A stretch of 64,000 nucleotides of DNA. Source: Tricholomella constricta. Its lineage: Eukaryota > Basidiomycota > Agaricomycetes > Agaricales > Lyophyllaceae. The notes under the pieces are model-generated. The model did no database searches, was not told the DNA's origin, and saw only the letters and a program-made list of their open reading frames with translations. Below, in pieces: positions 1 through 64,000 of the stretch. The number at the start of each line of letters is the position of its first letter. Within the stretch, counting starts at the first letter, position 1. Where the stretch lies: assembly GCA_013368375.1 (NCBI GenBank), contig JAACJP010000049.1:124001-188000 (forward strand). Direction: 5' to 3'. The position numbers and the translations under genes were made by a program.

Positions 1-923
1 GTCGAAGGAGTTGAATCCTAGAGGGACGGCATTAGCTCGGGAGGGTAAGAGATAGGAACTCAAAGAATTCAAAACTCACTGTCGAAGGCGTCTTGAATGA
101 ACGAAGAGAAAGCTCTGCGATCATGGCCAGATCGGCGACGACGGGAAGAGGGAGGAGTCACGGTGAGGTTGCCTTCTGCGCCAGGAACTGTAGAACCCTG
201 AATTGCGATGGAGACTTCGCCATTTCTATCGAGTGGATGTATTTATACAAGGGATTAGGAGCAAAAAAATGATACCTACGTAGCTGGGTCAACGGCAGCA
301 AAGTTGGTATCGAGAGCGAGAGCTTGTACTCGGGGCTGAACGCCCTGACGGCGGACGAGCCGGCGCGCAATATCCTTCGGAATGGACTGATCTTCCGGAA
401 CCCAGGCTTTCGAGATGCGCGCAAACGCGCTCTTTCCACACTGCGATATTGAAATGAATTAGTCGATTTGCACTCGAAGGTGAAGGAGTAGAGACACTAC
501 AGGACGTACACTCTCAGGTAATCGAACTATCTTGCCAACTGCGCCTACGCTTTGATACAAGTGATTGCAACCAGAGCTCCCAGTGTCGTCACTATCGCAT
601 ACGAGACGTATATCCTGCGCAAGGGCATCAGGTGAGCATCCAAGAATTGTCCAGCCTGCAGCAGCAGTGATGTCTGTGATAGCATCTGGAGAGCCCCACT
701 GGAGGGTGTAGATGTCAGGGCACGCTTTCGAACTTGAGAAGAGCAGACTGACTATCTTGAGGGATCCGGATGCATGACCATCAGAGGCGGGCAGATCATA
801 GAAGCACTCTCCCTGAAAACAGGGCTTAGACCAATCGTTAAGGCGTGCTGCGTGAGTGATAAACGGCAGAAGCAGGAGAATAGGTATAATCGTCGAGAAG
901 GAGGAAAGGGAAAGTGCCATCAT
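1..923 (-). CDS. secreted protein of unknown function, 5' part (runs off left edge)
   Basis: Four exons read on the minus strand: 923-510, 440-280, 225-80 and 17-1. GT..AG introns lie between them, and the frame stays open through all joins, giving about 246 residues before the window edge. The protein starts MMALSLSS and has a clear signal peptide with a Leu/Ile/Pro-rich core ending near THAARL, so it is probably secreted. The mature part is Cys-rich, with CFQGECFYDLP early, then CDSDD, then a Cys right after the first intron. I recall this layout from predicted secreted proteins of many Agaricomycetes, but know no assigned function. The family reading is from memory; the exon joins are seen in the sequence. 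The second ATG three bases downstream is an equally possible start. Confidence 0.72.
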
Positions 924-2188
924 GACCTTGAAGCGAAAGATAGGGAATGAAAATGAATGGTGCCTGTTGAAGGATGGCGGTCAAAATGCCGACCAGGGCA
1001 GAGGAAGGAACGAAGCGAAGCGAAGAAATAAAAGGCCAAAGGAGAAACAGGAATGACAAGTGGGCAACACAGACGCATTATAAGTAGTGTCACGGATCAC
1101 TAACTTGAAGGAAAGGTGATTGCGGGCAATATGGGAAGAGTCGTTCAAATCGTGTAGATCAACCATCAATATTCAATGACAAGGACCACATGGAGAGACC
1201 TCTAGCGATTGACAGACGGTGCAACTTCTATCAGTAAGATATGAGCTTGGCGGGCAGACGTTTGACAGCTTGACTGCATTTGAGCGTAAATATTTCGAAA
1301 TGTCAAGAGAGGACACCAGCACCAGTATGAGAGAGTTTCGGTGCCAAAGTTGAACAGTGTGCCAAGTCAGACGACGTTCTGCTTCCAAGTGGCCATTCTG
1401 GCAAGCCTGATCATGCTTGACTTCATCTGTGGCTTTCAGGCCTAGTAGTAGTAACTGGCATGGATGCGAAATGAAGTGAGCGTAGCTCGTAAACGCGTAA
1501 AGGTCACAACTGAAGGGATGGCCGCACCAAGTTCACAGCTTGACGGCGGACCCGAAGCAAGCTGTGTGTGAATTGACGTCTGCTTTGGGTTATTTAAGCG
1601 CAATGAAAATATGGCGTGCATGCTTACCACCATGCATCAACCCGACATTGTTGATATGGTGCAAAAAGTCCAGCATGCCTGATCAGGCCAGACTGCGATT
1701 TGCCTCCAAGCTCCAAACGACATGATCACGTAGTCAAACCCAAGAGGAGGGAGGACGTTCATCGCCGAAAATGATTGGCGATAGGCGCAAGTGCCAATAT
1801 ACAAATTCAATGCACTAATAGAAGTAGCCATGCAGAGGTAGAAGGCGGAATGTGGGACGAGCAAGGGAGATATAGTACAAGTAACAGTAGAACAATACGA
1901 TGAGGAAAGCAGTGTACTGTGTGGCCGGTTACGCAGATCGGTTTGACTTTTTCAACTCGCTGACCAGGTCCTGGCCTCCAGCTTTGCCCGGATCGCCTCC
2001 AGCTATGCCTGAGCTGCCTTCAGCATCTCGACTGAGACCTTCTTGAAGATGGCAACCAGGCGTAGCTTATTGACCTTTTGTGATTTGACTACTTTGAAGA
2101 CTTGTCCTGTTTCTTGATTTGGAGCAAGGTAGTACAAAGTTGGAAGAAAAAATGAGCAACAGCCTCCACGACTTATTCCTCGTCATTA
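924..2188. other. intergenic stretch with no supported gene
   Basis: Only short, unrelated open frames occur on both strands. No domain, splice chain or repeat was recognised. The right part abuts the 3' end of the decayed oxygenase. Confidence 0.5.
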
Positions 2189-3070
2189 CTAAGCTGTACC
2201 TCGACGGCCAAATGGTCCGACATTCGCTGCAAGGCAGAGGTCCGCATAGATACACTCGGCCGAAGCCTCATTCCCGTGTGCGATGTAATTCGAGCCGAAA
2301 TGGGAGTAGGTGGTCAATGGGGTAACCCATGCCATTCGGATGAATTCTCGGGGCTTGAGCCGCCTATACGAACGAGAGGGTATTTCCTCCTCCAAGTTGA
2401 GAATAACTTTCCCATGGTATCCCGATACCAAGACGTCGAAGATATCATCGAAGTATTCCTCGTTATCCACAAGCTCATTTGTGGAGACCATGATATGGAA
2501 ATCTTGCTCTTCGTAGACTGCTTTAAGGGACGGCGCCAGCGAAAGCTGCCGGCAAACCCGGAAAAAATCATGGCGTCGCTGCCTTTCAGGACTTGCCCGT
2601 TCCTGGACTTGCCCTCGACAAGGCCGAGTGGGTATTTGGAACTCAGTCCAAACCCAAGGTAGCAGCCGTTAGGAAGGAATGAAGGATCGGCAAGGGCCTT
2701 AGACAGGGCAGCATGAAACACGCTGTCATCAGCCGCAACTGGTTTGATGGATGGAGGAAGATTCTCGCGCAAGGGCGTGTCCGCGAGGAAGAGGTTGTAT
2801 GTCAGAGTCACTCGATGGCCGGAGGTCACGACAGGCAGCCTAAAGCACAGATATCGACACCTGTGTCCCATTCATATCCGATGATCACCTCAGGCGCTCG
2901 CAATGGTCCAGGTTGAATTTGGTCCGTTAACCGCTGATCAAGGAACTGTGCTATATAACAAGCGAACCGAGACCAACGGATGAGATTCACCTTGCCCGAA
3001 GTCGGTGAGCATGATGCATGATGCTCAGCAACCACGCCCGGAACTTCGCAGTCATGGTTTCCACTTTCCC
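2189..3070 (-). pseudogene. decayed 2OG-Fe(II) oxygenase (fungal prolyl 4-hydroxylase-like), C-terminal half
   Basis: Minus-strand frames match the C-terminal half of a fungal 2-oxoglutarate/Fe(II) dioxygenase family. Recognisable pieces in order are GVVAEHH and IRWSRF (about 3030-2960), VTSGHRVTLTYNL, PSFLPNGCYLGFGL, VLKGSDAMIF, then RVCRQLSLAPSLKAVYEEQD, LVSGYHGKVI and GNEASAECIYADLCL. The frame breaks after GSDAMIF at a run of six A (plus strand, 2562-2567); one extra base there would rejoin the two halves. The segment that normally holds the distal metal-binding His (DCEHEV-like) is missing. The N-terminal half with the HxD motif is absent, because the unrelated plus-strand gene starts at 3091. 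This is therefore a non-functional remnant. A homopolymer assembly error could explain the frameshift but not the missing half. Confidence 0.72.
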
Positions 3071-3090
3071 ACGAAAAAGTGAACTAGGCC

Positions 3091-4640
3091 ATGTCTCTCT
3101 CTGCGTTCGACGACGATAGCCAGCAGCTTCGAGTCTTCATACCGCCCGTCAAAAAGCTTCCTCCCAACCCGCACATCGGAAGTGCGTCTGAAGCCCTGAT
3201 TCGCGCTCTTGCCCCTCCAACCGAGACTGAATATACGGATAGTGAAGCGAACCCCGAGCCCCCTGAAGAAAAGAGCCTTCGACATCGACTTCTTGCTTGC
3301 GACCAGCGGTCTTTCGTCACGGGCTCTGCGTCCGCCGATCTACAAGCTGCTCGTGTAATCAATGCCGTTCGTAAAAATCCAGAGCGGAAGAGGCAGGTGG
3401 TGAGTCGTCTGCTCCTCGTCGTCTTCAGAGTTTTAATACTTGTACAAGGAGGACCTCCTTAGCCAGCAAAGACTCCAAGATCCTTCAATGTTAAAATTCC
3501 TTTTGGATAGTCCCACGAATGCGATTCTTCGTGAGGATCCCACCATGGATACGCCCATCGATTGACAAATGTTTCTTGATTTCCAGTCGAAGCCACCCTT
3601 CATGTCCACTGGGGTCTTTATGGAACGTTTTGCGTTGTACCGTCGGAAAGCGATGCCAGGGCAATGCTTGATGCTTTAAACAAAATCAACGAAGCCTGGA
3701 ACCAGAACGCTTCCGAAGGTTACGTACGACCCCTCGATGTATGTCTTCACTATATGGTTCCCACTATGGCTTCTGACTCCTCGTTTATAGATATCTCGGC
3801 CCCCTTTTGCCAAACCGCATTGGGATATTGTCATCCTTCACCCTCACGCATTACTCCCCGATCACCAACCTCTCGTCATTGCGCAAAATCCGCCATTGTA
3901 CGTCCAAGGACAGCCCATCCAACCAACTCCGTCATATGATTGGACTTACTGGTTTGCCAACGGCGATCAACTTTGTTCAACCTCGCCACCTCATACACCT
4001 CTTGCTCCGTTCGTTGTCAAGGACGTTCGTTCCCACTATGACAAACCTCATTTCTCTTCTCTTGCCATGGTAGTCAATGCGCATTACAAGTTGAACCAAT
4101 TCATGCGCGACCATGGCTCCTCTGCCACTCGTCGCGTACAGAACTTTGCACAACAAATGTCTGATTTGGTTACCGCAATATTTTTTGTACCTGAGGGATA
4201 TGGCAGCATAACCTCGCGTCGCCAATCTTCACGGATTTTAGGACGTGCCCATCGCACCGCCATAGCCGCCCCCTCACATCCAGCCTTGACAGCGGACTTA
4301 TTATCGGCCCCGCGCCAGGGACAGAATCCCGGTGAAGGCGGAACGGAGGGCAGCTCAGACCTGCGTGACAATGGTCCCAATGTGGCGGAGCCTCCTGAGA
4401 CCCCCGACACGGATGGCTTGACTCCATCTGAGTTTCGACTGCTTGCGGATCGGGCAAAGGATCCGTTCCTTGATTCCAAGGAGCGTGCTGGCGCTGCCGT
4501 GATGATGATATTTGGAACTCATCGTGAGTGCAAACTGCTTGACTGGTCACTCTCTGACCCTAAGCTACTTACTGTAGGGTATGAAGATCCTTTGGTAGGT
4601 GTCCCAGCAATATGTGGGTAATATGCTATAGGCTACGTGA
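3091..4640 (+). CDS. conserved-looking hypothetical protein, six exons
   Basis: Proposed exons are 3091-3399, 3467-3530, 3587-3738, 3791-4523, 4578-4594 and 4632-4640, giving about 427 residues. Every join uses GT..AG and keeps the frame; the second exon joins through the CAG at 3464-3466. The N-terminus MSLSAFDDDSQQLRVFIPP is Pro/Glu-rich and probably disordered. The middle carries ATLHVHWGLYGTFCVVPSES and PHWDIVILHPHALLPDHQPL, which look like a folded core. The C-terminal third (after FVPEGYGSI) is low-complexity with an acidic, Pro-rich stretch. I do not recognise a family. The last intron is only 37 nt, so the gene may instead read through to a stop at 4621. It is divergent to, and 20 bp from, the oxygenase remnant. 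Confidence 0.6.
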
Positions 4641-4887
4641 TAAACCAATTTGAAGATGAACTGTAATCCTGGGTCGAGTTATACTCCTATGCCAGTTTTT
4701 ACCAAGCAATGTGATGCATAATTGAAGCGACTTAATTTTTTCTTCCTCTCCCTTGATATATCAGAAATTTTTAACACTTCTAAGTTTAGCTTGAACTGCG
4801 GAAAGGCTGGACTTCAAGCGGAATTACTAGTGCGAGACTTCCCACCTCGACATATGCCCGGACTTCGACTCTAAACCCTTCGAACTC

Positions 4888-5562
4888 ATGCGCGACCTCC
4901 TGCGCAACACGGGACTCACAAACGAGCAAGCCATCGACTCGCTGCGGGAAGCCTGGGTGACACGCAACAATCAGTTACGAGACCGGTGGACGCAGGAAGC
5001 GGGAGCGAGGCAGGCGGCAGCAGAGGCCGCCGCCCGGCAACTACAGGAGCAACAGCAACTAGCGGAACAGCAGAGGCGTCAAGAAGAACAACGACAGCAG
5101 CAGGCGCAACAAGCGCAACCACGGCCGCAGAACAACCACGAGGGGAACGAGCAGCAGCAGCAGCAGGAACAGGATATGGAGGAAGAGAGGCCGGACCGAG
5201 AGAGACATGCGAAGGCCAAGTTGAGGACGTTCGACCCCAACCTATCGGTTGCAAGCGTAATTGTTCCGCGACCTTCATCGTACGCTCTGAACAAGCTCGC
5301 TGACTTCGAGTACTGTGAATTATGGTACTTCACACAGGAAGGCTGCGAGGATACGCAGCGCTCCCAGCGCTCCGAGGCCGACGACGCCTTCGGCATGGCT
5401 AGAGTGGGCGAGATGGTCATTCCTCGTCTCCGCATCTTCGGCCTCTGTTTTGCGCAAAGACTTCGACACTGCGAAGTTCAAACTTGGGCAGTTCGCAGGG
5501 ACCGGATTCACCAATTGCGTATCGCCCTGTTCGTCAGACCAGGAATGTTGGCAGGGGGATGA
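4888..5562 (+). pseudogene. Gln-rich, repeat-type Agaricomycete ORF fragment
   Basis: An open frame starts MRDLLRNTGLTNEQAIDSL and continues with a Gln/Ala-rich coiled-coil-like stretch (about residues 35-95, CAG/CAA-rich DNA). Then comes VASVIVPRPSSYALNKL followed by FEYCELWYFTQEGC. The IVPRPSxYAL...ELWYFxxEGC signature is, from memory, common to a multicopy protein group in mushroom genomes, often in repeat-rich regions. After GMARVGEMV the expected continuation is lost, and the downstream frames look like random sequence. I therefore call it a truncated copy. No function is known to me. Confidence 0.45.
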
Positions 5563-5564
5563 TA

Positions 5565-5945
5565 GCGCGTATGGAAGGGATGAAACTCCACATCACGACG
5601 GAGATCGTTTTACCTCCCCTTCGATCTCTCTGTCTCTTCATCAATCCCGACCTCGCCACTGCCACAACAGTATCTACCACCGCCTTCGCTTCGACCTCCT
5701 TCTCCACCCCGTCATCCAGCCGAAAACCTTTCCCTTCGCCCACTCTACCTCCTACTCGCTGTTCGAGCTAAATCCTTTCTTCCGACGATATCGACGTCGA
5801 AGTCTTCCCATCATTGCTGCCTCTTCCCTCGCCTATCGGTATGGTTTCTCTCTCCTCTCCGAGAAAGGCGGCACTACCGAGGTCTGGCGTGGTCGATATG
5901 GTCGGGTTCGACAAGCATAAACCGTGGGGCCTGTATACCCATCGC
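5565..5945 (+). repeat. diverged duplicate segment, copy A
   Basis: This segment is collinear, with many substitutions and small indels, with 6905-7275. Matching landmarks run from AAGGGATG..CATCAC..ACGGA at the start, through CCTATCGGTatGGTTTCTC versus CCTGTCGGTcTCAGTTTGTC, to AACC(G)TGG(G)GCC near the end. Both copies look like decayed coding sequence. Neither keeps one long frame. Confidence 0.5.
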
Positions 5946-5990
5946 CACTTCAGGTGGACGAGGAAGGGGAGGAAGTGAGCTAGCGGAGGG

Positions 5991-6904
5991 CGTCTTGCAT
6001 GATGCCTCGATCCCTCAAAACCATAAAGCGGCCGGACAAGTTTACATTGCGCTATCAGATGCTATTGGAGTGGAGTGGATTAGCTTGAGGTGGAGGAAGC
6101 AGAGAGCAAGAGTTCGCGTTCGTGGTGGGGGAAGGAGCGAGAAGGCAAATGTAACTGCCGAGTACCGGGTAATGACACGAGGCTCATCGACACCCTCTTC
6201 CTCGAGCCGGCTGGCATGCAGGATCTCCCGAACTGCACTACCCTCCCCTCCCCTCCTGTAACCCAAACCTCGAATTACGGAGTCGGGATCTCTCCCCTGT
6301 CCAGATGTCTTTCGTCAAAACCTAACCCTAGGATAGGGGTAGCATTGCCACCTTCATCCACATTTATCTATGCTGGCCTTTATCTCAGCTCCCGGCCCTA
6401 ATGAGGGTAGGGAGAGGAGCAAGGGTGAGGGCGTCATCGATTCGCTGGCGTTGTCCGCGGTACTTCATTCCCGACCTGGACAACGCACGGCGAGTACATA
6501 GACACGAACACAAATTCGAATAAGAGTGCCGATTCAATTTCTTCTTCGGCGGGGATTGTCTCGCCCAATCTCATCATCGTCGGTTTGTGCTTGTGCTCTT
6601 TCGTCGCCGATATCCGCATCAGCACCGCTGTGGAGATGTAGGATCTGTGGTGGGATTGGATGTTACGATGGCGAGACCTCCGGCTCCTGTGTCGCTGGCG
6701 CCTACTGGGCTCGCTCTCGAGAAGAGTAGCATCACGGTGACGGCCTGAGATTAGAGTCGAGGGTTGGGATTAAGACTGGGACTGTGGGTGTGGCGAAGAG
6801 GTGTGTCTCTATTCTCGTTCTCTGTCAACTCGTTCCCTCATCTACCCTTCCACGGCTCCGCTATTAGCCATTCCGATCTATCGGCTCACCCTCAAGCTGA
6901 CCGC
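5991..6904. other. no supported gene
   Basis: Only short frames are present. No domain or splice chain was seen. The sequence lies between the two diverged duplicate segments and may be part of the same decayed unit. Confidence 0.4.
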
Positions 6905-7275
6905 AACGATCCTGAAAGGGATGGGGCATCGCATCACCACGGATACCATTTCACCGCCTCTTCATTCAACGTCTCCCTTATCAGCGACACACCAACCTCA
7001 ACAACCACCTCTGCTTCTACTCTGTCGTCCTCTGAAATCCTTTCCTTTCCTCCACGCTATAGTACTGCCTCCTACTTTGCCAGACGAGCCAAGCATGGTT
7101 CTTCCTGAGCCCAATCTCGACATCGACCTCATCCCTCCCTTGCTACCTCACCCCACAAAGCCTGTCGGTCTCAGTTTGTCCAGCCTGTCCAGGGATAACT
7201 GCACTGTCGTGTTTGATGGTCTGGGTATCGTTGAGCTCAACAAGCCTAGAGCCGTGTGGCCCTATTGCTCCCTCG
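6905..7275 (+). repeat. diverged duplicate segment, copy B
   Basis: Partner of 5565-5945. It is followed by an acidic open stretch (about 7255-7500) containing PSDEEELDKVSPGTLYAWMK and ESEEEEYDDGD. This may be the tail of the same decayed gene, since copy A also runs into a DEEGEE-type acidic stretch in one frame. Family unknown. Confidence 0.5.
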
Positions 7276-7540
7276 GACGAGGAGGAGCTGGACAAGGTGT
7301 CTCCGGGGACGTTGTATGCGTGGATGAAGGACCCTGTGCACGTGCATGTGCCGAGCTCGATACCTGAGAGTGAAGAAGAAGAATACGACGATGGTGATAT
7401 AGCGGAGTTCGAGAGTTCTTTGGCGGCAGAACACATGAGCGGGTATCGACGAGCCCCGAATGGCGTTACCAGATATTTGCAGTATCTTTTGTCGTCTCGA
7501 CGGATCCCCCCCACTCAGAGAACAGTTTTATCACTATGAA

Positions 7541-9055
7541 CCACTCGTCTCTACCAATCCTAGCCTAACCCTAGCAGCTCCTAATAACCAAGGTCGTCAT
7601 TCCATCGCCAGAGCAGATGCGATAGCCAAGCCTCTCGCTCTTGCTGCAAAATTTATTGCTTACAGTTTACTTATTTCATAAGTTGCTTTATTACCTTACG
7701 ATCATTAATCTACTTAAGTGGCTTATAATGAACTTAGGTATGGATGGCCTAAGAGCGATATAAGGATTTATTTCCCCTTATGTTGCTTATTTTGCTTAAC
7801 TCCCAAGTTAAGAAGAAAAAGTACGGTTAAGTTTGGGCTAAGTCCGGCTAAGAAAATTTGAGTTTTCCCGATGGAGAGTGAGAGCGAGGGGGAAAGAGGA
7901 CTCGCCGAAACAGTAGGGGTGCTACGGCCCAAGGAACAGAGGACAGCAATGCAGAGGCGATCACAGGAACAGGAGTGGAGATCATAGACAAGGGGACTGA
8001 AAGAACTGATGAGAGCAAAGAAGACGATATAACGGGATAGTTGAGGACGCCTCCGGTGATGGCTGAGAGAGGCACGACTAGCGACAAGGATCCCGGTCAA
8101 ACCCAAGTCAAACCTTGCCCCGAAGATGTCATCGATTCATTGGTGCTGAGGCAGTCGAAGTTGACGCTCTCATTCACATTAAACGTGATCACAACGCGGG
8201 CCACTCTGAAGCGTGACAGGCAGGAAAAAAAAAGGCCCAGCTGCTGAACCATTTGAGGTCAGCGGACCACGTCAGCGACAGATGCCAGCTGGAAAAGAGA
8301 TCATACCCTTGACAGAACACCGGCAAGGGTTCCTGGAATGGTTGGAAAAACTGCTCGACTACCTTAATAAAAGATGGGGAATGGGGGATGAGGATTCGAA
8401 ATGGTAGGAGTAGTGCGTGGATATTTGGCTGCAGCTGGAGAAAGATCAGGGTTGCTACGATGCAACATTGGTAAGTTACGAAGACGATAACAACGGGAAT
8501 GAAGCTCACATCAATTCAAGGTTCGTATTTCCGATACCAAACTGCGCCCTGGTGACTCCTTAGTACTTAGTCGTTGGTTGGCAACACGAAAATTTAACGC
8601 CATACCCGGTGTGGACTCCACTTTTCCAAATCAACGGATTTCATGGTGGAACGCGTTGTAATCAAAATGTCGGGAGGCAAAAAAGAGCGGTGAGCTGCCG
8701 CTTGCGATTGGGGAATAAGAATCTCGCGCTTTGCCAGGTTTCGGAAGGGAAGTCCAACCGGTGTTGTGACGACCTATCGGTTTAAAGTGGTGGAGGGACG
8801 TTGATAATCCACGTTGGATAGAGGCAGTAAAGGACGTCAAGTCGTGTCTAAAGAAAGCTTTGGGCGGGGGAACCAGGGAGAGAATGGCAGCTGGTCCAAG
8901 GTCGAGGCGGAAAGGGGTATAAAGGGGATCGTTCGGAAGGAGCATATTATTCACAAAATGGTTTTTCGGTACAAGGTTCCTGTGATTGGCTGTGCATAGT
9001 TACAATGATTCGTATCTGGATTCGTACCTTTACAATCTATGTAGTGGATTCGTCT
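7541..9055. other. no supported gene
   Basis: A/T-richer stretch with only short frames. A 64-codon plus-strand frame at 8213-8407 (KKKGPAAEPFEVSG, ending EWLEKLLDYLNKRWG) has a helical look but no start ATG and no recognised relatives. Nothing else is supportable. Confidence 0.4.
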
Positions 9056-9700
9056 TCAGTGTCGTTTACGGGTTCTAGGGGTCCAGTCAGGATCGGATAA
9101 GCGGGAATCGACCTCGGTGCTCTCTGTGTCCTCGGTGTCGTATTCTTCGTCCTCATCCTCAGCTCCCACACCCACCCCCTCCACTTCCTCACCTCTATGT
9201 CCTTCACTCACAGAACCGACAAGAGTCGCGTCTTCTTCCTCTTTCTTAATGTCCGCATCGCCACCCCCGCTCCCGCTAGCCATTGGAGGCGGAGTAGCCG
9301 GCGTAGTTCCAGAGTGACGGAGGATATTCAGTGGATCCGGAGTAGAGCCACCCGGTGGCTAAAATCCATGATCTGATTGTTCTATAACCGTCAACCCAGG
9401 TAAAGGGTTAGAGAAAGGACGACATACCTCGCTGACTCGAGGCGGGATTGGACGATAACGGGATAGTTCAATGGCCCAACGGGTTACGTTCGTCCCAGTG
9501 AACCCAGAAACATTGGATCTTTGGCGAATACGGCGGATGACCTCAGTACGACGCTGGTCACCGGTCAATCCGCCGAAGCCCATCTCCACCCTCTCGAAAT
9601 ATAAGTAAAGAATGCGGTCCCGAAGAGCGTGCACCTACAATGCATCCTGATCTTCGTCATAGGTATTTAGTAGTGCATTAACGAGTTTGTTCATAGCAGC
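9056..9700 (-). pseudogene. 3' part of an unknown gene with an acidic tail
   Basis: Three exons can be joined on the minus strand in phase 0: 9700-9683 (18 nt), 9634-9428 and 9358-9056, all with GT..AG introns. The product piece reads AAMNKLVHALRDRILYLYFE, then GDQRRTEVIRRIRQRSN, and ends with a Gly/Ser then Asp/Glu-rich tail (EDEDEEYDTEDTEST) and a basic end TRKRH. No upstream exons were found. The 5' side meets repeat DNA near 9870, suggesting that the gene was truncated by insertion or rearrangement. Family not recognised. Confidence 0.42.
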
Positions 9701-9870
9701 CTGCGCATACAATTAAGCGCAGAAACTGAAGAGGATGGATGAGATGGTACTTCATCATTTATAGACTATGCATGATAATGCAGTATATCAGCTTAGCAGA
9801 ACAACGAGACAAAAATGTGTGATCACCATTTTCTTGTGGAAGGAAAGTAGGACGTCAGATCGCGTGAGAC

Positions 9871-9950
9871 ATGAGCCCCAGTGAAAAGTCGGTCGGGCGG
9901 AATCAAGCCCGATTGAGCCAAATAAGTCCCAATCGAGCCAAAATGGTCGC
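9871..9950 (+). repeat. dispersed repeat related to 38851-38886
   Basis: GCCCCAGTGAAAAGTC followed by GGTCGGGCGGAATC matches, with few changes, the start of the repeat at 38851 that hosts the hAT-type MITE. The remainder has repeated AATCGAGCC / GATTGAGCC motifs. Confidence 0.5.
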
Positions 9951-9959
9951 AAACGATAT

Positions 9960-10021
9960 CAGGTTTTGGGCCCCGTTTCGAACCGGGAAAATGGGCCGGG
10001 CGAGTGAGGCCACGACTACCC
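9960..10021 (+). repeat. 62-bp direct repeat, copy 1 (copy 2 at 10372-10433)
   Basis: Both copies read from CAGGTTTTGGGCCCCG to CCACGACTACCC with no difference seen. Each contains TTTCGAACCGGG, whose complement resembles a Pol III B-box. No convincing A-box was found, so a SINE origin is only a possibility. Confidence 0.75.
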
Positions 10022-10051
10022 CCTGTGAAAGTCTAAGGGAGGGATGGTGGG

Positions 10052-10219
10052 TGAGCAAATTTGCGCGAAGGAGAGAAAGAATGTCTCACCACGCTGCCAG
10101 TGAGCCCCACAAAAGGAAACTCGTGAGCACGCGTGGTGACTAATGAATTTCGTGAGGCGCGCAAGCCTTATCTATGCTTAGGCTAGCCGTTCACAAGCTC
10201 ACGTAGCCTTAGCTGTCAA
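10052..10219 (+). repeat. 168-bp direct repeat, copy 1
   Basis: Identical by eye to 14891-15058. It starts TGAGCAAATT and ends AGCTGTCAA. The pair brackets the minisatellite and satellite block. It has TG..CA-like ends, but no matching target duplication was found outside the pair, so an LTR identity is not supported. Confidence 0.85.
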
Positions 10220-10371
10220 TAAGGCTAACGCTCTCGTAAATTACTTCAAAGAGAGAATAAATAATAGAAGAAATAGAGTATTAAGAAAGAGTGAGTTGTT
10301 GTTTGGCGAGAGGCCCGGAGTATCGAACCTCTGTACAAAGGGCGTCGCGGCCTGGGCCGTCGAACCTGGTG

Positions 10372-10433
10372 CAGGTTTTGGGCCCCGTTTCGAACCGGGA
10401 AAATGGGCCGGGCGAGTGAGGCCACGACTACCC
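10372..10433 (+). repeat. 62-bp direct repeat, copy 2
   Basis: Second copy of 9960-10021, preceded by GTCGAACCTGGTG. Confidence 0.75.
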
Positions 10434-10579
10434 GAATGGAGCATGGCTCTACCGTCGGGTGAACGAGCTTCCCCAATGGAGGCATGTGACAAGAGATAAT
10501 ATGGATTAAATTGGCGCAGCCGAGGCATTGGTGCAAAAGCGGGTATGGATTTTTGGGAGAGAGGGAATCCAATCGATGG

Positions 10580-10835
10580 TCGCGAAAAGAGTGACCCTTG
10601 CTGCAGATAAGGCACTGTCGAAGAGAATATGTCGTCGCAGCCAGGTAGATGAGCTCAAAATTGTCCGTCGCAAGGTGACGCTTGCTGCTGTTGAAGAGGA
10701 TATCTCGTCGGAGCCAGGTAGGTGAGCTCAAAATTGTCCGTCGCAAAGTGACGCTTGCTGCAGATAAGAGGGTATCTCGTCGGAGCCAGGGTAGGTGATC
10801 TCAAAATTGTCCGACGCGAAGAGAAAACGATGCTC
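10580..10835 (+). repeat. tandem repeat, about 75-80 bp unit, about 3 copies
   Basis: Units share AGTGACSCTTGCTGC, a TATSTCGTCGSAGCCAGG block and GCTCAAAATTGTCCGTCGC, in the same order three times with small changes. Confidence 0.75.
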
Positions 10836-10979
10836 TGTGTATGGAAAGTGGGATATGGCTGGTGCAAAGGAGTCGAAGGGCGGACAGTAGATTCGCCGAA
10901 GCTTTGCGTGGAGGGCGATGGAGTAGTAGAAGGCAGTGGCTGCGTGTAATGACTGGGGCGACTCGTTCGCATGGAGGGA

Positions 10980-11240
10980 ATGTGTGCTTCCATGAGAATG
11001 GGCAAAGGCATCGCGCAGGGCGGCCCAGGTTAGAAGCGACCGGGAGAGAGGCGGCACCGGGAGAAATGGGTGAGGCGTCTGGAAGTGCTTCCATGAGAAT
11101 GGGCAAAGGCGTCGCGCAGGGCGGCCCAGGTTAGAAGTGACTGGGAGAGAGGCATCGTCGCGCTGGGCGGCCCAGGTTAGAAGCGACCGGGAGAGAGGCG
11201 GCACCGGGAGAAATGGGTGAGGCGTCTGGAAACGGGGCCT
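10980..11240 (+). repeat. G-rich tandem repeat, about 2.5 copies
   Basis: The blocks CTTCCATGAGAATGGGC, GGCGGCCCAGGTTAGAAG, CGACCGGGAGAGAGGC and GGTGAGGCGTCTGGAA recur in order. The open frames across this stretch are by-products of the repeat. Confidence 0.75.
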
Positions 11241-11600
11241 GCACCAATGGTGGAGCCGCGTAGGAGAGCCGAGCATCGCTGATTGAATCACTGGAATTTA
11301 GCGAGCAGAGAAGACGGCTCAGTGGTGTAGGGGAGATAGCATGGAGGTTGTTGGCAGGAAGTAGTAAGAGTTGCCAGGCGATGCAAGGTAACAAAAGGTG
11401 AAACATGGCATCAGTTGAATTGCTGCATAGATGAATTGTACGCTAGGTAATGTGCTCTATGAGCTCAAGACCGTCGTTGAACATGTTCAGGTCAAAGTGG
11501 GCGGTGCTGTCGTGCCGCAGAAATATGGAGAAGTTGAGGGTGGATAGAAATATTGCATCAGTTGAATTGCTGCATTGATGAATTGGATGCCAGGTAAGGT
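11241..11600. other. unclassified sequence between repeat blocks
   Basis: No gene or clear repeat unit was recognised here. The phrase GCATCAGTTGAATTGCTGCAT(A/T)GATGAATT occurs twice (near 11409 and 11556), so parts are probably repeat-derived. Confidence 0.4.
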
Positions 11601-14300
11601 GTGATGTCGAGAGACGAGAGGAGGAGCCCTCGAAAGACGAGAGGACGAGCTTCCGACAGATGAGATGAGACGAGAGGGTGGAGAGAAGAGGATAGAGAAG
11701 ATGGGACAAGAGGATGAGTTCTGGAGAGGAGAGGATGGGCTCTTAAAGGAGCCCATTGAGAAACAAGAGGAAGAGGATGAGTTCTCGAAAGATGGCTTGG
11801 AAGAGGGTGAGTTTACGAGATGAGTACTCTCGAGAGACAAGAGATGAGTTCTCGAGGGAGAACTGAGAAATGAGATGAGAATTGAGAGATGATACCACGT
11901 CTCGAGAGAAAACTGAGAGATGAGATGACATCTCGAGAGAGAACAGAAGATGAGTTCTCGAGAGAAAACCGAGAGATGAGATGAGTTCTCTCTCGAGAGA
12001 CGAGGTTATGAGAGACAAGATTATGAATTCTCGAGAGAGTCGAGATGAGTGCTCTCAATGATCGCACTCAAAAGACGAGATGATGAGTTCTCGAGAGGAG
12101 AACGAGAGATGAGATGGGTCCTCGAGGGAATTATAAATCCACGTCTGACCCATTGCAACTTGCGCATATGTTATTGTAAGTGCATAATGAGACGACTCAA
12201 CGTTGCGAGGATGAGAGGGTGACTTTTGAGAGAGGAGAATAAAATTTGTATGTTGCAAGAGATGAGAGGGTGACTTTCGAGAGAAGAGAATAGACTCGTC
12301 TCGTCGTCGTGAGAGACAAGAGGGTGACTTAAGAGAAGAGAGGATTGTTGATATGATGAATATAGAGATGAGACAACTCAACGTTGTGAGAGGTGAAAGG
12401 GTGACTATCGAGAAGAGAGAATAAAATTTGTGGACCGAGAGATGAGAAGGGTCCTCGAGGGGATTATAAATCCATGTCTGACCCATTGCAACTTGCGTCT
12501 ATGTTATCGTGAGTGCATAAGAGATGAGATCGAGGACCATAAATCCACATCTGACCCATTGCAACTTGCGCCTATGTTATCGTAAGTGCATAAGAGATGA
12601 GACGACTCAACGTTGCGAGGATGAGAGAGATGGGTCCTCGAGGGGATTATAAATCCACGTCTGACCCATTGCAACTTGCGCATATGTTATCGTAAGTGCA
12701 TAAGAAATGAGACGACTCGACGTTGCGAGGATGAGAGAGTGACCTTCGAGAGAAGAGAATAAAATTTGTATGTTGCAAGAGATGAGAGGATGACTTTCGA
12801 GAGAAGAGAATAGACTCGTCTCGTCGTCGTGAGAGATAAGAGGGTGACTTAAGAGAAGAGAGGATTGTCGATATGATGAATATAGAGATGAGACGTGAGA
12901 GGTGAAAGGATGACTATCGAGAGGAGAGAATAAAATTTGGATGAGATGGGTCCTCAAGGGGATTATAAATCCACGTCTGACCCATCGCAACTTGCACATA
13001 CGTTATTGTAAGTGCATAAGAGATGAGACAACTCAAGATTGCGAGGATGAGAGGGTGCCTTTCGAGAGAAGAGAATAAAACTTTGTATGATGCAAGAAAC
13101 GAGAGGATGACATTCGAGAGAAGAGAATAGACTCATCTCGTCGTCGTGAGAGACGAGAGGGTGAGTTGTGAGAGGCGAAAGGGTGTTTTACAAGAAACGA
13201 GAGGACGAGTTTCGAGAGAAGAGGATAGCCTCATCTCGTCGTCGTCTCGTCGTCGTGAGGATGACTTTCAAGATAAGAGAGGATTGCTGATACAATGAAT
13301 ATGGAAATAAGACAACTCAACGTTGCGAGAGACGAGAGGGGCGAAAGACGAGAGGGTGACTTTCAAGAGAAGATGATAAAATTTGTGAGAGAAGAGAAGG
13401 ATGAACGTCGAGATGAGGCAATCCTATAACGTGAGAGAAGATAAAATGAGCCCGAGAGAAGAGAACTCCAGAGAAAAGAATCTGGCAAAAAGCTCTGCAA
13501 AGATAGTAGAGGTAGGTGAAATGCATAAAGGTGAAGATTGTTGATATGATGAGTGTAGAGATGAGGCGACTCGACATTGCAAGGGATGGGAGAATGCCTC
13601 TCGAGAGACGAGAGAAGAGATTTTGACTCTCGGAGAGACGAGAGTAGAGATTTTGACTCTCGAGGAGACGAGAGAATGCCTCTCGAGAGACGAGAGAAGA
13701 GATTGACTCTCGAGAGACGAGAGAAGAGATTTTGACTCTCGAGAAATGAGAGGAAAGATTGCCCCTCGATAGATGATGACTCTCGAGAGACGAGAGACGA
13801 GATTGAGATTGAGATTGACTCTCGAGATACGAGAGACGAGATTGAGATTGAGATTGACTCTCGAGATACGAGAGACGAGAATGAGATTGAGATTGACTCT
13901 CGAGAAACGAGAGACGAGATTGAGATTGAGATTGACTCTCGAGATACGAGAGACGAGATTGAGACTGAGATTGACTCTCGAGATACGAGAGACGAGAATG
14001 AGATTGAGATTGACTCTCGAGAAACGAGAGACAAGATTGAGATTGAGATTGACTCTCGAGAGACGAGAGATGAGAGAAGAGACTGACTCTCGAGAGACAA
14101 GAGACGAGAGAAGAGACTGACTCTCGAGAGACGAGAGATGAGAGAAGAGATTGACTCTCGAGAGACGAGAGACGTGATTGACCCTCGAGAGACGTGAGAC
14201 GAGATGATGACTCTTGAGAGATGAGAGAAGAGATGGTGACTCTCAGAGAGGGGAGTGTGAGCTCGAGAGAAGAGAGGGTGACTCGATGATGTGTACAACC
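11601..14300 (+). repeat. purine-rich satellite with CTCGAG core and higher-order repeats
   Basis: About 2.7 kb in which the plus strand is almost entirely GA-rich, punctuated by CTCGAG. Three zones are visible. In 11600-12110 irregular GAGTTCTCGAGAGA units occur. In 12110-13320 a higher-order unit of roughly 316-332 bp repeats, marked by GGGTCCTCGAGG, TATAAATCCACGTCTGACCC, CATTGCAACTTGCGC and GTAAGTGCATAA (anchors near 12115, 12447, 12628 and 12944, plus one partial). In 13580-14220 an exact 39-bp unit appears (GACTCTCGAGATACGAGAGA then CGAGATTGAGATTGAGATT). Long frames here, such as a Ser/Leu/Val repeat on the minus strand, are low-complexity by-products. Confidence 0.9.
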
Positions 14301-14464
14301 TCCGCTAATGAGAAGGGACCAGATACGTTCGTTTTGGTAAGGTGGCCCTCAAAGGCTTCCACATTGTTGGGTGTCACGATACGAAGCAAAAGGAGAACAA
14401 GGTCGGAATGAATGAGACTTGAGAAATCTTTAATCCAGGAAATTTCAGGTTTAGACGGAGCCAT
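14243..14464 (-). CDS. possible short gene 5' end, unknown
   Basis: A minus-strand frame from ATG reads MAPSKPEISWIKDFSSLIHS, then DLVLLLLRIVTPNNVEAFEG, and continues to LAEVVHI before entering the satellite. The first 58 residues have a normal amino-acid mix and could be the first exon of a gene cut by satellite expansion. No family recognised. It may equally be chance. Confidence 0.25.
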   Translation of the reverse strand: MAPSKPEISWIKDFSSLIHSDLVLLLLRIVTPNNVEAFEGHLTKTNVSGPFSLAEVVHIIESPSLLSSSHSPL

Positions 14465-14890
14465 CGAAGACTCGTGGAGCTATGTTCGAGGCCCGCGAGC
14501 TGACCTCCGCAAAGTGAGCGAGGTGGAGGCGTTATCATGATATCCAGTTTGAGTTCGGAAGGATACCAATCGGACAGGTATGCTCGAAGTTATCGAGTTA
14601 TCCAAAGGAGTCTCGGTGCTTCTTGAACTCCGTGGCGAAAGAGACCTTTAGAGTTGATGGGTAGAGGAGTTAAGCGCTCGTGCCATGAAGAAGTCTCGTC
14701 CGCCTGAAGACGAAGAAATTTGTCCAAAACCATTTGCCTGTCCAGCTCAGCAACTTTCTTCGAGCGAGCGCGCTCCGCCCAATAGGTCTGGCAAGAGCCA
14801 CTGGCAAGGGACTCAATGTTTCGCATAATAGGGAAGAAGAACTGCAGGTATGGAGAAGGCCAGCATGAGCGAGCTGAGCGGACAGTATAA
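14465..14890. other. no supported gene
   Basis: Short frames only. Bounded on the right by the second 168-bp direct repeat. Confidence 0.4.
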
Positions 14891-15058
14891 TGAGCAAATT
14901 TGCGCGAAGGAGAGAAAGAATGTCTCACCACGCTGCCAGTGAGCCCCACAAAAGGAAACTCGTGAGCACGCGTGGTGACTAATGAATTTCGTGAGGCGCG
15001 CAAGCCTTATCTATGCTTAGGCTAGCCGTTCACAAGCTCACGTAGCCTTAGCTGTCAA
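14891..15058 (+). repeat. 168-bp direct repeat, copy 2
   Basis: Identical by eye to 10052-10219. Immediately after it comes the 12-bp string AAACGATATCAG (15058-15069), which also occurs at 9951-9962. Confidence 0.85.
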
Positions 15059-15308
15059 AACGATATCAGCAACACCTTCCAACCACCTTTGACGACGTCA
15101 TGCGACCATTGACCTTCTTTCTCTCGACTTCTCGAAATCGGGCTCTTATGCTTCTACGAATCTGGTCTTCTTGACTGTGGCTCTACCTGAGATCGACGAC
15201 GTAGACAAGCTCCTTTGTATTCTACTAGGCCGTGCAATTTATTTCCTTTGTCCTCCCACAACTGCGCGTCGCTTTCTGCCAGATTTCTTATACCATTCAC
15301 TTCTACTC

Positions 15309-17745
15309 ATGGCGCGAGGACCCTGCAAGAAGAAGGTATATGAATGTAGCTGCCCGCGATACTGCAAAACGCTACGCGTCGTACCGAAATCGACTTATTT
15401 TCGACATGTCGAGCAACAGCGCCTCGACGCGGCTGCAGCCCCAGCACTACCAGCGATCCACATTCCGGACAACACTCCCCGTACGCCAGACCGTACAGTT
15501 ACCAATCGACTTAACGAGGACCGTGTCGACGATGTTCACGAACCCGAACAGCCTGCGCCGCGCGACGTACCAATACCACCCGTATTTTTCTTTTCCTTTT
15601 TTCGAGAACTGAGCTCAATCTCATTTACGATATAGGTACAACAACACGGCTTTCCAGATCCGGGAAGTCTCGTTACAGAACAGGACATACAGCAAGAAGA
15701 TAGACCTCATGTGGACGATAACGACGAGGATCCCGCCACTGCTTACAGCCGCATTGAGGATGTTCGAACTGCGCAGCGATTTATTGAGGCCCTTCGGAAT
15801 GCGACCGTTTACAATGGAGACTTGTCCCCTGACGCTGTTGCGGCACTACTGAATCCACCAGAGAACTCTCTCGAGCTCGACGCAGAAGATGACGACGATC
15901 TTTTGATGTGCCTCCGTCTCTTTCTGGGTGGTACCAATTCTGCGAGACTGTATGATGCATCGATTGAGGCTTTCCGTATACGACATCCGGAGGACGGCTA
16001 TCTCTCATATGACCAGCTCAAACGCAAGATTGCGAACCTTACGGGCATCACCCCGATCATCAAGGACATGTGTCCGCAGTCTTGTCTCGCGTACATGGGC
16101 CCCTTCCAGGAAAATCTCGAATGTCACCGCTGTGGCGAGACGCGTTTTGATGCAGCCGGCAAATCTAGGCAACAGTTTTACACGATTTCTCTTGGCCCAG
16201 CCATACAGGCACTCAAGCGGCATTACAAAACTGCTGCCGAGATGGATTACTTTTGGACGCGAGCTACAGAACTTCTTGAGGAGCAGCGGCGCAACGGCGT
16301 CATCGAACTCATTGATGACATACCCTGTGGAACTGACGTGCTCGAGGCGGTTCATCTAGGCAACATTACGGAACACGACACCGTTCTCATGTTATCCTTT
16401 GACGGCGCGCAGATTTATCGCAACAAACAGTCTGATTGCTGGATGTATGTCTGGATCATCGTGTCCTTTTCTCCCGTGCTTCGATATCTCAAGAGATATG
16501 TCATCCCTGGCGGAACCATGCCGGGACCCAACAAAATTAAAATTGTCGAATCTTTCTTGTACACTGGAATGCACCATGTTGCTGCACTCAACAAGGAAGG
16601 CGGACTGACTGTCTGGGATGCCTCTCGCGAGAAGACGGTCAAATCGAAGCTCTATATCATTCTCGCGACGGCTGATGGACCTGGCATGGTATATCTGAAC
16701 GGACTTGTTGGACACTCGGGGAAATTTGGCTGTCGACTCTGGTGCAAACTTTCCGGACGCCATAAACCTGGAGCACCGATGTACTATCCCATGCTCTCCA
16801 AGCCCGACAATTATCACGTTGCTGGATGTGATCACGATGACATTCCGCCCCACATCGTTCGACCTATTGACAAATCCCGTTACTTATTTTGTCTTAACCG
16901 CGTCATTAACGCCCGAAACCAGACCGACTACGAATTTTTGCGCCGCGAAACTGGAATATGCAAGCCGAGCATCTTCAGTGGTCTTGCCAACGGTACCTAT
17001 CTTGGCATTCCTAACATGTTTCCTGGCGACATCATGCATCTAATTCTCAACTTGGCTGATCTTCTTGTGAATCTCTGGCGTGGAAAACTCGAATGTTCAA
17101 AGACCTCAGACTCGACGACAACGTGGCCTTGGGCAGTTCTACAGGGAGAGCGGTGGAAAATTCATGGTCGAGATGTCGCTCAATGCACGCCATATCTCCC
17201 TGGCTCCTTTGATCGGCCACCACGCAACCCTGCTGAGAAAATTCACAGTGGCTACATGGCTTGGGAGTTCCTCTTATACATCTTTGGAATCGGCCCTGGG
17301 CTATTTTACGGCCTTCTTCCTAACCAATTCTGGTGTTCATATTGTAAGCTGGTCGCAGCTGTGCGCATCATCTATCAGCGGCGTATACGGACGCGGGATC
17401 AGTTATGTCTGGCTCATCAATATCTTATTGAATTTGTTGCCGAGTTCGAAGCTCTATATGTACAGCGCAGAGCCGACCGCATCCACTTTGTGCGTCCGAT
17501 TGTCCATGTTCTCACACATCTGGCGCTCGAAGTTCTTCGTGTCGGTCCTGGGATAGCTTCTTCTCAATGGACTATGGAACGACAGATTGGCAGCCTTACT
17601 GGAGAAATAAAGCAAGACTCGACGCCGTATGCAAACCTCTCTCGACGAACAGTCAAACGAGCAGAAGTGATATGCTTGAAGGCTTTGTTTCCAAAACTCG
17701 ATCGGGAGTCACAGAAGGAAGCAAAACTACCTCGCGGCAGCGTTC
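15309..17745 (+). pseudogene. Plavaka-type (CACTA superfamily) transposase, 3' truncated
   Basis: Exon 1 is 15309-15581 (ATG, MARGPCKKKVYECSCPRYCK, a Cys-rich N-terminus). A 54-bp intron follows, then exon 2 from 15636. Family landmarks in order: CHRCGETRFD; LMLSFDGAQIY; YVIPGGTMPGPNKIKIVESF; TADGPGMVYLNGLVGHSGKFGCRLWC; YYPMLSKPDNYHVAGCDH; ETGICKPSIFSG; GDIMHLILNL; YLPGSFDRPPRNPAEK; GLGPGLFYG-like GIGPGLFYG; HFVRPIVHVLTHLALEVLRV; SSQWTMERQIGSL. The frame is intact through LPRGS at about 17742. There the known family has an intron followed by a DLGDGY exon; here GT follows LPRGS, but no downstream exon matches. The C-terminal roughly 150 residues are therefore missing. No CACTA inverted repeats were identified. 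Confidence 0.82.
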
Positions 17746-19920
17746 CAAGTTCTATTTATAGAACTTGGTCTTATACCTCCAAGAGCGCACTGTGGGAAAA
17801 TGTTGGATCAATTTTGATAATCAGTGATGATGTTTGGTTCTATATTCTGATGCTATCAATGATTACTCCTTCAGGTCAGGCATGCCATTGGACGGAAGGT
17901 ATTTAGTATTTAGTACTGTGAAAATGAAAATGAAAATGAAAATTGATGTGTATTTAATCGACTACGTTACATAAGTAACTCAGGTGGGAACGACTCTGGG
18001 CATCTGATCACGTGTTCGTCCGATTGCTCGGGCGAACATGTGACTATTGTATGGTTCATTCACTGCATTCAGATCCATTACAAGTCTTGTGTAAATACGT
18101 TCGGTGGCCTGTGCCGAACGCTGAGCGCCCTTGATCCAGTTGGACGACTGTTGGTAGAAGTAATTAGATGTGTCGCATAAAATTTCAGCGATGAAGACGA
18201 ACAACACAGACAAGGACGTAGTACTGTACTGGGCTATCATCAGGATTGCTTTGCGCATCAAATTAGCGTCTCGCGCTGAACAGAGTTGGGTGCCGCTGTT
18301 GAAAGACATGGAGACATACAATGTTCCATTGCACTGTGGACATAAGTATCAGTATAAGTGTCGAAGCGTTCAAGCCTGAAGGCTTTGAAACGCCGCTGAC
18401 ATGCGCGTCCGACACTCTTCTGCATCGCTGCTTCTTGCATCCATATCTCTCAAGCGCACAAGGTAAGCATTCTATTCTATTATAATTTTTGTTTGACTAC
18501 TCAGTGCCACCACTATACAGCTGTAACGACACGATCTGTGTATTGAACACTGTATATATCGCGCATCCTAAGTAGTAGTGGAGAAACACTTTCAACATCC
18601 GATGGATAGCTTGCGTTAAACAGACACAAACTCAGCAGTGCGTTCACTCTGTTTCTTTACACCTACTTCCTTCATGGGTTATATTCTTGTATCGACGGCT
18701 TGACCACACTCTTCGACGCATCCTCGAGGCTTTGACACCATGGACAGTCGACACGGCGGCGCGACACTGTGAACCCTCCAAGCACCAAGGCCGCCTTCGT
18801 TACCATGCAGCCGCGTCGATGCTGTATATTCTCCTTACGTGAACTTCACTGCTCATGCAGGTAAGTTTAAGCTTTTCCACGTTCATGTTACATCTAATGG
18901 CCTCTTTTCCTCTTCACTTCTCAATCTATTCCAATCTCCTGACAGCGACCACGCGCCTTCGGGGCACACAATATAAAAAGATGGGCAGTAGGCTCGGACA
19001 CTCAAGGTACGGTGACTCTATCTTCACCTCTGACCCGCCAGTCAGCCCAAAAAACAAGTGATATACTGTGGTCCGAGATGAAACAGCCCAAACGCATCAT
19101 GAGAACGACGCGTAGGTATGCCTTCTTTATTGGGTCTCGTTTCTAACTTCCCAGCGCCCACTGCATTCGAGAGGCACGCCCGATTTCCACCCTAGCATCC
19201 TCTTCACGCAGGAGTTGATTACCGGGATCGTATAATGGGCGAGGATCCACGCTAGAGTGCGTAAATGTACGCGTCTGCTTATGGTGCGCTCTCACCCACC
19301 ATGACCACTGAGATAGAAGCCCTCAGTGTTTTCATCCTCTGTAGAATACGGGTGGCCAGCGCTGCGAATATCACCGATAAGGCATTTACCAGGCCTGTGA
19401 GCTTGTTGTGTCATAGAGCGAACAAGTATCGGAGTCCATATTGCCCAAGTCAGCGCATGGAGGTTTCGTGATGCCATTTCGTCAGTGTCCGCGCTTCACT
19501 CCTCCTCGATGTTGAATTCCAGCTCATTGCAGACCTTTCTTTTCATATTCGGTTCAGTGTTTCGAGTTGAAAAACATAACTTAAACCAGCAACGAGTTGG
19601 AATTGGTAACGGACTACGTTACAACAACAGTGCGTGATTGTCACATCATCTCCACCCACTCCCGTCAACGACACTTAGCACGCCGGGCAGTACTCAGGCT
19701 ACTCCTGGGACACGAATGGTAGACCCACCGCTCGCAGTGGCTGCATCCGCTGCAGATACGACTCTGATTTATGCATACAGTAATATGATCATCTTTATTA
19801 ACGTATGCCAGGTTGCGCTTTCGCCGAATTTTTCGAAAAAGACTTTCGCCAAGCTCCCAATTGCGAGCTGAAAGACACTCTTACAGAGGTTCTCCGGGAG
19901 CTTATCAAAACGGAGCTTGC
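17746..19920. other. no supported gene
   Basis: A short GAAAAT microsatellite lies near 17919-17943. Several GT..AG-flanked short open stretches (for example 18945-19005 and 19800-19920) look like pieces of decayed or multi-intron genes. No chain could be supported. The right end leads into the interrupted gene at 19921. Confidence 0.4.
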
Positions 19921-20261
19921 GCCTTTGAATACTCGATAAACGATAGAATGGGGAAGGTCTGGCGCATCAATGCCTTTGTGAGTAGTCCCGAACTTGGATC
20001 GTCTGAATATTGAACACACTTGTCTTTCAGAATACTAACCGGTTACAAAGTACTGATGACGCCTTACTACCCTTTCCTGATAGTAGTGATCCCATCCCGT
20101 GAGTCCCAAGCCCATACATGTGTCCGCCTGGAACAGCTGATCTCTTGATCAGCACAGTCGTCTTTGACGTGATACAGAAAGGTTCGCGAGCTCTCGAAGG
20201 ACCAATGCATGATGCACTTTTAGAAATATTACGGTTGTGCCGACCTCTCGCAGGTGAATAT
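19921..20261 (+). pseudogene. 3' part of an unknown gene, interrupted by Copia-1 (continues 26750-26791)
   Basis: Exons 19921-19977, 20031-20098 and 20153-20261 join with 53- and 54-bp GT..AG introns to give AFEYSINDRMGKVWRINAF, NTNRLQSTDDALLPFPDSSD and TVVFDVIQKGSRALEGPMHD with ALLEILRLCRPLAGEY. The Copia-1 LTR starts at 20262, straight after the codon for Tyr. Skipping the element and one AATAT target duplicate, the frame continues at 26750 as YIPQILKAIGSGI and a stop at 26789-26791. The element thus removes the last 13 codons. Upstream exons were not resolved and the family is not recognised. Whether the tail is essential is unknown. Confidence 0.6.
20257..20261 (+). repeat. target-site duplication of Copia-1, left (AATAT)
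   Basis: Matches AATAT at 26745-26749, just outside the 3' LTR. Five bases is typical for Copia integrases. Confidence 0.9.
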
Positions 20262-20539
20262 TGTTGGCCCGGTGGTTATTCTCATCGCTTACATCATTAG
20301 TCGCACGTGACTTCCAATTCCTTTTGCTTCCGTTTTTGCGTCCGCATCCTCAGCCGTCTTTCTTCATTACTACGACGCTGAGGATGTAAGTCATACCTAC
20401 AGTCACTATTACCTTCCTTTTTACTGATAGACTTGTAGTTCTACTTGTCTTGTTCTAGGTATATAAAATGACAGCCGTCTTTCTTCATTACTACGACGCT
20501 GAGGATTTCTACTTGTCTTGTTCTAGTTCCAGGCCATCA
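20262..20539 (+). repeat. Copia-1 5' LTR
   Basis: 278 bp, TG..CA-type ends. Contains the duplicated leader unit described at 20351-20526 and a TATATAAA at 20460-20467 between the two leader copies. Confidence 0.93.
20351..20526 (+). promoter_or_regulatory. Copia-1 leader: intron-bearing copy followed by its pre-spliced copy
   Basis: Segment A1 (20351-20385, 35 nt) is followed by a GTAAGT..TAG intron (20386-20438, 53 nt, with CTGAT branch-like site) and by pyrimidine-rich B1 (20439-20458). After a 13-nt linker GTATATAAAATGA, A2 (20472-20506) runs directly into B2 (20507-20526). A2 equals A1 and B2 equals B1 base for base, so the second unit is the first with the intron exactly removed. B1 ends in AG followed by GT, giving a second potential intron, 20459-20526 (68 nt). 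The 3' LTR repeats the arrangement. Confidence 0.85.
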
Positions 20540-20550
20540 GGTTATGGGCC
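20540..20550 (+). promoter_or_regulatory. Copia-1 primer-binding site
   Basis: GGTTATGGGCC starts directly after the 5' LTR. It is complementary to an anticodon-stem-loop sequence containing CAT, as for the half-tRNA-iMet primers known from Copia elements. The identical site follows the Copia-2 5' LTR. Confidence 0.7.
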
Positions 20551-20686
20551 CCGCCTAGGAATTAGACTCAATTCAATTGCCTCGTTCCCAGGGACCTCGG
20601 CGATTCATTTTCGATTGTACAGATTTACCTTTTTACCGCATATAGTCACCCCGATTCATCACGATCGGGTGTTATACTCCGCGATT

Positions 20687-23600
20687 ATGGCCAACTACCC
20701 AACGCGCGGCCGAGGGTCTGCTCAACTGGGTCACCCCACTATCCTCGGACCCCGTTCATTCATTCCCCGGCGTGTTCTCTCGAACCCGACACGCCCATCC
20801 GCAACTCAACGCGGACCCCTTCCAGGACCGATTTTACTCGACCCGCCCTTGCCCCAGTCGTTCGCCGTTTCCTCGGCCCCCGTTTCCCCATTTTTTACTA
20901 CCCAGAATATACCTTCTTCTTCACCACAGCATCATACTGTTCATATTCCGGCCTCTTGGTCGCAGGCTCCGTTTCCGGTTCCTACCATTTCCCAACAAGA
21001 CTTAACTCAAGTTCCTCCTTATTCTAGTCCGGATACTATTTTTCCACTACCTCAAGTTTTGCATGCACCACTTCTTCCCCCCCACCTCCCCCCGCTTCGT
21101 CGATAGGACTCTCATATGTTTCTTCGGCTCACTTACCGATCGTTCAAAATCACTTTCCGACTCCCGTACGTTCCCCTTCGGTTCACACTCTTCCTCCTAC
21201 GCGTCATAGTTTCTCGCCTTCCATTTCACATGCGTCTCTTCATCGTCCTGTCGACCCCGTCGCCCCCGTACCTCTCCGTCCAATACTTTTTGATAATATT
21301 AATCGTACTGTTTCTCCTTCCCTTCACTCCCCTCTTGCTCCTGCTCCGCCTTATTTTCAACATCAGTATAATCCTGTTCCGAATCCTTCACCCCAACCGA
21401 ATCGCTCTCCTGCTCATTCTGGATCTACGTTTCGATCGCTTTCTGCCTCCTCCCTGCTTTTACCTTTTCGTCCTGCTTCGGCCCCTCGTCTTTCACCTCT
21501 ATCACCATCACTTCGTCTTCAACAGTTACCTCGTTCCCTCCCTGCTTCCCCTACTGTTCCTCCTCTTGTTTCTCTTGCTCCTTCTCCCGCTGCTATCCAG
21601 TCTACTCGTCTCGTTTCTACCTACACAAAACCCGACTTTCCAAATTTATCTAATTTATCTAGTATACCTCTTCTCACTTCGGCGAACGACTGGATGAAGT
21701 GGCACTCGGCGGTCCTCCAGGTCATCGAGGCAACGGGACTTTATGATCATATCATTGATGTCCTTCCTGCCGACTTCATACTCGATCCTACTGCTTATCC
21801 TTCTCTACCTCCCCAAATCGACCGCGCACATTATACTCCCGAGGAACTCGATCTATACAAGGCATGGTGGACCCAGGACGACGTCGTCTCTTTCGTCTTA
21901 CTTGGTAAACTCGGTCCGATCCCCCTTTCCTTGATTCCTCCAAAACGTGATGCTTGGGGTAATCCTCAACGCACTGCCCGCGATATTCTCCGTCTCTTGC
22001 GCACCAAATATGGAGTTTATGACGCTGGTTCAGCTGCGGTCGTCCGAGAGTCGGTGCTTGCCAAGAAGGTCATTGGGAACGATGTTACTTCCTATGTCGA
22101 CGCATGGAGAAAGGCCGTCCTTCAGGTCGAGGGATCTCACTGGGATTTCTCGTCTTACGAGAAAGTCCAACGCTTTGCTGACGGTTTACCTCGCACGTTT
22201 GAGTACGAACCGCTTCGCGTCATGATTCAGGAAGGCTTCAATTCGAATCCGCCTCATGGTGTTATTTCTTTTCATGATGCATCTCAGGCTGCTCTCAATG
22301 TTGAGCTCGCGAGTCGTCGACTCTCCTCCGTCCACCCTTCCGCTCCTCGTCGATCCCAGGCATCTTCTTCCTCTGCACCTACTTCTTCTAGCGCGAATAC
22401 ATCTACTCCTACTTCTACCGATCCCCCCGCTGTCCCACCTCAAGCTACGCGTCCTCGTTGTTCGAATTGTGGCGCCATCGGTCATGTTGCTGGAAACTGT
22501 TGGGAACCTGGTGGAGGAGATGTCGGAGGCCGAGATCGTTACCTTGCTGCAAACCCCCCTCGTCCTCGCGCCCATGTTGCTATTGCTTCTGATACTCCAC
22601 TTGACCCCATCGTAGAGTCTACCGAGCCCGAAATTGAATCGGCCACTGAGCCCATTTCCGCTTATGCATCGCCTGAAGCCTCTCTTTCCGCCGCCCCGGA
22701 TACTGCCCTATATTTGGAGTTTGCGAACGTCACTAGCCCGGTGGTTCTCGCATCCTTGGCAGATCGTTTCAACGCCATCCTCGATTCTGGCTGTACGGTG
22801 CATATAATTCGTGATCGGAAATTTTTCTGGACTTACGACACTACGTTGGCGGTTCCTGTCGGTACTGCAAACTGCGGAACGCTCGAGACTCTGGCGAAAG
22901 GCGAAGTTCGATTTCGCATTACCATCGACGGACTTGAACAAATCCTTTCCCTACAAGACTGTCTCCACGCACCAGACGTCCCCATCAACTTACTTTCGGT
23001 CGGTTCTATGACGGAGAAAAATGTGCGATTGGTTTTCGAGAAGAACGTCACGTCCATCCACTTCCCGGACAATGTCAACCACGTCCCTACGCATTCCATA
23101 AATGCTACTGTCGTTCGTCAGTTGTCTTTTCTCCATCTGGACTTCGTTCTCCCTCCCGAATCTTCGACCCCCAACGATCCTGAATTCTTGATCGCTCTTC
23201 CGGCCGTTGAACGACTCGACACTGATCTCTTTTATCGACGCGTTGACCCTACTCCGAACCTCTGGCATCGTCGCTTTGGACACTTGGGTCTAGACGCAAC
23301 ACGAGCTGTTCTTACCAAATCCTTCGCTACTGGCGTCAAGTACGAAGGACCTTTCCTCGATACTCACTGTATCCCATGCTTAATCGGTAAACATCCACAA
23401 CGACCTTTCGACCATCTTGCACGACGTGCTAACCGTGTGTGTGATCTTTTACACATGGATACCTGCGGCCCATTTCCCGTTCAAACCCCCCACGGCAAGA
23501 GTTTCTTCCATACCATTTTGGATGACTACTCGAATTTTGGGTCTACTTCCCTTCTCGCACACAAGGACGAGGCCGTCGATCATTACTTGTCGACAGAAGC

Positions 23601-26410
23601 TTCCTGGGAACGGAAATCGGGGAACAGAGTCCTCACTGTTCGTTCTGACGGCGCTGGCGAGTTTACCGGCGGTGACCTCAAAACTCACTTTGCTTCTCGT
23701 GGTATCCAGCACCAGATCACGGCACCTTACGCGCACGCCCAAAATGGAAAAGCGGAACAATATATTCGTACCCTCGAGGAGACGGCCCAAACTCTTCTCG
23801 CGGAATCTGGTCTCCCTTCGTCTTTCTTCGGTGACGCCGTCCTGACTGCCCAGTATCTTCGGAACCGATTACCTACTTCTACACTCCCCACCGACACTAC
23901 TCCATTTTTCTTTATGGAGAATTCAAAACCCGATCTCTCTCATCTTTGGGTCTGGGGTTGTCAGTGTTTCGTGCTAATTCCCGCTGAAGTCCGTGTCAAG
24001 GGTGGTCCTAAACGTTTCGAGGCCATTTTCATTGGTTACGAAGAAAACCGCGTCGGCTGGAGGGTCCGCGATTTAAATGGGAAATATCACTTTTCTCGTG
24101 ACATCGTCTTCAATGAGAATGTTCGAGGTTCCCTTCGCCATTCCTCTATTGTCCCTTCCTTGCCCATCATCACTCCCCCAACTCCTCTCCCTGTCGTTCC
24201 TTCTTCGCCGACCGCTACTCCCTCGACCCCTTCTATCGTCGCCCCCTCGTCTCTTCCCGAACCATCCGCGACTTCTCTGACTTCTCCTCCTGTCAGTTCT
24301 CCTCCTCTGCGACGCTCCACTCGTTCCCGGGATCCAACGCCTCTGGGTATCGACCATGCTACTACCATCCGGGAACGTGATGAATGCCTAGTCCGCCTTC
24401 GTGCTGCTCGTGCTAGCCGGTCTGGGGTTGTACCTCCTCCACAAAACCACTCCACTCGTTCTGGGGTTGTACCTCCTCAACCGACTCGGTCCACTCGTTC
24501 TGGGGTTGTCCCTCCACAGAAAGTCCTTCCTGCTATTGCGGATTTTTACTCCCTTTTAACGGATCAGGACATTCATCCGCAACAGACCCTTCCTGCTATT
24601 CTTGATTTCCTCTCCCTTCTATCCACTCAGGAATTCGACCCTCCAGCAGATGATCTCTTGCTCCATGAATCCGAAGCCATATCCCTCTACAAGTCCCTTA
24701 CTGCCCATCCCGATCCCATCCCTCGTCGTACTGCCCCACAACAATTCGATCTGGATTTACCTCCCGCAACCTACGAAGAGGTCCTTCTTCGTCCCGACGC
24801 TGACGTTTGGAAGGCCGCGATGCAGAGGGAATACGACAGTCTCCAAGAACTTGGCGTCTTCAAACCCACCATTTTACCTCCTGGTCGGAAGGCGATCGGG
24901 CTACGATGGGTATTCGACTACAAATACAACCCTGATGGTTCCATCATCCGAGGGAAGGAAAAGGCTCGTATCGTCGCTCGAGGCTTCGCTCAACGTCCAG
25001 AGGATTATGGTGCTACCTATGCGCCTGTCGCTAAACTCACCAGCATCCGTATTGTTCTCGCTTTCGCTGCACTCCACAACCTTGAGCTTAGAACATGCGA
25101 CGCTAAGACTGCATTCCTCAACGCTCTTCTCGGGCATGAACTTTACGTCAAGCAGATTCCTGGCTTCCCCGAAATCGATCCCCATCTTGTGCTACTCTGT
25201 CTTCGTGCCCTTTATGGACTCAAGCAATCGTCTCATGAGTGGTATAGCCTCCTTCGGAAAGTCCTCGAAGACATCGGTTTGATTCGCTGTGAGGTCGACC
25301 ACGCCGTGTTCTATGGTAGATTCTCTTCTCCTCCTCACCCCTCCATTCCTATGCCATCCGATGGTTCCGACCTTATCTTCATCATGCCCGTTCATGTCGA
25401 CGACGGTCTCGTTGCCACCAACTCGGAACCACTGTACCATTGGATACTGCAGGAGATGAACCGACACTTTACCGTTGTCGATCTTGGCACCGCGTCTATG
25501 TACCTGGGCATCCGCATTACTCGCGATCGCCCTAACCGTAAACTCTGGCTTTTCCAACGTCCTTTCATAATCGACCTTCTTACTCAGTATAATCTCCTCC
25601 AAGCTCACCCGACTTCTCTCCCTCTTCGGCAAAAACTTTCGTCGTCGTCTACTGCTCCTCCAAACTGCCTTCCGGATATCCCTGAGGCCGATGTCAAAAT
25701 CCATTATCAACGCCTTGTCGGATCGATTCTCTATCTTTCCCTGTGCACTCGACCTGACATCGCCTTCACTGCTATGTCGCTGGGCCAGTTTAATGCAAAT
25801 CCGACTCGCCACCATCTCCTAGCTGCCAAATCTGTACTCCGTTACCTCCTCGGCACCGCTGATCTCGCTCTGGAGTACAACTTTAGCCAGTCCCCTGTTG
25901 GACCCCCTCTCAGCGCTTTTATTCCCAGTAACTGTGGCATGATGGACGCGGATTGGGCTGGAGATGAAGACTCTCGGCGAAGCGTTTCGGGATACGTCTT
26001 CTTCGTTTATTCGAGCCTTGTTTCTTGGAGTGCAGTACGCCTACGGACGGTGGCCCTTTCGTCAACGGAGGCCGAATACATGTCTATTTCTCATGCGATG
26101 CGGGAAGCCCTCTGGATGCGACAGTTTATGCGATCGTTATCCCTTCCTATTCCCCATCCTTCCCCTCATTTGCGACAATCAAAGCGCGCTCAAAATTGCC
26201 AACTCACTCAGTACTTCCTCTCGTTCCAAGCACATCGACATTCGATACCATTTTATTCGCGACCACCTCCGCTCTGGGTCTTTTTCTACATCTTGGGTAC
26301 CTACTTCGGACATGACGGCCGATGTTCTTACCAAAATACTACCTCTTCCCCTTCACCTCAAACATTCCCGCGCACTCGGACTCGTCCCCTTACCTTCTTT
26401 TTCGACTTAA
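20687..26410 (+). pseudogene. Copia-1 gag-pol polyprotein, two frameshifts
   Basis: The ATG at 20687 opens a Pro/Ser-rich N-terminus. At the C-run near 21075-21096 the frame must shift by one base to continue without stops into the main frame. Seen in order: gag (about 21690-22330), zinc knuckle CSNCGAIGHVAGNC, protease LDSGCTVHII, GAG-pre-integrase LWHRRFGHLG..CIPCLIGK, integrase (HMDTCGPF, VRSDGAGEF, NGKAEQYIR), reverse transcriptase (WVFDYKYNPDG, KTAFLNALLGHELYV, PVHVDDGLV) and RNase H (DADWAGDEDSRRSVSGY, SSTEAEYM). A second shift near 26150-26175 moves the RNase H tail (ICDNQSALKIAN, ADVLTKILPL) to another frame, ending at 26410. Both breaks lie in C/T-rich runs, so sequencing error is possible in such a young element. 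Confidence 0.85.
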
Positions 26411-26466
26411 CTTCCTCTTTTTTTTTACTTCTTATGCTCCTTTCTTCTTCCGCGATGATGGGGTTG

Positions 26467-26744
26467 TGTTGGCCCGGTGGTTATTCTCATCGCTTACATC
26501 ATTAGTCGCACGTGACTTCCGATTCCTTTTGCTTCCGTTTTTGCGTCCGCATCCTCAGCCATCTTTCTTCATTACTACGACGCTGAGGATGTAAGTCATA
26601 CCTACAGTCACTATTACCTTCCTTTTTACTGATAGACTTGTAGTTCTACTTGTCTTGTTCTAGGTATATAAAATGACAGCCGTCTTTCTTCATTACTACG
26701 ACGCTGAGGATTTCTACTTGTCTTGTTCTAGTTCCAGGCCATCA
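26467..26744 (+). repeat. Copia-1 3' LTR
   Basis: 278 bp, nearly identical to the 5' LTR. Preceded by a weak polypurine tract (GATGATGGGG). Followed by AATAT (26745-26749). Confidence 0.93.
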
Positions 26745-26749
26745 AATAT

Positions 26750-26791
26750 TACATTCCCCAAATTCTAAAAGCTATTGGTAGTGGTATATAA
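26750..26791 (+). pseudogene. displaced last codons of the Copia-1-interrupted gene
   Basis: Reads YIPQILKAIGSGI then TAA, in phase with the exon ending at 20261 once the element and one target duplicate are skipped. Confidence 0.55.
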
Positions 26792-27663
26792 TTCATGAAG
26801 AACCCAATATCTTCCGCCTTGCATGACCGTGTAAACGTCGTACTCCCTTCAATCAGCCTTAAGATGAATTCACAATGCACTTGGTGTATGTCGTTGCCTT
26901 CTTTGTATATTCAAATGGGCGCCATTAATTTCGACTTCGCGAATAGCAACGGGTCGAATCCGCCCATCAATATAACGAACAAGGATGGGCCGATATTGCT
27001 CAGAGAAGGAACCCTTACGACGTCTTTCTGTTCCTACCGTTCCCACCCTCTTGTACTGATCGCCCATTTGGTGGTACACAGTTATTCTCGCTGCGAATTT
27101 GTAGATTCTCCTGTGCAGGATTGAAGTTACCGTCCCTTGGTGCTCCCTGGCGATGGTTACCGGGTTCTTGTGAGTCTTACACTACACTGTCTTTCTTGTT
27201 GATGTTGTGGGAAATGAAGTTGCAATGCTGCGCAGTGTTCGGGGATTTCGGAAACTCTCCTTCGTTCTCAATCACAAATTGGACGTTGGGTGCTGGAATG
27301 GACTATCAATACATTCAAGACTGTACGCCGCACGCGGATTGCAAAAACACTGAGTTGCCGGTCAGATCTCAATGTCACACACAGAATAATCAATGCAGCC
27401 CTGAGATCTAGTGCCATTGGTATCCTCCACAGTCAACTTCAGTACCACAGTCCGGGCACATGGTATACCCACCGCGTTGAGTATACCTACTCGTCAGGTA
27501 ACTAAATATCAGCACTGTCCTCACCATGGCTTCTGTCATCAGCGTTCATTATCAGCCTTCTGGCTGAAAATAGTTCCCTGCATCCGGAAGAAGCCGCGCC
27601 AGCGCACCGCTGATAATAGTATACGTATGATATTACTTTCCTTACCATGACAGCCCCCGCAAG
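26792..27663. other. no supported gene
   Basis: Short plus-strand frames (for example MNSQCTWCMSLPSLYIQMGA near 26865) have no recognised domains. The stretch may hold 5' exons of the kinase-like gene that follows, but no splice chain could be settled. Confidence 0.4.
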
Positions 27664-28614
27664 GTGCGCACATCATTCTCATGTTCTCCTAATGATATCG
27701 ACAACGCTTTTAGTGTCCAAGCGCAATCGTGTCGTCCAGCACGAGCACCGAGCAAGACTTCAGGAGTTGTTGCAGTACTTAGGCCGCCTCCCAGGAAACA
27801 CCGTGACACGCTTGATCTTTCTAGCCTTCGCACACTGAGCGGTTATGACTTATGGGCCTTTGACATACAAGTCAAGCTCGGAATATTCCGATATAGGTAT
27901 AGGACTCCTGTCATCCGTCTCAATCGAGACACTATCGTCAAGCACGGTGACGCCAGTCGCGTCCGACTCACCGACGCCCGCACCCTCGACTTTATCGCCA
28001 AGAACACCTCCATCCCCGTACCCCATGTACACGATGTCTTTTCCGCACACAACAAGACCTGGGTCATAATGGATTACATCGACGCTCCCCTGCTCTGCCA
28101 TGTTTGGCACCGATTGACCAAAGAGGAACAACTTAACTCTATGCACCAGCTCAAGGGCTATATCGACCAGTTGCGCGCCCTCCAGCCCCCAGAGCCAGGG
28201 AAAGTTCAGGGATTCGATGGCAGTCCCTGTCTCGAATCGAGGATATCGACTGAGCCCTGGGGTCCGTTCGACACCATCGCTGACTTTCAGCGATTCTACG
28301 GCTACGAATATGTTCGCGAGGAGTTCCCGCAGTTTCGCGACAACTTTGACAAGGTCAAGGGGCGGGTGTACCGGACGGTCTTCACTCATGGGGACCTTGG
28401 ACCACACAATATCCTGTGGAAGGATGGGAAGATTGTTAGCATCATTGATTGGGAGACGGCTGGGTGGCTGCCAGAGTACTGGGAGTACACAATGTGTTGC
28501 TTTACCGGGCCTGAGCTTCCATCGTGGTGGGAAATGTACGAGCAGGTCATGGATCGATATCGCGATGAGTTGACTGTAGAGATTGACATTTCATGTATCA
28601 TTACCCGTGCGTAG
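27664..28614 (+). CDS. APH-type phosphotransferase (aminoglycoside/choline kinase-like), start unresolved
   Basis: An open frame of 316 codons. From about 27895 it matches the fungal APH (PF01636-like) phosphotransferase layout: PVIRLNRDTIVKHG (ATP-site Lys in the IVK motif), NTSIPVPHVHDVF, TWVIMDYIDAPLL (hinge), THGDLGPHNILW (catalytic HGD..N Brenner motif) and IIDWETAGWLPEYWEY (metal-binding Asp). These domains phosphorylate small-molecule hydroxyls; the fungal substrates are mostly unknown and are not drug-resistance factors as such. No ATG precedes VIMDY in this frame, so the true start must lie in an upstream exon. An AG at 27895-27900 is a likely acceptor. The C-terminal DISCIITRA may be intron read-through. 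Confidence 0.75.
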   Translation: MRTSFSCSPNDIDNAFSVQAQSCRPARAPSKTSGVVAVLRPPPRKHRDTLDLSSLRTLSGYDLWAFDIQVKLGIFRYRYRTPVIRLNRDTIVKHGDASRVRLTDARTLDFIAKNTSIPVPHVHDVFSAHNKTWVIMDYIDAPLLCHVWHRLTKEEQLNSMHQLKGYIDQLRALQPPEPGKVQGFDGSPCLESRISTEPWGPFDTIADFQRFYGYEYVREEFPQFRDNFDKVKGRVYRTVFTHGDLGPHNILWKDGKIVSIIDWETAGWLPEYWEYTMCCFTGPELPSWWEMYEQVMDRYRDELTVEIDISCIITRA

Positions 28615-30567
28615 AGCTGTGTAAACGCCGGGCTATTCTTAACCGTTTTCATTGGTCATTCAGACTTCGCATGATACAGGTTGACTCGACCTTGCTTGCT
28701 TCGCCAACTCATGACATCACTTTCTTTCAGGACCCAAGGATTGAAGGAGTGATTTGAGAGGCCAGTGTTCTTCTCACTGGCCCCCGTGATTGCACCACCC
28801 ATGAATTCACCCTTCTGTTATTGGATAGATCGGCCGCGCGATTTCGCATGCCCGACCCCCTAGACCGCAAGGATCTAGGCTCTTTGCGCTCTCTGGAAGA
28901 CGACGACAATCACGCTTATGTACCTCCTCCGCCGCCGACCTCTCCCTCTTCTCCCAATCCTTTCCCTTCACCCCGCTCGGCGCGCCCACAGAAATTCAGT
29001 CCCGACCGGCAGTTTTGTGTGAAAGAAATATTCTGTGAGATAGTAATTTAGATCCACTCATCAACAAAAACCGGGTGAACTCACCGGCGTCGCATTCGTA
29101 GGAGCCAATAAGGGAAGCCTGGCGTCTCAAAGTGCTGCTCCAAATCGTTGGGATGTCAAAGAAAGTGACGCGGTCAGTTGGCGAGCGCAAGGTAAATCGA
29201 TTCTGGCGCTCAGGGGACGAGTCAACCTGTAACATGCGCCACGATATTGTGAATTTGTGGGATCGGAATCGTCCAATGCCCCACGTCTCAGGGTGAGTTT
29301 CTTTGCGGTTGTCGTCCCCTGAATTCAATCATATATTTTTACACGGTATTCGTGTCGCTTCAGATGTTACTGGCCTTGTGTATACTTACAGGAAATTCAT
29401 GTTTTAAGACTCTGCATCAATGTCGACCTTGAGCGAAAAGCCGGGCTCTGTGCGTCATACTCAACTCTCACCCTGCCCACTCACATACATACGCATGTCA
29501 CGCAGCCCCCTCCCAATGTATGTATCTATTGATAAGTCAATCTAGCCGAAATCTGTTCTTGATGACACGCATTATTGAAGCTTGAAGTCTCCTCTCCTCG
29601 ATCTCTCTATCCTCTGCTCCCCAACCTGATTCTGTGCTTGGAGAGTCAAGGCGGCGTTCGGGGTATCAGCACCTGAAACGACCTCCTGATGCACTGCGAG
29701 CGCCCATCATAAGTAAATGTCCACAGACCTCTCGAGCCGTCTGCTGCGCCCTCTTCGCGCGAATTCAGCACTGTAACACTTCATCATCCCGCGCACCCAA
29801 TTCCCCCTGCCAGCAACACACCTCCATCCATACTTCATTTTACATTGTCGGCGTTCATGGTCCTTCGGCATTACCCTCGTAAGTTACTTGCGGCATCAGC
29901 TGACTTCGAGTGCTTCCATATCCTACCAAGCAGGCACGCGATCTCGCCCCCGTATGTGTAAGGAAATTCATCTCAAAACAATGACGGATTCATTTACGAC
30001 ACCGTGGTCTCCATTGTATTCCCCGGAGTTCCGTTCTTTGAGTGGTCCCCTGGGGTGTCACTGTGTTCTAGCCGTTACGCACCATTGCTTGGCAAACTCT
30101 CTAGCAGCATGTGCTTCAGGTCAAGCAAGACATCCAGCCACTATCCCTTTGGGTTGGAGCTACCATGTTCAGTTCACGCTTCAAGGCAAGGGTCCCCACA
30201 TTCATTCACCACAACGAAGAGAAAGGATCATGTTTCCATGCGGAAGCGCTGATTACCGAGTTGCCGGACCACAGTATTCGGCGTGTGGCGTATCTATTTC
30301 ATCTCGATTCAGCCCTCGTCAAGGAACAATTTCATATAATGGTATCCATCATGTCGAATATGATACAAATGGAATAACTATACAAGCGTTCATGGTTTCG
30401 GTAAAATGACTGTCCACTGTCCATGTCCAAGTTAGAGATGATACAAGGCATGAACGGACGAGCGCCCTGTTAATAAAATCAAGCCGCCACTCTGTCGCAA
30501 TCGGTATCAATGAGTCCAGTACTTACGAAACACAGCCAAGCGCACGCACGATTAAATTGGATTTCAG
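28615..30567. other. no confidently supported gene
   Basis: A plus-strand stretch at 28850-29020 (MPDPLDRKDLGSLRSLEDDD, then a Pro-rich run) and another at 30160-30375 (IHHNEEKGSCFHAEALITEL) have protein-like composition. Neither has a recognised family or a supportable exon chain. No repeats stand out. Confidence 0.4.
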
Positions 30568-31885
30568 CTAGAGCGGTACACCTTCCACCCATCGCCGGGC
30601 AACACCATCAACGACCAAACCCGCGAGGATGACCTGACCGATGCGTGGGGTCCCTAAGAACAGGTTCTTGCAATCCTCCGGCACATCGACATTCGTCTTG
30701 ACCATTCGAGAAAGCAGCATCCCCGCCGCCACGAGCACAGAAACGTAGAAGGCGGCTCCATGCCCGTTCATAGCTCCACCATACGCGAGAAGCAGCAAAA
30801 AACAGACGGCGCTCGCAGTACAAACGGGGATCGTATATTCTGCGCAGAACAAGGCCATGGATCGAAGACCAACCTTCACATCGTCGACTTTGTCCTGCCG
30901 AGAACAAATTTAATGAATGGTCAGGCCAGAAAGCGACGAAGTAAAGTCACCTGATGCTGGTACACTGTTTCGTACGCGACGGTCCAAAATACGCAGCTCA
31001 AGTACACGGGGACGAGAATGTGCCACGGGACGTTGTTATCCGGGCTCAGCTGACTCCATCCCATGAATATCCCCATCGCAAACATGAAGCCCTGTGATTG
31101 CTATTAGATTTAATTTGGGACACCCAAATGTGACATACCAAAGGGATTGGAGCAAAGTCCATCCATCGCTGTGGGGGGAAATGAGCAGCATGATAAGCCA
31201 TAAGCCAGGCGTTGAATGACCCTGCAAGGCGCACCTTTAATGTCGGGTATATAATGTAAACGGGCCAAGCGATCATGGATATATACATTCTGAAACTGAT
31301 TAGCAAGGAGTCACGGTGGCACCGGCAAAACCATACTCACGTCGTTGGCTTCAAAACGGTCAGGGCGAGGTAGACGCCGAGCAGGACTTGTAAAGCAAAG
31401 AACATCCACGCCCTATCAAGACTGATGGCGCCACGGGGAAGCGCCCTATTCTTCGTTCGCTCGACCAGAGCGTCGACGTCGTAGTCCAAGAGGTCATCGA
31501 TCGTCATGATCTGGAGAAATATTATCAAATGAGAAAAGATCACATGAACGAGGCCTCGACTCACCAAAGATTTAATTCCGAAGCAGAGGGGTACAAAGAG
31601 GCCGGCCGTGTGCAGACAGACGAGACCTGGAACGGTAGGGTTGGCATGATAGTACATAGCGATCGACCACGCTGCAATACTATCGTCAGCTCTGAAGCCT
31701 CCAGATGGAAGGGAGACGCGCCGAATACCTGCAGGAAGCCAGACGACCCAGAAGCCGATGTTATTATGCAAGCGGCAGAGCTCCCAACATGCCTGAATCT
31801 CCTCTTTGCCTGGCAGTGATAAAAGCCCGAAAAGACGCTCTGAGTGAGTGGGGAGATGCGCTTTCTGATGGGAGAGTTGAGCCAT
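30568..31885 (-). CDS. UbiA-family aromatic prenyltransferase
   Basis: Seven exons: 31885-31729, 31671-31565, 31510-31341, 31289-31235, 31168-31139, 31091-30951 and 30894-30568. All introns are GT..AG and the frame holds, giving 328 residues. This is an integral membrane enzyme that transfers an isoprenyl chain to an aromatic acceptor. The first Asp-rich motif is DDLLDYDVDALVERTKNR and the second is YQHQDKVDDVKVGLRS; both bind the Mg-diphosphate. Hydrophobic helices fill the rest (for example WPVYIIYPTLK, FMFAMGIFMGWS). The first motif differs from the NDxxDRDxD of typical COQ2, and no mitochondrial presequence is seen. A secondary-metabolism (meroterpenoid) enzyme is therefore favoured over ubiquinone synthesis, without proof. 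No polyketide synthase or terpene cyclase lies nearby. Confidence 0.88.
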
Positions 31886-33439
31886 GGGTGAGTATTGAAT
31901 GATGGTGGATTGGAGATGTCCTTTTATATGAGATCTCTGTGTAACCAAATCAGGAATGAGCCTCGTATCTGTGACGAGAGGGCGCCACAGTGAAGGGTCA
32001 TGCTGCTCACGACGGTTAGCGCTCTGAGTCACAAGATGAGCAGCCCATCTTTACAGGAACCAGGGCTGTTGTTACTTGTGGGTCCACGACGATAGGGCCT
32101 CTGACAGTCACTGATCAAAAAATGCACATCCACAAAGGCAGATCTGAACAATCGTATACAGTGGTAGGATCCTGATCTTCGACGAATTCGTCAATGTCCT
32201 AGTGCGGCCCATCGGCGGGGAAATCAGACACTGATATCGTCGAGGGTGTCTCAAGGTCATGTAGGTCGTATGACAATGGATCCGCCACGACCATCAAACC
32301 TTCTCCTCCGCGGACACTCCGCTTCTTTCCGTAGTATCGTTTGTCCTAGCGCCTGAAAATCTACGTCGAAAATAGATGAATAATCATGAGTTGGAAAAGA
32401 TTGTGATCTTAATTACCTTCTGGACCTTAAGGCATGACGCGATGACAAGGACCTTCGGCATCGCCGCTTATCTACAGTCACTCAAGGGGCGGGGCAATCT
32501 ACAGCACCTGGCGTCCAACGATAATCCTTGCAAATGACCCGTGATCCGCGGGACACAATGCTTCAGAAGAAGACGAAGGCCAGGCTCCAAGCAAAGGTCG
32601 GAGCATGCCGTATGTTCAAATACGGTGCGCATTGATGCAGGGGCATGGGAGGACCCTTGTGTGGACACCGGGATTTCGCAGCTCTCTCTCTTGAATCTTG
32701 AACCCCGTCCCGTCAGGATGGGATCTCGTCACTGATCACTAGTCCATGGTCCGACCCGACACGACCCTGCCTCTGCCTCAAACAAAGTAGGCAATACTTA
32801 TCACGACCCTCTAGACCTGCGGCACTCAGTCGAGTCGATCAGAAGACGGGCGAGCAGCCGGCCTCTTGTTCTGTCCATGGATGATAGCGGGTTCCTGTTT
32901 AGTAGGCCGAGAGCCCGTCACAGGCACAGGGATGGGGCTCAGATGCCGGCGGAAGGTCGGAGAATCAGGTGGGCGGGCACACAAGGACTTAGGCGTACGG
33001 CCGGGTGCGATTTAGTGTGTGTGTGGATCTCATATCAGATGATTGGTTTGTCCGAGGGAACGATGTCTGGCCTTGTGCCCCTCACAGCGCCAGATCGCCT
33101 TCGTCGCGATCCTGTGGTCTGGGACGGCCCCGACGGGATGGGTCGAAGTATCTGGACAGTAAATGGGATGCAATGGCCATTGCACGAAAAAGGAGGCTAG
33201 TAAGGATGTAAGTAGGGTGTTGAACAAATCAATAGAAACGCACCATAGCACCCGCAAATGCCATTCACTTGCCTTCCATTCCATCCATCCATCCACCCAT
33301 TCCGCAGATCCACTCCACACATCTTTTGCCCACGATCCCATGCAACCATGTGTGTCAGTAAAGGCAGGCCATACGCGGGAAGTGAGAACGAAGGTCACAT
33401 TATTTATTTCGCCAGGGTGTTTCTAGGCGCTGGGATCGG
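31886..33439. other. no supported gene
   Basis: Short frames only. A CCATCCATCC-type microsatellite lies near 33285. No domain recognised. Confidence 0.45.
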
Positions 33440-34345
33440 CTAGTCACTGGTCCAGTCTTGTGCTGACGCTGGTATCGGTCGGGTGACTCGGGTTTCGTCG
33501 TCCTATTTTAAGCACGCTAGATGTAAGGACTCACTAAACGACGCAAAGCACCATTGCGTTGGGCTGGCGACGGAATCGGTCACGCATCGACGTCCTATTC
33601 TAAGCCCGTTGGAGGTAGAGACTTGCAATTTCAGCTCTTTGAGGCGTAGCGTGGCGTGCCGCTTTGACATGTGGGCGATCATCGCGTCCAAATCACCTGG
33701 GAAAATGATATATTCGACCAAGACGCACCCACCTGATGATATAGTACGTCAAACCACTTGACGAAAGACACAGACACAGAGGGTAAGTAAACCAATCTGA
33801 TGGTCGAAAACTTCGATGAGCTCACTAAACGAAGTGACTTGGGCTGGCGATGGTATCGGTCGGGTCTCGTCGTCCTACTTTAAGCCCGTTAAATGTAAGG
33901 ACTCACTAAACGACGCAAAGTACCATTGCGTTGGGCTGGCGATGGAATCGGTTGGGTATCGTCGTCCTATCTTAAGCCCGTTGGAGGTAAGGACTTGTAA
34001 TCCAGGCTCTTTGCGGCATGGCATGGCATGCGTGTGGGCGATCATCGCGTCCAAACCACCTGCGCAAACAGTATCCAACCAAGCCGCGGTAGTACCGAAA
34101 ACTTCGAGGAACTCACTAGAGGAAGCAAAGCACTATTCGTTGCTTTGGGGCGACGGTATCGGACGTCCTATGTTAAGCCCATTGGAGACAAGAAAGAGGT
34201 AAGGACTTGTAATTCAAAGCCCTTTGTAGGCCTTGCGGGGCGTGCCGCGTGTGGACGATCATCGCGTTCCATCTAAAGCCCGTTAAGGGTGCCGGTGATA
34301 GGTAAGGACTTGTAATTCGAGTTCATGGGACCCGTCCAAGGTCCA
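33440..34345 (+). repeat. diverged tandem repeat block, about 105-115 bp subunit
   Basis: Subunits share GCTGGCGATGGTATCGGTYG, CGTCGTCCTATYTTAAGCCC, GTTGGAGGTAAGGACTTGTA and an alternating GACTCACTAAACGACGCAAA block. Five or more copies occur, organised as two larger units (about 33470-33790 and 33830-34130) and a shorter third. GGGCGATCATCGCGTCCAAA recurs once per larger unit. Confidence 0.8.
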
Positions 34346-34677
34346 AGTTACTTGGGCGAATGATACTCTACTCACCCGACGCTGTACGTCACACCACTTG
34401 ACAAAAGACACAGGATGAGTAAAAACCAAACTAATGGTCCGAAAACTTCGATGAAGATCAACTCACCTAAAACGAAGCAAAAGCACCATCGCATTGCCAA
34501 ATTGACAATTGAAAAAGGTGTAAGTACAAGTGCATGAACTATCTCCCTCACGATTTGATAACGATGCCAATAAAGTCTTCGCACCCCAGTCTAGATCTAG
34601 ATAGAGATCCATCCTTTCAAATTTGTCTCTTGAGCCATGTATCCATTGGCCAGGAGCCGTCGCGTCGCGTGCTCCGT

Positions 34678-36345
34678 TTACTTGCGCGAGATGGTGGCGG
34701 AGATAAGCCCGCTGCGTCACACATTACACGGTATCTGATGAGGCGTAGTGTCAGAGTGGGGAGGGATACGGGAGACGCACCTCGGGGCTGAAATGGGCAT
34801 GAAAACCTCTGCTTTCTCCCTAGAATGTACATTGAGGCCGTCAGTGTTATGTATGCCACAAAAGGAGAGATAGAGAGAGAGGGGGAGAGAGAGAGAGAGA
34901 GAGAGAGAAGAAAGACTCACGGCGGCGTGACGTTCTCGACTCCAATGTATCGCATGTCCACAGGGATGAAATGTTTGTTGGGCAGCGAGTACGTTACGGA
35001 CTGTACACCTGCGTTCTGCGCGAGGAGAAGCTGCGCCATCTTGTACAACGTTGCCTACAGGAAGCGAAAAAAAAAAGGAAACAAAAAATCAGCATCGTAA
35101 TCAGCATTTTATGGGTGAGGGTGAGTTCGGTATACGCGGCGTTCACCAGGAGAGGTTGAATATGATACATACCTGCACGCTAGCGCTCTCGTCCTCCGCA
35201 AATACCTCCAACGTCACGCGCCTCGCGCGTTCCGCCACTCCCACCGCATCCCACACGCTTCCGTCCGCCTTCATAAAATCACCAAGGGGAAAGTCGAGCT
35301 GCTTCGCGTCGGCGGGCGCGGGGATGCGTACGGGGGCAAAGGCGTACTGGAGATCGACGGCGGTGCTGAAGATGCGGTCGGAGACCTCGGCGAGGGTGGT
35401 GTATTCGTCGCGGACAAAGTTGGAGAAGGAGGAGCCGGTGGATTTGAGGACTGCGGGGAATTAATTGGAATCGATGAGGTGGGTTAATGGATGAAGAGGA
35501 GGAGACGTACCGAGAAGATCGGATATGCCAGATGTGACGTGCCCGATGAGATGATCTTTACCTTTGGATGCGTCAACCTATGCGTATTAGCGTTTGTTGC
35601 GATCAGAATCAGAAGAAGAAGAGGAGAAATAAAGACGGGCTACGCACTTCGACCTTCACGATCCGTTTATCGTCCCCGTCGCGGTAGAACGAATGAGTAT
35701 GCCCCTTTTCCTTCCCTTCATCGCTCTGCGTGTTGTTGAGCGGGATCCGCGTCCATCGCAGCTGCTCGACTGTGATGAATGCCTTGTGGATGTGTGCGTA
35801 GCGTGCGACGAAGTGCGTGCCCAGATGTAAGGCAAAGTGTTCTGGCACGAGAACATGCGGGGAGATTTTGGCCAAATCTGCGGCGCATTACTAGGTTTGA
35901 TCGAACGTTCTAAGGTTATAGGTTATACTAACAGTACGTGATGTTCTTGACTGAGCGGCGTTAAGATAGGGTACGGTGTTAAGATGAGATGAAGACACGC
36001 ACTGGAATCCGTAGCGACCACGACAGAGTTGTCTGCGTGTGTATAGCTGTGATTTAGGACGTATCGTCAGCAATCTCGCACTGATGATGCAGATCGCGAG
36101 CGTCTTTGTGTCCATGTATGGGCTGACGCCCATATTATTTGATGTAGAGACCGCTCGAGGTCTTAATGGTGAGATCCAGCTGCGCACCTAACGTCTATAT
36201 CGCCCTCAAGCAAAGCCGTGACGTTGTATTCGACGACATGATGCCACGCGCCCTCCCGGACAACACGGAGGACCCGCACCTTATCTTTGCCGTAGCGTGC
36301 TGCTTGAAGCGTGGTCTTCAGCTCATTTGAGGTTTCGTTTGACAT
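34678..36345 (-). CDS. uaz: urate oxidase (uricase), nine exons
   Basis: Exons: 36345-36188, 36046-36003, 35950-35933 (18 nt), 35877-35648, 35577-35511, 35450-35173, 35054-34921, 34819-34781 and 34711-34678. All joins are GT..AG and in frame, giving 333 residues. The enzyme (EC 1.7.3.3) oxidises urate to 5-hydroxyisourate in purine breakdown, without cofactor. Family landmarks: YGKDKVRVLRVVR with the catalytic Lys, NSVVVATDS with the partner Thr, LGTHFVARYAHIHKA, FSNFVRDEYTTLAEVSDRI, NKHFIPVDMRYIG and EVFMPISAPSGLISATISRK. The start is the ATG opening MSNETSNELKTT, slightly longer than usual. The C-terminus is SRK, not a canonical peroxisomal SKL/SRL-type signal. One intron contains a GA microsatellite. 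Confidence 0.93.
34863..34912 (+). repeat. GA microsatellite inside a urate oxidase intron
   Basis: An almost pure run of AGAG units between exon 7 and exon 8 of the urate oxidase gene. It lies 9 bp from the 5' splice site on the coding strand. Confidence 0.9.
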
Positions 36346-37321
36346 CTCAGTGCAGTCACAAACGTGAAGAATGGAGTTCAAGTTGAAGAAGGGAGAGCGA
36401 CAGCTGGAGGTCCGGTGAGAGTTGGGAGATAGATAAGATAAGGAATTGATCTCCGAGGGATGAACCATTTCCTTCTGCCCAGCTCTCGATATCCGGATCT
36501 CGCATGCCCTTACACCAATCGAACACAATACTCTGGGTACTAGCATGAGGTAGGATACTGCATCAAGATAATTTTACACGCGCGACCTGAATCTAGAGCA
36601 CCGCACGCAGGTCTTTTGATCACGGACGACGGATCTAACTTACCACGCGCTGACATCTCTGTGTCTTGTCCATACGCGTTGCTGTCTTCGTCTTTTCTGC
36701 TCTTTCTCACCCCGCTGTTTGTTTGGGTCCTCCCGTTTGTCGCGCCCGTGCACGATAAGAGGATCGGCCCTGAGCATCGTGCTTGCGCAAATATCGCCTT
36801 GAAGCAGCCTGAAGCTCGCTGACGTCCTATCTCTCTGTTTAGAAACCGAAAATACCCTTATGCTTTTGTCCGCATACCAGGCGATTTCTTTCGGGGGACG
36901 TTGGACTCGAACACTTACACGAATGACAAGAATGCTTTCAGGCAGGCCATCGAGTGGCACAAGTACAAAGTACGTCTCTCGACCTTTTCTTTGTCTGTGT
37001 CATGCCAACCTCCGTGTTCACATCTACGACCGTGTCGGGTGGTACTTATGACGCATTTTCACGAGCAGAGCCTGGGGAGTATCTGTTTTTCTTTTACCTT
37101 TGTTAAACGGGTGTCTAAGACGATACAGGTTGCAGGTTGTAATGTACTTCAATATCTAGCCCTGTTGTACACAGACGGACAGCCGATCTCTTCAAGAATA
37201 AACATCTATAAATCCGCTGAAACTCGTAATCATGAGGTATTTTGCAACTGCGATCCCATCTAGCCGATTTAGCCGAATCAAGCCGCCAACCGCAGCCATG
37301 AAAGCCTTCACATAGAGCATA
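36346..37321. other. intergenic region between urate oxidase and F-box gene
   Basis: Holds the divergent promoters. The immediate upstream frame of urate oxidase (to 36546) has no start supported by the family. No other gene seen. Confidence 0.5.
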
Positions 37322-38617
37322 ATGGTGCTCTCGTCGTCCATCCCTGAGGATATCATTTCCACTATTCTGGATGAGCTCTCCGATGATGTTCAAAGTCTCA
37401 AACGGTGTTCTCTCGTTTCCCAATCTTTCCTCCCGCACTGCCACAAAATCTTATTCTCTTACATTTGCCTCGACCATCCGACACGATCTCGTGGGTTATA
37501 CCAGATGATCACAAACAACGCATCCTTCACACCCTACATCCGCACCATCGAAATCATCTCCAGTGCCCATCCTGAATTCGACGACCACGACTGGGTGACG
37601 ATGGAGCCTACATTGGCACCGCTCCTTCGGACGTTGCATAATCTACATACCTTTGCCCTCCGCAAGAAACAACTCCTGTCCCACTTACCATGGGACACAC
37701 TCCCTGGAGACTTGAGATTCGCAATTCTCGGCCTATCAGTTTCTGCCATCGATCTTGCATGTGTAACAAACGTCCCCATGGGCCATTTTGGGCGACTCGT
37801 ATGTCTCAAGAACCTGAGGCTCATGCGTATCGGGTCGGACCAGGGGCACGCTCTCGATCTGGGACCTCTAGATGCATCATCTCCTCCTTCACCACTGCAG
37901 CCCGTGGGGTATCTGGAGTCGCTCAATATCTCGGATTCTCCGACATGTGGGCGGCACTTTGTCACCACATTGACAGATACGCGTTCCTTGTTAAAGCTGT
38001 CACGCCTTAAAGACCTCGAAATGTATGGGGACAACGATTTCGTGGGCACCATCATGGAGGCGGCAGGACAATCGCTCCAGCGCGTCGCCTTGTCTGGTCT
38101 CGGCAATGACAGAGATTGTGCGTGCTTACCCTTACCCACTCACCAAATATCAGTTCTGACTGATACTTGGCTACATGTCTGTCTATCTTTACTTGCAGAT
38201 CACCCGAGTCCGTTTATTGGGCTCCCGTCGTTCAGCACGCTCCCAGCCCTGCGTTCCTTACGCATCACCACCACGTTCAAGCGCGGACACCCACACGACC
38301 CACTGCCGCTGCTCGCGCAAGCGCTCGCCGGTGCCACCCCGCGCGACACCTGCGCGCTCCAGGATCTCATTATTTACATTGACTTGTACCATGTCTGGGA
38401 TGTGTATATCACCCCCGGCAACGTGGCCGCCCTCGAGGAGTACGCGTTTTGGCCCGCCTTTGATGAGGCCCTGGCGGCGCGACCGGGGGCGTACCCGAAG
38501 CTGGAGAAGGTGGTGGTAGGTCTGCTTGTGGGATGTGGTAAGGAGGCTTTTGCTGAAATGCCCAAGCGGCGCATGCCCATGCTGCTGGAAAGGGGCGTGT
38601 TGGAATTCACGCTCTGA
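37322..38617 (+). CDS. F-box-like protein
   Basis: ATG at 37322. The N-terminus (SIPEDIISTILDELSDDVQS then LKRCSLVSQSFLPHCHKILF) matches the degenerate F-box-like module common in mushroom genomes. It would bind Skp1 and recruit substrates to an SCF ubiquitin ligase. The rest has irregular Leu-rich segments (LRTLHNLHTFAL, LVCLKNLRLMRIG, LSRLKDLEMYG, LPALRSLRITT) typical of the substrate-facing part. A probable 81-nt intron (38118-38198, GTGCGT..GCAG) would join DRD-Y-HPSPFIGLPS. Because 81 is a multiple of three, the frame is open with or without it (404 or 431 residues). Such families are large and variable, and the target cannot be predicted. Confidence 0.8.
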   Translation: MVLSSSIPEDIISTILDELSDDVQSLKRCSLVSQSFLPHCHKILFSYICLDHPTRSRGLYQMITNNASFTPYIRTIEIISSAHPEFDDHDWVTMEPTLAPLLRTLHNLHTFALRKKQLLSHLPWDTLPGDLRFAILGLSVSAIDLACVTNVPMGHFGRLVCLKNLRLMRIGSDQGHALDLGPLDASSPPSPLQPVGYLESLNISDSPTCGRHFVTTLTDTRSLLKLSRLKDLEMYGDNDFVGTIMEAAGQSLQRVALSGLGNDRDCACLPLPTHQISVLTDTWLHVCLSLLADHPSPFIGLPSFSTLPALRSLRITTTFKRGHPHDPLPLLAQALAGATPRDTCALQDLIIYIDLYHVWDVYITPGNVAALEEYAFWPAFDEALAARPGAYPKLEKVVVGLLVGCGKEAFAEMPKRRMPMLLERGVLEFTL

Positions 38618-38850
38618 GGGAACTGGCCGGGAAAGTCCTCCTGTATCCTGAAAGTAAAATAAGTTATGTGCCAGCCATTTACCAATGAAGGGACAAAGCA
38701 GTCCATCCACTGCAGACTCGAAGTACGCATGCGCCTTAACGCGCCAGGACATGCCGGTTCACGTTCATTTGCGGTTCAGGATCCCGAAGCCGAAATCGAA
38801 GCTCAGAAGGCTTACATAAACTTTGGGCAGACTGGGTTTTCACTTAATCG

Positions 38851-39330
38851 CTCATGCCCAGTGAAAAGTCCGTCGAGCGGAATCGACTCCAAACTAGGGC
38901 TGCACACCGTGCCGTACAAACACGGTTGTACGGCACCGTAATACGGCCACCGTGCCGTACCGTCGAGGATCTCGGGACCATCATACGGCTTTTGTACGGC
39001 TCTGTAACGCGATGCTTTTTCAGCTTCATATGTGACCGTAAGTTTATATACATGCTAAATACTCACTTTGATGCATTGACTTTTGTACTTCAAGGGACCG
39101 ATGGCCGGCCGTCAATCAATAAACACGGTATACGGCCGTACCGTTGCCGTACCGTGCATCCTCTGAGCAACACGGTCCACGGCCGTGAAGTGTACGGCCG
39201 TGGCCGTATGACGGACGGTGTGCAGCCCTACTCCAAACGAGCGCAAACTCTACCACCAAAATTGACTCGTTTGGGCTCACCTCCGCTCTAGAAATGGGAC
39301 TTTTATCAAGCCATCTCCAGCAGCTTCGAG
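38851..39330 (+). repeat. outer repeat hosting the hAT-type MITE
   Basis: The left end (CCAGTGAAAAGTCCGTCGAG then CGGAATC) resembles 9876-9905. The right side near 39285-39320 (TCCGCTCTAG..GGGACTTTT) is a rough inverted match to the left end, so this could itself be an old inverted-repeat element. The inner MITE splits it at 38894/39231. Confidence 0.5.
38887..39238. mobile_element. hAT-type MITE (336 bp) with 8-bp target duplication
   Basis: The element is 38895-39230. Its ends are perfect 16-bp inverted repeats, TAGGGCTGCACACCGT at 38895-38910 and its complement at 39215-39230. It is flanked by CTCCAAAC at both 38887-38894 and 39231-39238. An 8-bp duplication and TAGGG/CAGGG-type ends are hallmarks of hAT transposons. 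The interior has many ACGGCCGT / CCGTACGGC-type subterminal motifs and no coding frame, so it is non-autonomous. Confidence 0.9.
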
Positions 39331-39768
39331 CAGTTTCGGTAGACTTAAATAGCTTCATTTTGGCTCGATGCAATTTGACTCGTTTCATTATCGCTCGATT
39401 TCCTCAATGTATTTGTAATGATCACTAATTTATCACTAATACAAGTCCACGAAGGCAACACAGTGCCGAAAACCTGAAGACAACGACGCCTCCCTGATGT
39501 ATCCTGCTCCCGAATGCAATTGAATCATCCGTGCCTAATGAACAGAATAAATGAGTCAGTGGAGTGATGTGATGTCGGAAATTAACTTACTTTGAACGCG
39601 AACGCGACGAGCGACTCGGAGCTTGTGCCCAAAAGAAAGAAATCAGATTGCGTGTCACGAAATTGTGTCGATACACTTACAAAGGCTTGGGGATATCACG
39701 AACCTGTGGAAAGGAGTCAGATGCTGCAACACAGCAAATAATAGATGGCAACGTACATTCGAGCTTTG
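39331..39768. other. no supported gene
   Basis: Sequence downstream of the split gene's stop codon. Nothing recognised beyond residual repeat-like Gln/Ser-coding fragments near 39300-39400. Confidence 0.4.
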
Positions 39769-40194
39769 TTACTGCGCGGCCCAATAGACCGCGAACTCGT
39801 CCTCTGTGCCTTCAGGGTTTGATTCGATCCAAGCGCGCTTGGCTATACTCCTGATATACAGTATATTAGAAGGACAATGTGACGTAAAGAAAACATACTT
39901 TGGGTTATTTCCACGGCCGGCGGAAGCTTTCTTTTTCTTCTTCATTACTGGCGCGATTGCGCTGACCGTGGGTTGGATGTCATGCAGGGATCCACTCTCG
40001 GCACTAGGGTTCGCGGCTGTATCGATAGGGGTGCAATGTTTTGGAGGTGGGTTGGAAGGCTCGGTCTCCGAGTCACGGGGGGTGGGCATGTTGTCGAGGC
40101 CAGGCAAGCTTGGTGATGAGGACAATGCATCGGAAGGGACAGTAGTCGGGGTGACGGCTGGGAGTAATGATGCAGTGTCGGAGCGAGGGGTAAC
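39769..40194 (-). pseudogene. split host gene, 3' part (exon 5 second half and exon 6)
   Basis: The last part of a six-exon minus-strand gene now spread over 39769-59814. Exon 5 resumes at 40194 after Copia-2 and ends at 39899; a 48-bp intron leads to exon 6 (39850-39769). The product ends KKKKKASAGRGNNPK, then SIAKRAWIESNPEGTEDEFA and VYWAAQ. Exon lengths over the whole gene (204, 158, 691, 14, 336, 82 nt) sum to 495 codons in one frame once both insertions and one copy of each target duplicate are ignored. The middle of the protein carries LDKEDYPDVKYWTKKEY and TWADASLEAHNYF, with WKAHMIATENYPSWYSKH, a pattern I recall from multicopy Agaricomycete proteins of unknown role. The basic, Ser/Pro-rich tail suggests a nuclear protein. 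Confidence 0.8.
40190..40194 (+). repeat. target-site duplication of Copia-2, left (GTAAC)
   Basis: Matches GTAAC at 52102-52106. Confidence 0.92.
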
Positions 40195-40535
40195 TGTTGG
40201 AATTCGGTGAGCCACCGACGACACTCTTTGTGATCGGCCCAACCACCACGGACTCTTTATTTACTTCTTCCTTTATCTACTTACACAAAGGACACTTTAC
40301 ATATATATACCTACATTACCTACGGTACACCCTCAGTCACTTATACCAGACTGAGGGTGAGTCTCTCTTACCTTACATGAACGGATCGTAACTAACGTAC
40401 TTACAGGTCTTATCTTATCTTCCCGTTTAGGTACGATCGAATAAAGTCACTTATACCAGACTGAGGGTCTTATCTTATCTTCCCGTTTAGACTCACTCAG
40501 TCTACATAACCGGTGTACAGGCTTGATTTCTAACA
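40195..40535 (+). repeat. Copia-2 5' LTR
   Basis: 341 bp. ATATATATA at 40301-40309 lies about 26-34 nt upstream of the leader unit at 40335, a normal TATA-to-start distance. AATAAA occurs at 40440-40445. Confidence 0.93.
40335..40490 (+). promoter_or_regulatory. Copia-2 leader: intron-bearing copy followed by its pre-spliced copy
   Basis: A1 (40335-40356) is followed by a textbook intron (40357-40406, GTGAGT..CTAAC..TTACAG, 50 nt) and by pyrimidine-rich B1 (40407-40430, ending TTTAG). After a 14-nt linker carrying AATAAA, A2 (40445-40466) runs straight into B2 (40467-40490). A2B2 equals A1B1 exactly, minus the intron. B1's AG is followed by GTACGA, so 40431-40490 (60 nt) could be a second intron ending at the AG of B2. 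The 3' LTR repeats the design. Confidence 0.87.
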
Positions 40536-40546
40536 GGTTATGGGCC
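40536..40546 (+). promoter_or_regulatory. Copia-2 primer-binding site
   Basis: GGTTATGGGCC directly follows the 5' LTR, the same site as in Copia-1, complementary to a CAT-anticodon stem-loop (initiator tRNA half). Confidence 0.7.
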
Positions 40547-40749
40547 ATCGTTGAACACCTACGTGTCAACGATTACAGGAATCCAGCACCGACACCGGAG
40601 AAACCGGATCGCACTCCAATCCGAGAACCGATCTCATCAGTGCGTCGTTATCTAATCAGAAACGCGCGCGTCTCGAGCTCTTTGTCTCCAGAAACACATC
40701 CCCCACACAACGTCGTCGTCCCCATCGGACGAAAACAACATATCCTACA

Positions 40750-43700
40750 ATGGGCACTATCCAACCGCTCGAAGGCAACATCCTATCCGTCCCCGCTTTG
40801 GCAATTCGCACACAGTGGACAGGCGACATTTTGCACAAAGACAAAACCGACTTTAAATCTTGGGAACGGCGTTTCAGGAATTTCCTGTCCATGAATGGGC
40901 TCCTCACGTACGTTTTCAGCCCCCTCACCATCCCCCCCAACCCCAGCATGGAACCACGCGCCTATGGCAACTACGTAACCAACGGCGCACTCGCCGTCGC
41001 AGCCCTCGAACACGCGGTCCACGAATCCCTGTTGGACTTTATCGACCCCTCCCAGGGAGCAAAGCTCTGCTACGAGAACGTCAAGGCCCACTGCATGGGT
41101 GCGGGGCCCATTAAACAAGTGGCAAAAATCCGAGAGGCTTTATCCACTTACTGTTCCACTAACACCCCTACCGTCGACACTGCTACTAACATCTGCAAAC
41201 TCGTCGACGCAGCCTTCGACATGGGAACCATCGATCGCGACCTGTTCAAATGCATCGCAATACTGAACAGCCTGAATGACAAGGCGTTCGACAACGTCCA
41301 ATCTAACCTCTCTCGCGATCTCGCTAACTCCACAAAGTCAAACCCATTCACCTCCACCCACATCGTCAAAATACTCGGCTATGAGGACACCCTCGCATCC
41401 TCCAAACGACAGATGCAAACGCGCGACACCGCGCTGGCCGTGAAAGACACCGAACACCCGCACGGACATGCCCCCGACGCTACATGCTGCGTCCTCTGCT
41501 ACACGGCGCGCAAACCCTGCAAGACGCACACCAAACGCTGGTGTATTCGCCCCGGAGGAGGCATGGAAGGCAAGACGATTACCGAGTCAATCGCCGCACG
41601 CAGAGCCGAGCAAGGAGGAGCTGGAAAGAGCGGATCCGGTGGAGGAGGAGGGAGTGGCGCAAAAAAGGACAAAGAGAAAATACCCATTCCGTGGATAAAC
41701 AGCAGCGGAAAGGCATGCATCGCGTACGTATCGCCCGACGATGTTGCCGCAGGAGGCACCGAGAGCATCAAGCCCGAATTTGCAGGCCTCGCGTCATCCC
41801 CGCTCCCACAAGGCCCAGTCGCGCCCTCACGTGAAGCGGCATGGTTCACCTTCGAGAATCCACCCCAAGCTTCCATCGATTGGACCACACACTCCAAGCC
41901 AGTCGACGATTCAGCGTTCACCATCATTAATCCACTCCAGCAGAAGCGACGCACTCCGATCTCCGTCGACGACTACCCTTTCTTCGTCGACTCCGGCGCC
42001 ACAGTCCATATCTCACCGGATCAAAGTGACTTCCTCACACTCAAATCAACCCCATCGCGATCCATCACCGGCGTCGGAGGATCATCCATCGCTGCACTGG
42101 GAATCGGCACGATCCGCCTCCACATCGCGAAAGGTGCCACCATCACCCTCGAAGACGCGTTATACGTCCCCAATTCCACCGTCCGCCTCATATCCGTCAG
42201 CGCGCTCTCCCTCAAAGCCGATACCATCACCCACTTTGACAAAGACGGCGTTAAGATCCACGATAAATCCACAGGCGCGTTCATAGTCGGGGGGCCACTC
42301 ATTCCGAACCAACGACTATACTCCCTTCAAATCCATTCCATTTCCGCAGATCACGCCCTCTCCGCCCAACACAAACCCAATCTCGAGTCTTGGCACCGCT
42401 GTCTTGGTCACGCAAATTACCAAACCATCACCGAGATGGCCAAGGACGGAACGATCCCAGGTATGCAGCCCTCGCTCCTGTCGAAACCGATGAAATGTGA
42501 CACATGCATTGTCGGTAAACAGACCAGGACACCAGTTCCGAAGATACGAGCTGAGGGACCAGGGCATCGGGCAACGAGGAAGCTGGGGATCATTTGGATA
42601 GACTTAACGGGACCTTCACCTGTACAGTCGCGCTACGGGAACAATTATATGATGAACCTTGTCGATGATTACACGAGTAAACCTTGGTCCATCCCCCTCC
42701 AACGCAAAAGCGACGCACTGGAAGAACTGAAGGCTTGGGAACAAGCGCGATTCGTTGAGACGGGACTTAAAGTGGGCATATATCGCACCGGACATGACGG
42801 CGAGCTCGCCAGCCATCAAATGGACGAATGGCTCAAAACTCAAGGGTCCGCCCAACAATTCGGTGCCCCATACACATCGGCGCATATGGGACGCGTAGAA
42901 CGAATGCATCGAACCCTCATGAACAAAGCACGCACAATGCGCATCGAGGCCGGATGCCCCCCCAACATGTGGGATGACTTTTATCTCACTGCTACCCACC
43001 TCCATGAGAAAACCGCCACCAAGTCATTAAACGGCATCACTCCATACGAGAAATGGTACGAACGGAAACCCGACTACTCGTACATGAGAGAAATCGGATG
43101 CAAAGCATTCGTATTAATCCTCAGCCGCCATAATCCAAAGATTTACGAGCGCTCGATCGAGTGCGTCCTAATCGGTTACAATCCCCGAGCCAAGGAATAC
43201 AGATGCTATGAGCGAAAGACTGGGAAGATCTATAGCTCGTACCACGTCCGGTTCCTTGAAAGCCATGACGGCCATCCTCCCCCATCCATCGAACCTCCCG
43301 TAACTGAAGCTACCACAATGGAGGAAATCCGAAACACAGCAACCGCCGAACCAGTCACCTGGGACGACGACGAGGACTTCATACCAGCCTACGAAGATCC
43401 CGAGCCAGAAGCACACATACCAGATGAACCGGAGGCCGCACCTGAAGAAGTGGAGGATGTTCAGCGCTCAAACAGACAACGACAACCAACACGAAGAGCT
43501 GACCCAGGAAGCGCCATACCCACACGCACCGAACGAGCCGTTGAGGAGTCAAAAGCAAGCGCCGAACGCGTCAGAGCAGCCAAAGAGGAACGACGGAACG
43601 CCCAACTGACCGAGCCGAGGATCCCGGATCAGGCACCTACCGAAATCACCGAGATCAATGATGCACTTCTCGATCATGATCGAGTTCTGGCCGCCGCAAT

Positions 43701-44715
43701 CGAATCTACTGGGTTTGACCCGACATCAATAGAATTCGAAGACGAGCCTAGAACCTGGGAAGAAGCAAAGGCGTCCACAGACGCCGCACACTGGGCAGAG
43801 GCATACCGCGATGAGCTCAAATCCCTCAAAGATATGGGTGTTTACAAACTAATACCACGATCTGAAGTCCCACAGGGTCACAAAGTCAGAAAGGGGCGCC
43901 CAGTATTCAAGATTAAGCGCGATGCAGACGGCAAAATCGACCGCTTCAAAGTACGGCTAGTATTTAAGGGGTATGAACAGATATACGGCAAGGACTACAC
44001 GAAAACTACCTCACCAACAGCGCGAATGGAATCCTGGAGGGTTCTCTTACACATCGCAGCCTCGAAAGGCTGGCACGCCATGCAGATAGACGTCAAAACG
44101 GCCTTCCTCTACGGCCTCCTTCCCTGGGACGAAATACAATACATGGAGCAGCCGCGAGGATTTGAAGAGGAAGGAAAGGAAGACTGGGTCTGGTGCTTGG
44201 TACGTGGCCTATACGGAATGAAGCAGAGCGGCAGAATCTGGAACCAGACACTGAACGACTTTATGGTCGGTCGCGGGTTCACGCGCCTCGCCTGTGAATC
44301 ATGCGTCTACTACAGGAAGTCAGACACCGGCACCGTTATCGCTGCCGTGCACGTCGACGATTTCCTGTCCATCGCCACCAGCGAGGCCGAGAACGAACAG
44401 TTCAAAAAGGAGCTCCGCGAGGTATGGACGATATCTGATCTGGGCACTCCCCGGTTCGTCGTAGGAATCGCCGTAGAATGGGATCGCCCAAACAAATCCG
44501 TTAAATTATCGCAAACCGCCCTCATTGACAAAATCATTCACCTATTCCGCCAACAACACGCTTCACCACTTTCCCTACCCATGGAGAAGGGCCTACAGCT
44601 CCGACGTGTTGACCGATCGAAGCTGCCACCAGAGGAACAAAAAACCATCGAGAAACTACCATACCGGTCCCTAGTCGGGTGCCTTCTCTACCTTGCCATA
44701 TCCACGCGCCCCGAC
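40750..44715 (+). CDS. Copia-2 gag-pol polyprotein, first part (continues 51113-51715)
   Basis: An ATG start gives 1322 intact codons before Gypsy-A. Domains in order: gag (KSWERRFRNFLSMNGLLTYV), a Cys/His cluster CCVLCYTARKPCKTHTKRWC in place of a normal zinc knuckle, protease FVDSGATVHIS, GAG-pre-integrase WHRCLGHANY..CDTCIVGKQ, integrase (IWIDLTGP, GHDGELAS, GRVERMHRT), reverse transcriptase (KGRPVFKIKRDADGK, DVKTAFLYGLLPWDEIQYM, AAVHVDDFLSI) and the RNase H start (LAISTRPD). The frame resumes in phase at 51113, giving 1522 residues in total. The protein would copy and integrate the element; at present it is interrupted. Confidence 0.93.
44711..44715 (+). repeat. target-site duplication of Gypsy-A, left (CCGAC)
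   Basis: Matches CCGAC at 51108-51112. Confidence 0.92.
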
Positions 44716-45219
44716 TGTCAGGGGAACTCTCGTTCACGCTCTCCGACGCTCACAGATCGTTCCCCGACTCACGCGCTCGCCCCTGACTGACCGATCGCGA
44801 TCCCGACCCGACGCTCCGACCCAAGCGTCGGTGTACATACTTACTCACTTCCTGTCGCTTCCCCTCACTCCCCGCGCGCGCCCGACGCCGATCCCGACCA
44901 CCCGACATCCCGACGTCGGCTGCCCCGCCTCGTGCCCGTACCCTGGGCCACGAGGATCGGACAGCGTCGGGAACGTGTCCATACACGAGCCGCACACCAT
45001 TCGTTACTATTACATGTACAGTACACTCTGGAGGACCGGCCCTCACGTCCTACACTCGTATATAGTCGGCCCCCTGGCATTTGGGAATCCTTTACACTAT
45101 TCTCTTCGGATTCCCCCTTGCCAGGTAAGCCTTACTTACATTCGTTACTGTACATCAATATAACTTCGGATTCCCCCTTGCCAGTGCGATAGCGCTCCAC
45201 TGTAAGGGTTGCCCTAACA
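44716..45219 (+). repeat. Gypsy-A 5' LTR
   Basis: 504 bp. TATATA near 45059-45064 is about 30 nt before TTTACACTATTCT (45091-45103), the inferred transcript 5' end. Confidence 0.95.
45104..45184 (+). promoter_or_regulatory. Gypsy-A leader duplication with AG/GT splice junction
   Basis: A 21-nt unit at 45104-45124 (CTTCGGATTC..TTGCCAG) is repeated exactly at 45164-45184. The first copy is followed by GTAAGC, a good 5' splice site; the second ends a pyrimidine tract with CCAG, a good 3' splice site. Splicing 45125-45184 (60 nt) would give the same sequence that already exists downstream of the second copy. AATATAA lies in the linker. Present in both LTRs and in Gypsy-B. Confidence 0.75.
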
Positions 45220-45221
45220 GC

Positions 45222-45234
45222 AGAATAGTGTAAA
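45222..45234 (+). promoter_or_regulatory. Gypsy-A self-priming primer-binding site
   Basis: AGAATAGTGTAAA, two bases after the 5' LTR, is a perfect 13-nt reverse complement of TTTACACTATTCT at 45091-45103, the inferred 5' end of the transcript. This is the arrangement of Tf1-type elements, which prime with their own RNA 5' end instead of a tRNA. Confidence 0.85.
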
Positions 45235-45345
45235 CCGGAGACCCGACGAAACCGACCGATCAGCCTCCGCGCCGAAACACGTGTCTGCTACACGCAACCC
45301 GTCCAGCGCGCGCCTGCTCCGATCGTCGCCCAGTCCCGTCTCGAG

Positions 45346-46566
45346 ATGTCCGACTTCGGTGAATTTGACACGCCTCCGTCTCCTGCTGCGCTCACGCCAG
45401 AGGAACGACTGGTGAGCCTTGAAACCGCAATGTCGGCTCTCTCACAATCCAACACCACCAACTCGGCCACCATGGACCGCATCGCCGCTCTTTTAGATAC
45501 CATCGTTTTGGGGAACCCCTCCGCTGCCTCCCCAGCAGCACCTACGACCCCCGCGACGCCGGCGCAGCCCCTGCCGACGTCCCCTCCCCTTCCGCGATCG
45601 GGATCGCACATTCGGCCGTCGCCCCCTCCCGTGTACGACGGCGCTCGATCGGGCGGCCGCGCCTTCTGGAACGCGTGCCAGCTCTACTTCTCCCTGAGCG
45701 TCGGACAGTTCGCCGACGACCACGCCCGAATCAGCTGGGTGTTGTCATACATGCAACACGGTCGCGCCGCCGACTTCGTCGGTCGGGTCTTTCAGTATGG
45801 GTCGGTAAAGCGCGCATTCCCGACCTGGAAGGACTTCGCGTCGAACTTCGAAAAGGAGTTCTTCCTGTTCGACGAAGTCGCCGACGCTGCGCTCACCCTT
45901 GAGTCGACAGCGTACTTCCAGAATGGGCGCACCATCGACGAGTACATCGACTCGTTCAAGGCGCTGTGGATCAAGGCCGACTACCCAGACGGCCGCCATC
46001 TGGTCCTCAAATTCCGTCGGGGCATGGACCCGAAGCTCTCAAGGAGGCTTGGGAGCATCACCACGGGTCGGCCCGACGACTCCAAGATTGAGGACTGGCT
46101 AGCGATTGCCCGCTCCCAGGACTTCATCATGAGGACCGAGGAGGACTTCCACCGTCGGTCGGCTCCGACAGTTCCGACTGCGAGTCGCCCGACTGCCCCC
46201 ATTCCGATGCCTGTGGTCGCGCCCATGCTCCGATGGCGACCCACTGCCCCACCGACCGCTCCCGTTCGTGTGTCGGCACCGGCGCACTTTCTCAGCACGC
46301 CCGTGACACCGTCTCTTCCCCCAGGTGTCCCTATGGACATCGACCGGCTCCGCGGACGTCCTGTTCAGGACGACACCTGTCGTCGATGCAAGCAGCCGGG
46401 GCACTTCTGGCGCGACTGCCCAAAGCGCTTTGACCTGCGCCACATCATGCCAGAGGAACTGGATGAGCTGATCATGCAGCTACTGGCGCGCAAGGATGCG
46501 ATCCCAGCTGACCCGACTCCCGAGTCGGCCGACCTGACCGCCTTGGCCACGGAAGAGGATTTTTAG
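45346..46566 (+). CDS. gag: Gypsy-A gag
   Basis: 406 residues from ATG. A Pro/Ala-rich N-terminus precedes a retrotransposon gag core (FWNACQLYFSLSVGQFADDH, WKDFASNFEKEFFLFDEV, LKFRRGMDPKLSRRLG), then a zinc knuckle CRRCKQPGHFWRDC and an acidic tail ending TEEDF. It forms the particle and packages RNA. The stop TAG at 46564-46566 follows TTT; pol continues in the -1 frame. Confidence 0.93.
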   Translation: MSDFGEFDTPPSPAALTPEERLVSLETAMSALSQSNTTNSATMDRIAALLDTIVLGNPSAASPAAPTTPATPAQPLPTSPPLPRSGSHIRPSPPPVYDGARSGGRAFWNACQLYFSLSVGQFADDHARISWVLSYMQHGRAADFVGRVFQYGSVKRAFPTWKDFASNFEKEFFLFDEVADAALTLESTAYFQNGRTIDEYIDSFKALWIKADYPDGRHLVLKFRRGMDPKLSRRLGSITTGRPDDSKIEDWLAIARSQDFIMRTEEDFHRRSAPTVPTASRPTAPIPMPVVAPMLRWRPTAPPTAPVRVSAPAHFLSTPVTPSLPPGVPMDIDRLRGRPVQDDTCRRCKQPGHFWRDCPKRFDLRHIMPEELDELIMQLLARKDAIPADPTPESADLTALATEEDF

Positions 46567-46567
46567 T
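46555..46567 (+). promoter_or_regulatory. candidate -1 frameshift site between gag and pol
   Basis: Gag ends GAG GAT TTT TAG. In the -1 frame the same bases read GA TTT TTA GTC GCA CAA and continue into pol without a stop. The run of five T lets the TTT codon re-pair after a one-base slip. No downstream pseudoknot was worked out. Gypsy-B keeps the same bases. Confidence 0.5.
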
Positions 46568-46577
46568 CGCACAACGG

Positions 46578-49500
46578 GTGAAAAGTACGCCCCCGTTGTC
46601 TAGTCGTAATCGGTTCGCCCCCCTATCTGTAGAGTACCCCAGTATACTTAATATTGCTGCTACTTCTACGGGCGAACCAATCGACGAAGACGTACAATCC
46701 TCTCCTGACCAAACGCCATCTCCTTCGGTCGCTCCGACCGAGCCGACTGTACCGTCGCGTCGCGGACTACCGCGCTGGGAAAAGCGACTGCCCCGTCGCT
46801 TCGTGATCGCCGCCTCCCCCGACTCCTTATCCCTGTCGCTCAAGGTCGAGCTCGAGACCACCGACACCCAAGAGACGCATTCGCTCGCTGCCCTCGTTGA
46901 CAGCGGGGCATCGGCCTGCTTCATCAACACTGCCTTCGTTGAAAAGCACAAGCTGAAGACGCGACGGCTGAATCGCCCGACACGTGCCTACAATGTTGAC
47001 GGAACCCCTAATGAGGCGGGTGCCATTGAATACGTCGTGGACGCAGTCTTACGTTACGACGGTCACTCCGAGCGCGTTCTGTTCGCGGTCGCGGGTATTG
47101 GAAAGCAGGATCTCATTCTCGGATTCACCTGGCTCCGAGACCACAACCCCGACATTGATTGGGCAACGGGAAAGGTGAAAATGAGTAGAGCGCCGACACG
47201 TTGCGACACCTGCAAGGTTGAAGTCAAGGAGGAGCGTCGTTCACGCACCAAGCTGCGAGCCGCCATTCGGGCTTGTCGGGCGGAAGGCATCCCGACAGTC
47301 GAGCCCGACCTGCGAGCCCCGACCTGCCCCTACGTCGAAGACGACTCCGACACCGACGAGTTCCTCCCCTACACTCCGATCATGGAGGAACCCGATCCAG
47401 AGTCGGACGACTTCCTGGTGGAGACCTTCCTGAACGGCGATCGCATCTTTGCGACTGCGATCCACCCCCCTCCGACCGAAATGCACATTCGCGCCAGTCA
47501 AACGACATCGCAGCGACTCGCTGAGGCGCACGCCGCGAACTCTGCGCCTAAGTCATTCCGCGACGCCGTTCCGACCCACCTCCACGACTTTGAGGACGTT
47601 TTCTCCAAGGTCGCGTTCGACGAACTCCCCGATCGCAAACAGTGGGATCACGCGATTGAGTTGGAGCCAGGCGCTTCGCCGTCCGGCACCAAAGTCTACC
47701 CACTGTCGCCAGCGGAGCAAGTCGAGCTCGATGCGTTCCTCAAGGAGAACCTCGAGTCGGGTCGGATCCGTCCGTCGAAGTCGCCCATGGCTTCGCCAGT
47801 GTTCTTCATCAAGAAGAAGGATGGTGCGCTCCGGCTGGTGCAGGACTATCGGACGCTCAACGCGCTGACGGTGAAGAACCGGTACCCACTGCCGCTCATT
47901 AGCGAACTGGTGAACAACCTCCGCGGCGCGCGGTACTTCACCAAGCTGGACGTCCGATGGGGGTACAACAATGTTCGGATCAAGGAAGGCGACGAGTGGA
48001 AGGCAGCGTTTCGGACGAACCGCGGTCTCTTCGAGCCGCTCGTCATGTTCTTCGGCCTCACGAACAGCCCCGCCACATTCCAGACCATGATGAATGACAT
48101 CTTCCGCGATCTGATCGCCGAGGGTGTTGTTTGCGTGTACCTCGACGATATCTTGATTTACACCAAGACTCTCGAGGAACACCGTCGGGTCGCGCGACTC
48201 GTGCTGGACCGACTCCGCGAACATAAGTTGTTCCTAAAACCCGAGAAATGCGAGTTTGAACAGACCAAGGTCGAGTATCTTGGGCTGATCATCTCGCACG
48301 GGCAAGCGGAAATGGATCCGGTCAAGGTCGCTGGAGTGTCGGAGTGGCCGGCGCCGAGGAACAAGAAAGAGGTGCAAGCGTTCTTGGGCTTCACCAATTT
48401 CTACCGACGGTTCATCCAGGATTTCTCGCACCACGCCCGACCCCTGTTTGATTTGACGGGCAAGGACGTTGCCTGGCGCTGGGAAGCGTCGGAGCAGTCG
48501 GCCTTTGACCTCCTGAAGTCTGCGATCACGTCGCGACCGGTGCTTGCATTCCCCGACGACGACCGACCGTACCGCATCGAAGCTGACTCGTCCGACTTCG
48601 CGACGGGCGCGGTCCTGTCGCAAGAGTCGCCGTCCGATGGCAAGTGGCACCCGGTCGCGTTCTACTCGAAGAGCTTGAACGCAGTCGAGCGGAACTACGA
48701 GATCCACGACAAGGAGATGCTGGCGATCATCCGGTCTCTGGAGGAGTGGCGACATTTTGTGGAAGGCGCAAAGCACAAGGTGGAGATCTTGACCGACCAC
48801 AAGAACCTTGAGTACTTCCTCACCGCGAAGAAACTCAATCGGCGGCAAGCCCGCTGGTCGCTCTACCTTGCCAACTTCGACTTTACCCTCCACCACCGTC
48901 CGGGACGCAGCATGGGCAAACCCGACGCCCTGTCGCGTCGCGCTGATCACGGCGACGGAAGTGGCGACAATGCCGACATTGTGCTCCTCAAACCCGAGTT
49001 CTTCGCGATTCGCGCGACCGAGGGTCTGGCACTGGTCGGAGAAGAAGACGATGTGCTGAAAGCGATCCGCAAGGGCAATCGCGACGGTGCACAGGAGGAC
49101 GCGGTCGCGAAAGCGGCACAACTGGTCAAGGCATCCAAGACTGCCGGTCGCTCCCTACGCTTTGGCGAGTGGGGGGAGGAAGGTGGTCTGCTCACGTTCC
49201 GTGGACGGATCTATGTCCCGAACGTTCCTGACCTCCGCCGACGCATTGTGGAGCAGCATCATGACTCCAAGGTCGCCGGTCACCCGGGTCGCTGGAAGAC
49301 GCTCGAGCTGGTGTCGCGCAACTACTGGTGGCCCCAGATGTCACGCTTCATCGGTTCATACACCAGCACCTGCGACATGTGCTTGCGCACAAAACCCCGC
49401 CGCCAACTCCCCGTCGGACAGCTGCAGCCGCTCCCAATTCCCGAAGGCCGATGGAATGTCGTATCAGTGGACTTCATCACCGAACTCCCCGAGTCCAATG

Positions 49501-50603
49501 GCCACGACGCGATCATGAACGTCGTAGATTCGGTCGGAAAGCGCGCGCATTTCATCGCATCGCACACGACCTGTTCGGCCTTGGGAGCCGCGAACCTCTA
49601 CCGTCGCCACGTCTGGAAGCTCCACGGTCTCCCAGGTGCCTTTGTCTCCGATCGAGGTCCACAGTTCGTCGCCGAATTCACGCGCGAACTGTACCGACTC
49701 CTGGGTATCAAGCTGTCGGCTTCGACGGCGTACCACCCGCAGACCGACGGACAGACCGAGCGTGTCAATCAGGAGCTGGAACAGTTCTTGCGGGTCTTCT
49801 GCAACGAGCGCCAGAACGACTGGGAGGACCTCTTGCCCGACGCCGAATTCAGTTACAACAACCATGTACATTCGGCGACACAGCAGACCCCTTTCTTGCT
49901 CGACACTGGTCGGCATCCGCGCATGGGCTTCGAGCCTCGTCGGGGCGCTTCCAAGAACGAGTCGGCCGACGAGTTCGTGGAGCGCATGAAGGAAGCACAG
50001 GAGGAAGCCAAGGCGGCGCTTTCAAAGGCCAAAGACGACATGGAGCGGTATTACAATCAGCGACACGCCCCGACACCCGACTACCAGCCGGGTGACAAGG
50101 TGTACTTGGACGCGACCGACATTTCTACGACCCGACCGTCTAAGAAATTATCGCATCGCTACCTTGGCCCTTTCGTCGTGCAAAGGCGAGTTGGCCCGCT
50201 CGCATACCGCCTCCTGCTGCCTCAGTCCATGAAACGCATCCACCCAGTCTTCCACGTCATAAAGCTTGTCCCCGCCGTCGCTGACCCAATCGAAGGTCGA
50301 CAGTCCGACCCTCCGCCGCCACCAGACATCATCGATGACGAACCCCACTACGAAGTCCACAAAATCCTCGACAGTCGCATCTTCCGCAAGAAACTTCAGT
50401 ACAAGATCTTGTGGAAAGGCTACGGCTATGAAGAAGCTTCGTGGGAGCCCCGGGAGAACGTCGCCGCACCCGACCTGGTTCGCAAGTTCCACCGCGACAA
50501 TCCTGATGCTGCGCGCCACATCCGTGGCATCTTCACTCTATCCCCCGCCGTCTTCGCCACCGTCACCCCGCACCGAGCCGTTGCGATTCAAAAGGGGGGG
50601 TGA
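46578..50603 (+). CDS. pol: Gypsy-A pol polyprotein with C-terminal chromodomain
   Basis: 1341 codons from the first start-like codon (GTG); translation probably enters by frameshift from gag a few codons earlier. Domains: aspartic protease (AALVDSGASACFINTAFVEK), reverse transcriptase (FFIKKKDGALRLVQDYRTLN, VMFFGLTNSPATFQ, VYLDDILIY), RNase H (FATGAVLSQE, EMLAIIRSLEEWRHF, ILTDHKNLEYF), integrase zinc finger (HHDS..CDMCLRTKP) and core (VSVDFITELP, FVSDRGPQFVAEF, YHPQTDGQTERVNQELE), then a chromodomain (VHKILDSR, YKILWKGYGYEEASWEPREN). The chromodomain is known in this clade to steer integration toward marked chromatin. The TGA stop abuts the 3' LTR. Confidence 0.94.
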   Translation: MKSTPPLSSRNRFAPLSVEYPSILNIAATSTGEPIDEDVQSSPDQTPSPSVAPTEPTVPSRRGLPRWEKRLPRRFVIAASPDSLSLSLKVELETTDTQETHSLAALVDSGASACFINTAFVEKHKLKTRRLNRPTRAYNVDGTPNEAGAIEYVVDAVLRYDGHSERVLFAVAGIGKQDLILGFTWLRDHNPDIDWATGKVKMSRAPTRCDTCKVEVKEERRSRTKLRAAIRACRAEGIPTVEPDLRAPTCPYVEDDSDTDEFLPYTPIMEEPDPESDDFLVETFLNGDRIFATAIHPPPTEMHIRASQTTSQRLAEAHAANSAPKSFRDAVPTHLHDFEDVFSKVAFDELPDRKQWDHAIELEPGASPSGTKVYPLSPAEQVELDAFLKENLESGRIRPSKSPMASPVFFIKKKDGALRLVQDYRTLNALTVKNRYPLPLISELVNNLRGARYFTKLDVRWGYNNVRIKEGDEWKAAFRTNRGLFEPLVMFFGLTNSPATFQTMMNDIFRDLIAEGVVCVYLDDILIYTKTLEEHRRVARLVLDRLREHKLFLKPEKCEFEQTKVEYLGLIISHGQAEMDPVKVAGVSEWPAPRNKKEVQAFLGFTNFYRRFIQDFSHHARPLFDLTGKDVAWRWEASEQSAFDLLKSAITSRPVLAFPDDDRPYRIEADSSDFATGAVLSQESPSDGKWHPVAFYSKSLNAVERNYEIHDKEMLAIIRSLEEWRHFVEGAKHKVEILTDHKNLEYFLTAKKLNRRQARWSLYLANFDFTLHHRPGRSMGKPDALSRRADHGDGSGDNADIVLLKPEFFAIRATEGLALVGEEDDVLKAIRKGNRDGAQEDAVAKAAQLVKASKTAGRSLRFGEWGEEGGLLTFRGRIYVPNVPDLRRRIVEQHHDSKVAGHPGRWKTLELVSRNYWWPQMSRFIGSYTSTCDMCLRTKPRRQLPVGQLQPLPIPEGRWNVVSVDFITELPESNGHDAIMNVVDSVGKRAHFIASHTTCSALGAANLYRRHVWKLHGLPGAFVSDRGPQFVAEFTRELYRLLGIKLSASTAYHPQTDGQTERVNQELEQFLRVFCNERQNDWEDLLPDAEFSYNNHVHSATQQTPFLLDTGRHPRMGFEPRRGASKNESADEFVERMKEAQEEAKAALSKAKDDMERYYNQRHAPTPDYQPGDKVYLDATDISTTRPSKKLSHRYLGPFVVQRRVGPLAYRLLLPQSMKRIHPVFHVIKLVPAVADPIEGRQSDPPPPPDIIDDEPHYEVHKILDSRIFRKKLQYKILWKGYGYEEASWEPRENVAAPDLVRKFHRDNPDAARHIRGIFTLSPAVFATVTPHRAVAIQKGG

Positions 50604-51107
50604 TGTCAGGGGAACTCTCGTTCACGCTCTCCGACGCTCACAGATCGTTCCCCGACTCACGCGCTCGCCCCTGACTGACCGATCGCGATCCCGACCCGAC
50701 GCTCCGACCCAAGCGTCGGTGTACATACTTACTCACTTCCTGTCGCTTCCCCTCACTCCCCGCGCGCGCCCGACGCCGATCCCGACCACCCGACATCCCG
50801 ACGTCGGCTGCCCCGCCTCGTGCCCGTACCCTGGGCCACGAGGATCGGACAGCGTCGGGAACGTGTCCATACACGAGCCGCACACCATTCGTTACTATTA
50901 CATGTACAGTACACTCTGGAGGACCGGCCCTCACGTCCTACACTCGTATATAGTCGGCCCCCTGGCATTTGGGAATCCTTTACACTATTCTCTTCGGATT
51001 CCCCCTTGCCAGGTAAGCCTTACTTACATTCGTTACTGTACATCAATATAACTTCGGATTCCCCCTTGCCAGTGCGATAGCGCTCCACTGTAAGGGTTGC
51101 CCTAACA
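50604..51107 (+). repeat. Gypsy-A 3' LTR
   Basis: 504 bp, no difference from the 5' LTR seen. Preceded by the polypurine tract AAAAGGGGGGG (50590-50600). Confidence 0.95.
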
Positions 51108-51112
51108 CCGAC
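51108..51112 (+). repeat. target-site duplication of Gypsy-A, right (CCGAC)
   Basis: Second copy of 44711-44715. Within Copia-2 these bases encode part of the Pro-Asp of STRPD. Confidence 0.92.
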
Positions 51113-51715
51113 ATCGCTTTCGCCGTCCAACAATTAACCCAGTTCGTCGACTCATACGCCGTCCCACACTGGAATGCAGCTATCCGCCTGGTACGCTATC
51201 TCAAAAGGACTCGTGACTTAAAGCTCCATCTCGGCGGCACACTTACAATGTCCCTACTAGGATTCACAGATTCCGACTGGGCTAACTGTCTTGACACCCG
51301 GCGAAGTATCGGCGGCTATACATGGAACTTAGGATCTGGAGCGATATCTTGGGCAGCTCGGAAGCAAAAGACAGTCGCTGCATCTTCATGCGAAGCTGAA
51401 TACATGGCGGCCTTTGAAGCAGCCCAGGAATGCATTTGGCTCCGCGCTCTCCTCAATGCGATCGGATACGACACCCCAGACCCAACTACAATTCTATGCG
51501 ACAACAACGCTGCGATAAACCTCTCCGAGGACCCACTGCTCCACGCCCGCGTCAAACACGTCGATATCAAGTACCATTTCCTCCACGAACGCGCACAGTC
51601 TAAAGAACTCGTCGTCAACTATATCAACACGAAGGACAACGTCGCGGACTTATTTACAAAACCCCTGGACCGCGGAACCTTCCAGCGTCTTCGCTCCCTG
51701 CTCGGCCTACAATAA
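51113..51715 (+). CDS. Copia-2 polyprotein, second part (RNase H)
   Basis: Continues from STRPD as IAFAVQQLTQFVDSYAVPHW, then TDSDWANCLDTRRSIGGYTW, SSCEAEYMAAFEAAQECIWL, CDNNAAINLSEDPLLHARVK, HVDIKYHF and NVADLFTKPLDR, ending LLGLQ and a stop. All RNase H acidic residues expected for Copia (D in TDSDWA, E in CEAEY, D in CDNNAA) are present. Confidence 0.93.
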   Translation: MAFAVQQLTQFVDSYAVPHWNAAIRLVRYLKRTRDLKLHLGGTLTMSLLGFTDSDWANCLDTRRSIGGYTWNLGSGAISWAARKQKTVAASSCEAEYMAAFEAAQECIWLRALLNAIGYDTPDPTTILCDNNAAINLSEDPLLHARVKHVDIKYHFLHERAQSKELVVNYINTKDNVADLFTKPLDRGTFQRLRSLLGLQ

Positions 51716-51760
51716 ACCCCAGGATTCCATTCGAGGAGGAGTGTCTTCGGTGAGGAGGAG

Positions 51761-52101
51761 TGTTGGAATTCGGTGAGCCACCGACGACACTCTTTGTGAT
51801 CGGCCCGGCCACCACGGACTCTTTATTTACTTCTTCCTTTATCTACTTACACAAAGGACACTTTACATATATATACCTACATTACCTACGGTACACCCTC
51901 AGTCACTTATACCAGACTGAGGGTGAGTCTCTCTTACCTTACATGAACGGATCGTAACTAACGTACTTACAGGTCTTATCTTATCTTCCCGTTTAGGTAC
52001 GATCGAATAAAGTCACTTATACCAGACTGAGGGTCTTATCTTATCTTCCCGTTTAGACTCACTCAGTCTACATAACCGGTGTACAGGCTTGATTTCTAAC
52101 A
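51761..52101 (+). repeat. Copia-2 3' LTR
   Basis: 341 bp, two changes from the 5' LTR. The GTAAC duplicate follows at 52102-52106. Confidence 0.93.
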
Positions 52102-52449
52102 GTAACTAGTTTAGCGACGGCTTCTGGGCACGAGAAAATGGTAGACCTGAACAAATATCAGTCAAAAATCCAGCTAAACAGAATAACGGACAGAGGATTG
52201 ATGATCTGTTTGCGCGCAATGAGTAAGTATTAGCGGCAAGAAACATGAATAGAACCTCACGAGCATCGGCGCCAGAGGTTCCTTCTCCTTCGGCTGTTCG
52301 TCGTCTGCTTGAGATTCCCGTGTCACTTCCGTTGGCTGGGCTTCGACCTTGGATTTCTTGGATTCCGGTTTGTGACGTAGTATTGATGGCGAAGGCGAGC
52401 GTTTGAGACGAGATTTCGATGGCGCCGTGTGCTCAGCCTTGACCTTCGC
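52102..52449 (-). pseudogene. split host gene, middle part (end of exon 3, exon 4, start of exon 5)
   Basis: Between the two retrotransposons. Exon 3 resumes at 52444 and reads KVKAEHTAPSKSRLKRSPSP then SILRHKPESKKSKVEAQPTE, ending PMLV's donor at 52260. A 14-nt microexon 52205-52192 (IINPL) follows, then an intron, then exon 5 from 52146 (STIFSCPEAVAKLV) into the Copia-2 target site. The microexon is needed to keep frame; skipping it creates a stop. The segment is rich in Lys/Ser/Pro with candidate nuclear localisation signals. Confidence 0.75.
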
Positions 52450-52953
52450 TGTTAGGGCAACCCTTACGGTGGAGCGTGATCACACTGGCAAGGGGGAATC
52501 CGAAGTTATATTGATGTATAGTAACGAAGGTAAGTAAGGCTTACCTGGCAAGGGGGAATCCGAAGAGAATAGTGTAAAGGATTCCCAAATGCCAGGGGGC
52601 CGACTATATACGAGTGTAGGACGTGAGGGCCGGTCCTCCAGAGTGTACTGTACATGTAATACTAACGAATGGTGTGCGGCTCGTGTATGGACACGTTCCC
52701 GACGCTGTCCGATCCTCGTGGCCCAGGGTACGGGCACGAGGCGGGGCAGCCGACGTCGGGATGTCGGGTGGTCGGGATCGGCGTCGGGCGCGCGCGGGGA
52801 GTGAGGGGAAGCGACAGGAAGTGAGTAAGTATGTACACCGACGCTTGGGTCGGAGCGTCGGGTCGGGATCGCGATCGGTCAGTCAGGGGCGAGCGCGTGA
52901 GTCGGGGAACGATCTGTGAGCGTCGGAGAGCGTGAACGAGAGTTCCCCTGACA
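52450..52953 (-). repeat. Gypsy-B 3' LTR
   Basis: 504 bp, starting TGTTAGGG and ending CCCCTGACA on the plus strand. Keeps the duplicated leader unit. Confidence 0.94.
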
Positions 52954-55900
52954 TCACCCCCCCTTTTGAATCGCAACGGCTCGGTGCGGGGTGACGGTGG
53001 CGAAGACGGCGGGGGATAGAGTGAAGATGCCACGGATGTGGCGCGCAGCATCAGGATTGTCGCGGTGGAACTTGCGAACCAGGTCGGGTGCGGCGACGTT
53101 CTCCCGGGGCTCCCACGAAGCTTCTTCATAGCTGTAGCCTTTCCACAAGATTTTGTACTGAAGTTTCTTGCGGAAGATGCGACTGTCGAGGATTTTGTGG
53201 ACTTCGTAGTGGGGTTCGTCATCGATGATGTCTGGTGGCGGCGGAGGGTCGGACTGTCAACCTTCGATCGGGTCAGCGACGGTGGGGACAAGCTTTATGA
53301 CGTGGAAGACTGGGTGGATGCGCTTCATGGACTGAGGCAGCAGAAGGCGGTATGCGAGCGGGCCGACTCGCCTTTGCACGACAAAAGGGCCAAGGTAGCG
53401 ATGCGATAATTTCTTAGACGGTCGGGTCGTAGAAATGTTGGTCGCGTCCAAGTACACCTTGTCGCCCGGCTGGTAGTCGGGTGTCGGGGCGTGTCGCTGA
53501 TTGTAATACCGCTCCATGTCGTCTTTGGCCTTTGAAAGCGCCGCCTTGGCTTCCTCCTGTGCTTCCTTCATGCGCTCCACGAACTCGTCGGCCGACTCAT
53601 TCTTGGAAGCGCCCCGACGAGGCTCGAAGCCCATGCGCGGATGCTGACCAGTGTCGAGCAAGAAAGGGGTCTGCTGCGTCGCCGAATGTACATGGTTGTT
53701 GTAACTGAATTCGGCGTCGGGCAGAAGGTCCTCCCAGTCGTTCTGGCGCTCGTTGCAGAAGACCCCCAAGGACTGTTCCAGCTCCTGGTTGACGCGCTCA
53801 GTCTGCCCGTCGGTCTGAGGGTGGTAGGCCGTCGAGGCCGACAGCTTGATACCCAGGAGCCGGTACAGTTCGCGCGTGAACTCGGCAACAAACTGTGGAC
53901 CTCGATCGGAGACGAATGCGTCGGGGAGACCGTGCAGCTTCCAGACGTGGCGACGGTAGAGATTCGCAGCTCCCAAGGCCAAACAGGTCGTGTGCGACGC
54001 GATGAAATGCGCGCGTTTTCCGACTGAGTCCACGACGTTCATGATCACGTCATGGCCGTTGGACTCTGGGAGTTCGGTGATGAAGTCGACCGATACGACA
54101 TTCCATCGGCCTTCGGGAATTGGGAGCGGTTGCAGCTGTCCGACGGGGAGTTGGCGGCGGGGTTTGGTGCGCAAGCACATGTCGCAGGTGCTGGTGTATG
54201 AACCGATGAAGCGCGACATCTGGGGCCACCAGTAGTTGCGCGACACCAGCTCGAGTGTCTTCCAGCGACCCGGGTGACCGGCGACCTTGGAGTCATGATG
54301 CTGCTCCACAATGCGTCGGCGGAGGTCAGGAACGTTCGGGACATAGATCCGTCCACGGAACGTGAGCAGACCACCTTCCTCCCCCCACTCGCCGAAGCGT
54401 AGGGAGCGGCCGGCGATCTTGGAAGCCTTGACCAGTTGTGCTGCCTTAGCGACTGCATCTTCCTGTGCGCCATCACGATTGCCTTTGCGAATCGCTTTTA
54501 CCACATCGTCCTCCTCTCCGACCAGTACGAGACCCTCGATTGCGCGAATCGCGAAGAACTCGGGCTTGAGGAGCACAATGTTGGCATTGTCGCCGCTTCC
54601 ATCGCCATGATCAGCGCGTCGTGATAGCGCGTCGGGTTTGCCCATGCTGCGTCCAGGACGGTGGTGGAGGGCAAAGTCGAAGTTGGCGAGGTAGAGCGAC
54701 CATTGGGCTTGCCGCCAATTGAGTTTCTTCGCGGTGAGGAAGTACTCGAGGTTCTTGTGGTCGGTCCAGATCTCCACCTTGTGCTTTGCGCCCTCAACGA
54801 AGTGTCGCCACTCCTCCAGAGACCGGATGATCGCTAGCATCTCCTTGTCATGGATCTCGTAGTTCCGCTCGACTGCGTTCAAGCTTTTCGAGTAGAACGC
54901 GACCGGGTGCCACTTGCCATCGGACGGCGACTCTTGCGACAGGACCGCGCCCGTTGTGAAGTCGGACGAGTCGGCTTCGATGCGGTACGGTCGGTCGTTG
55001 TCGGGGAACATGAGGACTGGCCCCGACGTGATCGCAGACTTCAGAAGGGCAAAGGCCGACTGCTCCGACTCTCCCCATTGCCAGGCGACGTCTTTGCCAG
55101 TCAAGTCGAACAGGGGTCTGGCGTGGTGTGAGAAGTCCTGAATGAACCGTCGGTAGAAATTGGTGAAGCCTAGGAACGCTTGCACCTCTTTCTTGTTCTT
55201 CGGCGCCGGCCATTCCGACACTCCAGCGACCTTGACCGGATCCATTTCCGCTTGCCCGTGCGAGATGATCAACCCAAGATACTCGATCTTGGTCTGTTCG
55301 AACTCGCATTTCTCGGGCTTTAAGAACAGCTTATGTTCGCGGAGTCGGTCCAGTACGAGTCGCGTGACCCGACGGTGTTCCTCAAGAGTCTTGGTGTAAA
55401 TCAAGATGTCGTCAAGGTACACGCAAACGACACCCTCCGCGATCAGATCGCGGAAGATGTCATTCATCATGGTCTGGAATGTGGCGGGGCTATTCGTGAG
55501 GCCGAAGAACATGACGAGCGGCTCGAAGAGACCGCGGTTCGTCCGAAACGCTGCCTTCCACTCATCGCCCTCCTTGATCCGAACGTTATTGTACCCCCAT
55601 CGGACATCCAGCTTGGTGAAGTACCGCGCGCCGCGGAGGTTGTTCACCAGTTCGCTAATGAGGGGCAGCGGGTACCGATTCTTCACCGTGAGCGCGTTGA
55701 GCGTCCGATAGTCCTGCACCAGTCGGAGCGACCCGTCCTTCTTCTTGATGAAGAACACCGGCGACGCCATAGGCGACTTCGACGGTCGGATCCGACCCGA
55801 CTCGAGGTTCTCCTTGAGGAACACATCGAGTTCAACTTGCTCTGCGGGCGACAGAGGGTAGACCTTCGTGCCAGTCGGTGACGCGCCTGGTTCCAATTCG

Positions 55901-56978
55901 ATCGCATGGTCCCACTGCTTGCGATCGGGAAGCTCGTCAAACGCGACCTTGGAGAAGACGTCCTCGAAGTCGTGGAGGTGGGTCAGAACGGCGTCGCGGA
56001 ACGACTTAGGCGCAGAGTTCGCGGCGTGCGCCTCAGCGAGTCGCTGCGATGTCGTTTGACTGGCGCAAATGTGCATTTCGGTCGGAGGGGGGTGGATCGC
56101 AGTCGCAAAGATGTGATCGCTGTTCAGGAAGGTCTCCACCAGGAAGTCGTCCGACTCTGGATCGGGTTCCTCCATGATCGGGGTGTAGGGGAGGAACTCG
56201 TCGGTGTCGGAGTCGTCTTTGACGTAGGGGCAGGTCGGGGCTCGCAGGTCGGCTCGACTGTCGGGATTCCTTCTGCCCGACAAGCCCGAATGGCGGCTCG
56301 CAGCTTGGTGCGTGAACGACGCTCCTCCTTGACTTCAACCTTGCAGGTGTCGCAACGTGTCGGCGCTCGACTCATTTTCACCTTTCCCGTTGCCCAATCA
56401 ATGTCGGGGTTGTGGTCTCGGAGCCAGGTGAATCCGAGAATGAGATCCTGCTTCCCAATACCCGCGACCGCGAACAGAACGCGCTCGGAGTGACCGTCGT
56501 AACATAAGACTGCATCCACGACGTATTCAATGGCGCCCGCCTCATTAGGGGTTCCGTCAACATTGTAGGCACGTGTCGGGCGATTCAGCCGTCGCGTCTT
56601 CAGCTTGTGCTTTTCAACGAAGGCAGTGTTGATGAAGCAAGCCGAAGCCCCGCTGTCAACGAGGGCAGCGAGCGAATGCGTCTCTTGGGTGTCGGTGGTC
56701 TCGAGCTCGACCTTGAGCGACAGGGATAAGGAGTCGGGGGAGGCGGCGATCACGAAGCGACGGGGCAGTCGCTTTTCCCAGCGCGGTAGTCCGCGACGCG
56801 ACAGTACAGTCGGCTCGGTCGGAGCGACCGAAGGAGATGGCGTTTGGTCAGGAGAGGATTGTACGTCTTCGTCGATTGGTTCACCCGTAGAAGTAGCAGC
56901 AATATTAAGTATATTGGGGTACTCTACAGATAGGGGGGCGAACCGATTACGACTAGACAACGGGGGCGTACTTTTCAC
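52954..56978 (-). pseudogene. pol: Gypsy-B pol, broken
   Basis: The frame starts opposite 56978 (KSTPPLSSRNRF) and runs through the protease. A single C is missing near 56255 (GAGCCGACC versus GAGCCCGACC in Gypsy-A), shifting the frame after GIPTVEP. The second frame (from about 56250) carries intact reverse transcriptase, RNase H and integrase landmarks, then stops at GGT TGA after VADPIEG (about 53257), where Gypsy-A has GGT CGA. The chromodomain (WKGYSYEEASWEPREN) remains as a separate open piece, 53148-52954. Confidence 0.93.
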
Positions 56979-56989
56979 CCGTTGTGCGA

Positions 56990-58210
56990 CTAAAAATCCT
57001 CTTCCGTGGCCAAGGCGGTCAGGTCGGCCGACTCGGGAGTCGGGTCAGCTGGGATCGCATCCTTGCGCGCCAGTAGCTGCATGATCAGCTCATCCAGTTC
57101 CTCTGGCATGATGTGGCGCAGGTCAAAGCGCTTTGGGCAGTCGCGCCAGAAGTGCCCCGGCTGCTTGCATCGACGACAGGTGTCGTCCTGAACAGGACGT
57201 CCGCGGAGCCGGTCGATGTCCATAGGGACACCTGGGGGAAGAGACGGTGTCACGGGCGTGCTGAGAAAGTGCGCCGGTGCCGACACACGAACGGGAGCGG
57301 TCGGTGGGGCAGTGGGTCGCCATCGGAGCATGGGCGCGACCACAGGCATCGGAATGGGGGCAGTCGGGCGACTCGCAGTCGGAACTGTCGGAGCCGACCG
57401 ACGGTGGAAGTCCTCCTCGGTCCTCATGATGAAGTCCTGGGAGCGGGCAATCGCTAGCCAGTCCTCAATCTTGGAGTCGTCGGGCCGACCCGTGGTGATG
57501 CTCCCAAGCCTCCTTGAGAGCTTCGGGTCCATGCCCCGACGGAATTTGAGGACCAGATGGCGGCCGTCTGGGTAGTCGGCCTTGATCCACAGCGCCTTGA
57601 ACGAGTCGATGTACTCGTCGATGGTGCGCCCATTCTGGAAGTACGCTGTCGACTCAAGGGTGAGCGCAGCGTCGGCGACTTCGTCAAACAGGAAGAACTC
57701 CTTTTCGAAGTTCGACGCGAAGTCCTTCCAGGTCGGGAATGCGCGCTTTACCGACCCATACTGAAAGACCCGACCGACAAAGTCGACGGCGCGACCGTGT
57801 TGCATGTATGACAACACCCAGCTGATTCGGGTGTGGTCGTCGGCGAACTGTCCGACGCTCAGGGAGAAGTAGAGCTGGCACGCGTTCCAGAAGGCGCGGC
57901 CGCCCGATCGAGCGCCGTCGTACACGGGAGGGGGCGACGGCCGAATGTGCGATCCCGATCGCGGAAGGGGAGGGGACGTCGGCAGGGGCTGCGCCGGCGT
58001 CGCGGGGGTCGTAGGTGCTGCTGGGGAGGCAGCGGAGGGGTTCCCCAAAACGATGGTATCTAAAAGAGTGGCGATGCGGTCCATGGTGGCCGAGTTGGTG
58101 GTGTTGGATTGGGAGAGAGCCGACATTGCGGTTTCAAGGCTTGCCAGTCATTCCTCTGGCGTGAGCGCAGCAGGAGACGGAGGCGTGTCGAATTCACCGA
58201 AGTCGGACAT
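56990..58210 (-). pseudogene. gag: Gypsy-B gag, early stop
   Basis: The gag ATG is at 58210. Codon 20-21 reads GAA TGA where Gypsy-A has GAA CGA, giving an early stop. Downstream the frame is open to TEEDF and TAG with the zinc knuckle CRRCKQPGHFWRDC unchanged. Confidence 0.93.
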
Positions 58211-58321
58211 CTCGAGACGGGACTGGGCGACGATCGGAGCGGGCGCGCGTTGGACCGGTTGCGTGTAGCAGACACGTGTTTCGGCGCGGAGGCTGATCGG
58301 TCGGCTTCGCCGGGTCTCCGG

Positions 58322-58334
58322 TTTACACTATTCT
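58322..58334 (-). promoter_or_regulatory. Gypsy-B self-priming primer-binding site
   Basis: The same 13-nt site as in Gypsy-A (on the minus strand), still complementary to its LTR leader. Confidence 0.8.
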
Positions 58335-58336
58335 GC

Positions 58337-58834
58337 TGTTAGGGCAACCCTTACGGTGGAGCGTGATCACACTGGCAAGGGGGAATCCGAAGTTATATTG
58401 ATGTACAGTAACGAAGGTAAGTAAGGCTTACCTGGCAAGGGGGAATCCGAAGAGAATAGTGTAAAGGATTCCAAATGCCAGGGGGCCGACTATATACGAG
58501 TGTAGGACGTGAGGGCCGGTCCTCCAGAGTGTACTGTACATGTAATACTAACGAATGGTGTGCGGCGCGTGTATGGACACGTTCCCGACGCTGTCCGATC
58601 CTCGTGGCTCAGGGTACGGGCACGGGGCAGCCGACGTCGGGATGTCAGGTGGTCGGGATCAGCATCGGGCGCGCGCAGGGAGTGAGGGGAAGCGACAGGA
58701 AGTGAGTAAGTATGTACACCGACGCTTGGGTCGGAGCGTCGGGTCGGGATCGCGATCGGTCGGTCGGGGGCGAGCGCGTGAGTCGGGGAACGATCTGTGA
58801 GCGTTGGAGAGCGTGAACGAGAGTTCCCCTGACA
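58337..58834 (-). repeat. Gypsy-B 5' LTR
   Basis: 498 bp. Lacks one C in ATTCCCAAATG and five bases in the CACGAGGCGGGGC stretch compared with the other LTR. Confidence 0.94.
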
Positions 58835-59814
58835 TTCGCGCTGCGTCCGACATGTTTACTGTACCAGGATGGATAGTTCTCGGTTGCGATCATGTGTGCT
58901 TTCCAGTTGTTGGCGCCATAGGAGAGCAGAGGGAATTGGCGGCACATGTGGTGCTCGAAGTAGTTGTGGGCCTCCAGACTTGCGTCGGCCCATGTAGCTG
59001 GCGCGATGTTCCAAGTTCGGAGGCTCTGCCAAATGGAACGCGCATGCGCACGAATTGCCTCGACAGTCGCAGTGTCTACAGGTTCGCCTTCCTCCATCTC
59101 AACATACCATGTCATAACATTTCCGTTACCGTCTGAGGGAATAAGGCCTGTTGATGACTTTCTTCTCTTCTTCGCCGCCGTATACTCCTTCTTCGTCCAA
59201 TACTTGACGTCGGGGTAGTCTTCTTTATCGAGAACTGGAAGTGGAAGTGCGACTGAATGATCTGTTAATGGTGCAAGCGAAGAGGTTCCGGAAGAGAGTG
59301 AGAGTCTTTCGATAGCGGCGGCAACGGTACTGCTTGATGTCCTGTAATATTCACACATCAAAAGTTTCCCTGTAAAAATTTGATGGATATATGCATACCT
59401 GATGAGGCCTATAAGCTCTTGATGCGATTCAGAGAGCATCCGATGGAGAAATTGGACATCCTTCTGTAGTTGATGATTTTCTTTGGTCAATATTTCGATT
59501 CTCGAAGTCACTATGGCCGCCCATGGATCCGTGTTTGAACGATTTGCTGGAAAAAACTGATGGAAGTGATGGTAAGCTCATCAAGGGGAAGAAACAGGTA
59601 CAAGATTTACATTCTGCTTGGCAATCTGGTTGCTACCCTCGAATCTACCGCTTCCTGATGTCGATCCCTCTGTTCGCTGATCCGGCCTACCAGTCCACAA
59701 GTCAGCAGAATACAAGGTACGACCGAGTGGTGGATAATTGTGCGAATACGAAGAGCTTGTCTCAGGAGAATCTGACATGAAGGAGGGGGACGACATGAAG
59801 GCAGGGGACGACAT
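58835..59814 (-). pseudogene. split host gene, 5' part (exons 1, 2 and most of exon 3)
   Basis: Exon 1 is 59814-59611 from the first of several in-frame ATGs (MSSPAFMSSPSFMSDSPETS; 59796 and 59778 are alternative starts). A 54-bp intron leads to exon 2, 59556-59399, with a coiled-coil-like VTSRIEILTKENHQLQKDVQ. Exon 3 starts at 59341 and carries TSSSTVAAAIERLSLSSGTS, LDKEDYPDVKYWTKKEYTAA, ARSIWQSLRTWNIAPATWAD and WKAHMIATENYPSWYSKHVG, then hits Gypsy-B after RSA. The short MSSPxF repeat at the N-terminus comes from a tandem 18-bp DNA repeat. Transcription from its own promoter would now run into Gypsy-B. Confidence 0.82.
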
Positions 59815-59944
59815 GAAGGCGGGGGACAACTTGGCCCTGTTTCGCGACCGCGTTGTTTGGTTTGCAAGGATGCAAACAACCGGCATCTGATCCGATTTTT
59901 CCGCACGGCGGTGACTGAGTTCATCGCAAAAAATTACAAGTACT

Positions 59945-60600
59945 CTATGCATCCTCCTCTTGGAATTGCTCTACGACTCCTGCCATTAGGCTGATGTCCA
60001 TGCCTGGCTTCTCTACCACGAATACTCGGTCCTCCCAATTTTCACCCAGAATTCCCGTCGAATGAGGCACCACAGCAACGACGGCAGTAATACACTTGAC
60101 ATCAACAACAACAAGCCTGGCATCTCCGCCATGTCAACACGACCACAGCGTACCTGACGACGCTTCGAGGAGTCCATAGTCCGGACGGCTGTAGAGGGAA
60201 ATTACAGCTAGTGTGCGGGTGATAGTATTGGTCGTGTCAAAGCGGAAATAGTATCGTACGTCTCCAAATTCAACCTCATTATTGTAGAGCAACTGTAGAA
60301 TTTCTTGTTAAAATAAATGAAATGTTGGGAGCTCCGCGTACCTTTACTCGTCGTGCCGTTCTGATTCTATCCAGTGGTTTCAGACTTTCCTTCCACAGGG
60401 ACCGAGCAACCTGTCCCTGAGGAAGCCGCAAACGTGACCAACGCACAACTGATGGGCTCCAGTTGGTTGGAATCCTATCCGGTCCACAAAGCTCGTCGTT
60501 CTCCAAGTATTGTCTGAAGGCCTCGCTTTCCGGCTCAGTGATATCTCGTGCACAAGTGTCCATCGCGCAAAGCAGAACATAGCCATCTCCCAAGTCCACT
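59945..60600 (-). pseudogene. 3' exons of a Plavaka-type transposase
   Basis: The exon from 60598 (after a TAG acceptor) reads DLGDGYVLLCAMDTCARDIT, then VVRWSRLRLPQGQVARSLWK and RIRTARRVK to 60342. A 49-nt intron leads to 60292 and on to 59945: LLYNNEVEFGDVRYYFRFD, TRTLAVISLYSRPDYGLLEA, SSGTLWSC, a TGA at 60134-60136, then VVVDVKCITAVVAVVPHSTG and EDRVFVVEKPGMDIS. These are the C-terminal exons that the copy at 15309-17745 lacks. The upstream 2 kb of transposase is absent here, replaced by a minisatellite. Orphan fragment. Confidence 0.8.
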
Positions 60601-60679
60601 AGGTAAGGTGTAGCCGTTGAACGGCAAGACCAAGTTCTGATCGTTTCAACTTGTCCACAGCTCGCGACCGTGCAAATGG

Positions 60680-61185
60680 TCTCCTACCTACCACCACCCT
60701 CCACCATCTCCGCACCACCATCAACACACCCCCCAGACCCCTCCCCACTGATAGCAAGTGCGAGCATGCTACCAAACGATGTGCTTGTTGTCTCAGGCAT
60801 TGTTGACCGCCCCGCTGCCTATCGACACGCTCCCTGGACCCCCAGTCTCCCACCACCTCCACCCCCCTGAACTCCTCCCCACTAATAACAAGTGCGAGCA
60901 TGCTGCCAAACGGCGTGCTCATCGTCCTGGGCTTCATCGAGCACCCCACTGCAACTCGACCTGCCCTGGCCTCCCACCACCCCCCACCATCCCCCACCAC
61001 CTCTCCACCACCACCAACATTTCCCCTAGCCGATAACAAGTGCGAGCACGCCGTTTGAAGGCGTGCTCGTTGACTCCGGCGTCATCGAGTGCCCCGCTGC
61101 CTCTCGACACGCTGCCCGGACTCCCACCACCCTCCACCATTGCCCACCACCTCCCCACCGCCACCAACACCTCCCGTATCAATAA
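60680..61185 (+). repeat. minisatellite, about 135-147 bp unit, 3-4 copies
   Basis: Each unit has TAACAAGTGCGAGCAYGCTG, CGGCGTGCTCGTTG, GCCCCGCTGCCTCTCGACACG and a CCACCACCCTCCACCA-type pyrimidine run. Copies start near 60750, 60884 and 61031. Confidence 0.8.
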
Positions 61186-61475
61186 ATCCAACTCATATGC
61201 GTTCTGTATAACTTGAGTTGAGCGATCATGACACTTTCTGCTAGGTACAGACTTAGTAGGGTCCACGAGCGCTGTTGATTGCCTGTGGTCCTACTGGCCT
61301 CTAATCCCAAGAGTGCCATCTTAGAGGCGCCACAACACTAATCCCTCATTCTTCTTCTTCCCCCCCTCACATTGGATGTGATGGGGACTGATTCGATCAT
61401 CCACCTCCAAGCGTCTAATCTCAAGCTAACGACGATCGAGGCGACAGCGAACACTTCACGGGGACCTGGGTCTAT

Positions 61476-61939
61476 TTACATAACTTCAGGTCCAATTTTG
61501 ATTACAGTCTCCCTTCTACTTGAACTGCCAGAGCCTGAGTCGAGCTTCTCCGGCACGTCCGTCGATCGGTCTGATTCAACCTGGACGAAGACCTGAAAGA
61601 GAGAGGAAATCACGATCTAGTCAGCCATCGGTGACATGTACGAGCCTTGATCACCAACCTCCGTATCGTGCTGTACCCAACACGAGACCCAGAAAGTTAG
61701 CTGGCATGACTCATTTCCAGAGCAGTTATAATACACCACTCACGCGTTTATCTGGGCCCAAGTGGACGTGAACGTTGACGCCCGATTTTAGTGTTGTTAG
61801 ATGGAGGGTGTTCCTGTCCCTGTCCCTGCTTTCGTGGAAGGTGTTCGCGCGGTCTTCGCTGTCGTACTTCCAATATGTCCGAGCATTAAGGCTACTCATG
61901 AGGGAGTTGGCATACAGGGGAAAGTTGAAAACAAGGTGC
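61476..61939 (-). pseudogene. C-terminal fragment of a DUF6534-like membrane protein
   Basis: Two joined exons: about 61939-61745 and 61592-61476. The first reads FNFPLYANSLMSSLNARTYW then KYDSEDRANTFHESRDRDRN; the second reads VFVQVESDRSTDVPEKLDSG to PEVM and a stop. The LYANSLMSSLNAR string matches the end of the last helix and the LNAR signature of DUF6534 proteins, a large multi-helix membrane family of Agaricomycetes of unknown role. The six upstream helices are absent. The fragment directly abuts the 3' end of the rhamnosidase remnant. Confidence 0.55.
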
Positions 61940-62071
61940 CTGAGCGCGGTTAGCCCATGTCATGTCAGAAAGGGGCGATACAGGCACTACGGAGTAAACC
62001 CACAGGCCGGTTGGCTGGAGGAAGAATCACGTCATCAGCAAAACAGATGGACATGCATTGAAGAGGTAGAC

Positions 62072-64000
62072 CATAAGCCCAGACCCATTCGGCCTACTTT
62101 CCGCAAGGTCGCGAACGTACTTGGCCAACAGATCCTTAGCATCAAGATTCGTCAAGAACATTTCCTATCAAAATCAGCTGCAGTGGCCCTTTTTCGTAAT
62201 GTATGGAAGTGCACGTACAGCGCCTAACATGGCATCGCCTGACCAGCCGCTCTTCTCAAACGTCGGGCAATCTTCAGGTATACTGTGGACGTTATTGAGC
62301 ATGGTATACACAACCGCCTTGTGCAACTTGTTTAGAATGGTCGCTTGACGAATCGAAACCGCCACGCGGGGGAAGGTCATCATGTACGACTTGACCGACG
62401 ATGTCGTCGGCCGTAGGCGCTGAGGTGCCAGGCCAGCCTTCGAGTTGCATGTACTGATAGCCCTTGTAACTGAACTTGGGTTCGAACACCTCTGGGGCTC
62501 CGGTTCCTGCGAGCCAGAATCGATCTGTGGATTGGAGTTGATAAGCATGAGCGAAGCTAATGTATACAACGAAAAAGTACCAGTTTGGAAGTTGTTCGCG
62601 TAATAATGGCTGCTGTCTTCGAAAATGACGGTCCCGTCAGACTTCGACAGAGCGGGCAGATGAGCAGACGCAAGAAAACCTGCATGCATAGCGGACTTAC
62701 CTTCAATTTCTCTCCGAAATGAATCGTGATGAGCGTCTTCGCCGGTCCCGTAACGGTAATCTTTGCCCAGCCAGCAACGACTCGCTCGAAAGCAGCTAAA
62801 TAAATGCCTTGGACAGGTTGCGTGATTGATACAGGCTTCATACTCTGGACAACCCTGCTGGGGAGCTCGCGCTGGCGGACGAGGACACCTTTTGGTCCCG
62901 TCACCACCTCGGCATTGACCCACCCAGTTGTGACGAACCCGGGCGAGTCGAAGCCAGGTTTCAAATAGCTTGCTAACAATCAAACGAAAGCGTTGATAAC
63001 GCGCGGCGAATGGCATGCTTAGTAGAGATACCCACCATCATAGTTCTCTCCGCCAAAAACATCGTCTAAACGCGTCGGGCCTTCTATGACCTGCCAGCTT
63101 CCGTCGGATACAACATGAGCCGTTGTCCCAACCGTATACCCAATTGACAACACCGTTCTCAGAGTGGGTTCCGCGCGCCACGCGTTATTCCAATTCCACA
63201 TGTTCCCTTGAGTGACAGCGTAGTGGCTTCTCCCCAGCTCGACACCAATGGCGTTATTCCTGAGTTTCGACGCAACGTCGATGACGACATACTCCGTTTG
63301 CGTGTCATACTTGGTGAAGCCCGGTGTGAGGACGTGATCGGATGCGGGGTTACCGTTTATGGTGATACTCGCGTAGCCGCCCACAGCGTAATACAGACGA
63401 GCGAAAGAGATGGTTTTAGAAACTGAGAACTCTTTCCTGAGAAGAGGCGCAGGGTGTTCTCCGATAGCGGCTGAAATAGATACCTGTGTGTTCCAAGTGG
63501 CAAGGACTAACACCGTACTTGCCAAGAGATGTTGCCGAGCTCCAAGATGAGTCATCCGTCGAGGGAAGCTCGAATCCTGTCGGGACGTTCTTGTTGACTT
63601 TTCACGTTGTATCCGAGAGTATTACGGTGGAACTTCCGTCCGTGTAGATGACCTGTATGGCCGCGAGGAGGCCGGCAGGGGATGGGCCTCCACTGGCGAC
63701 ATCTGCAAGGTTATCAGCCTTGACGGCGAACACCGTCGCTGATGATCCAGACAGAGGTACAGTGAACTGTTGCGCAGATTTCCAAATGTCAATTTGTTTA
63801 GGTGAGGATCCAACAAGCGCGCCGTTGACGTAGAGTGTGAACCCGTCATCGATGGTCAGGATTATGAACGCGGATTTGAGAATTTTCCCGCTGGGAGTCT
63901 GGAAGGTCTTGCGGAAGGCGCGCGGCTGGGCACGGTTGGGCGGTTTCAGAGGACCAGATCCACGTTGAATCCGTCAAAGAGATTGTCGGCGTGACGTCTC
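62072..64000 (-). pseudogene. decayed GH78 alpha-L-rhamnosidase (runs off right edge)
   Basis: Minus-strand pieces in order: WIWSSETAQP, RAFRKTFQTPSGK, TLYVNGALVGSS, SDTT, then a TGA at 63602-63604 where a Trp codon is expected, KVNKNVPTGFELPSTDDSSW, ARLYYAVGGYASITINGNPA, IGVELGRSHYAVTQGNMWNW, FGGENYD, SYLKPGFDSPGF, ITQPVQGIYLAAFERVVAGW, HFGEKLK, SHYYANNFQT, FEPKFSYKGYQYMQLEGWPG, ILNKLHKAVVYTMLNNVHSI, PEDCPTFEKSGWSGDAMLGA and EMFLTNLDAKDLLAKYVRDL. This is the beta-sandwich plus the start of the catalytic barrel (the DCPT..GWSGD motif with the acidic residues). Breaks: the TGA, a one-base shift near 62340 (an extra C after SSSD), a probable shift near 63935, and loss of the barrel after RPNGSG. 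Intact relatives cleave terminal rhamnose from plant glycosides. Confidence 0.82.

What the first reader, a model, noticed from the sequence alone, without database searches (positions are those of the whole stretch)
40335..40490. Copia-2 LTR carries an intron-bearing leader and, next to it, the exact spliced version of the same leader
A1-intron-B1 (40335-40430) is followed by A2B2 (40445-40490). A2B2 equals A1B1 with the 50-nt GTGAGT..CTAAC..TTACAG intron removed at the exact splice junction. A TATA box sits about 30 nt before A1, so A1 is the likely RNA 5' end. AATAAA sits in the linker, so A2B2 is the likely RNA 3' end. The simplest origin is that A2B2 was copied from the 5' end of a spliced transcript during minus-strand strong-stop synthesis, while A1-intron-B1 was copied from the unspliced 3' end. 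A spliced 5' end can then anneal to A2B2 and rebuild an intron-containing LTR. I know of no described LTR with this design.
Basis: partly seen in the sequence, partly recalled or inferred. Interest (0 to 1): 0.88.

Follow-up and report, generated by a model that had tools for sequence, protein, structure and literature searches.

The report
Retrotransposon end repeat rebuilt by splicing
In the genome of what is likely a mushroom-forming fungus, dozens of families of copy-and-paste DNA elements carry in each end repeat a short leader split by an intron-like stretch and, beside it, an intron-free copy that is usually exact; the elements likely use the cell's splicing to rewrite that copy at every jump, which would let them keep introns that retrotransposons normally lose.

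Summary
The Copia-2 LTR (40195-40535) reads U3-A1-i1-B1-linker-A2B2-U5, with A2B2 identical to A1B1 minus a GT..AG stretch. The same design lies in the unrelated Copia-1 LTR of this window and in 92 distinct LTR copies (50 clusters at 85%) of the genome. A sample anchored on reverse transcriptase has it, or a one-intron form, in 45 of 60 windows. In 20 LTR pairs A1B1 and A2B2 differ by 0.39%, no more than the two LTRs (0.58%), although families diverge widely: A2B2 is as young as the insertion. New here: linker+A2+B2 looks like a second intron, i2 (AG|GT start, YAG end in 45 of 50, CTRA in 49 of 50, length 56-70 although its parts vary; 0 of 20000 permutations as tight). The donor pairs with U3 just upstream of the likely start site, with covariation, so it would be hidden only at the RNA's 3' end: splice at one end, polyadenylate at the other. 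No RNA data were available; ten searches of open-access papers listed no such LTR.

The parts
40190..40194 (+). target-site duplication GTAAC (left)
   Evidence: letters; right copy at 52102-52106
40195..40535 (+). Copia-2 5' LTR (TGTTGG...TAACA, 341 bp)
40302..40309 (+). TATATATA, 33 nt before A1; likely TATA box
   Evidence: 22 of 23 clusters with a TATA-like site have it 30-33 nt before A1
40328..40338 (+). left arm of hairpin, split by the likely start site (7 nt in U3, 4 nt in A1)
   Evidence: 11-bp uninterrupted stem
40335..40356 (+). A1, first exon of leader; likely RNA 5' end at 40335
40349..40359 (+). right arm of hairpin, covers the i1 donor GAGG|GTG
   Evidence: covariation
40357..40406 (+). 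i1, predicted first intron (GTGAGT..CTAAC..TTACAG, 50 nt)
   Evidence: absent from A2B2
40407..40430 (+). B1, second exon, pyrimidine-rich, ends TTTAG|GT
40431..40490 (+). i2, predicted second intron (linker + A2 + B2, 60 nt, GTACGA..CTGAG..TTTAG)
40431..40444 (+). linker, starts GT, carries most of AATAAA
40440..40445 (+). AATAAA, likely poly(A) signal, used in the 3' LTR
   Evidence: AATA in the linker (+3 nt) of 43 of 50 clusters (shuffled mean 13.2)
40445..40490 (+). A2B2, intron-free copy of A1B1; likely 3' R
40491..40535 (+). U5
40536..40546 (+). primer binding site GGTTATGGGCC (tRNA identity recalled, not tested)
   Evidence: letters
51761..52101 (+). Copia-2 3' LTR
51923..51972 (+). 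i1 in 3' LTR
51997..52056 (+). i2 in 3' LTR (A2B2 at 52011-52056)
20262..20539 (+). Copia-1 5' LTR, same design in different letters
20386..20438 (+). i1 of Copia-1 (53 nt)
20459..20526 (+). i2 of Copia-1 (68 nt; contains A2B2)
26467..26744 (+). Copia-1 3' LTR, same design (1 mismatch between A1 and A2)
45125..45184 (+). i2-like stretch (60 nt) holding the second R copy in the Gypsy LTR 44716-45219; R1 core 45104-45124, R2 45164-45184
51013..51072 (+). same stretch in the Gypsy 3' LTR 50604-51107

Best explanation
The LTR holds its leader twice, once split (A1-i1-B1) and once intron-free (A2B2); the second copy is predicted to lie inside a second intron (i2 = linker+A2+B2), so that a doubly spliced 5' RNA end (A1B1-U5) would pair with A2B2 at the unspliced 3' RNA end and rewrite A2B2 at each round of reverse transcription. 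Inferred cycle: transcription starts at A1. At the 5' end i1 and i2 are spliced out; i2 takes the poly(A) signal and A2B2 with it, leaving cap-A1B1-U5-PBS. At the 3' end the last bases of U3, absent from the 5' end, pair with the i1 donor and hide it; i1 stays, and the RNA is cut and polyadenylated within A2B2, before the i2 acceptor. Minus-strand strong-stop DNA, a copy of A1B1-U5, then jumps onto A2 at the 3' end, giving U3-A1-i1-B1-linker-[A1B1]-U5: the starting LTR, with A2B2 renewed. The one-intron families would run the same cycle with R1-[linker-R2]. Shown directly: the anatomy, its spread, the youth of A2B2, the i2 length and splice-signal pattern, the covarying U3:donor pairing. Inferred: splicing, start and poly(A) sites, the switch.
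For: Spread: 96 distinct detections in L001-L120, 92 of them with AG|GT at the end of B1 (chance about 1 in 23 over the 11 positions searched), in 50 clusters; RT-anchored sample, 45 of 60 windows. Rewriting: A1B1 vs A2B2 8/2034 (0.39%) against LTR vs LTR 31/5303 (0.58%, over about 250-280 nt of each LTR) in 20 pairs; all 7 pairs without LTR differences there have exact copies; across 163 pairs of clusters, 943 changed sites in A are changed alike in both copies and 87 are not. Second intron: the AG|GT border, which the detector did not ask for; L+A2+B2 is 56-70 nt (sd 3.9) while A, B and L vary, permuted parts give sd 8.5, 0 of 20000 as tight; YAG at its end in 45 of 50, four of the other five being families without U5; CTRA at the end of A2 in 49 of 50, 14-29 nt before the acceptor; AATA in 43 of 50 linkers against 13.2 shuffled. 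Switch: U3:donor pairs 352 of 429, against 269 on average (maximum 299) when left arms are dealt among families, 0 of 5000 as high; in one-intron families and Gypsy, R1 and donor pair with U3 beyond 95% of shuffles in 7 of 11 rows. No detected copy has i1 in its second unit (an LTR whose only second unit kept i1 would escape the detector).
Against: No transcript was seen: no splice junction, cap or poly(A) site is shown. A general accessibility score of the donor falls only modestly with U3 (0.31 to 0.18, shuffled U3 0.23), and 12 of 50 clusters do not fall; the specific pairing exceeds 95% of shuffles in only 28 of 50, and 4 of 11 one-intron rows do not. Clusters are related and fall in three register classes, so the permutation figures are not strict probabilities. 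The detector favours well-kept copies, so the identity figures lean high. i1 has CTRA near its acceptor in only 30 of 50, and 4 of 11 one-intron rows, Gypsy included, have no CTRA near the i2 acceptor. One element (L052/L053) shares an A1/A2 mismatch in both LTRs, so the whole of A2 is not always renewed, or an error was made in that round. 27 of 50 clusters, Copia-1 included, have no TATA-like site. In the Gypsy LTR the R1 core starts 45 nt after the TATA start, not 30.
Confidence: 0.8

Rival explanations
1. One reading: only i1 is spliced, and A2B2 is kept by occasional jumps and repeat loss.
For: Needs one intron only; A2B2 is the exact i1-spliced form.
Against: Each jump of A1B1-linker-A2B2 onto A2B2 would add a unit; none of the 92 distinct copies has a third unit of its own within 150 nt (the single third copy flagged, L060, belongs to a foreign LTR joined to it). 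It leaves the AG|GT border, the fixed L+A+B length and the CTRA position unexplained.
Confidence: 0.08
2. DNA-level origin: an ordinary duplication of the leader, kept alike by gene conversion, with i1 a later insertion into the first copy.
For: Ten Copia windows and one Gypsy family have the two copies without i1.
Against: Conversion would spread i1 to the second copy; none of the 92 copies shows that (with the detector's bias named above). The copies are as young as each insertion, which conversion would have to reach in every family.
Confidence: 0.06
3. The U3:donor hairpin is not a splicing switch but a start-site element or a DNA structure; i1 and i2 are spliced, and the 3' copy escapes for another reason, such as poly(A) cutting before its acceptors are read.
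For: CCTC|AGTC resembles an initiator (TCAGT, recalled); the generic accessibility effect is modest.
Against: The pairing tracks the donor's own letters through three registers and through changes at exon -1; in one-intron families and Gypsy other U3 letters pair with R1 and the donor in 7 of 11 rows. Cutting in A2B2 would leave the i1 acceptor intact.
Confidence: 0.25
4. Transcription starts at A2 and R is the second copy in the ordinary way; A1-i1-B1 lies in U3.
For: Copia-1's linker holds TATATAAAA.
Against: TATA-like sites sit 30-33 nt before A1 in 22 of 23 clusters that have one; it would not make A2B2 the spliced form of A1B1.
Confidence: 0.04

Closest known systems
Ty1/Copia LTR retrotransposons
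   Same: Integrase before RVT_2 reverse transcriptase, TG..CA LTRs, 5-bp target duplication, PBS after the 5' LTR, GGTTATGGGC-type PBS like Drosophila copia (recalled)
   Different: Ordinary R is one colinear stretch; here the 5' R would be assembled by splicing and the 3' R is a separate intron-free copy inside a predicted second intron
Ogre and EVADE plant LTR elements with introns
   Same: LTR retrotransposons that carry functional introns (passages of PMC12786077)
   Different: By that review they serve to make subgenomic RNAs; that the introns are internal and no spliced copy lies in the LTR is recalled
Penelope-like elements
   Same: Retroelements that can keep introns through retrotransposition (passages of PMC3846280)
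   Different: Other reverse transcriptase and GIY-YIG endonuclease; proposed to keep introns by self-priming on an antisense template or use of unspliced RNA, not by a spliced copy in the repeat
HIV-2/SIV leader intron in R-U5
   Same: Intron near the RNA 5' end of an LTR element (recalled; the passages I saw of PMC4576183, do not describe it)
   Different: No spliced copy in the LTR; not needed for strand transfer as far as I recall
HIV-1 suppression of the 5' poly(A) site by the downstream splice donor (recalled)
   Same: One LTR sequence treated differently at the two RNA ends, through a splice donor
   Different: Here the signal would be spliced out with i2 and the donor hidden by U3 at the 3' end

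Membership tests
Ty1/Copia LTR retrotransposon | Integrase upstream of RVT_2 reverse transcriptase | tested here: met
   GAG-pre-integrase 522-591, rve 610-709 (E 2e-5, under its curated cut-off), RVT_2 1039-1280 in ORF 40750-44703
Ty1/Copia LTR retrotransposon | Two direct LTRs TG..CA and 5-bp target duplication | tested here: met
Ty1/Copia LTR retrotransposon | PBS matching an initiator tRNA | not tested
   PBS letters seen, the host tRNA was not compared; identity recalled
Conventional LTR (U3-R-U5 with one colinear R) | Leader (R) sequence occurs once per LTR | tested here: not met
   it occurs twice, split and unsplit
Intron-keeping Penelope-like elements | PLE reverse transcriptase and GIY-YIG endonuclease | tested here: not met
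   RVT_2 and rve, no GIY-YIG listed
Ogre/EVADE-type internal intron | Intron between or within gag-pol | not tested
   only LTR introns were examined
Spliceosomal introns (i1, i2) | GT..AG, branch-point-like motif, length typical of the host | tested here: inconclusive
   GT..AG; CTRA 49 of 50 for i2, 30 of 50 for i1; lengths 47-59 and 56-70; host introns not measured
Spliceosomal introns (i1, i2) | Removed from transcripts | not testable with these tools
   no RNA data

The most novel reading that the evidence does not exclude
A large class of fungal LTR retrotransposons replicates through a terminal repeat that exists only after splicing: the host spliceosome assembles the 5' R, a U3 hairpin tells the two ends of one RNA apart so that the same sequence is spliced at one end and polyadenylated at the other, and every jump rewrites the intron-free copy from the spliced one. 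The design spans at least six deep Copia lineages and has arisen in Gypsy too.
Probability: 0.65. Interest if true: 0.95.

Novelty: new variant of a known kind. Interest (0 to 1): 0.9.

Why it matters
Loss of an intron is the classic mark of a retrotransposed copy. Here introns in the LTR itself would be kept because the element stores both the split and the spliced form and copies each from the proper end of its RNA. It would make host splicing a required step of reverse transcription, and it would solve the old problem of having the same poly(A) signal at both ends of one RNA: at the 5' end the signal would lie in an intron, at the 3' end the donor of that region would be hidden. It gives exact predictions for reads at single bases in dozens of families, and the LTRs form a natural set of paired spliced and unspliced sequences.

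Tried and rejected
Chance or assembly artefact: rejected (0 hits in 12 shuffled windows; 50 clusters). A looser first detector also fired on simple and tandem repeats of the window at 11-14 kb and at a few other places; I tightened it. Plain tandem duplication with gene conversion, and a start at A2: see rivals. A general donor-accessibility measure was tried first and was only modestly favourable; the direct pairing test is stronger. LTRs that lack exactly linker-A2-B2 (L010 and L020, 5' LTRs whose 3' partners have it; L106 and L110) look like i2-spliced copies, but loss between the direct repeats B1 and B2 gives the same product, so I do not count them as proof. Eleven windows downstream of other Gypsy integrases showed no design; the one sense-strand hit (L130) is a tandem repeat, and I did not verify that each window holds an LTR. 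Relatives in other species: four scans of viral contigs found none; no fungal DNA collection could be searched, so spread beyond this genome is untested. The protein search (best 120 of 450 listed) shows relatives, the named ones in Agaricomycetes, without DNA. Papers: ten searches showed no LTR of this design in the rows listed; some listings were capped (15 of 52, 8 of 87, 15 of 200, 8 of 18), and subscription papers and preprints are not held.

Full report
What is there. The Copia-2 element spans 40195-52101 with 341-bp LTRs, a 5-bp target duplication GTAAC and a PBS-like GGTTATGGGCC after the 5' LTR. Its frame has integrase-type domains before RVT_2; a Gypsy element (44716-51107, target duplication CCGAC) has inserted into its pol gene. 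The finding's coordinates are exact: A1 40335-40356, i1 40357-40406, B1 40407-40430, linker 40431-40444, A2B2 40445-40490, with no mismatch between A1B1 and A2B2.

It is a design, not an accident. The second Copia element of the window (LTRs 20262-20539 and 26467-26744) has the same order of parts in different letters. I wrote a detector that asks for a GT..AG stretch of 35-100 nt whose joined flanks recur within 120 nt. Of 72 matches to the two LTRs in the same 44-Mb genome, 60 were fetched; the detector fires on the locus's own LTR in 56. The other four are a decayed copy (L006), two LTRs without linker-A2-B2 (L010, L020) and one cut off 9 nt into A2 (L056). That set is biased to similar LTRs, so I also sampled 60 windows placed 450-1350 or 450-1300 bases behind Copia RT matches (60 of the 107 matches; fetched), chosen by protein and mostly where no LTR locus was held yet. 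Of these 60, 35 have the two-intron form and 10 a one-intron form. Two more (L106, L110) have the form without linker and second copy. Seven have an LTR or LTR-like start without the design: L073, L074, L109 and L120, which are one family, and L086, L093 and L094. In six I could identify no LTR by reading (L092, L095, L096, L104, L118, L119). The detector finds nothing in 12 shuffled windows of 64 kb. Together, 96 distinct detections in L001-L120 give 92 with AG|GT at the end of B1; of the four dropped two are antisense artefacts, one is decayed (L082), and one (L089) has AG|GT outside the range I searched. They fall into 50 clusters at 85% identity.

The second copy is renewed at each insertion. 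In 20 LTR pairs, compared over about 250-280 nt, the two LTRs differ at 31 of 5303 sites (0.58%) and A1B1 differs from A2B2 at 8 of 2034 (0.39%). The seven pairs without a difference there all have exact copies. Two of the pairs (L034/L035, L036/L037) are nearly the same element in two contigs. Across 163 comparisons of clusters, 943 changed sites in A are changed alike in both copies and 87 are not. Two copies that evolved apart would not do this; two copies made in one round of reverse transcription would. 69 of 92 copies are exact (33 mismatches in 4532; and 43 records with the double count removed). No copy has i1 in its second unit, though an LTR whose only second unit kept i1 would escape the detector.

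There seems to be a second intron. If only i1 were removed, the 5' RNA would read A1B1-linker-A2B2-U5, and each transfer onto A2B2 would add a unit. The sequence offers the answer: at the end of the B1 homology 92 of 96 detections have AG|GT, which the detector did not ask for and chance would give in about 1 of 23. The stretch linker+A2+B2 then starts GT and ends YAG in 45 of 50 clusters. Four of the other five are families with no U5 (L069, L098, L102, L116), where the first G of the PBS would complete the acceptor; the fifth (L038) is decayed. The parts vary (A 15-37, B 12-26, linker 7-31 nt) but the sum is 56-70 nt, sd 3.9; permuting the parts gives sd 8.5, and none of 20000 permutations is as tight. 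CTRA lies at the end of A2 in 49 of 50 clusters, 14-29 nt before the acceptor; B is pyrimidine-rich (mean 0.67); AATA stands in 43 of 50 linkers (with 3 nt of A2) against 13.2 in shuffles. For i1, CTRA near the acceptor is found in 30 of 50. So the poly(A)-like signal and A2B2 would leave the 5' end together, as one intron.

A hairpin that only the 3' end can form. The bases just upstream of A1 pair with the end of A1 and the i1 donor: in Copia-2 an 11-bp stem, 40328-40338 with 40349-40359. The likely start site falls inside the left arm, since TATA-like sites lie 30-33 nt before A1 in 22 of 23 clusters that have one. RNA begun at the 5' LTR would therefore lack most of the left arm, while the 3' end has it. 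With the register set by the end of A alone, 352 of 429 U3 positions pair with their donor-side partners. Dealing the left arms among families gives 269 on average (maximum 299 in 5000), and sliding gives 167-198. Changes on both sides occur at exon -1 (C-G 30, A-T 15, G-C 1) and at -2, -3 and -4, and the partner of intron +3 follows G or A in part. A plain accessibility score shows a smaller effect (0.31 without U3, 0.18 with it, 0.23 with shuffled U3), and the pairing exceeds 95% of shuffles in 28 of 50 clusters; this is the weaker part of the case. In one-intron families the predicted folds pair the i2 donor with U3, for example GCATAC with GTATGC and ACATACC with GGTATGT. Pairing of U3 with R1 and donor exceeds 95% of shuffles in 7 of 11 rows tested including the window's Gypsy; L097, L099, L100 and L107 do not, and L097 and L099 have the same R1 and linker. 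In 7 of these 11 rows CTRA lies 14-15 nt before the acceptor; L100, L105, L107 and Gypsy have none near it.

How it would work. Splicing of i1 and i2 at the 5' end yields A1B1-U5-PBS. At the 3' end the donor is hidden, i1 remains, and cutting after AATAAA falls inside A2B2, before the i2 acceptor. Strong-stop DNA copied from A1B1-U5 lands on A2 and is extended into linker, B1, i1, A1 and U3. The product is the parental LTR with A2B2 renewed. The 5' poly(A) signal is removed with i2, the 3' one is used. These steps are inference; the calls show the anatomy, its spread, the youth of A2B2, the splice-like borders and the pairing.

Age and order. In an RT tree of 24 rows the two-intron form occurs in at least six deep Copia lineages, the five one-intron rows form a single well-supported clade (100/99), and the row without the design is one long branch; the backbone is weak and the root is a midpoint. 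The abundant Gypsy family of the window (131 matches scored and listed of 839 candidates, all 98-100% identical) has R1-[GTAAGC..linker..R2]-U5 with a 60-nt i2-like stretch in the two copies of this window. Eleven windows behind other Gypsy integrases showed no such design. Whether i1 was gained in R1, where it would cost nothing because R2 is rewritten from spliced RNA, or lost in one clade, is open.

What is known. Ten searches of open-access papers showed no such LTR in the rows listed. From passages read: plant Ogre and EVADE carry introns, and loss of an inserted intron is the classic proof of an RNA step (PMC12786077); Penelope-like elements keep introns, perhaps through antisense or unspliced templates (PMC3846280). 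I saw passages only, not whole papers. The named protein relatives are Agaricomycetes (Termitomyces, Cyclocybe, Rhodofomes, Panaeolus, Dentipellis, Peniophora, Grifola; the class is recalled), so the host is taken to be one; it was not identified.

Noticed in passing
44716-45219 and 50604-51107: Gypsy LTR with a 21-nt R core repeated inside a 60-nt GT..AG stretch and a U3 arm pairing with R1 and the donor: the one-intron form of the design outside Copia. The family has at least 131 near-identical copies.
   Followed up: partly
L010, L020, L106, L110: LTRs that lack exactly linker-A2-B2 (i2). In L010 and L020 it is the 5' LTR, while the 3' LTR has it. Either i2-spliced template or loss between B1 and B2.
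   Followed up: partly
L060:1480-1960: Composite LTR: a complete U3-A1-i1-B1-linker-A2B2 of one family is followed within 10 nt by A1-i1-B1-linker-A2B2-U5 of another family that lacks its U3 and the first bases of its A1, as if strong-stop DNA of an unspliced RNA had jumped to a foreign RNA 3' end.
   Followed up: partly
L056, its own LTR match at 1501-1710: LTR that breaks off 9 nt into A2, between two partly repeated stretches of a Gypsy-like coding sequence; the break lies where the RNA 3' end would be expected.
   Followed up: no
L069, L098, L102, L116: Families without U5: B2 is the LTR end (CA) and the first G of the PBS would complete the i2 acceptor.
   Followed up: partly
L073, L074, L109, L120: A Copia family without the design; it has a TATAAA-type site and a plain LTR.
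   Followed up: no
10052-10219 and 14891-15058: Two identical 168-nt direct repeats 4.8 kb apart, nature not determined.
   Followed up: no
12100-14250: Dense tandem repeats of CTCGAGAGACGAGAGA-like units, period 39 among others.
   Followed up: no
44716-58846: Two copies of the abundant Gypsy family lie in opposite orientation (long inverted repeat), one inside Copia-2 pol.
   Followed up: no
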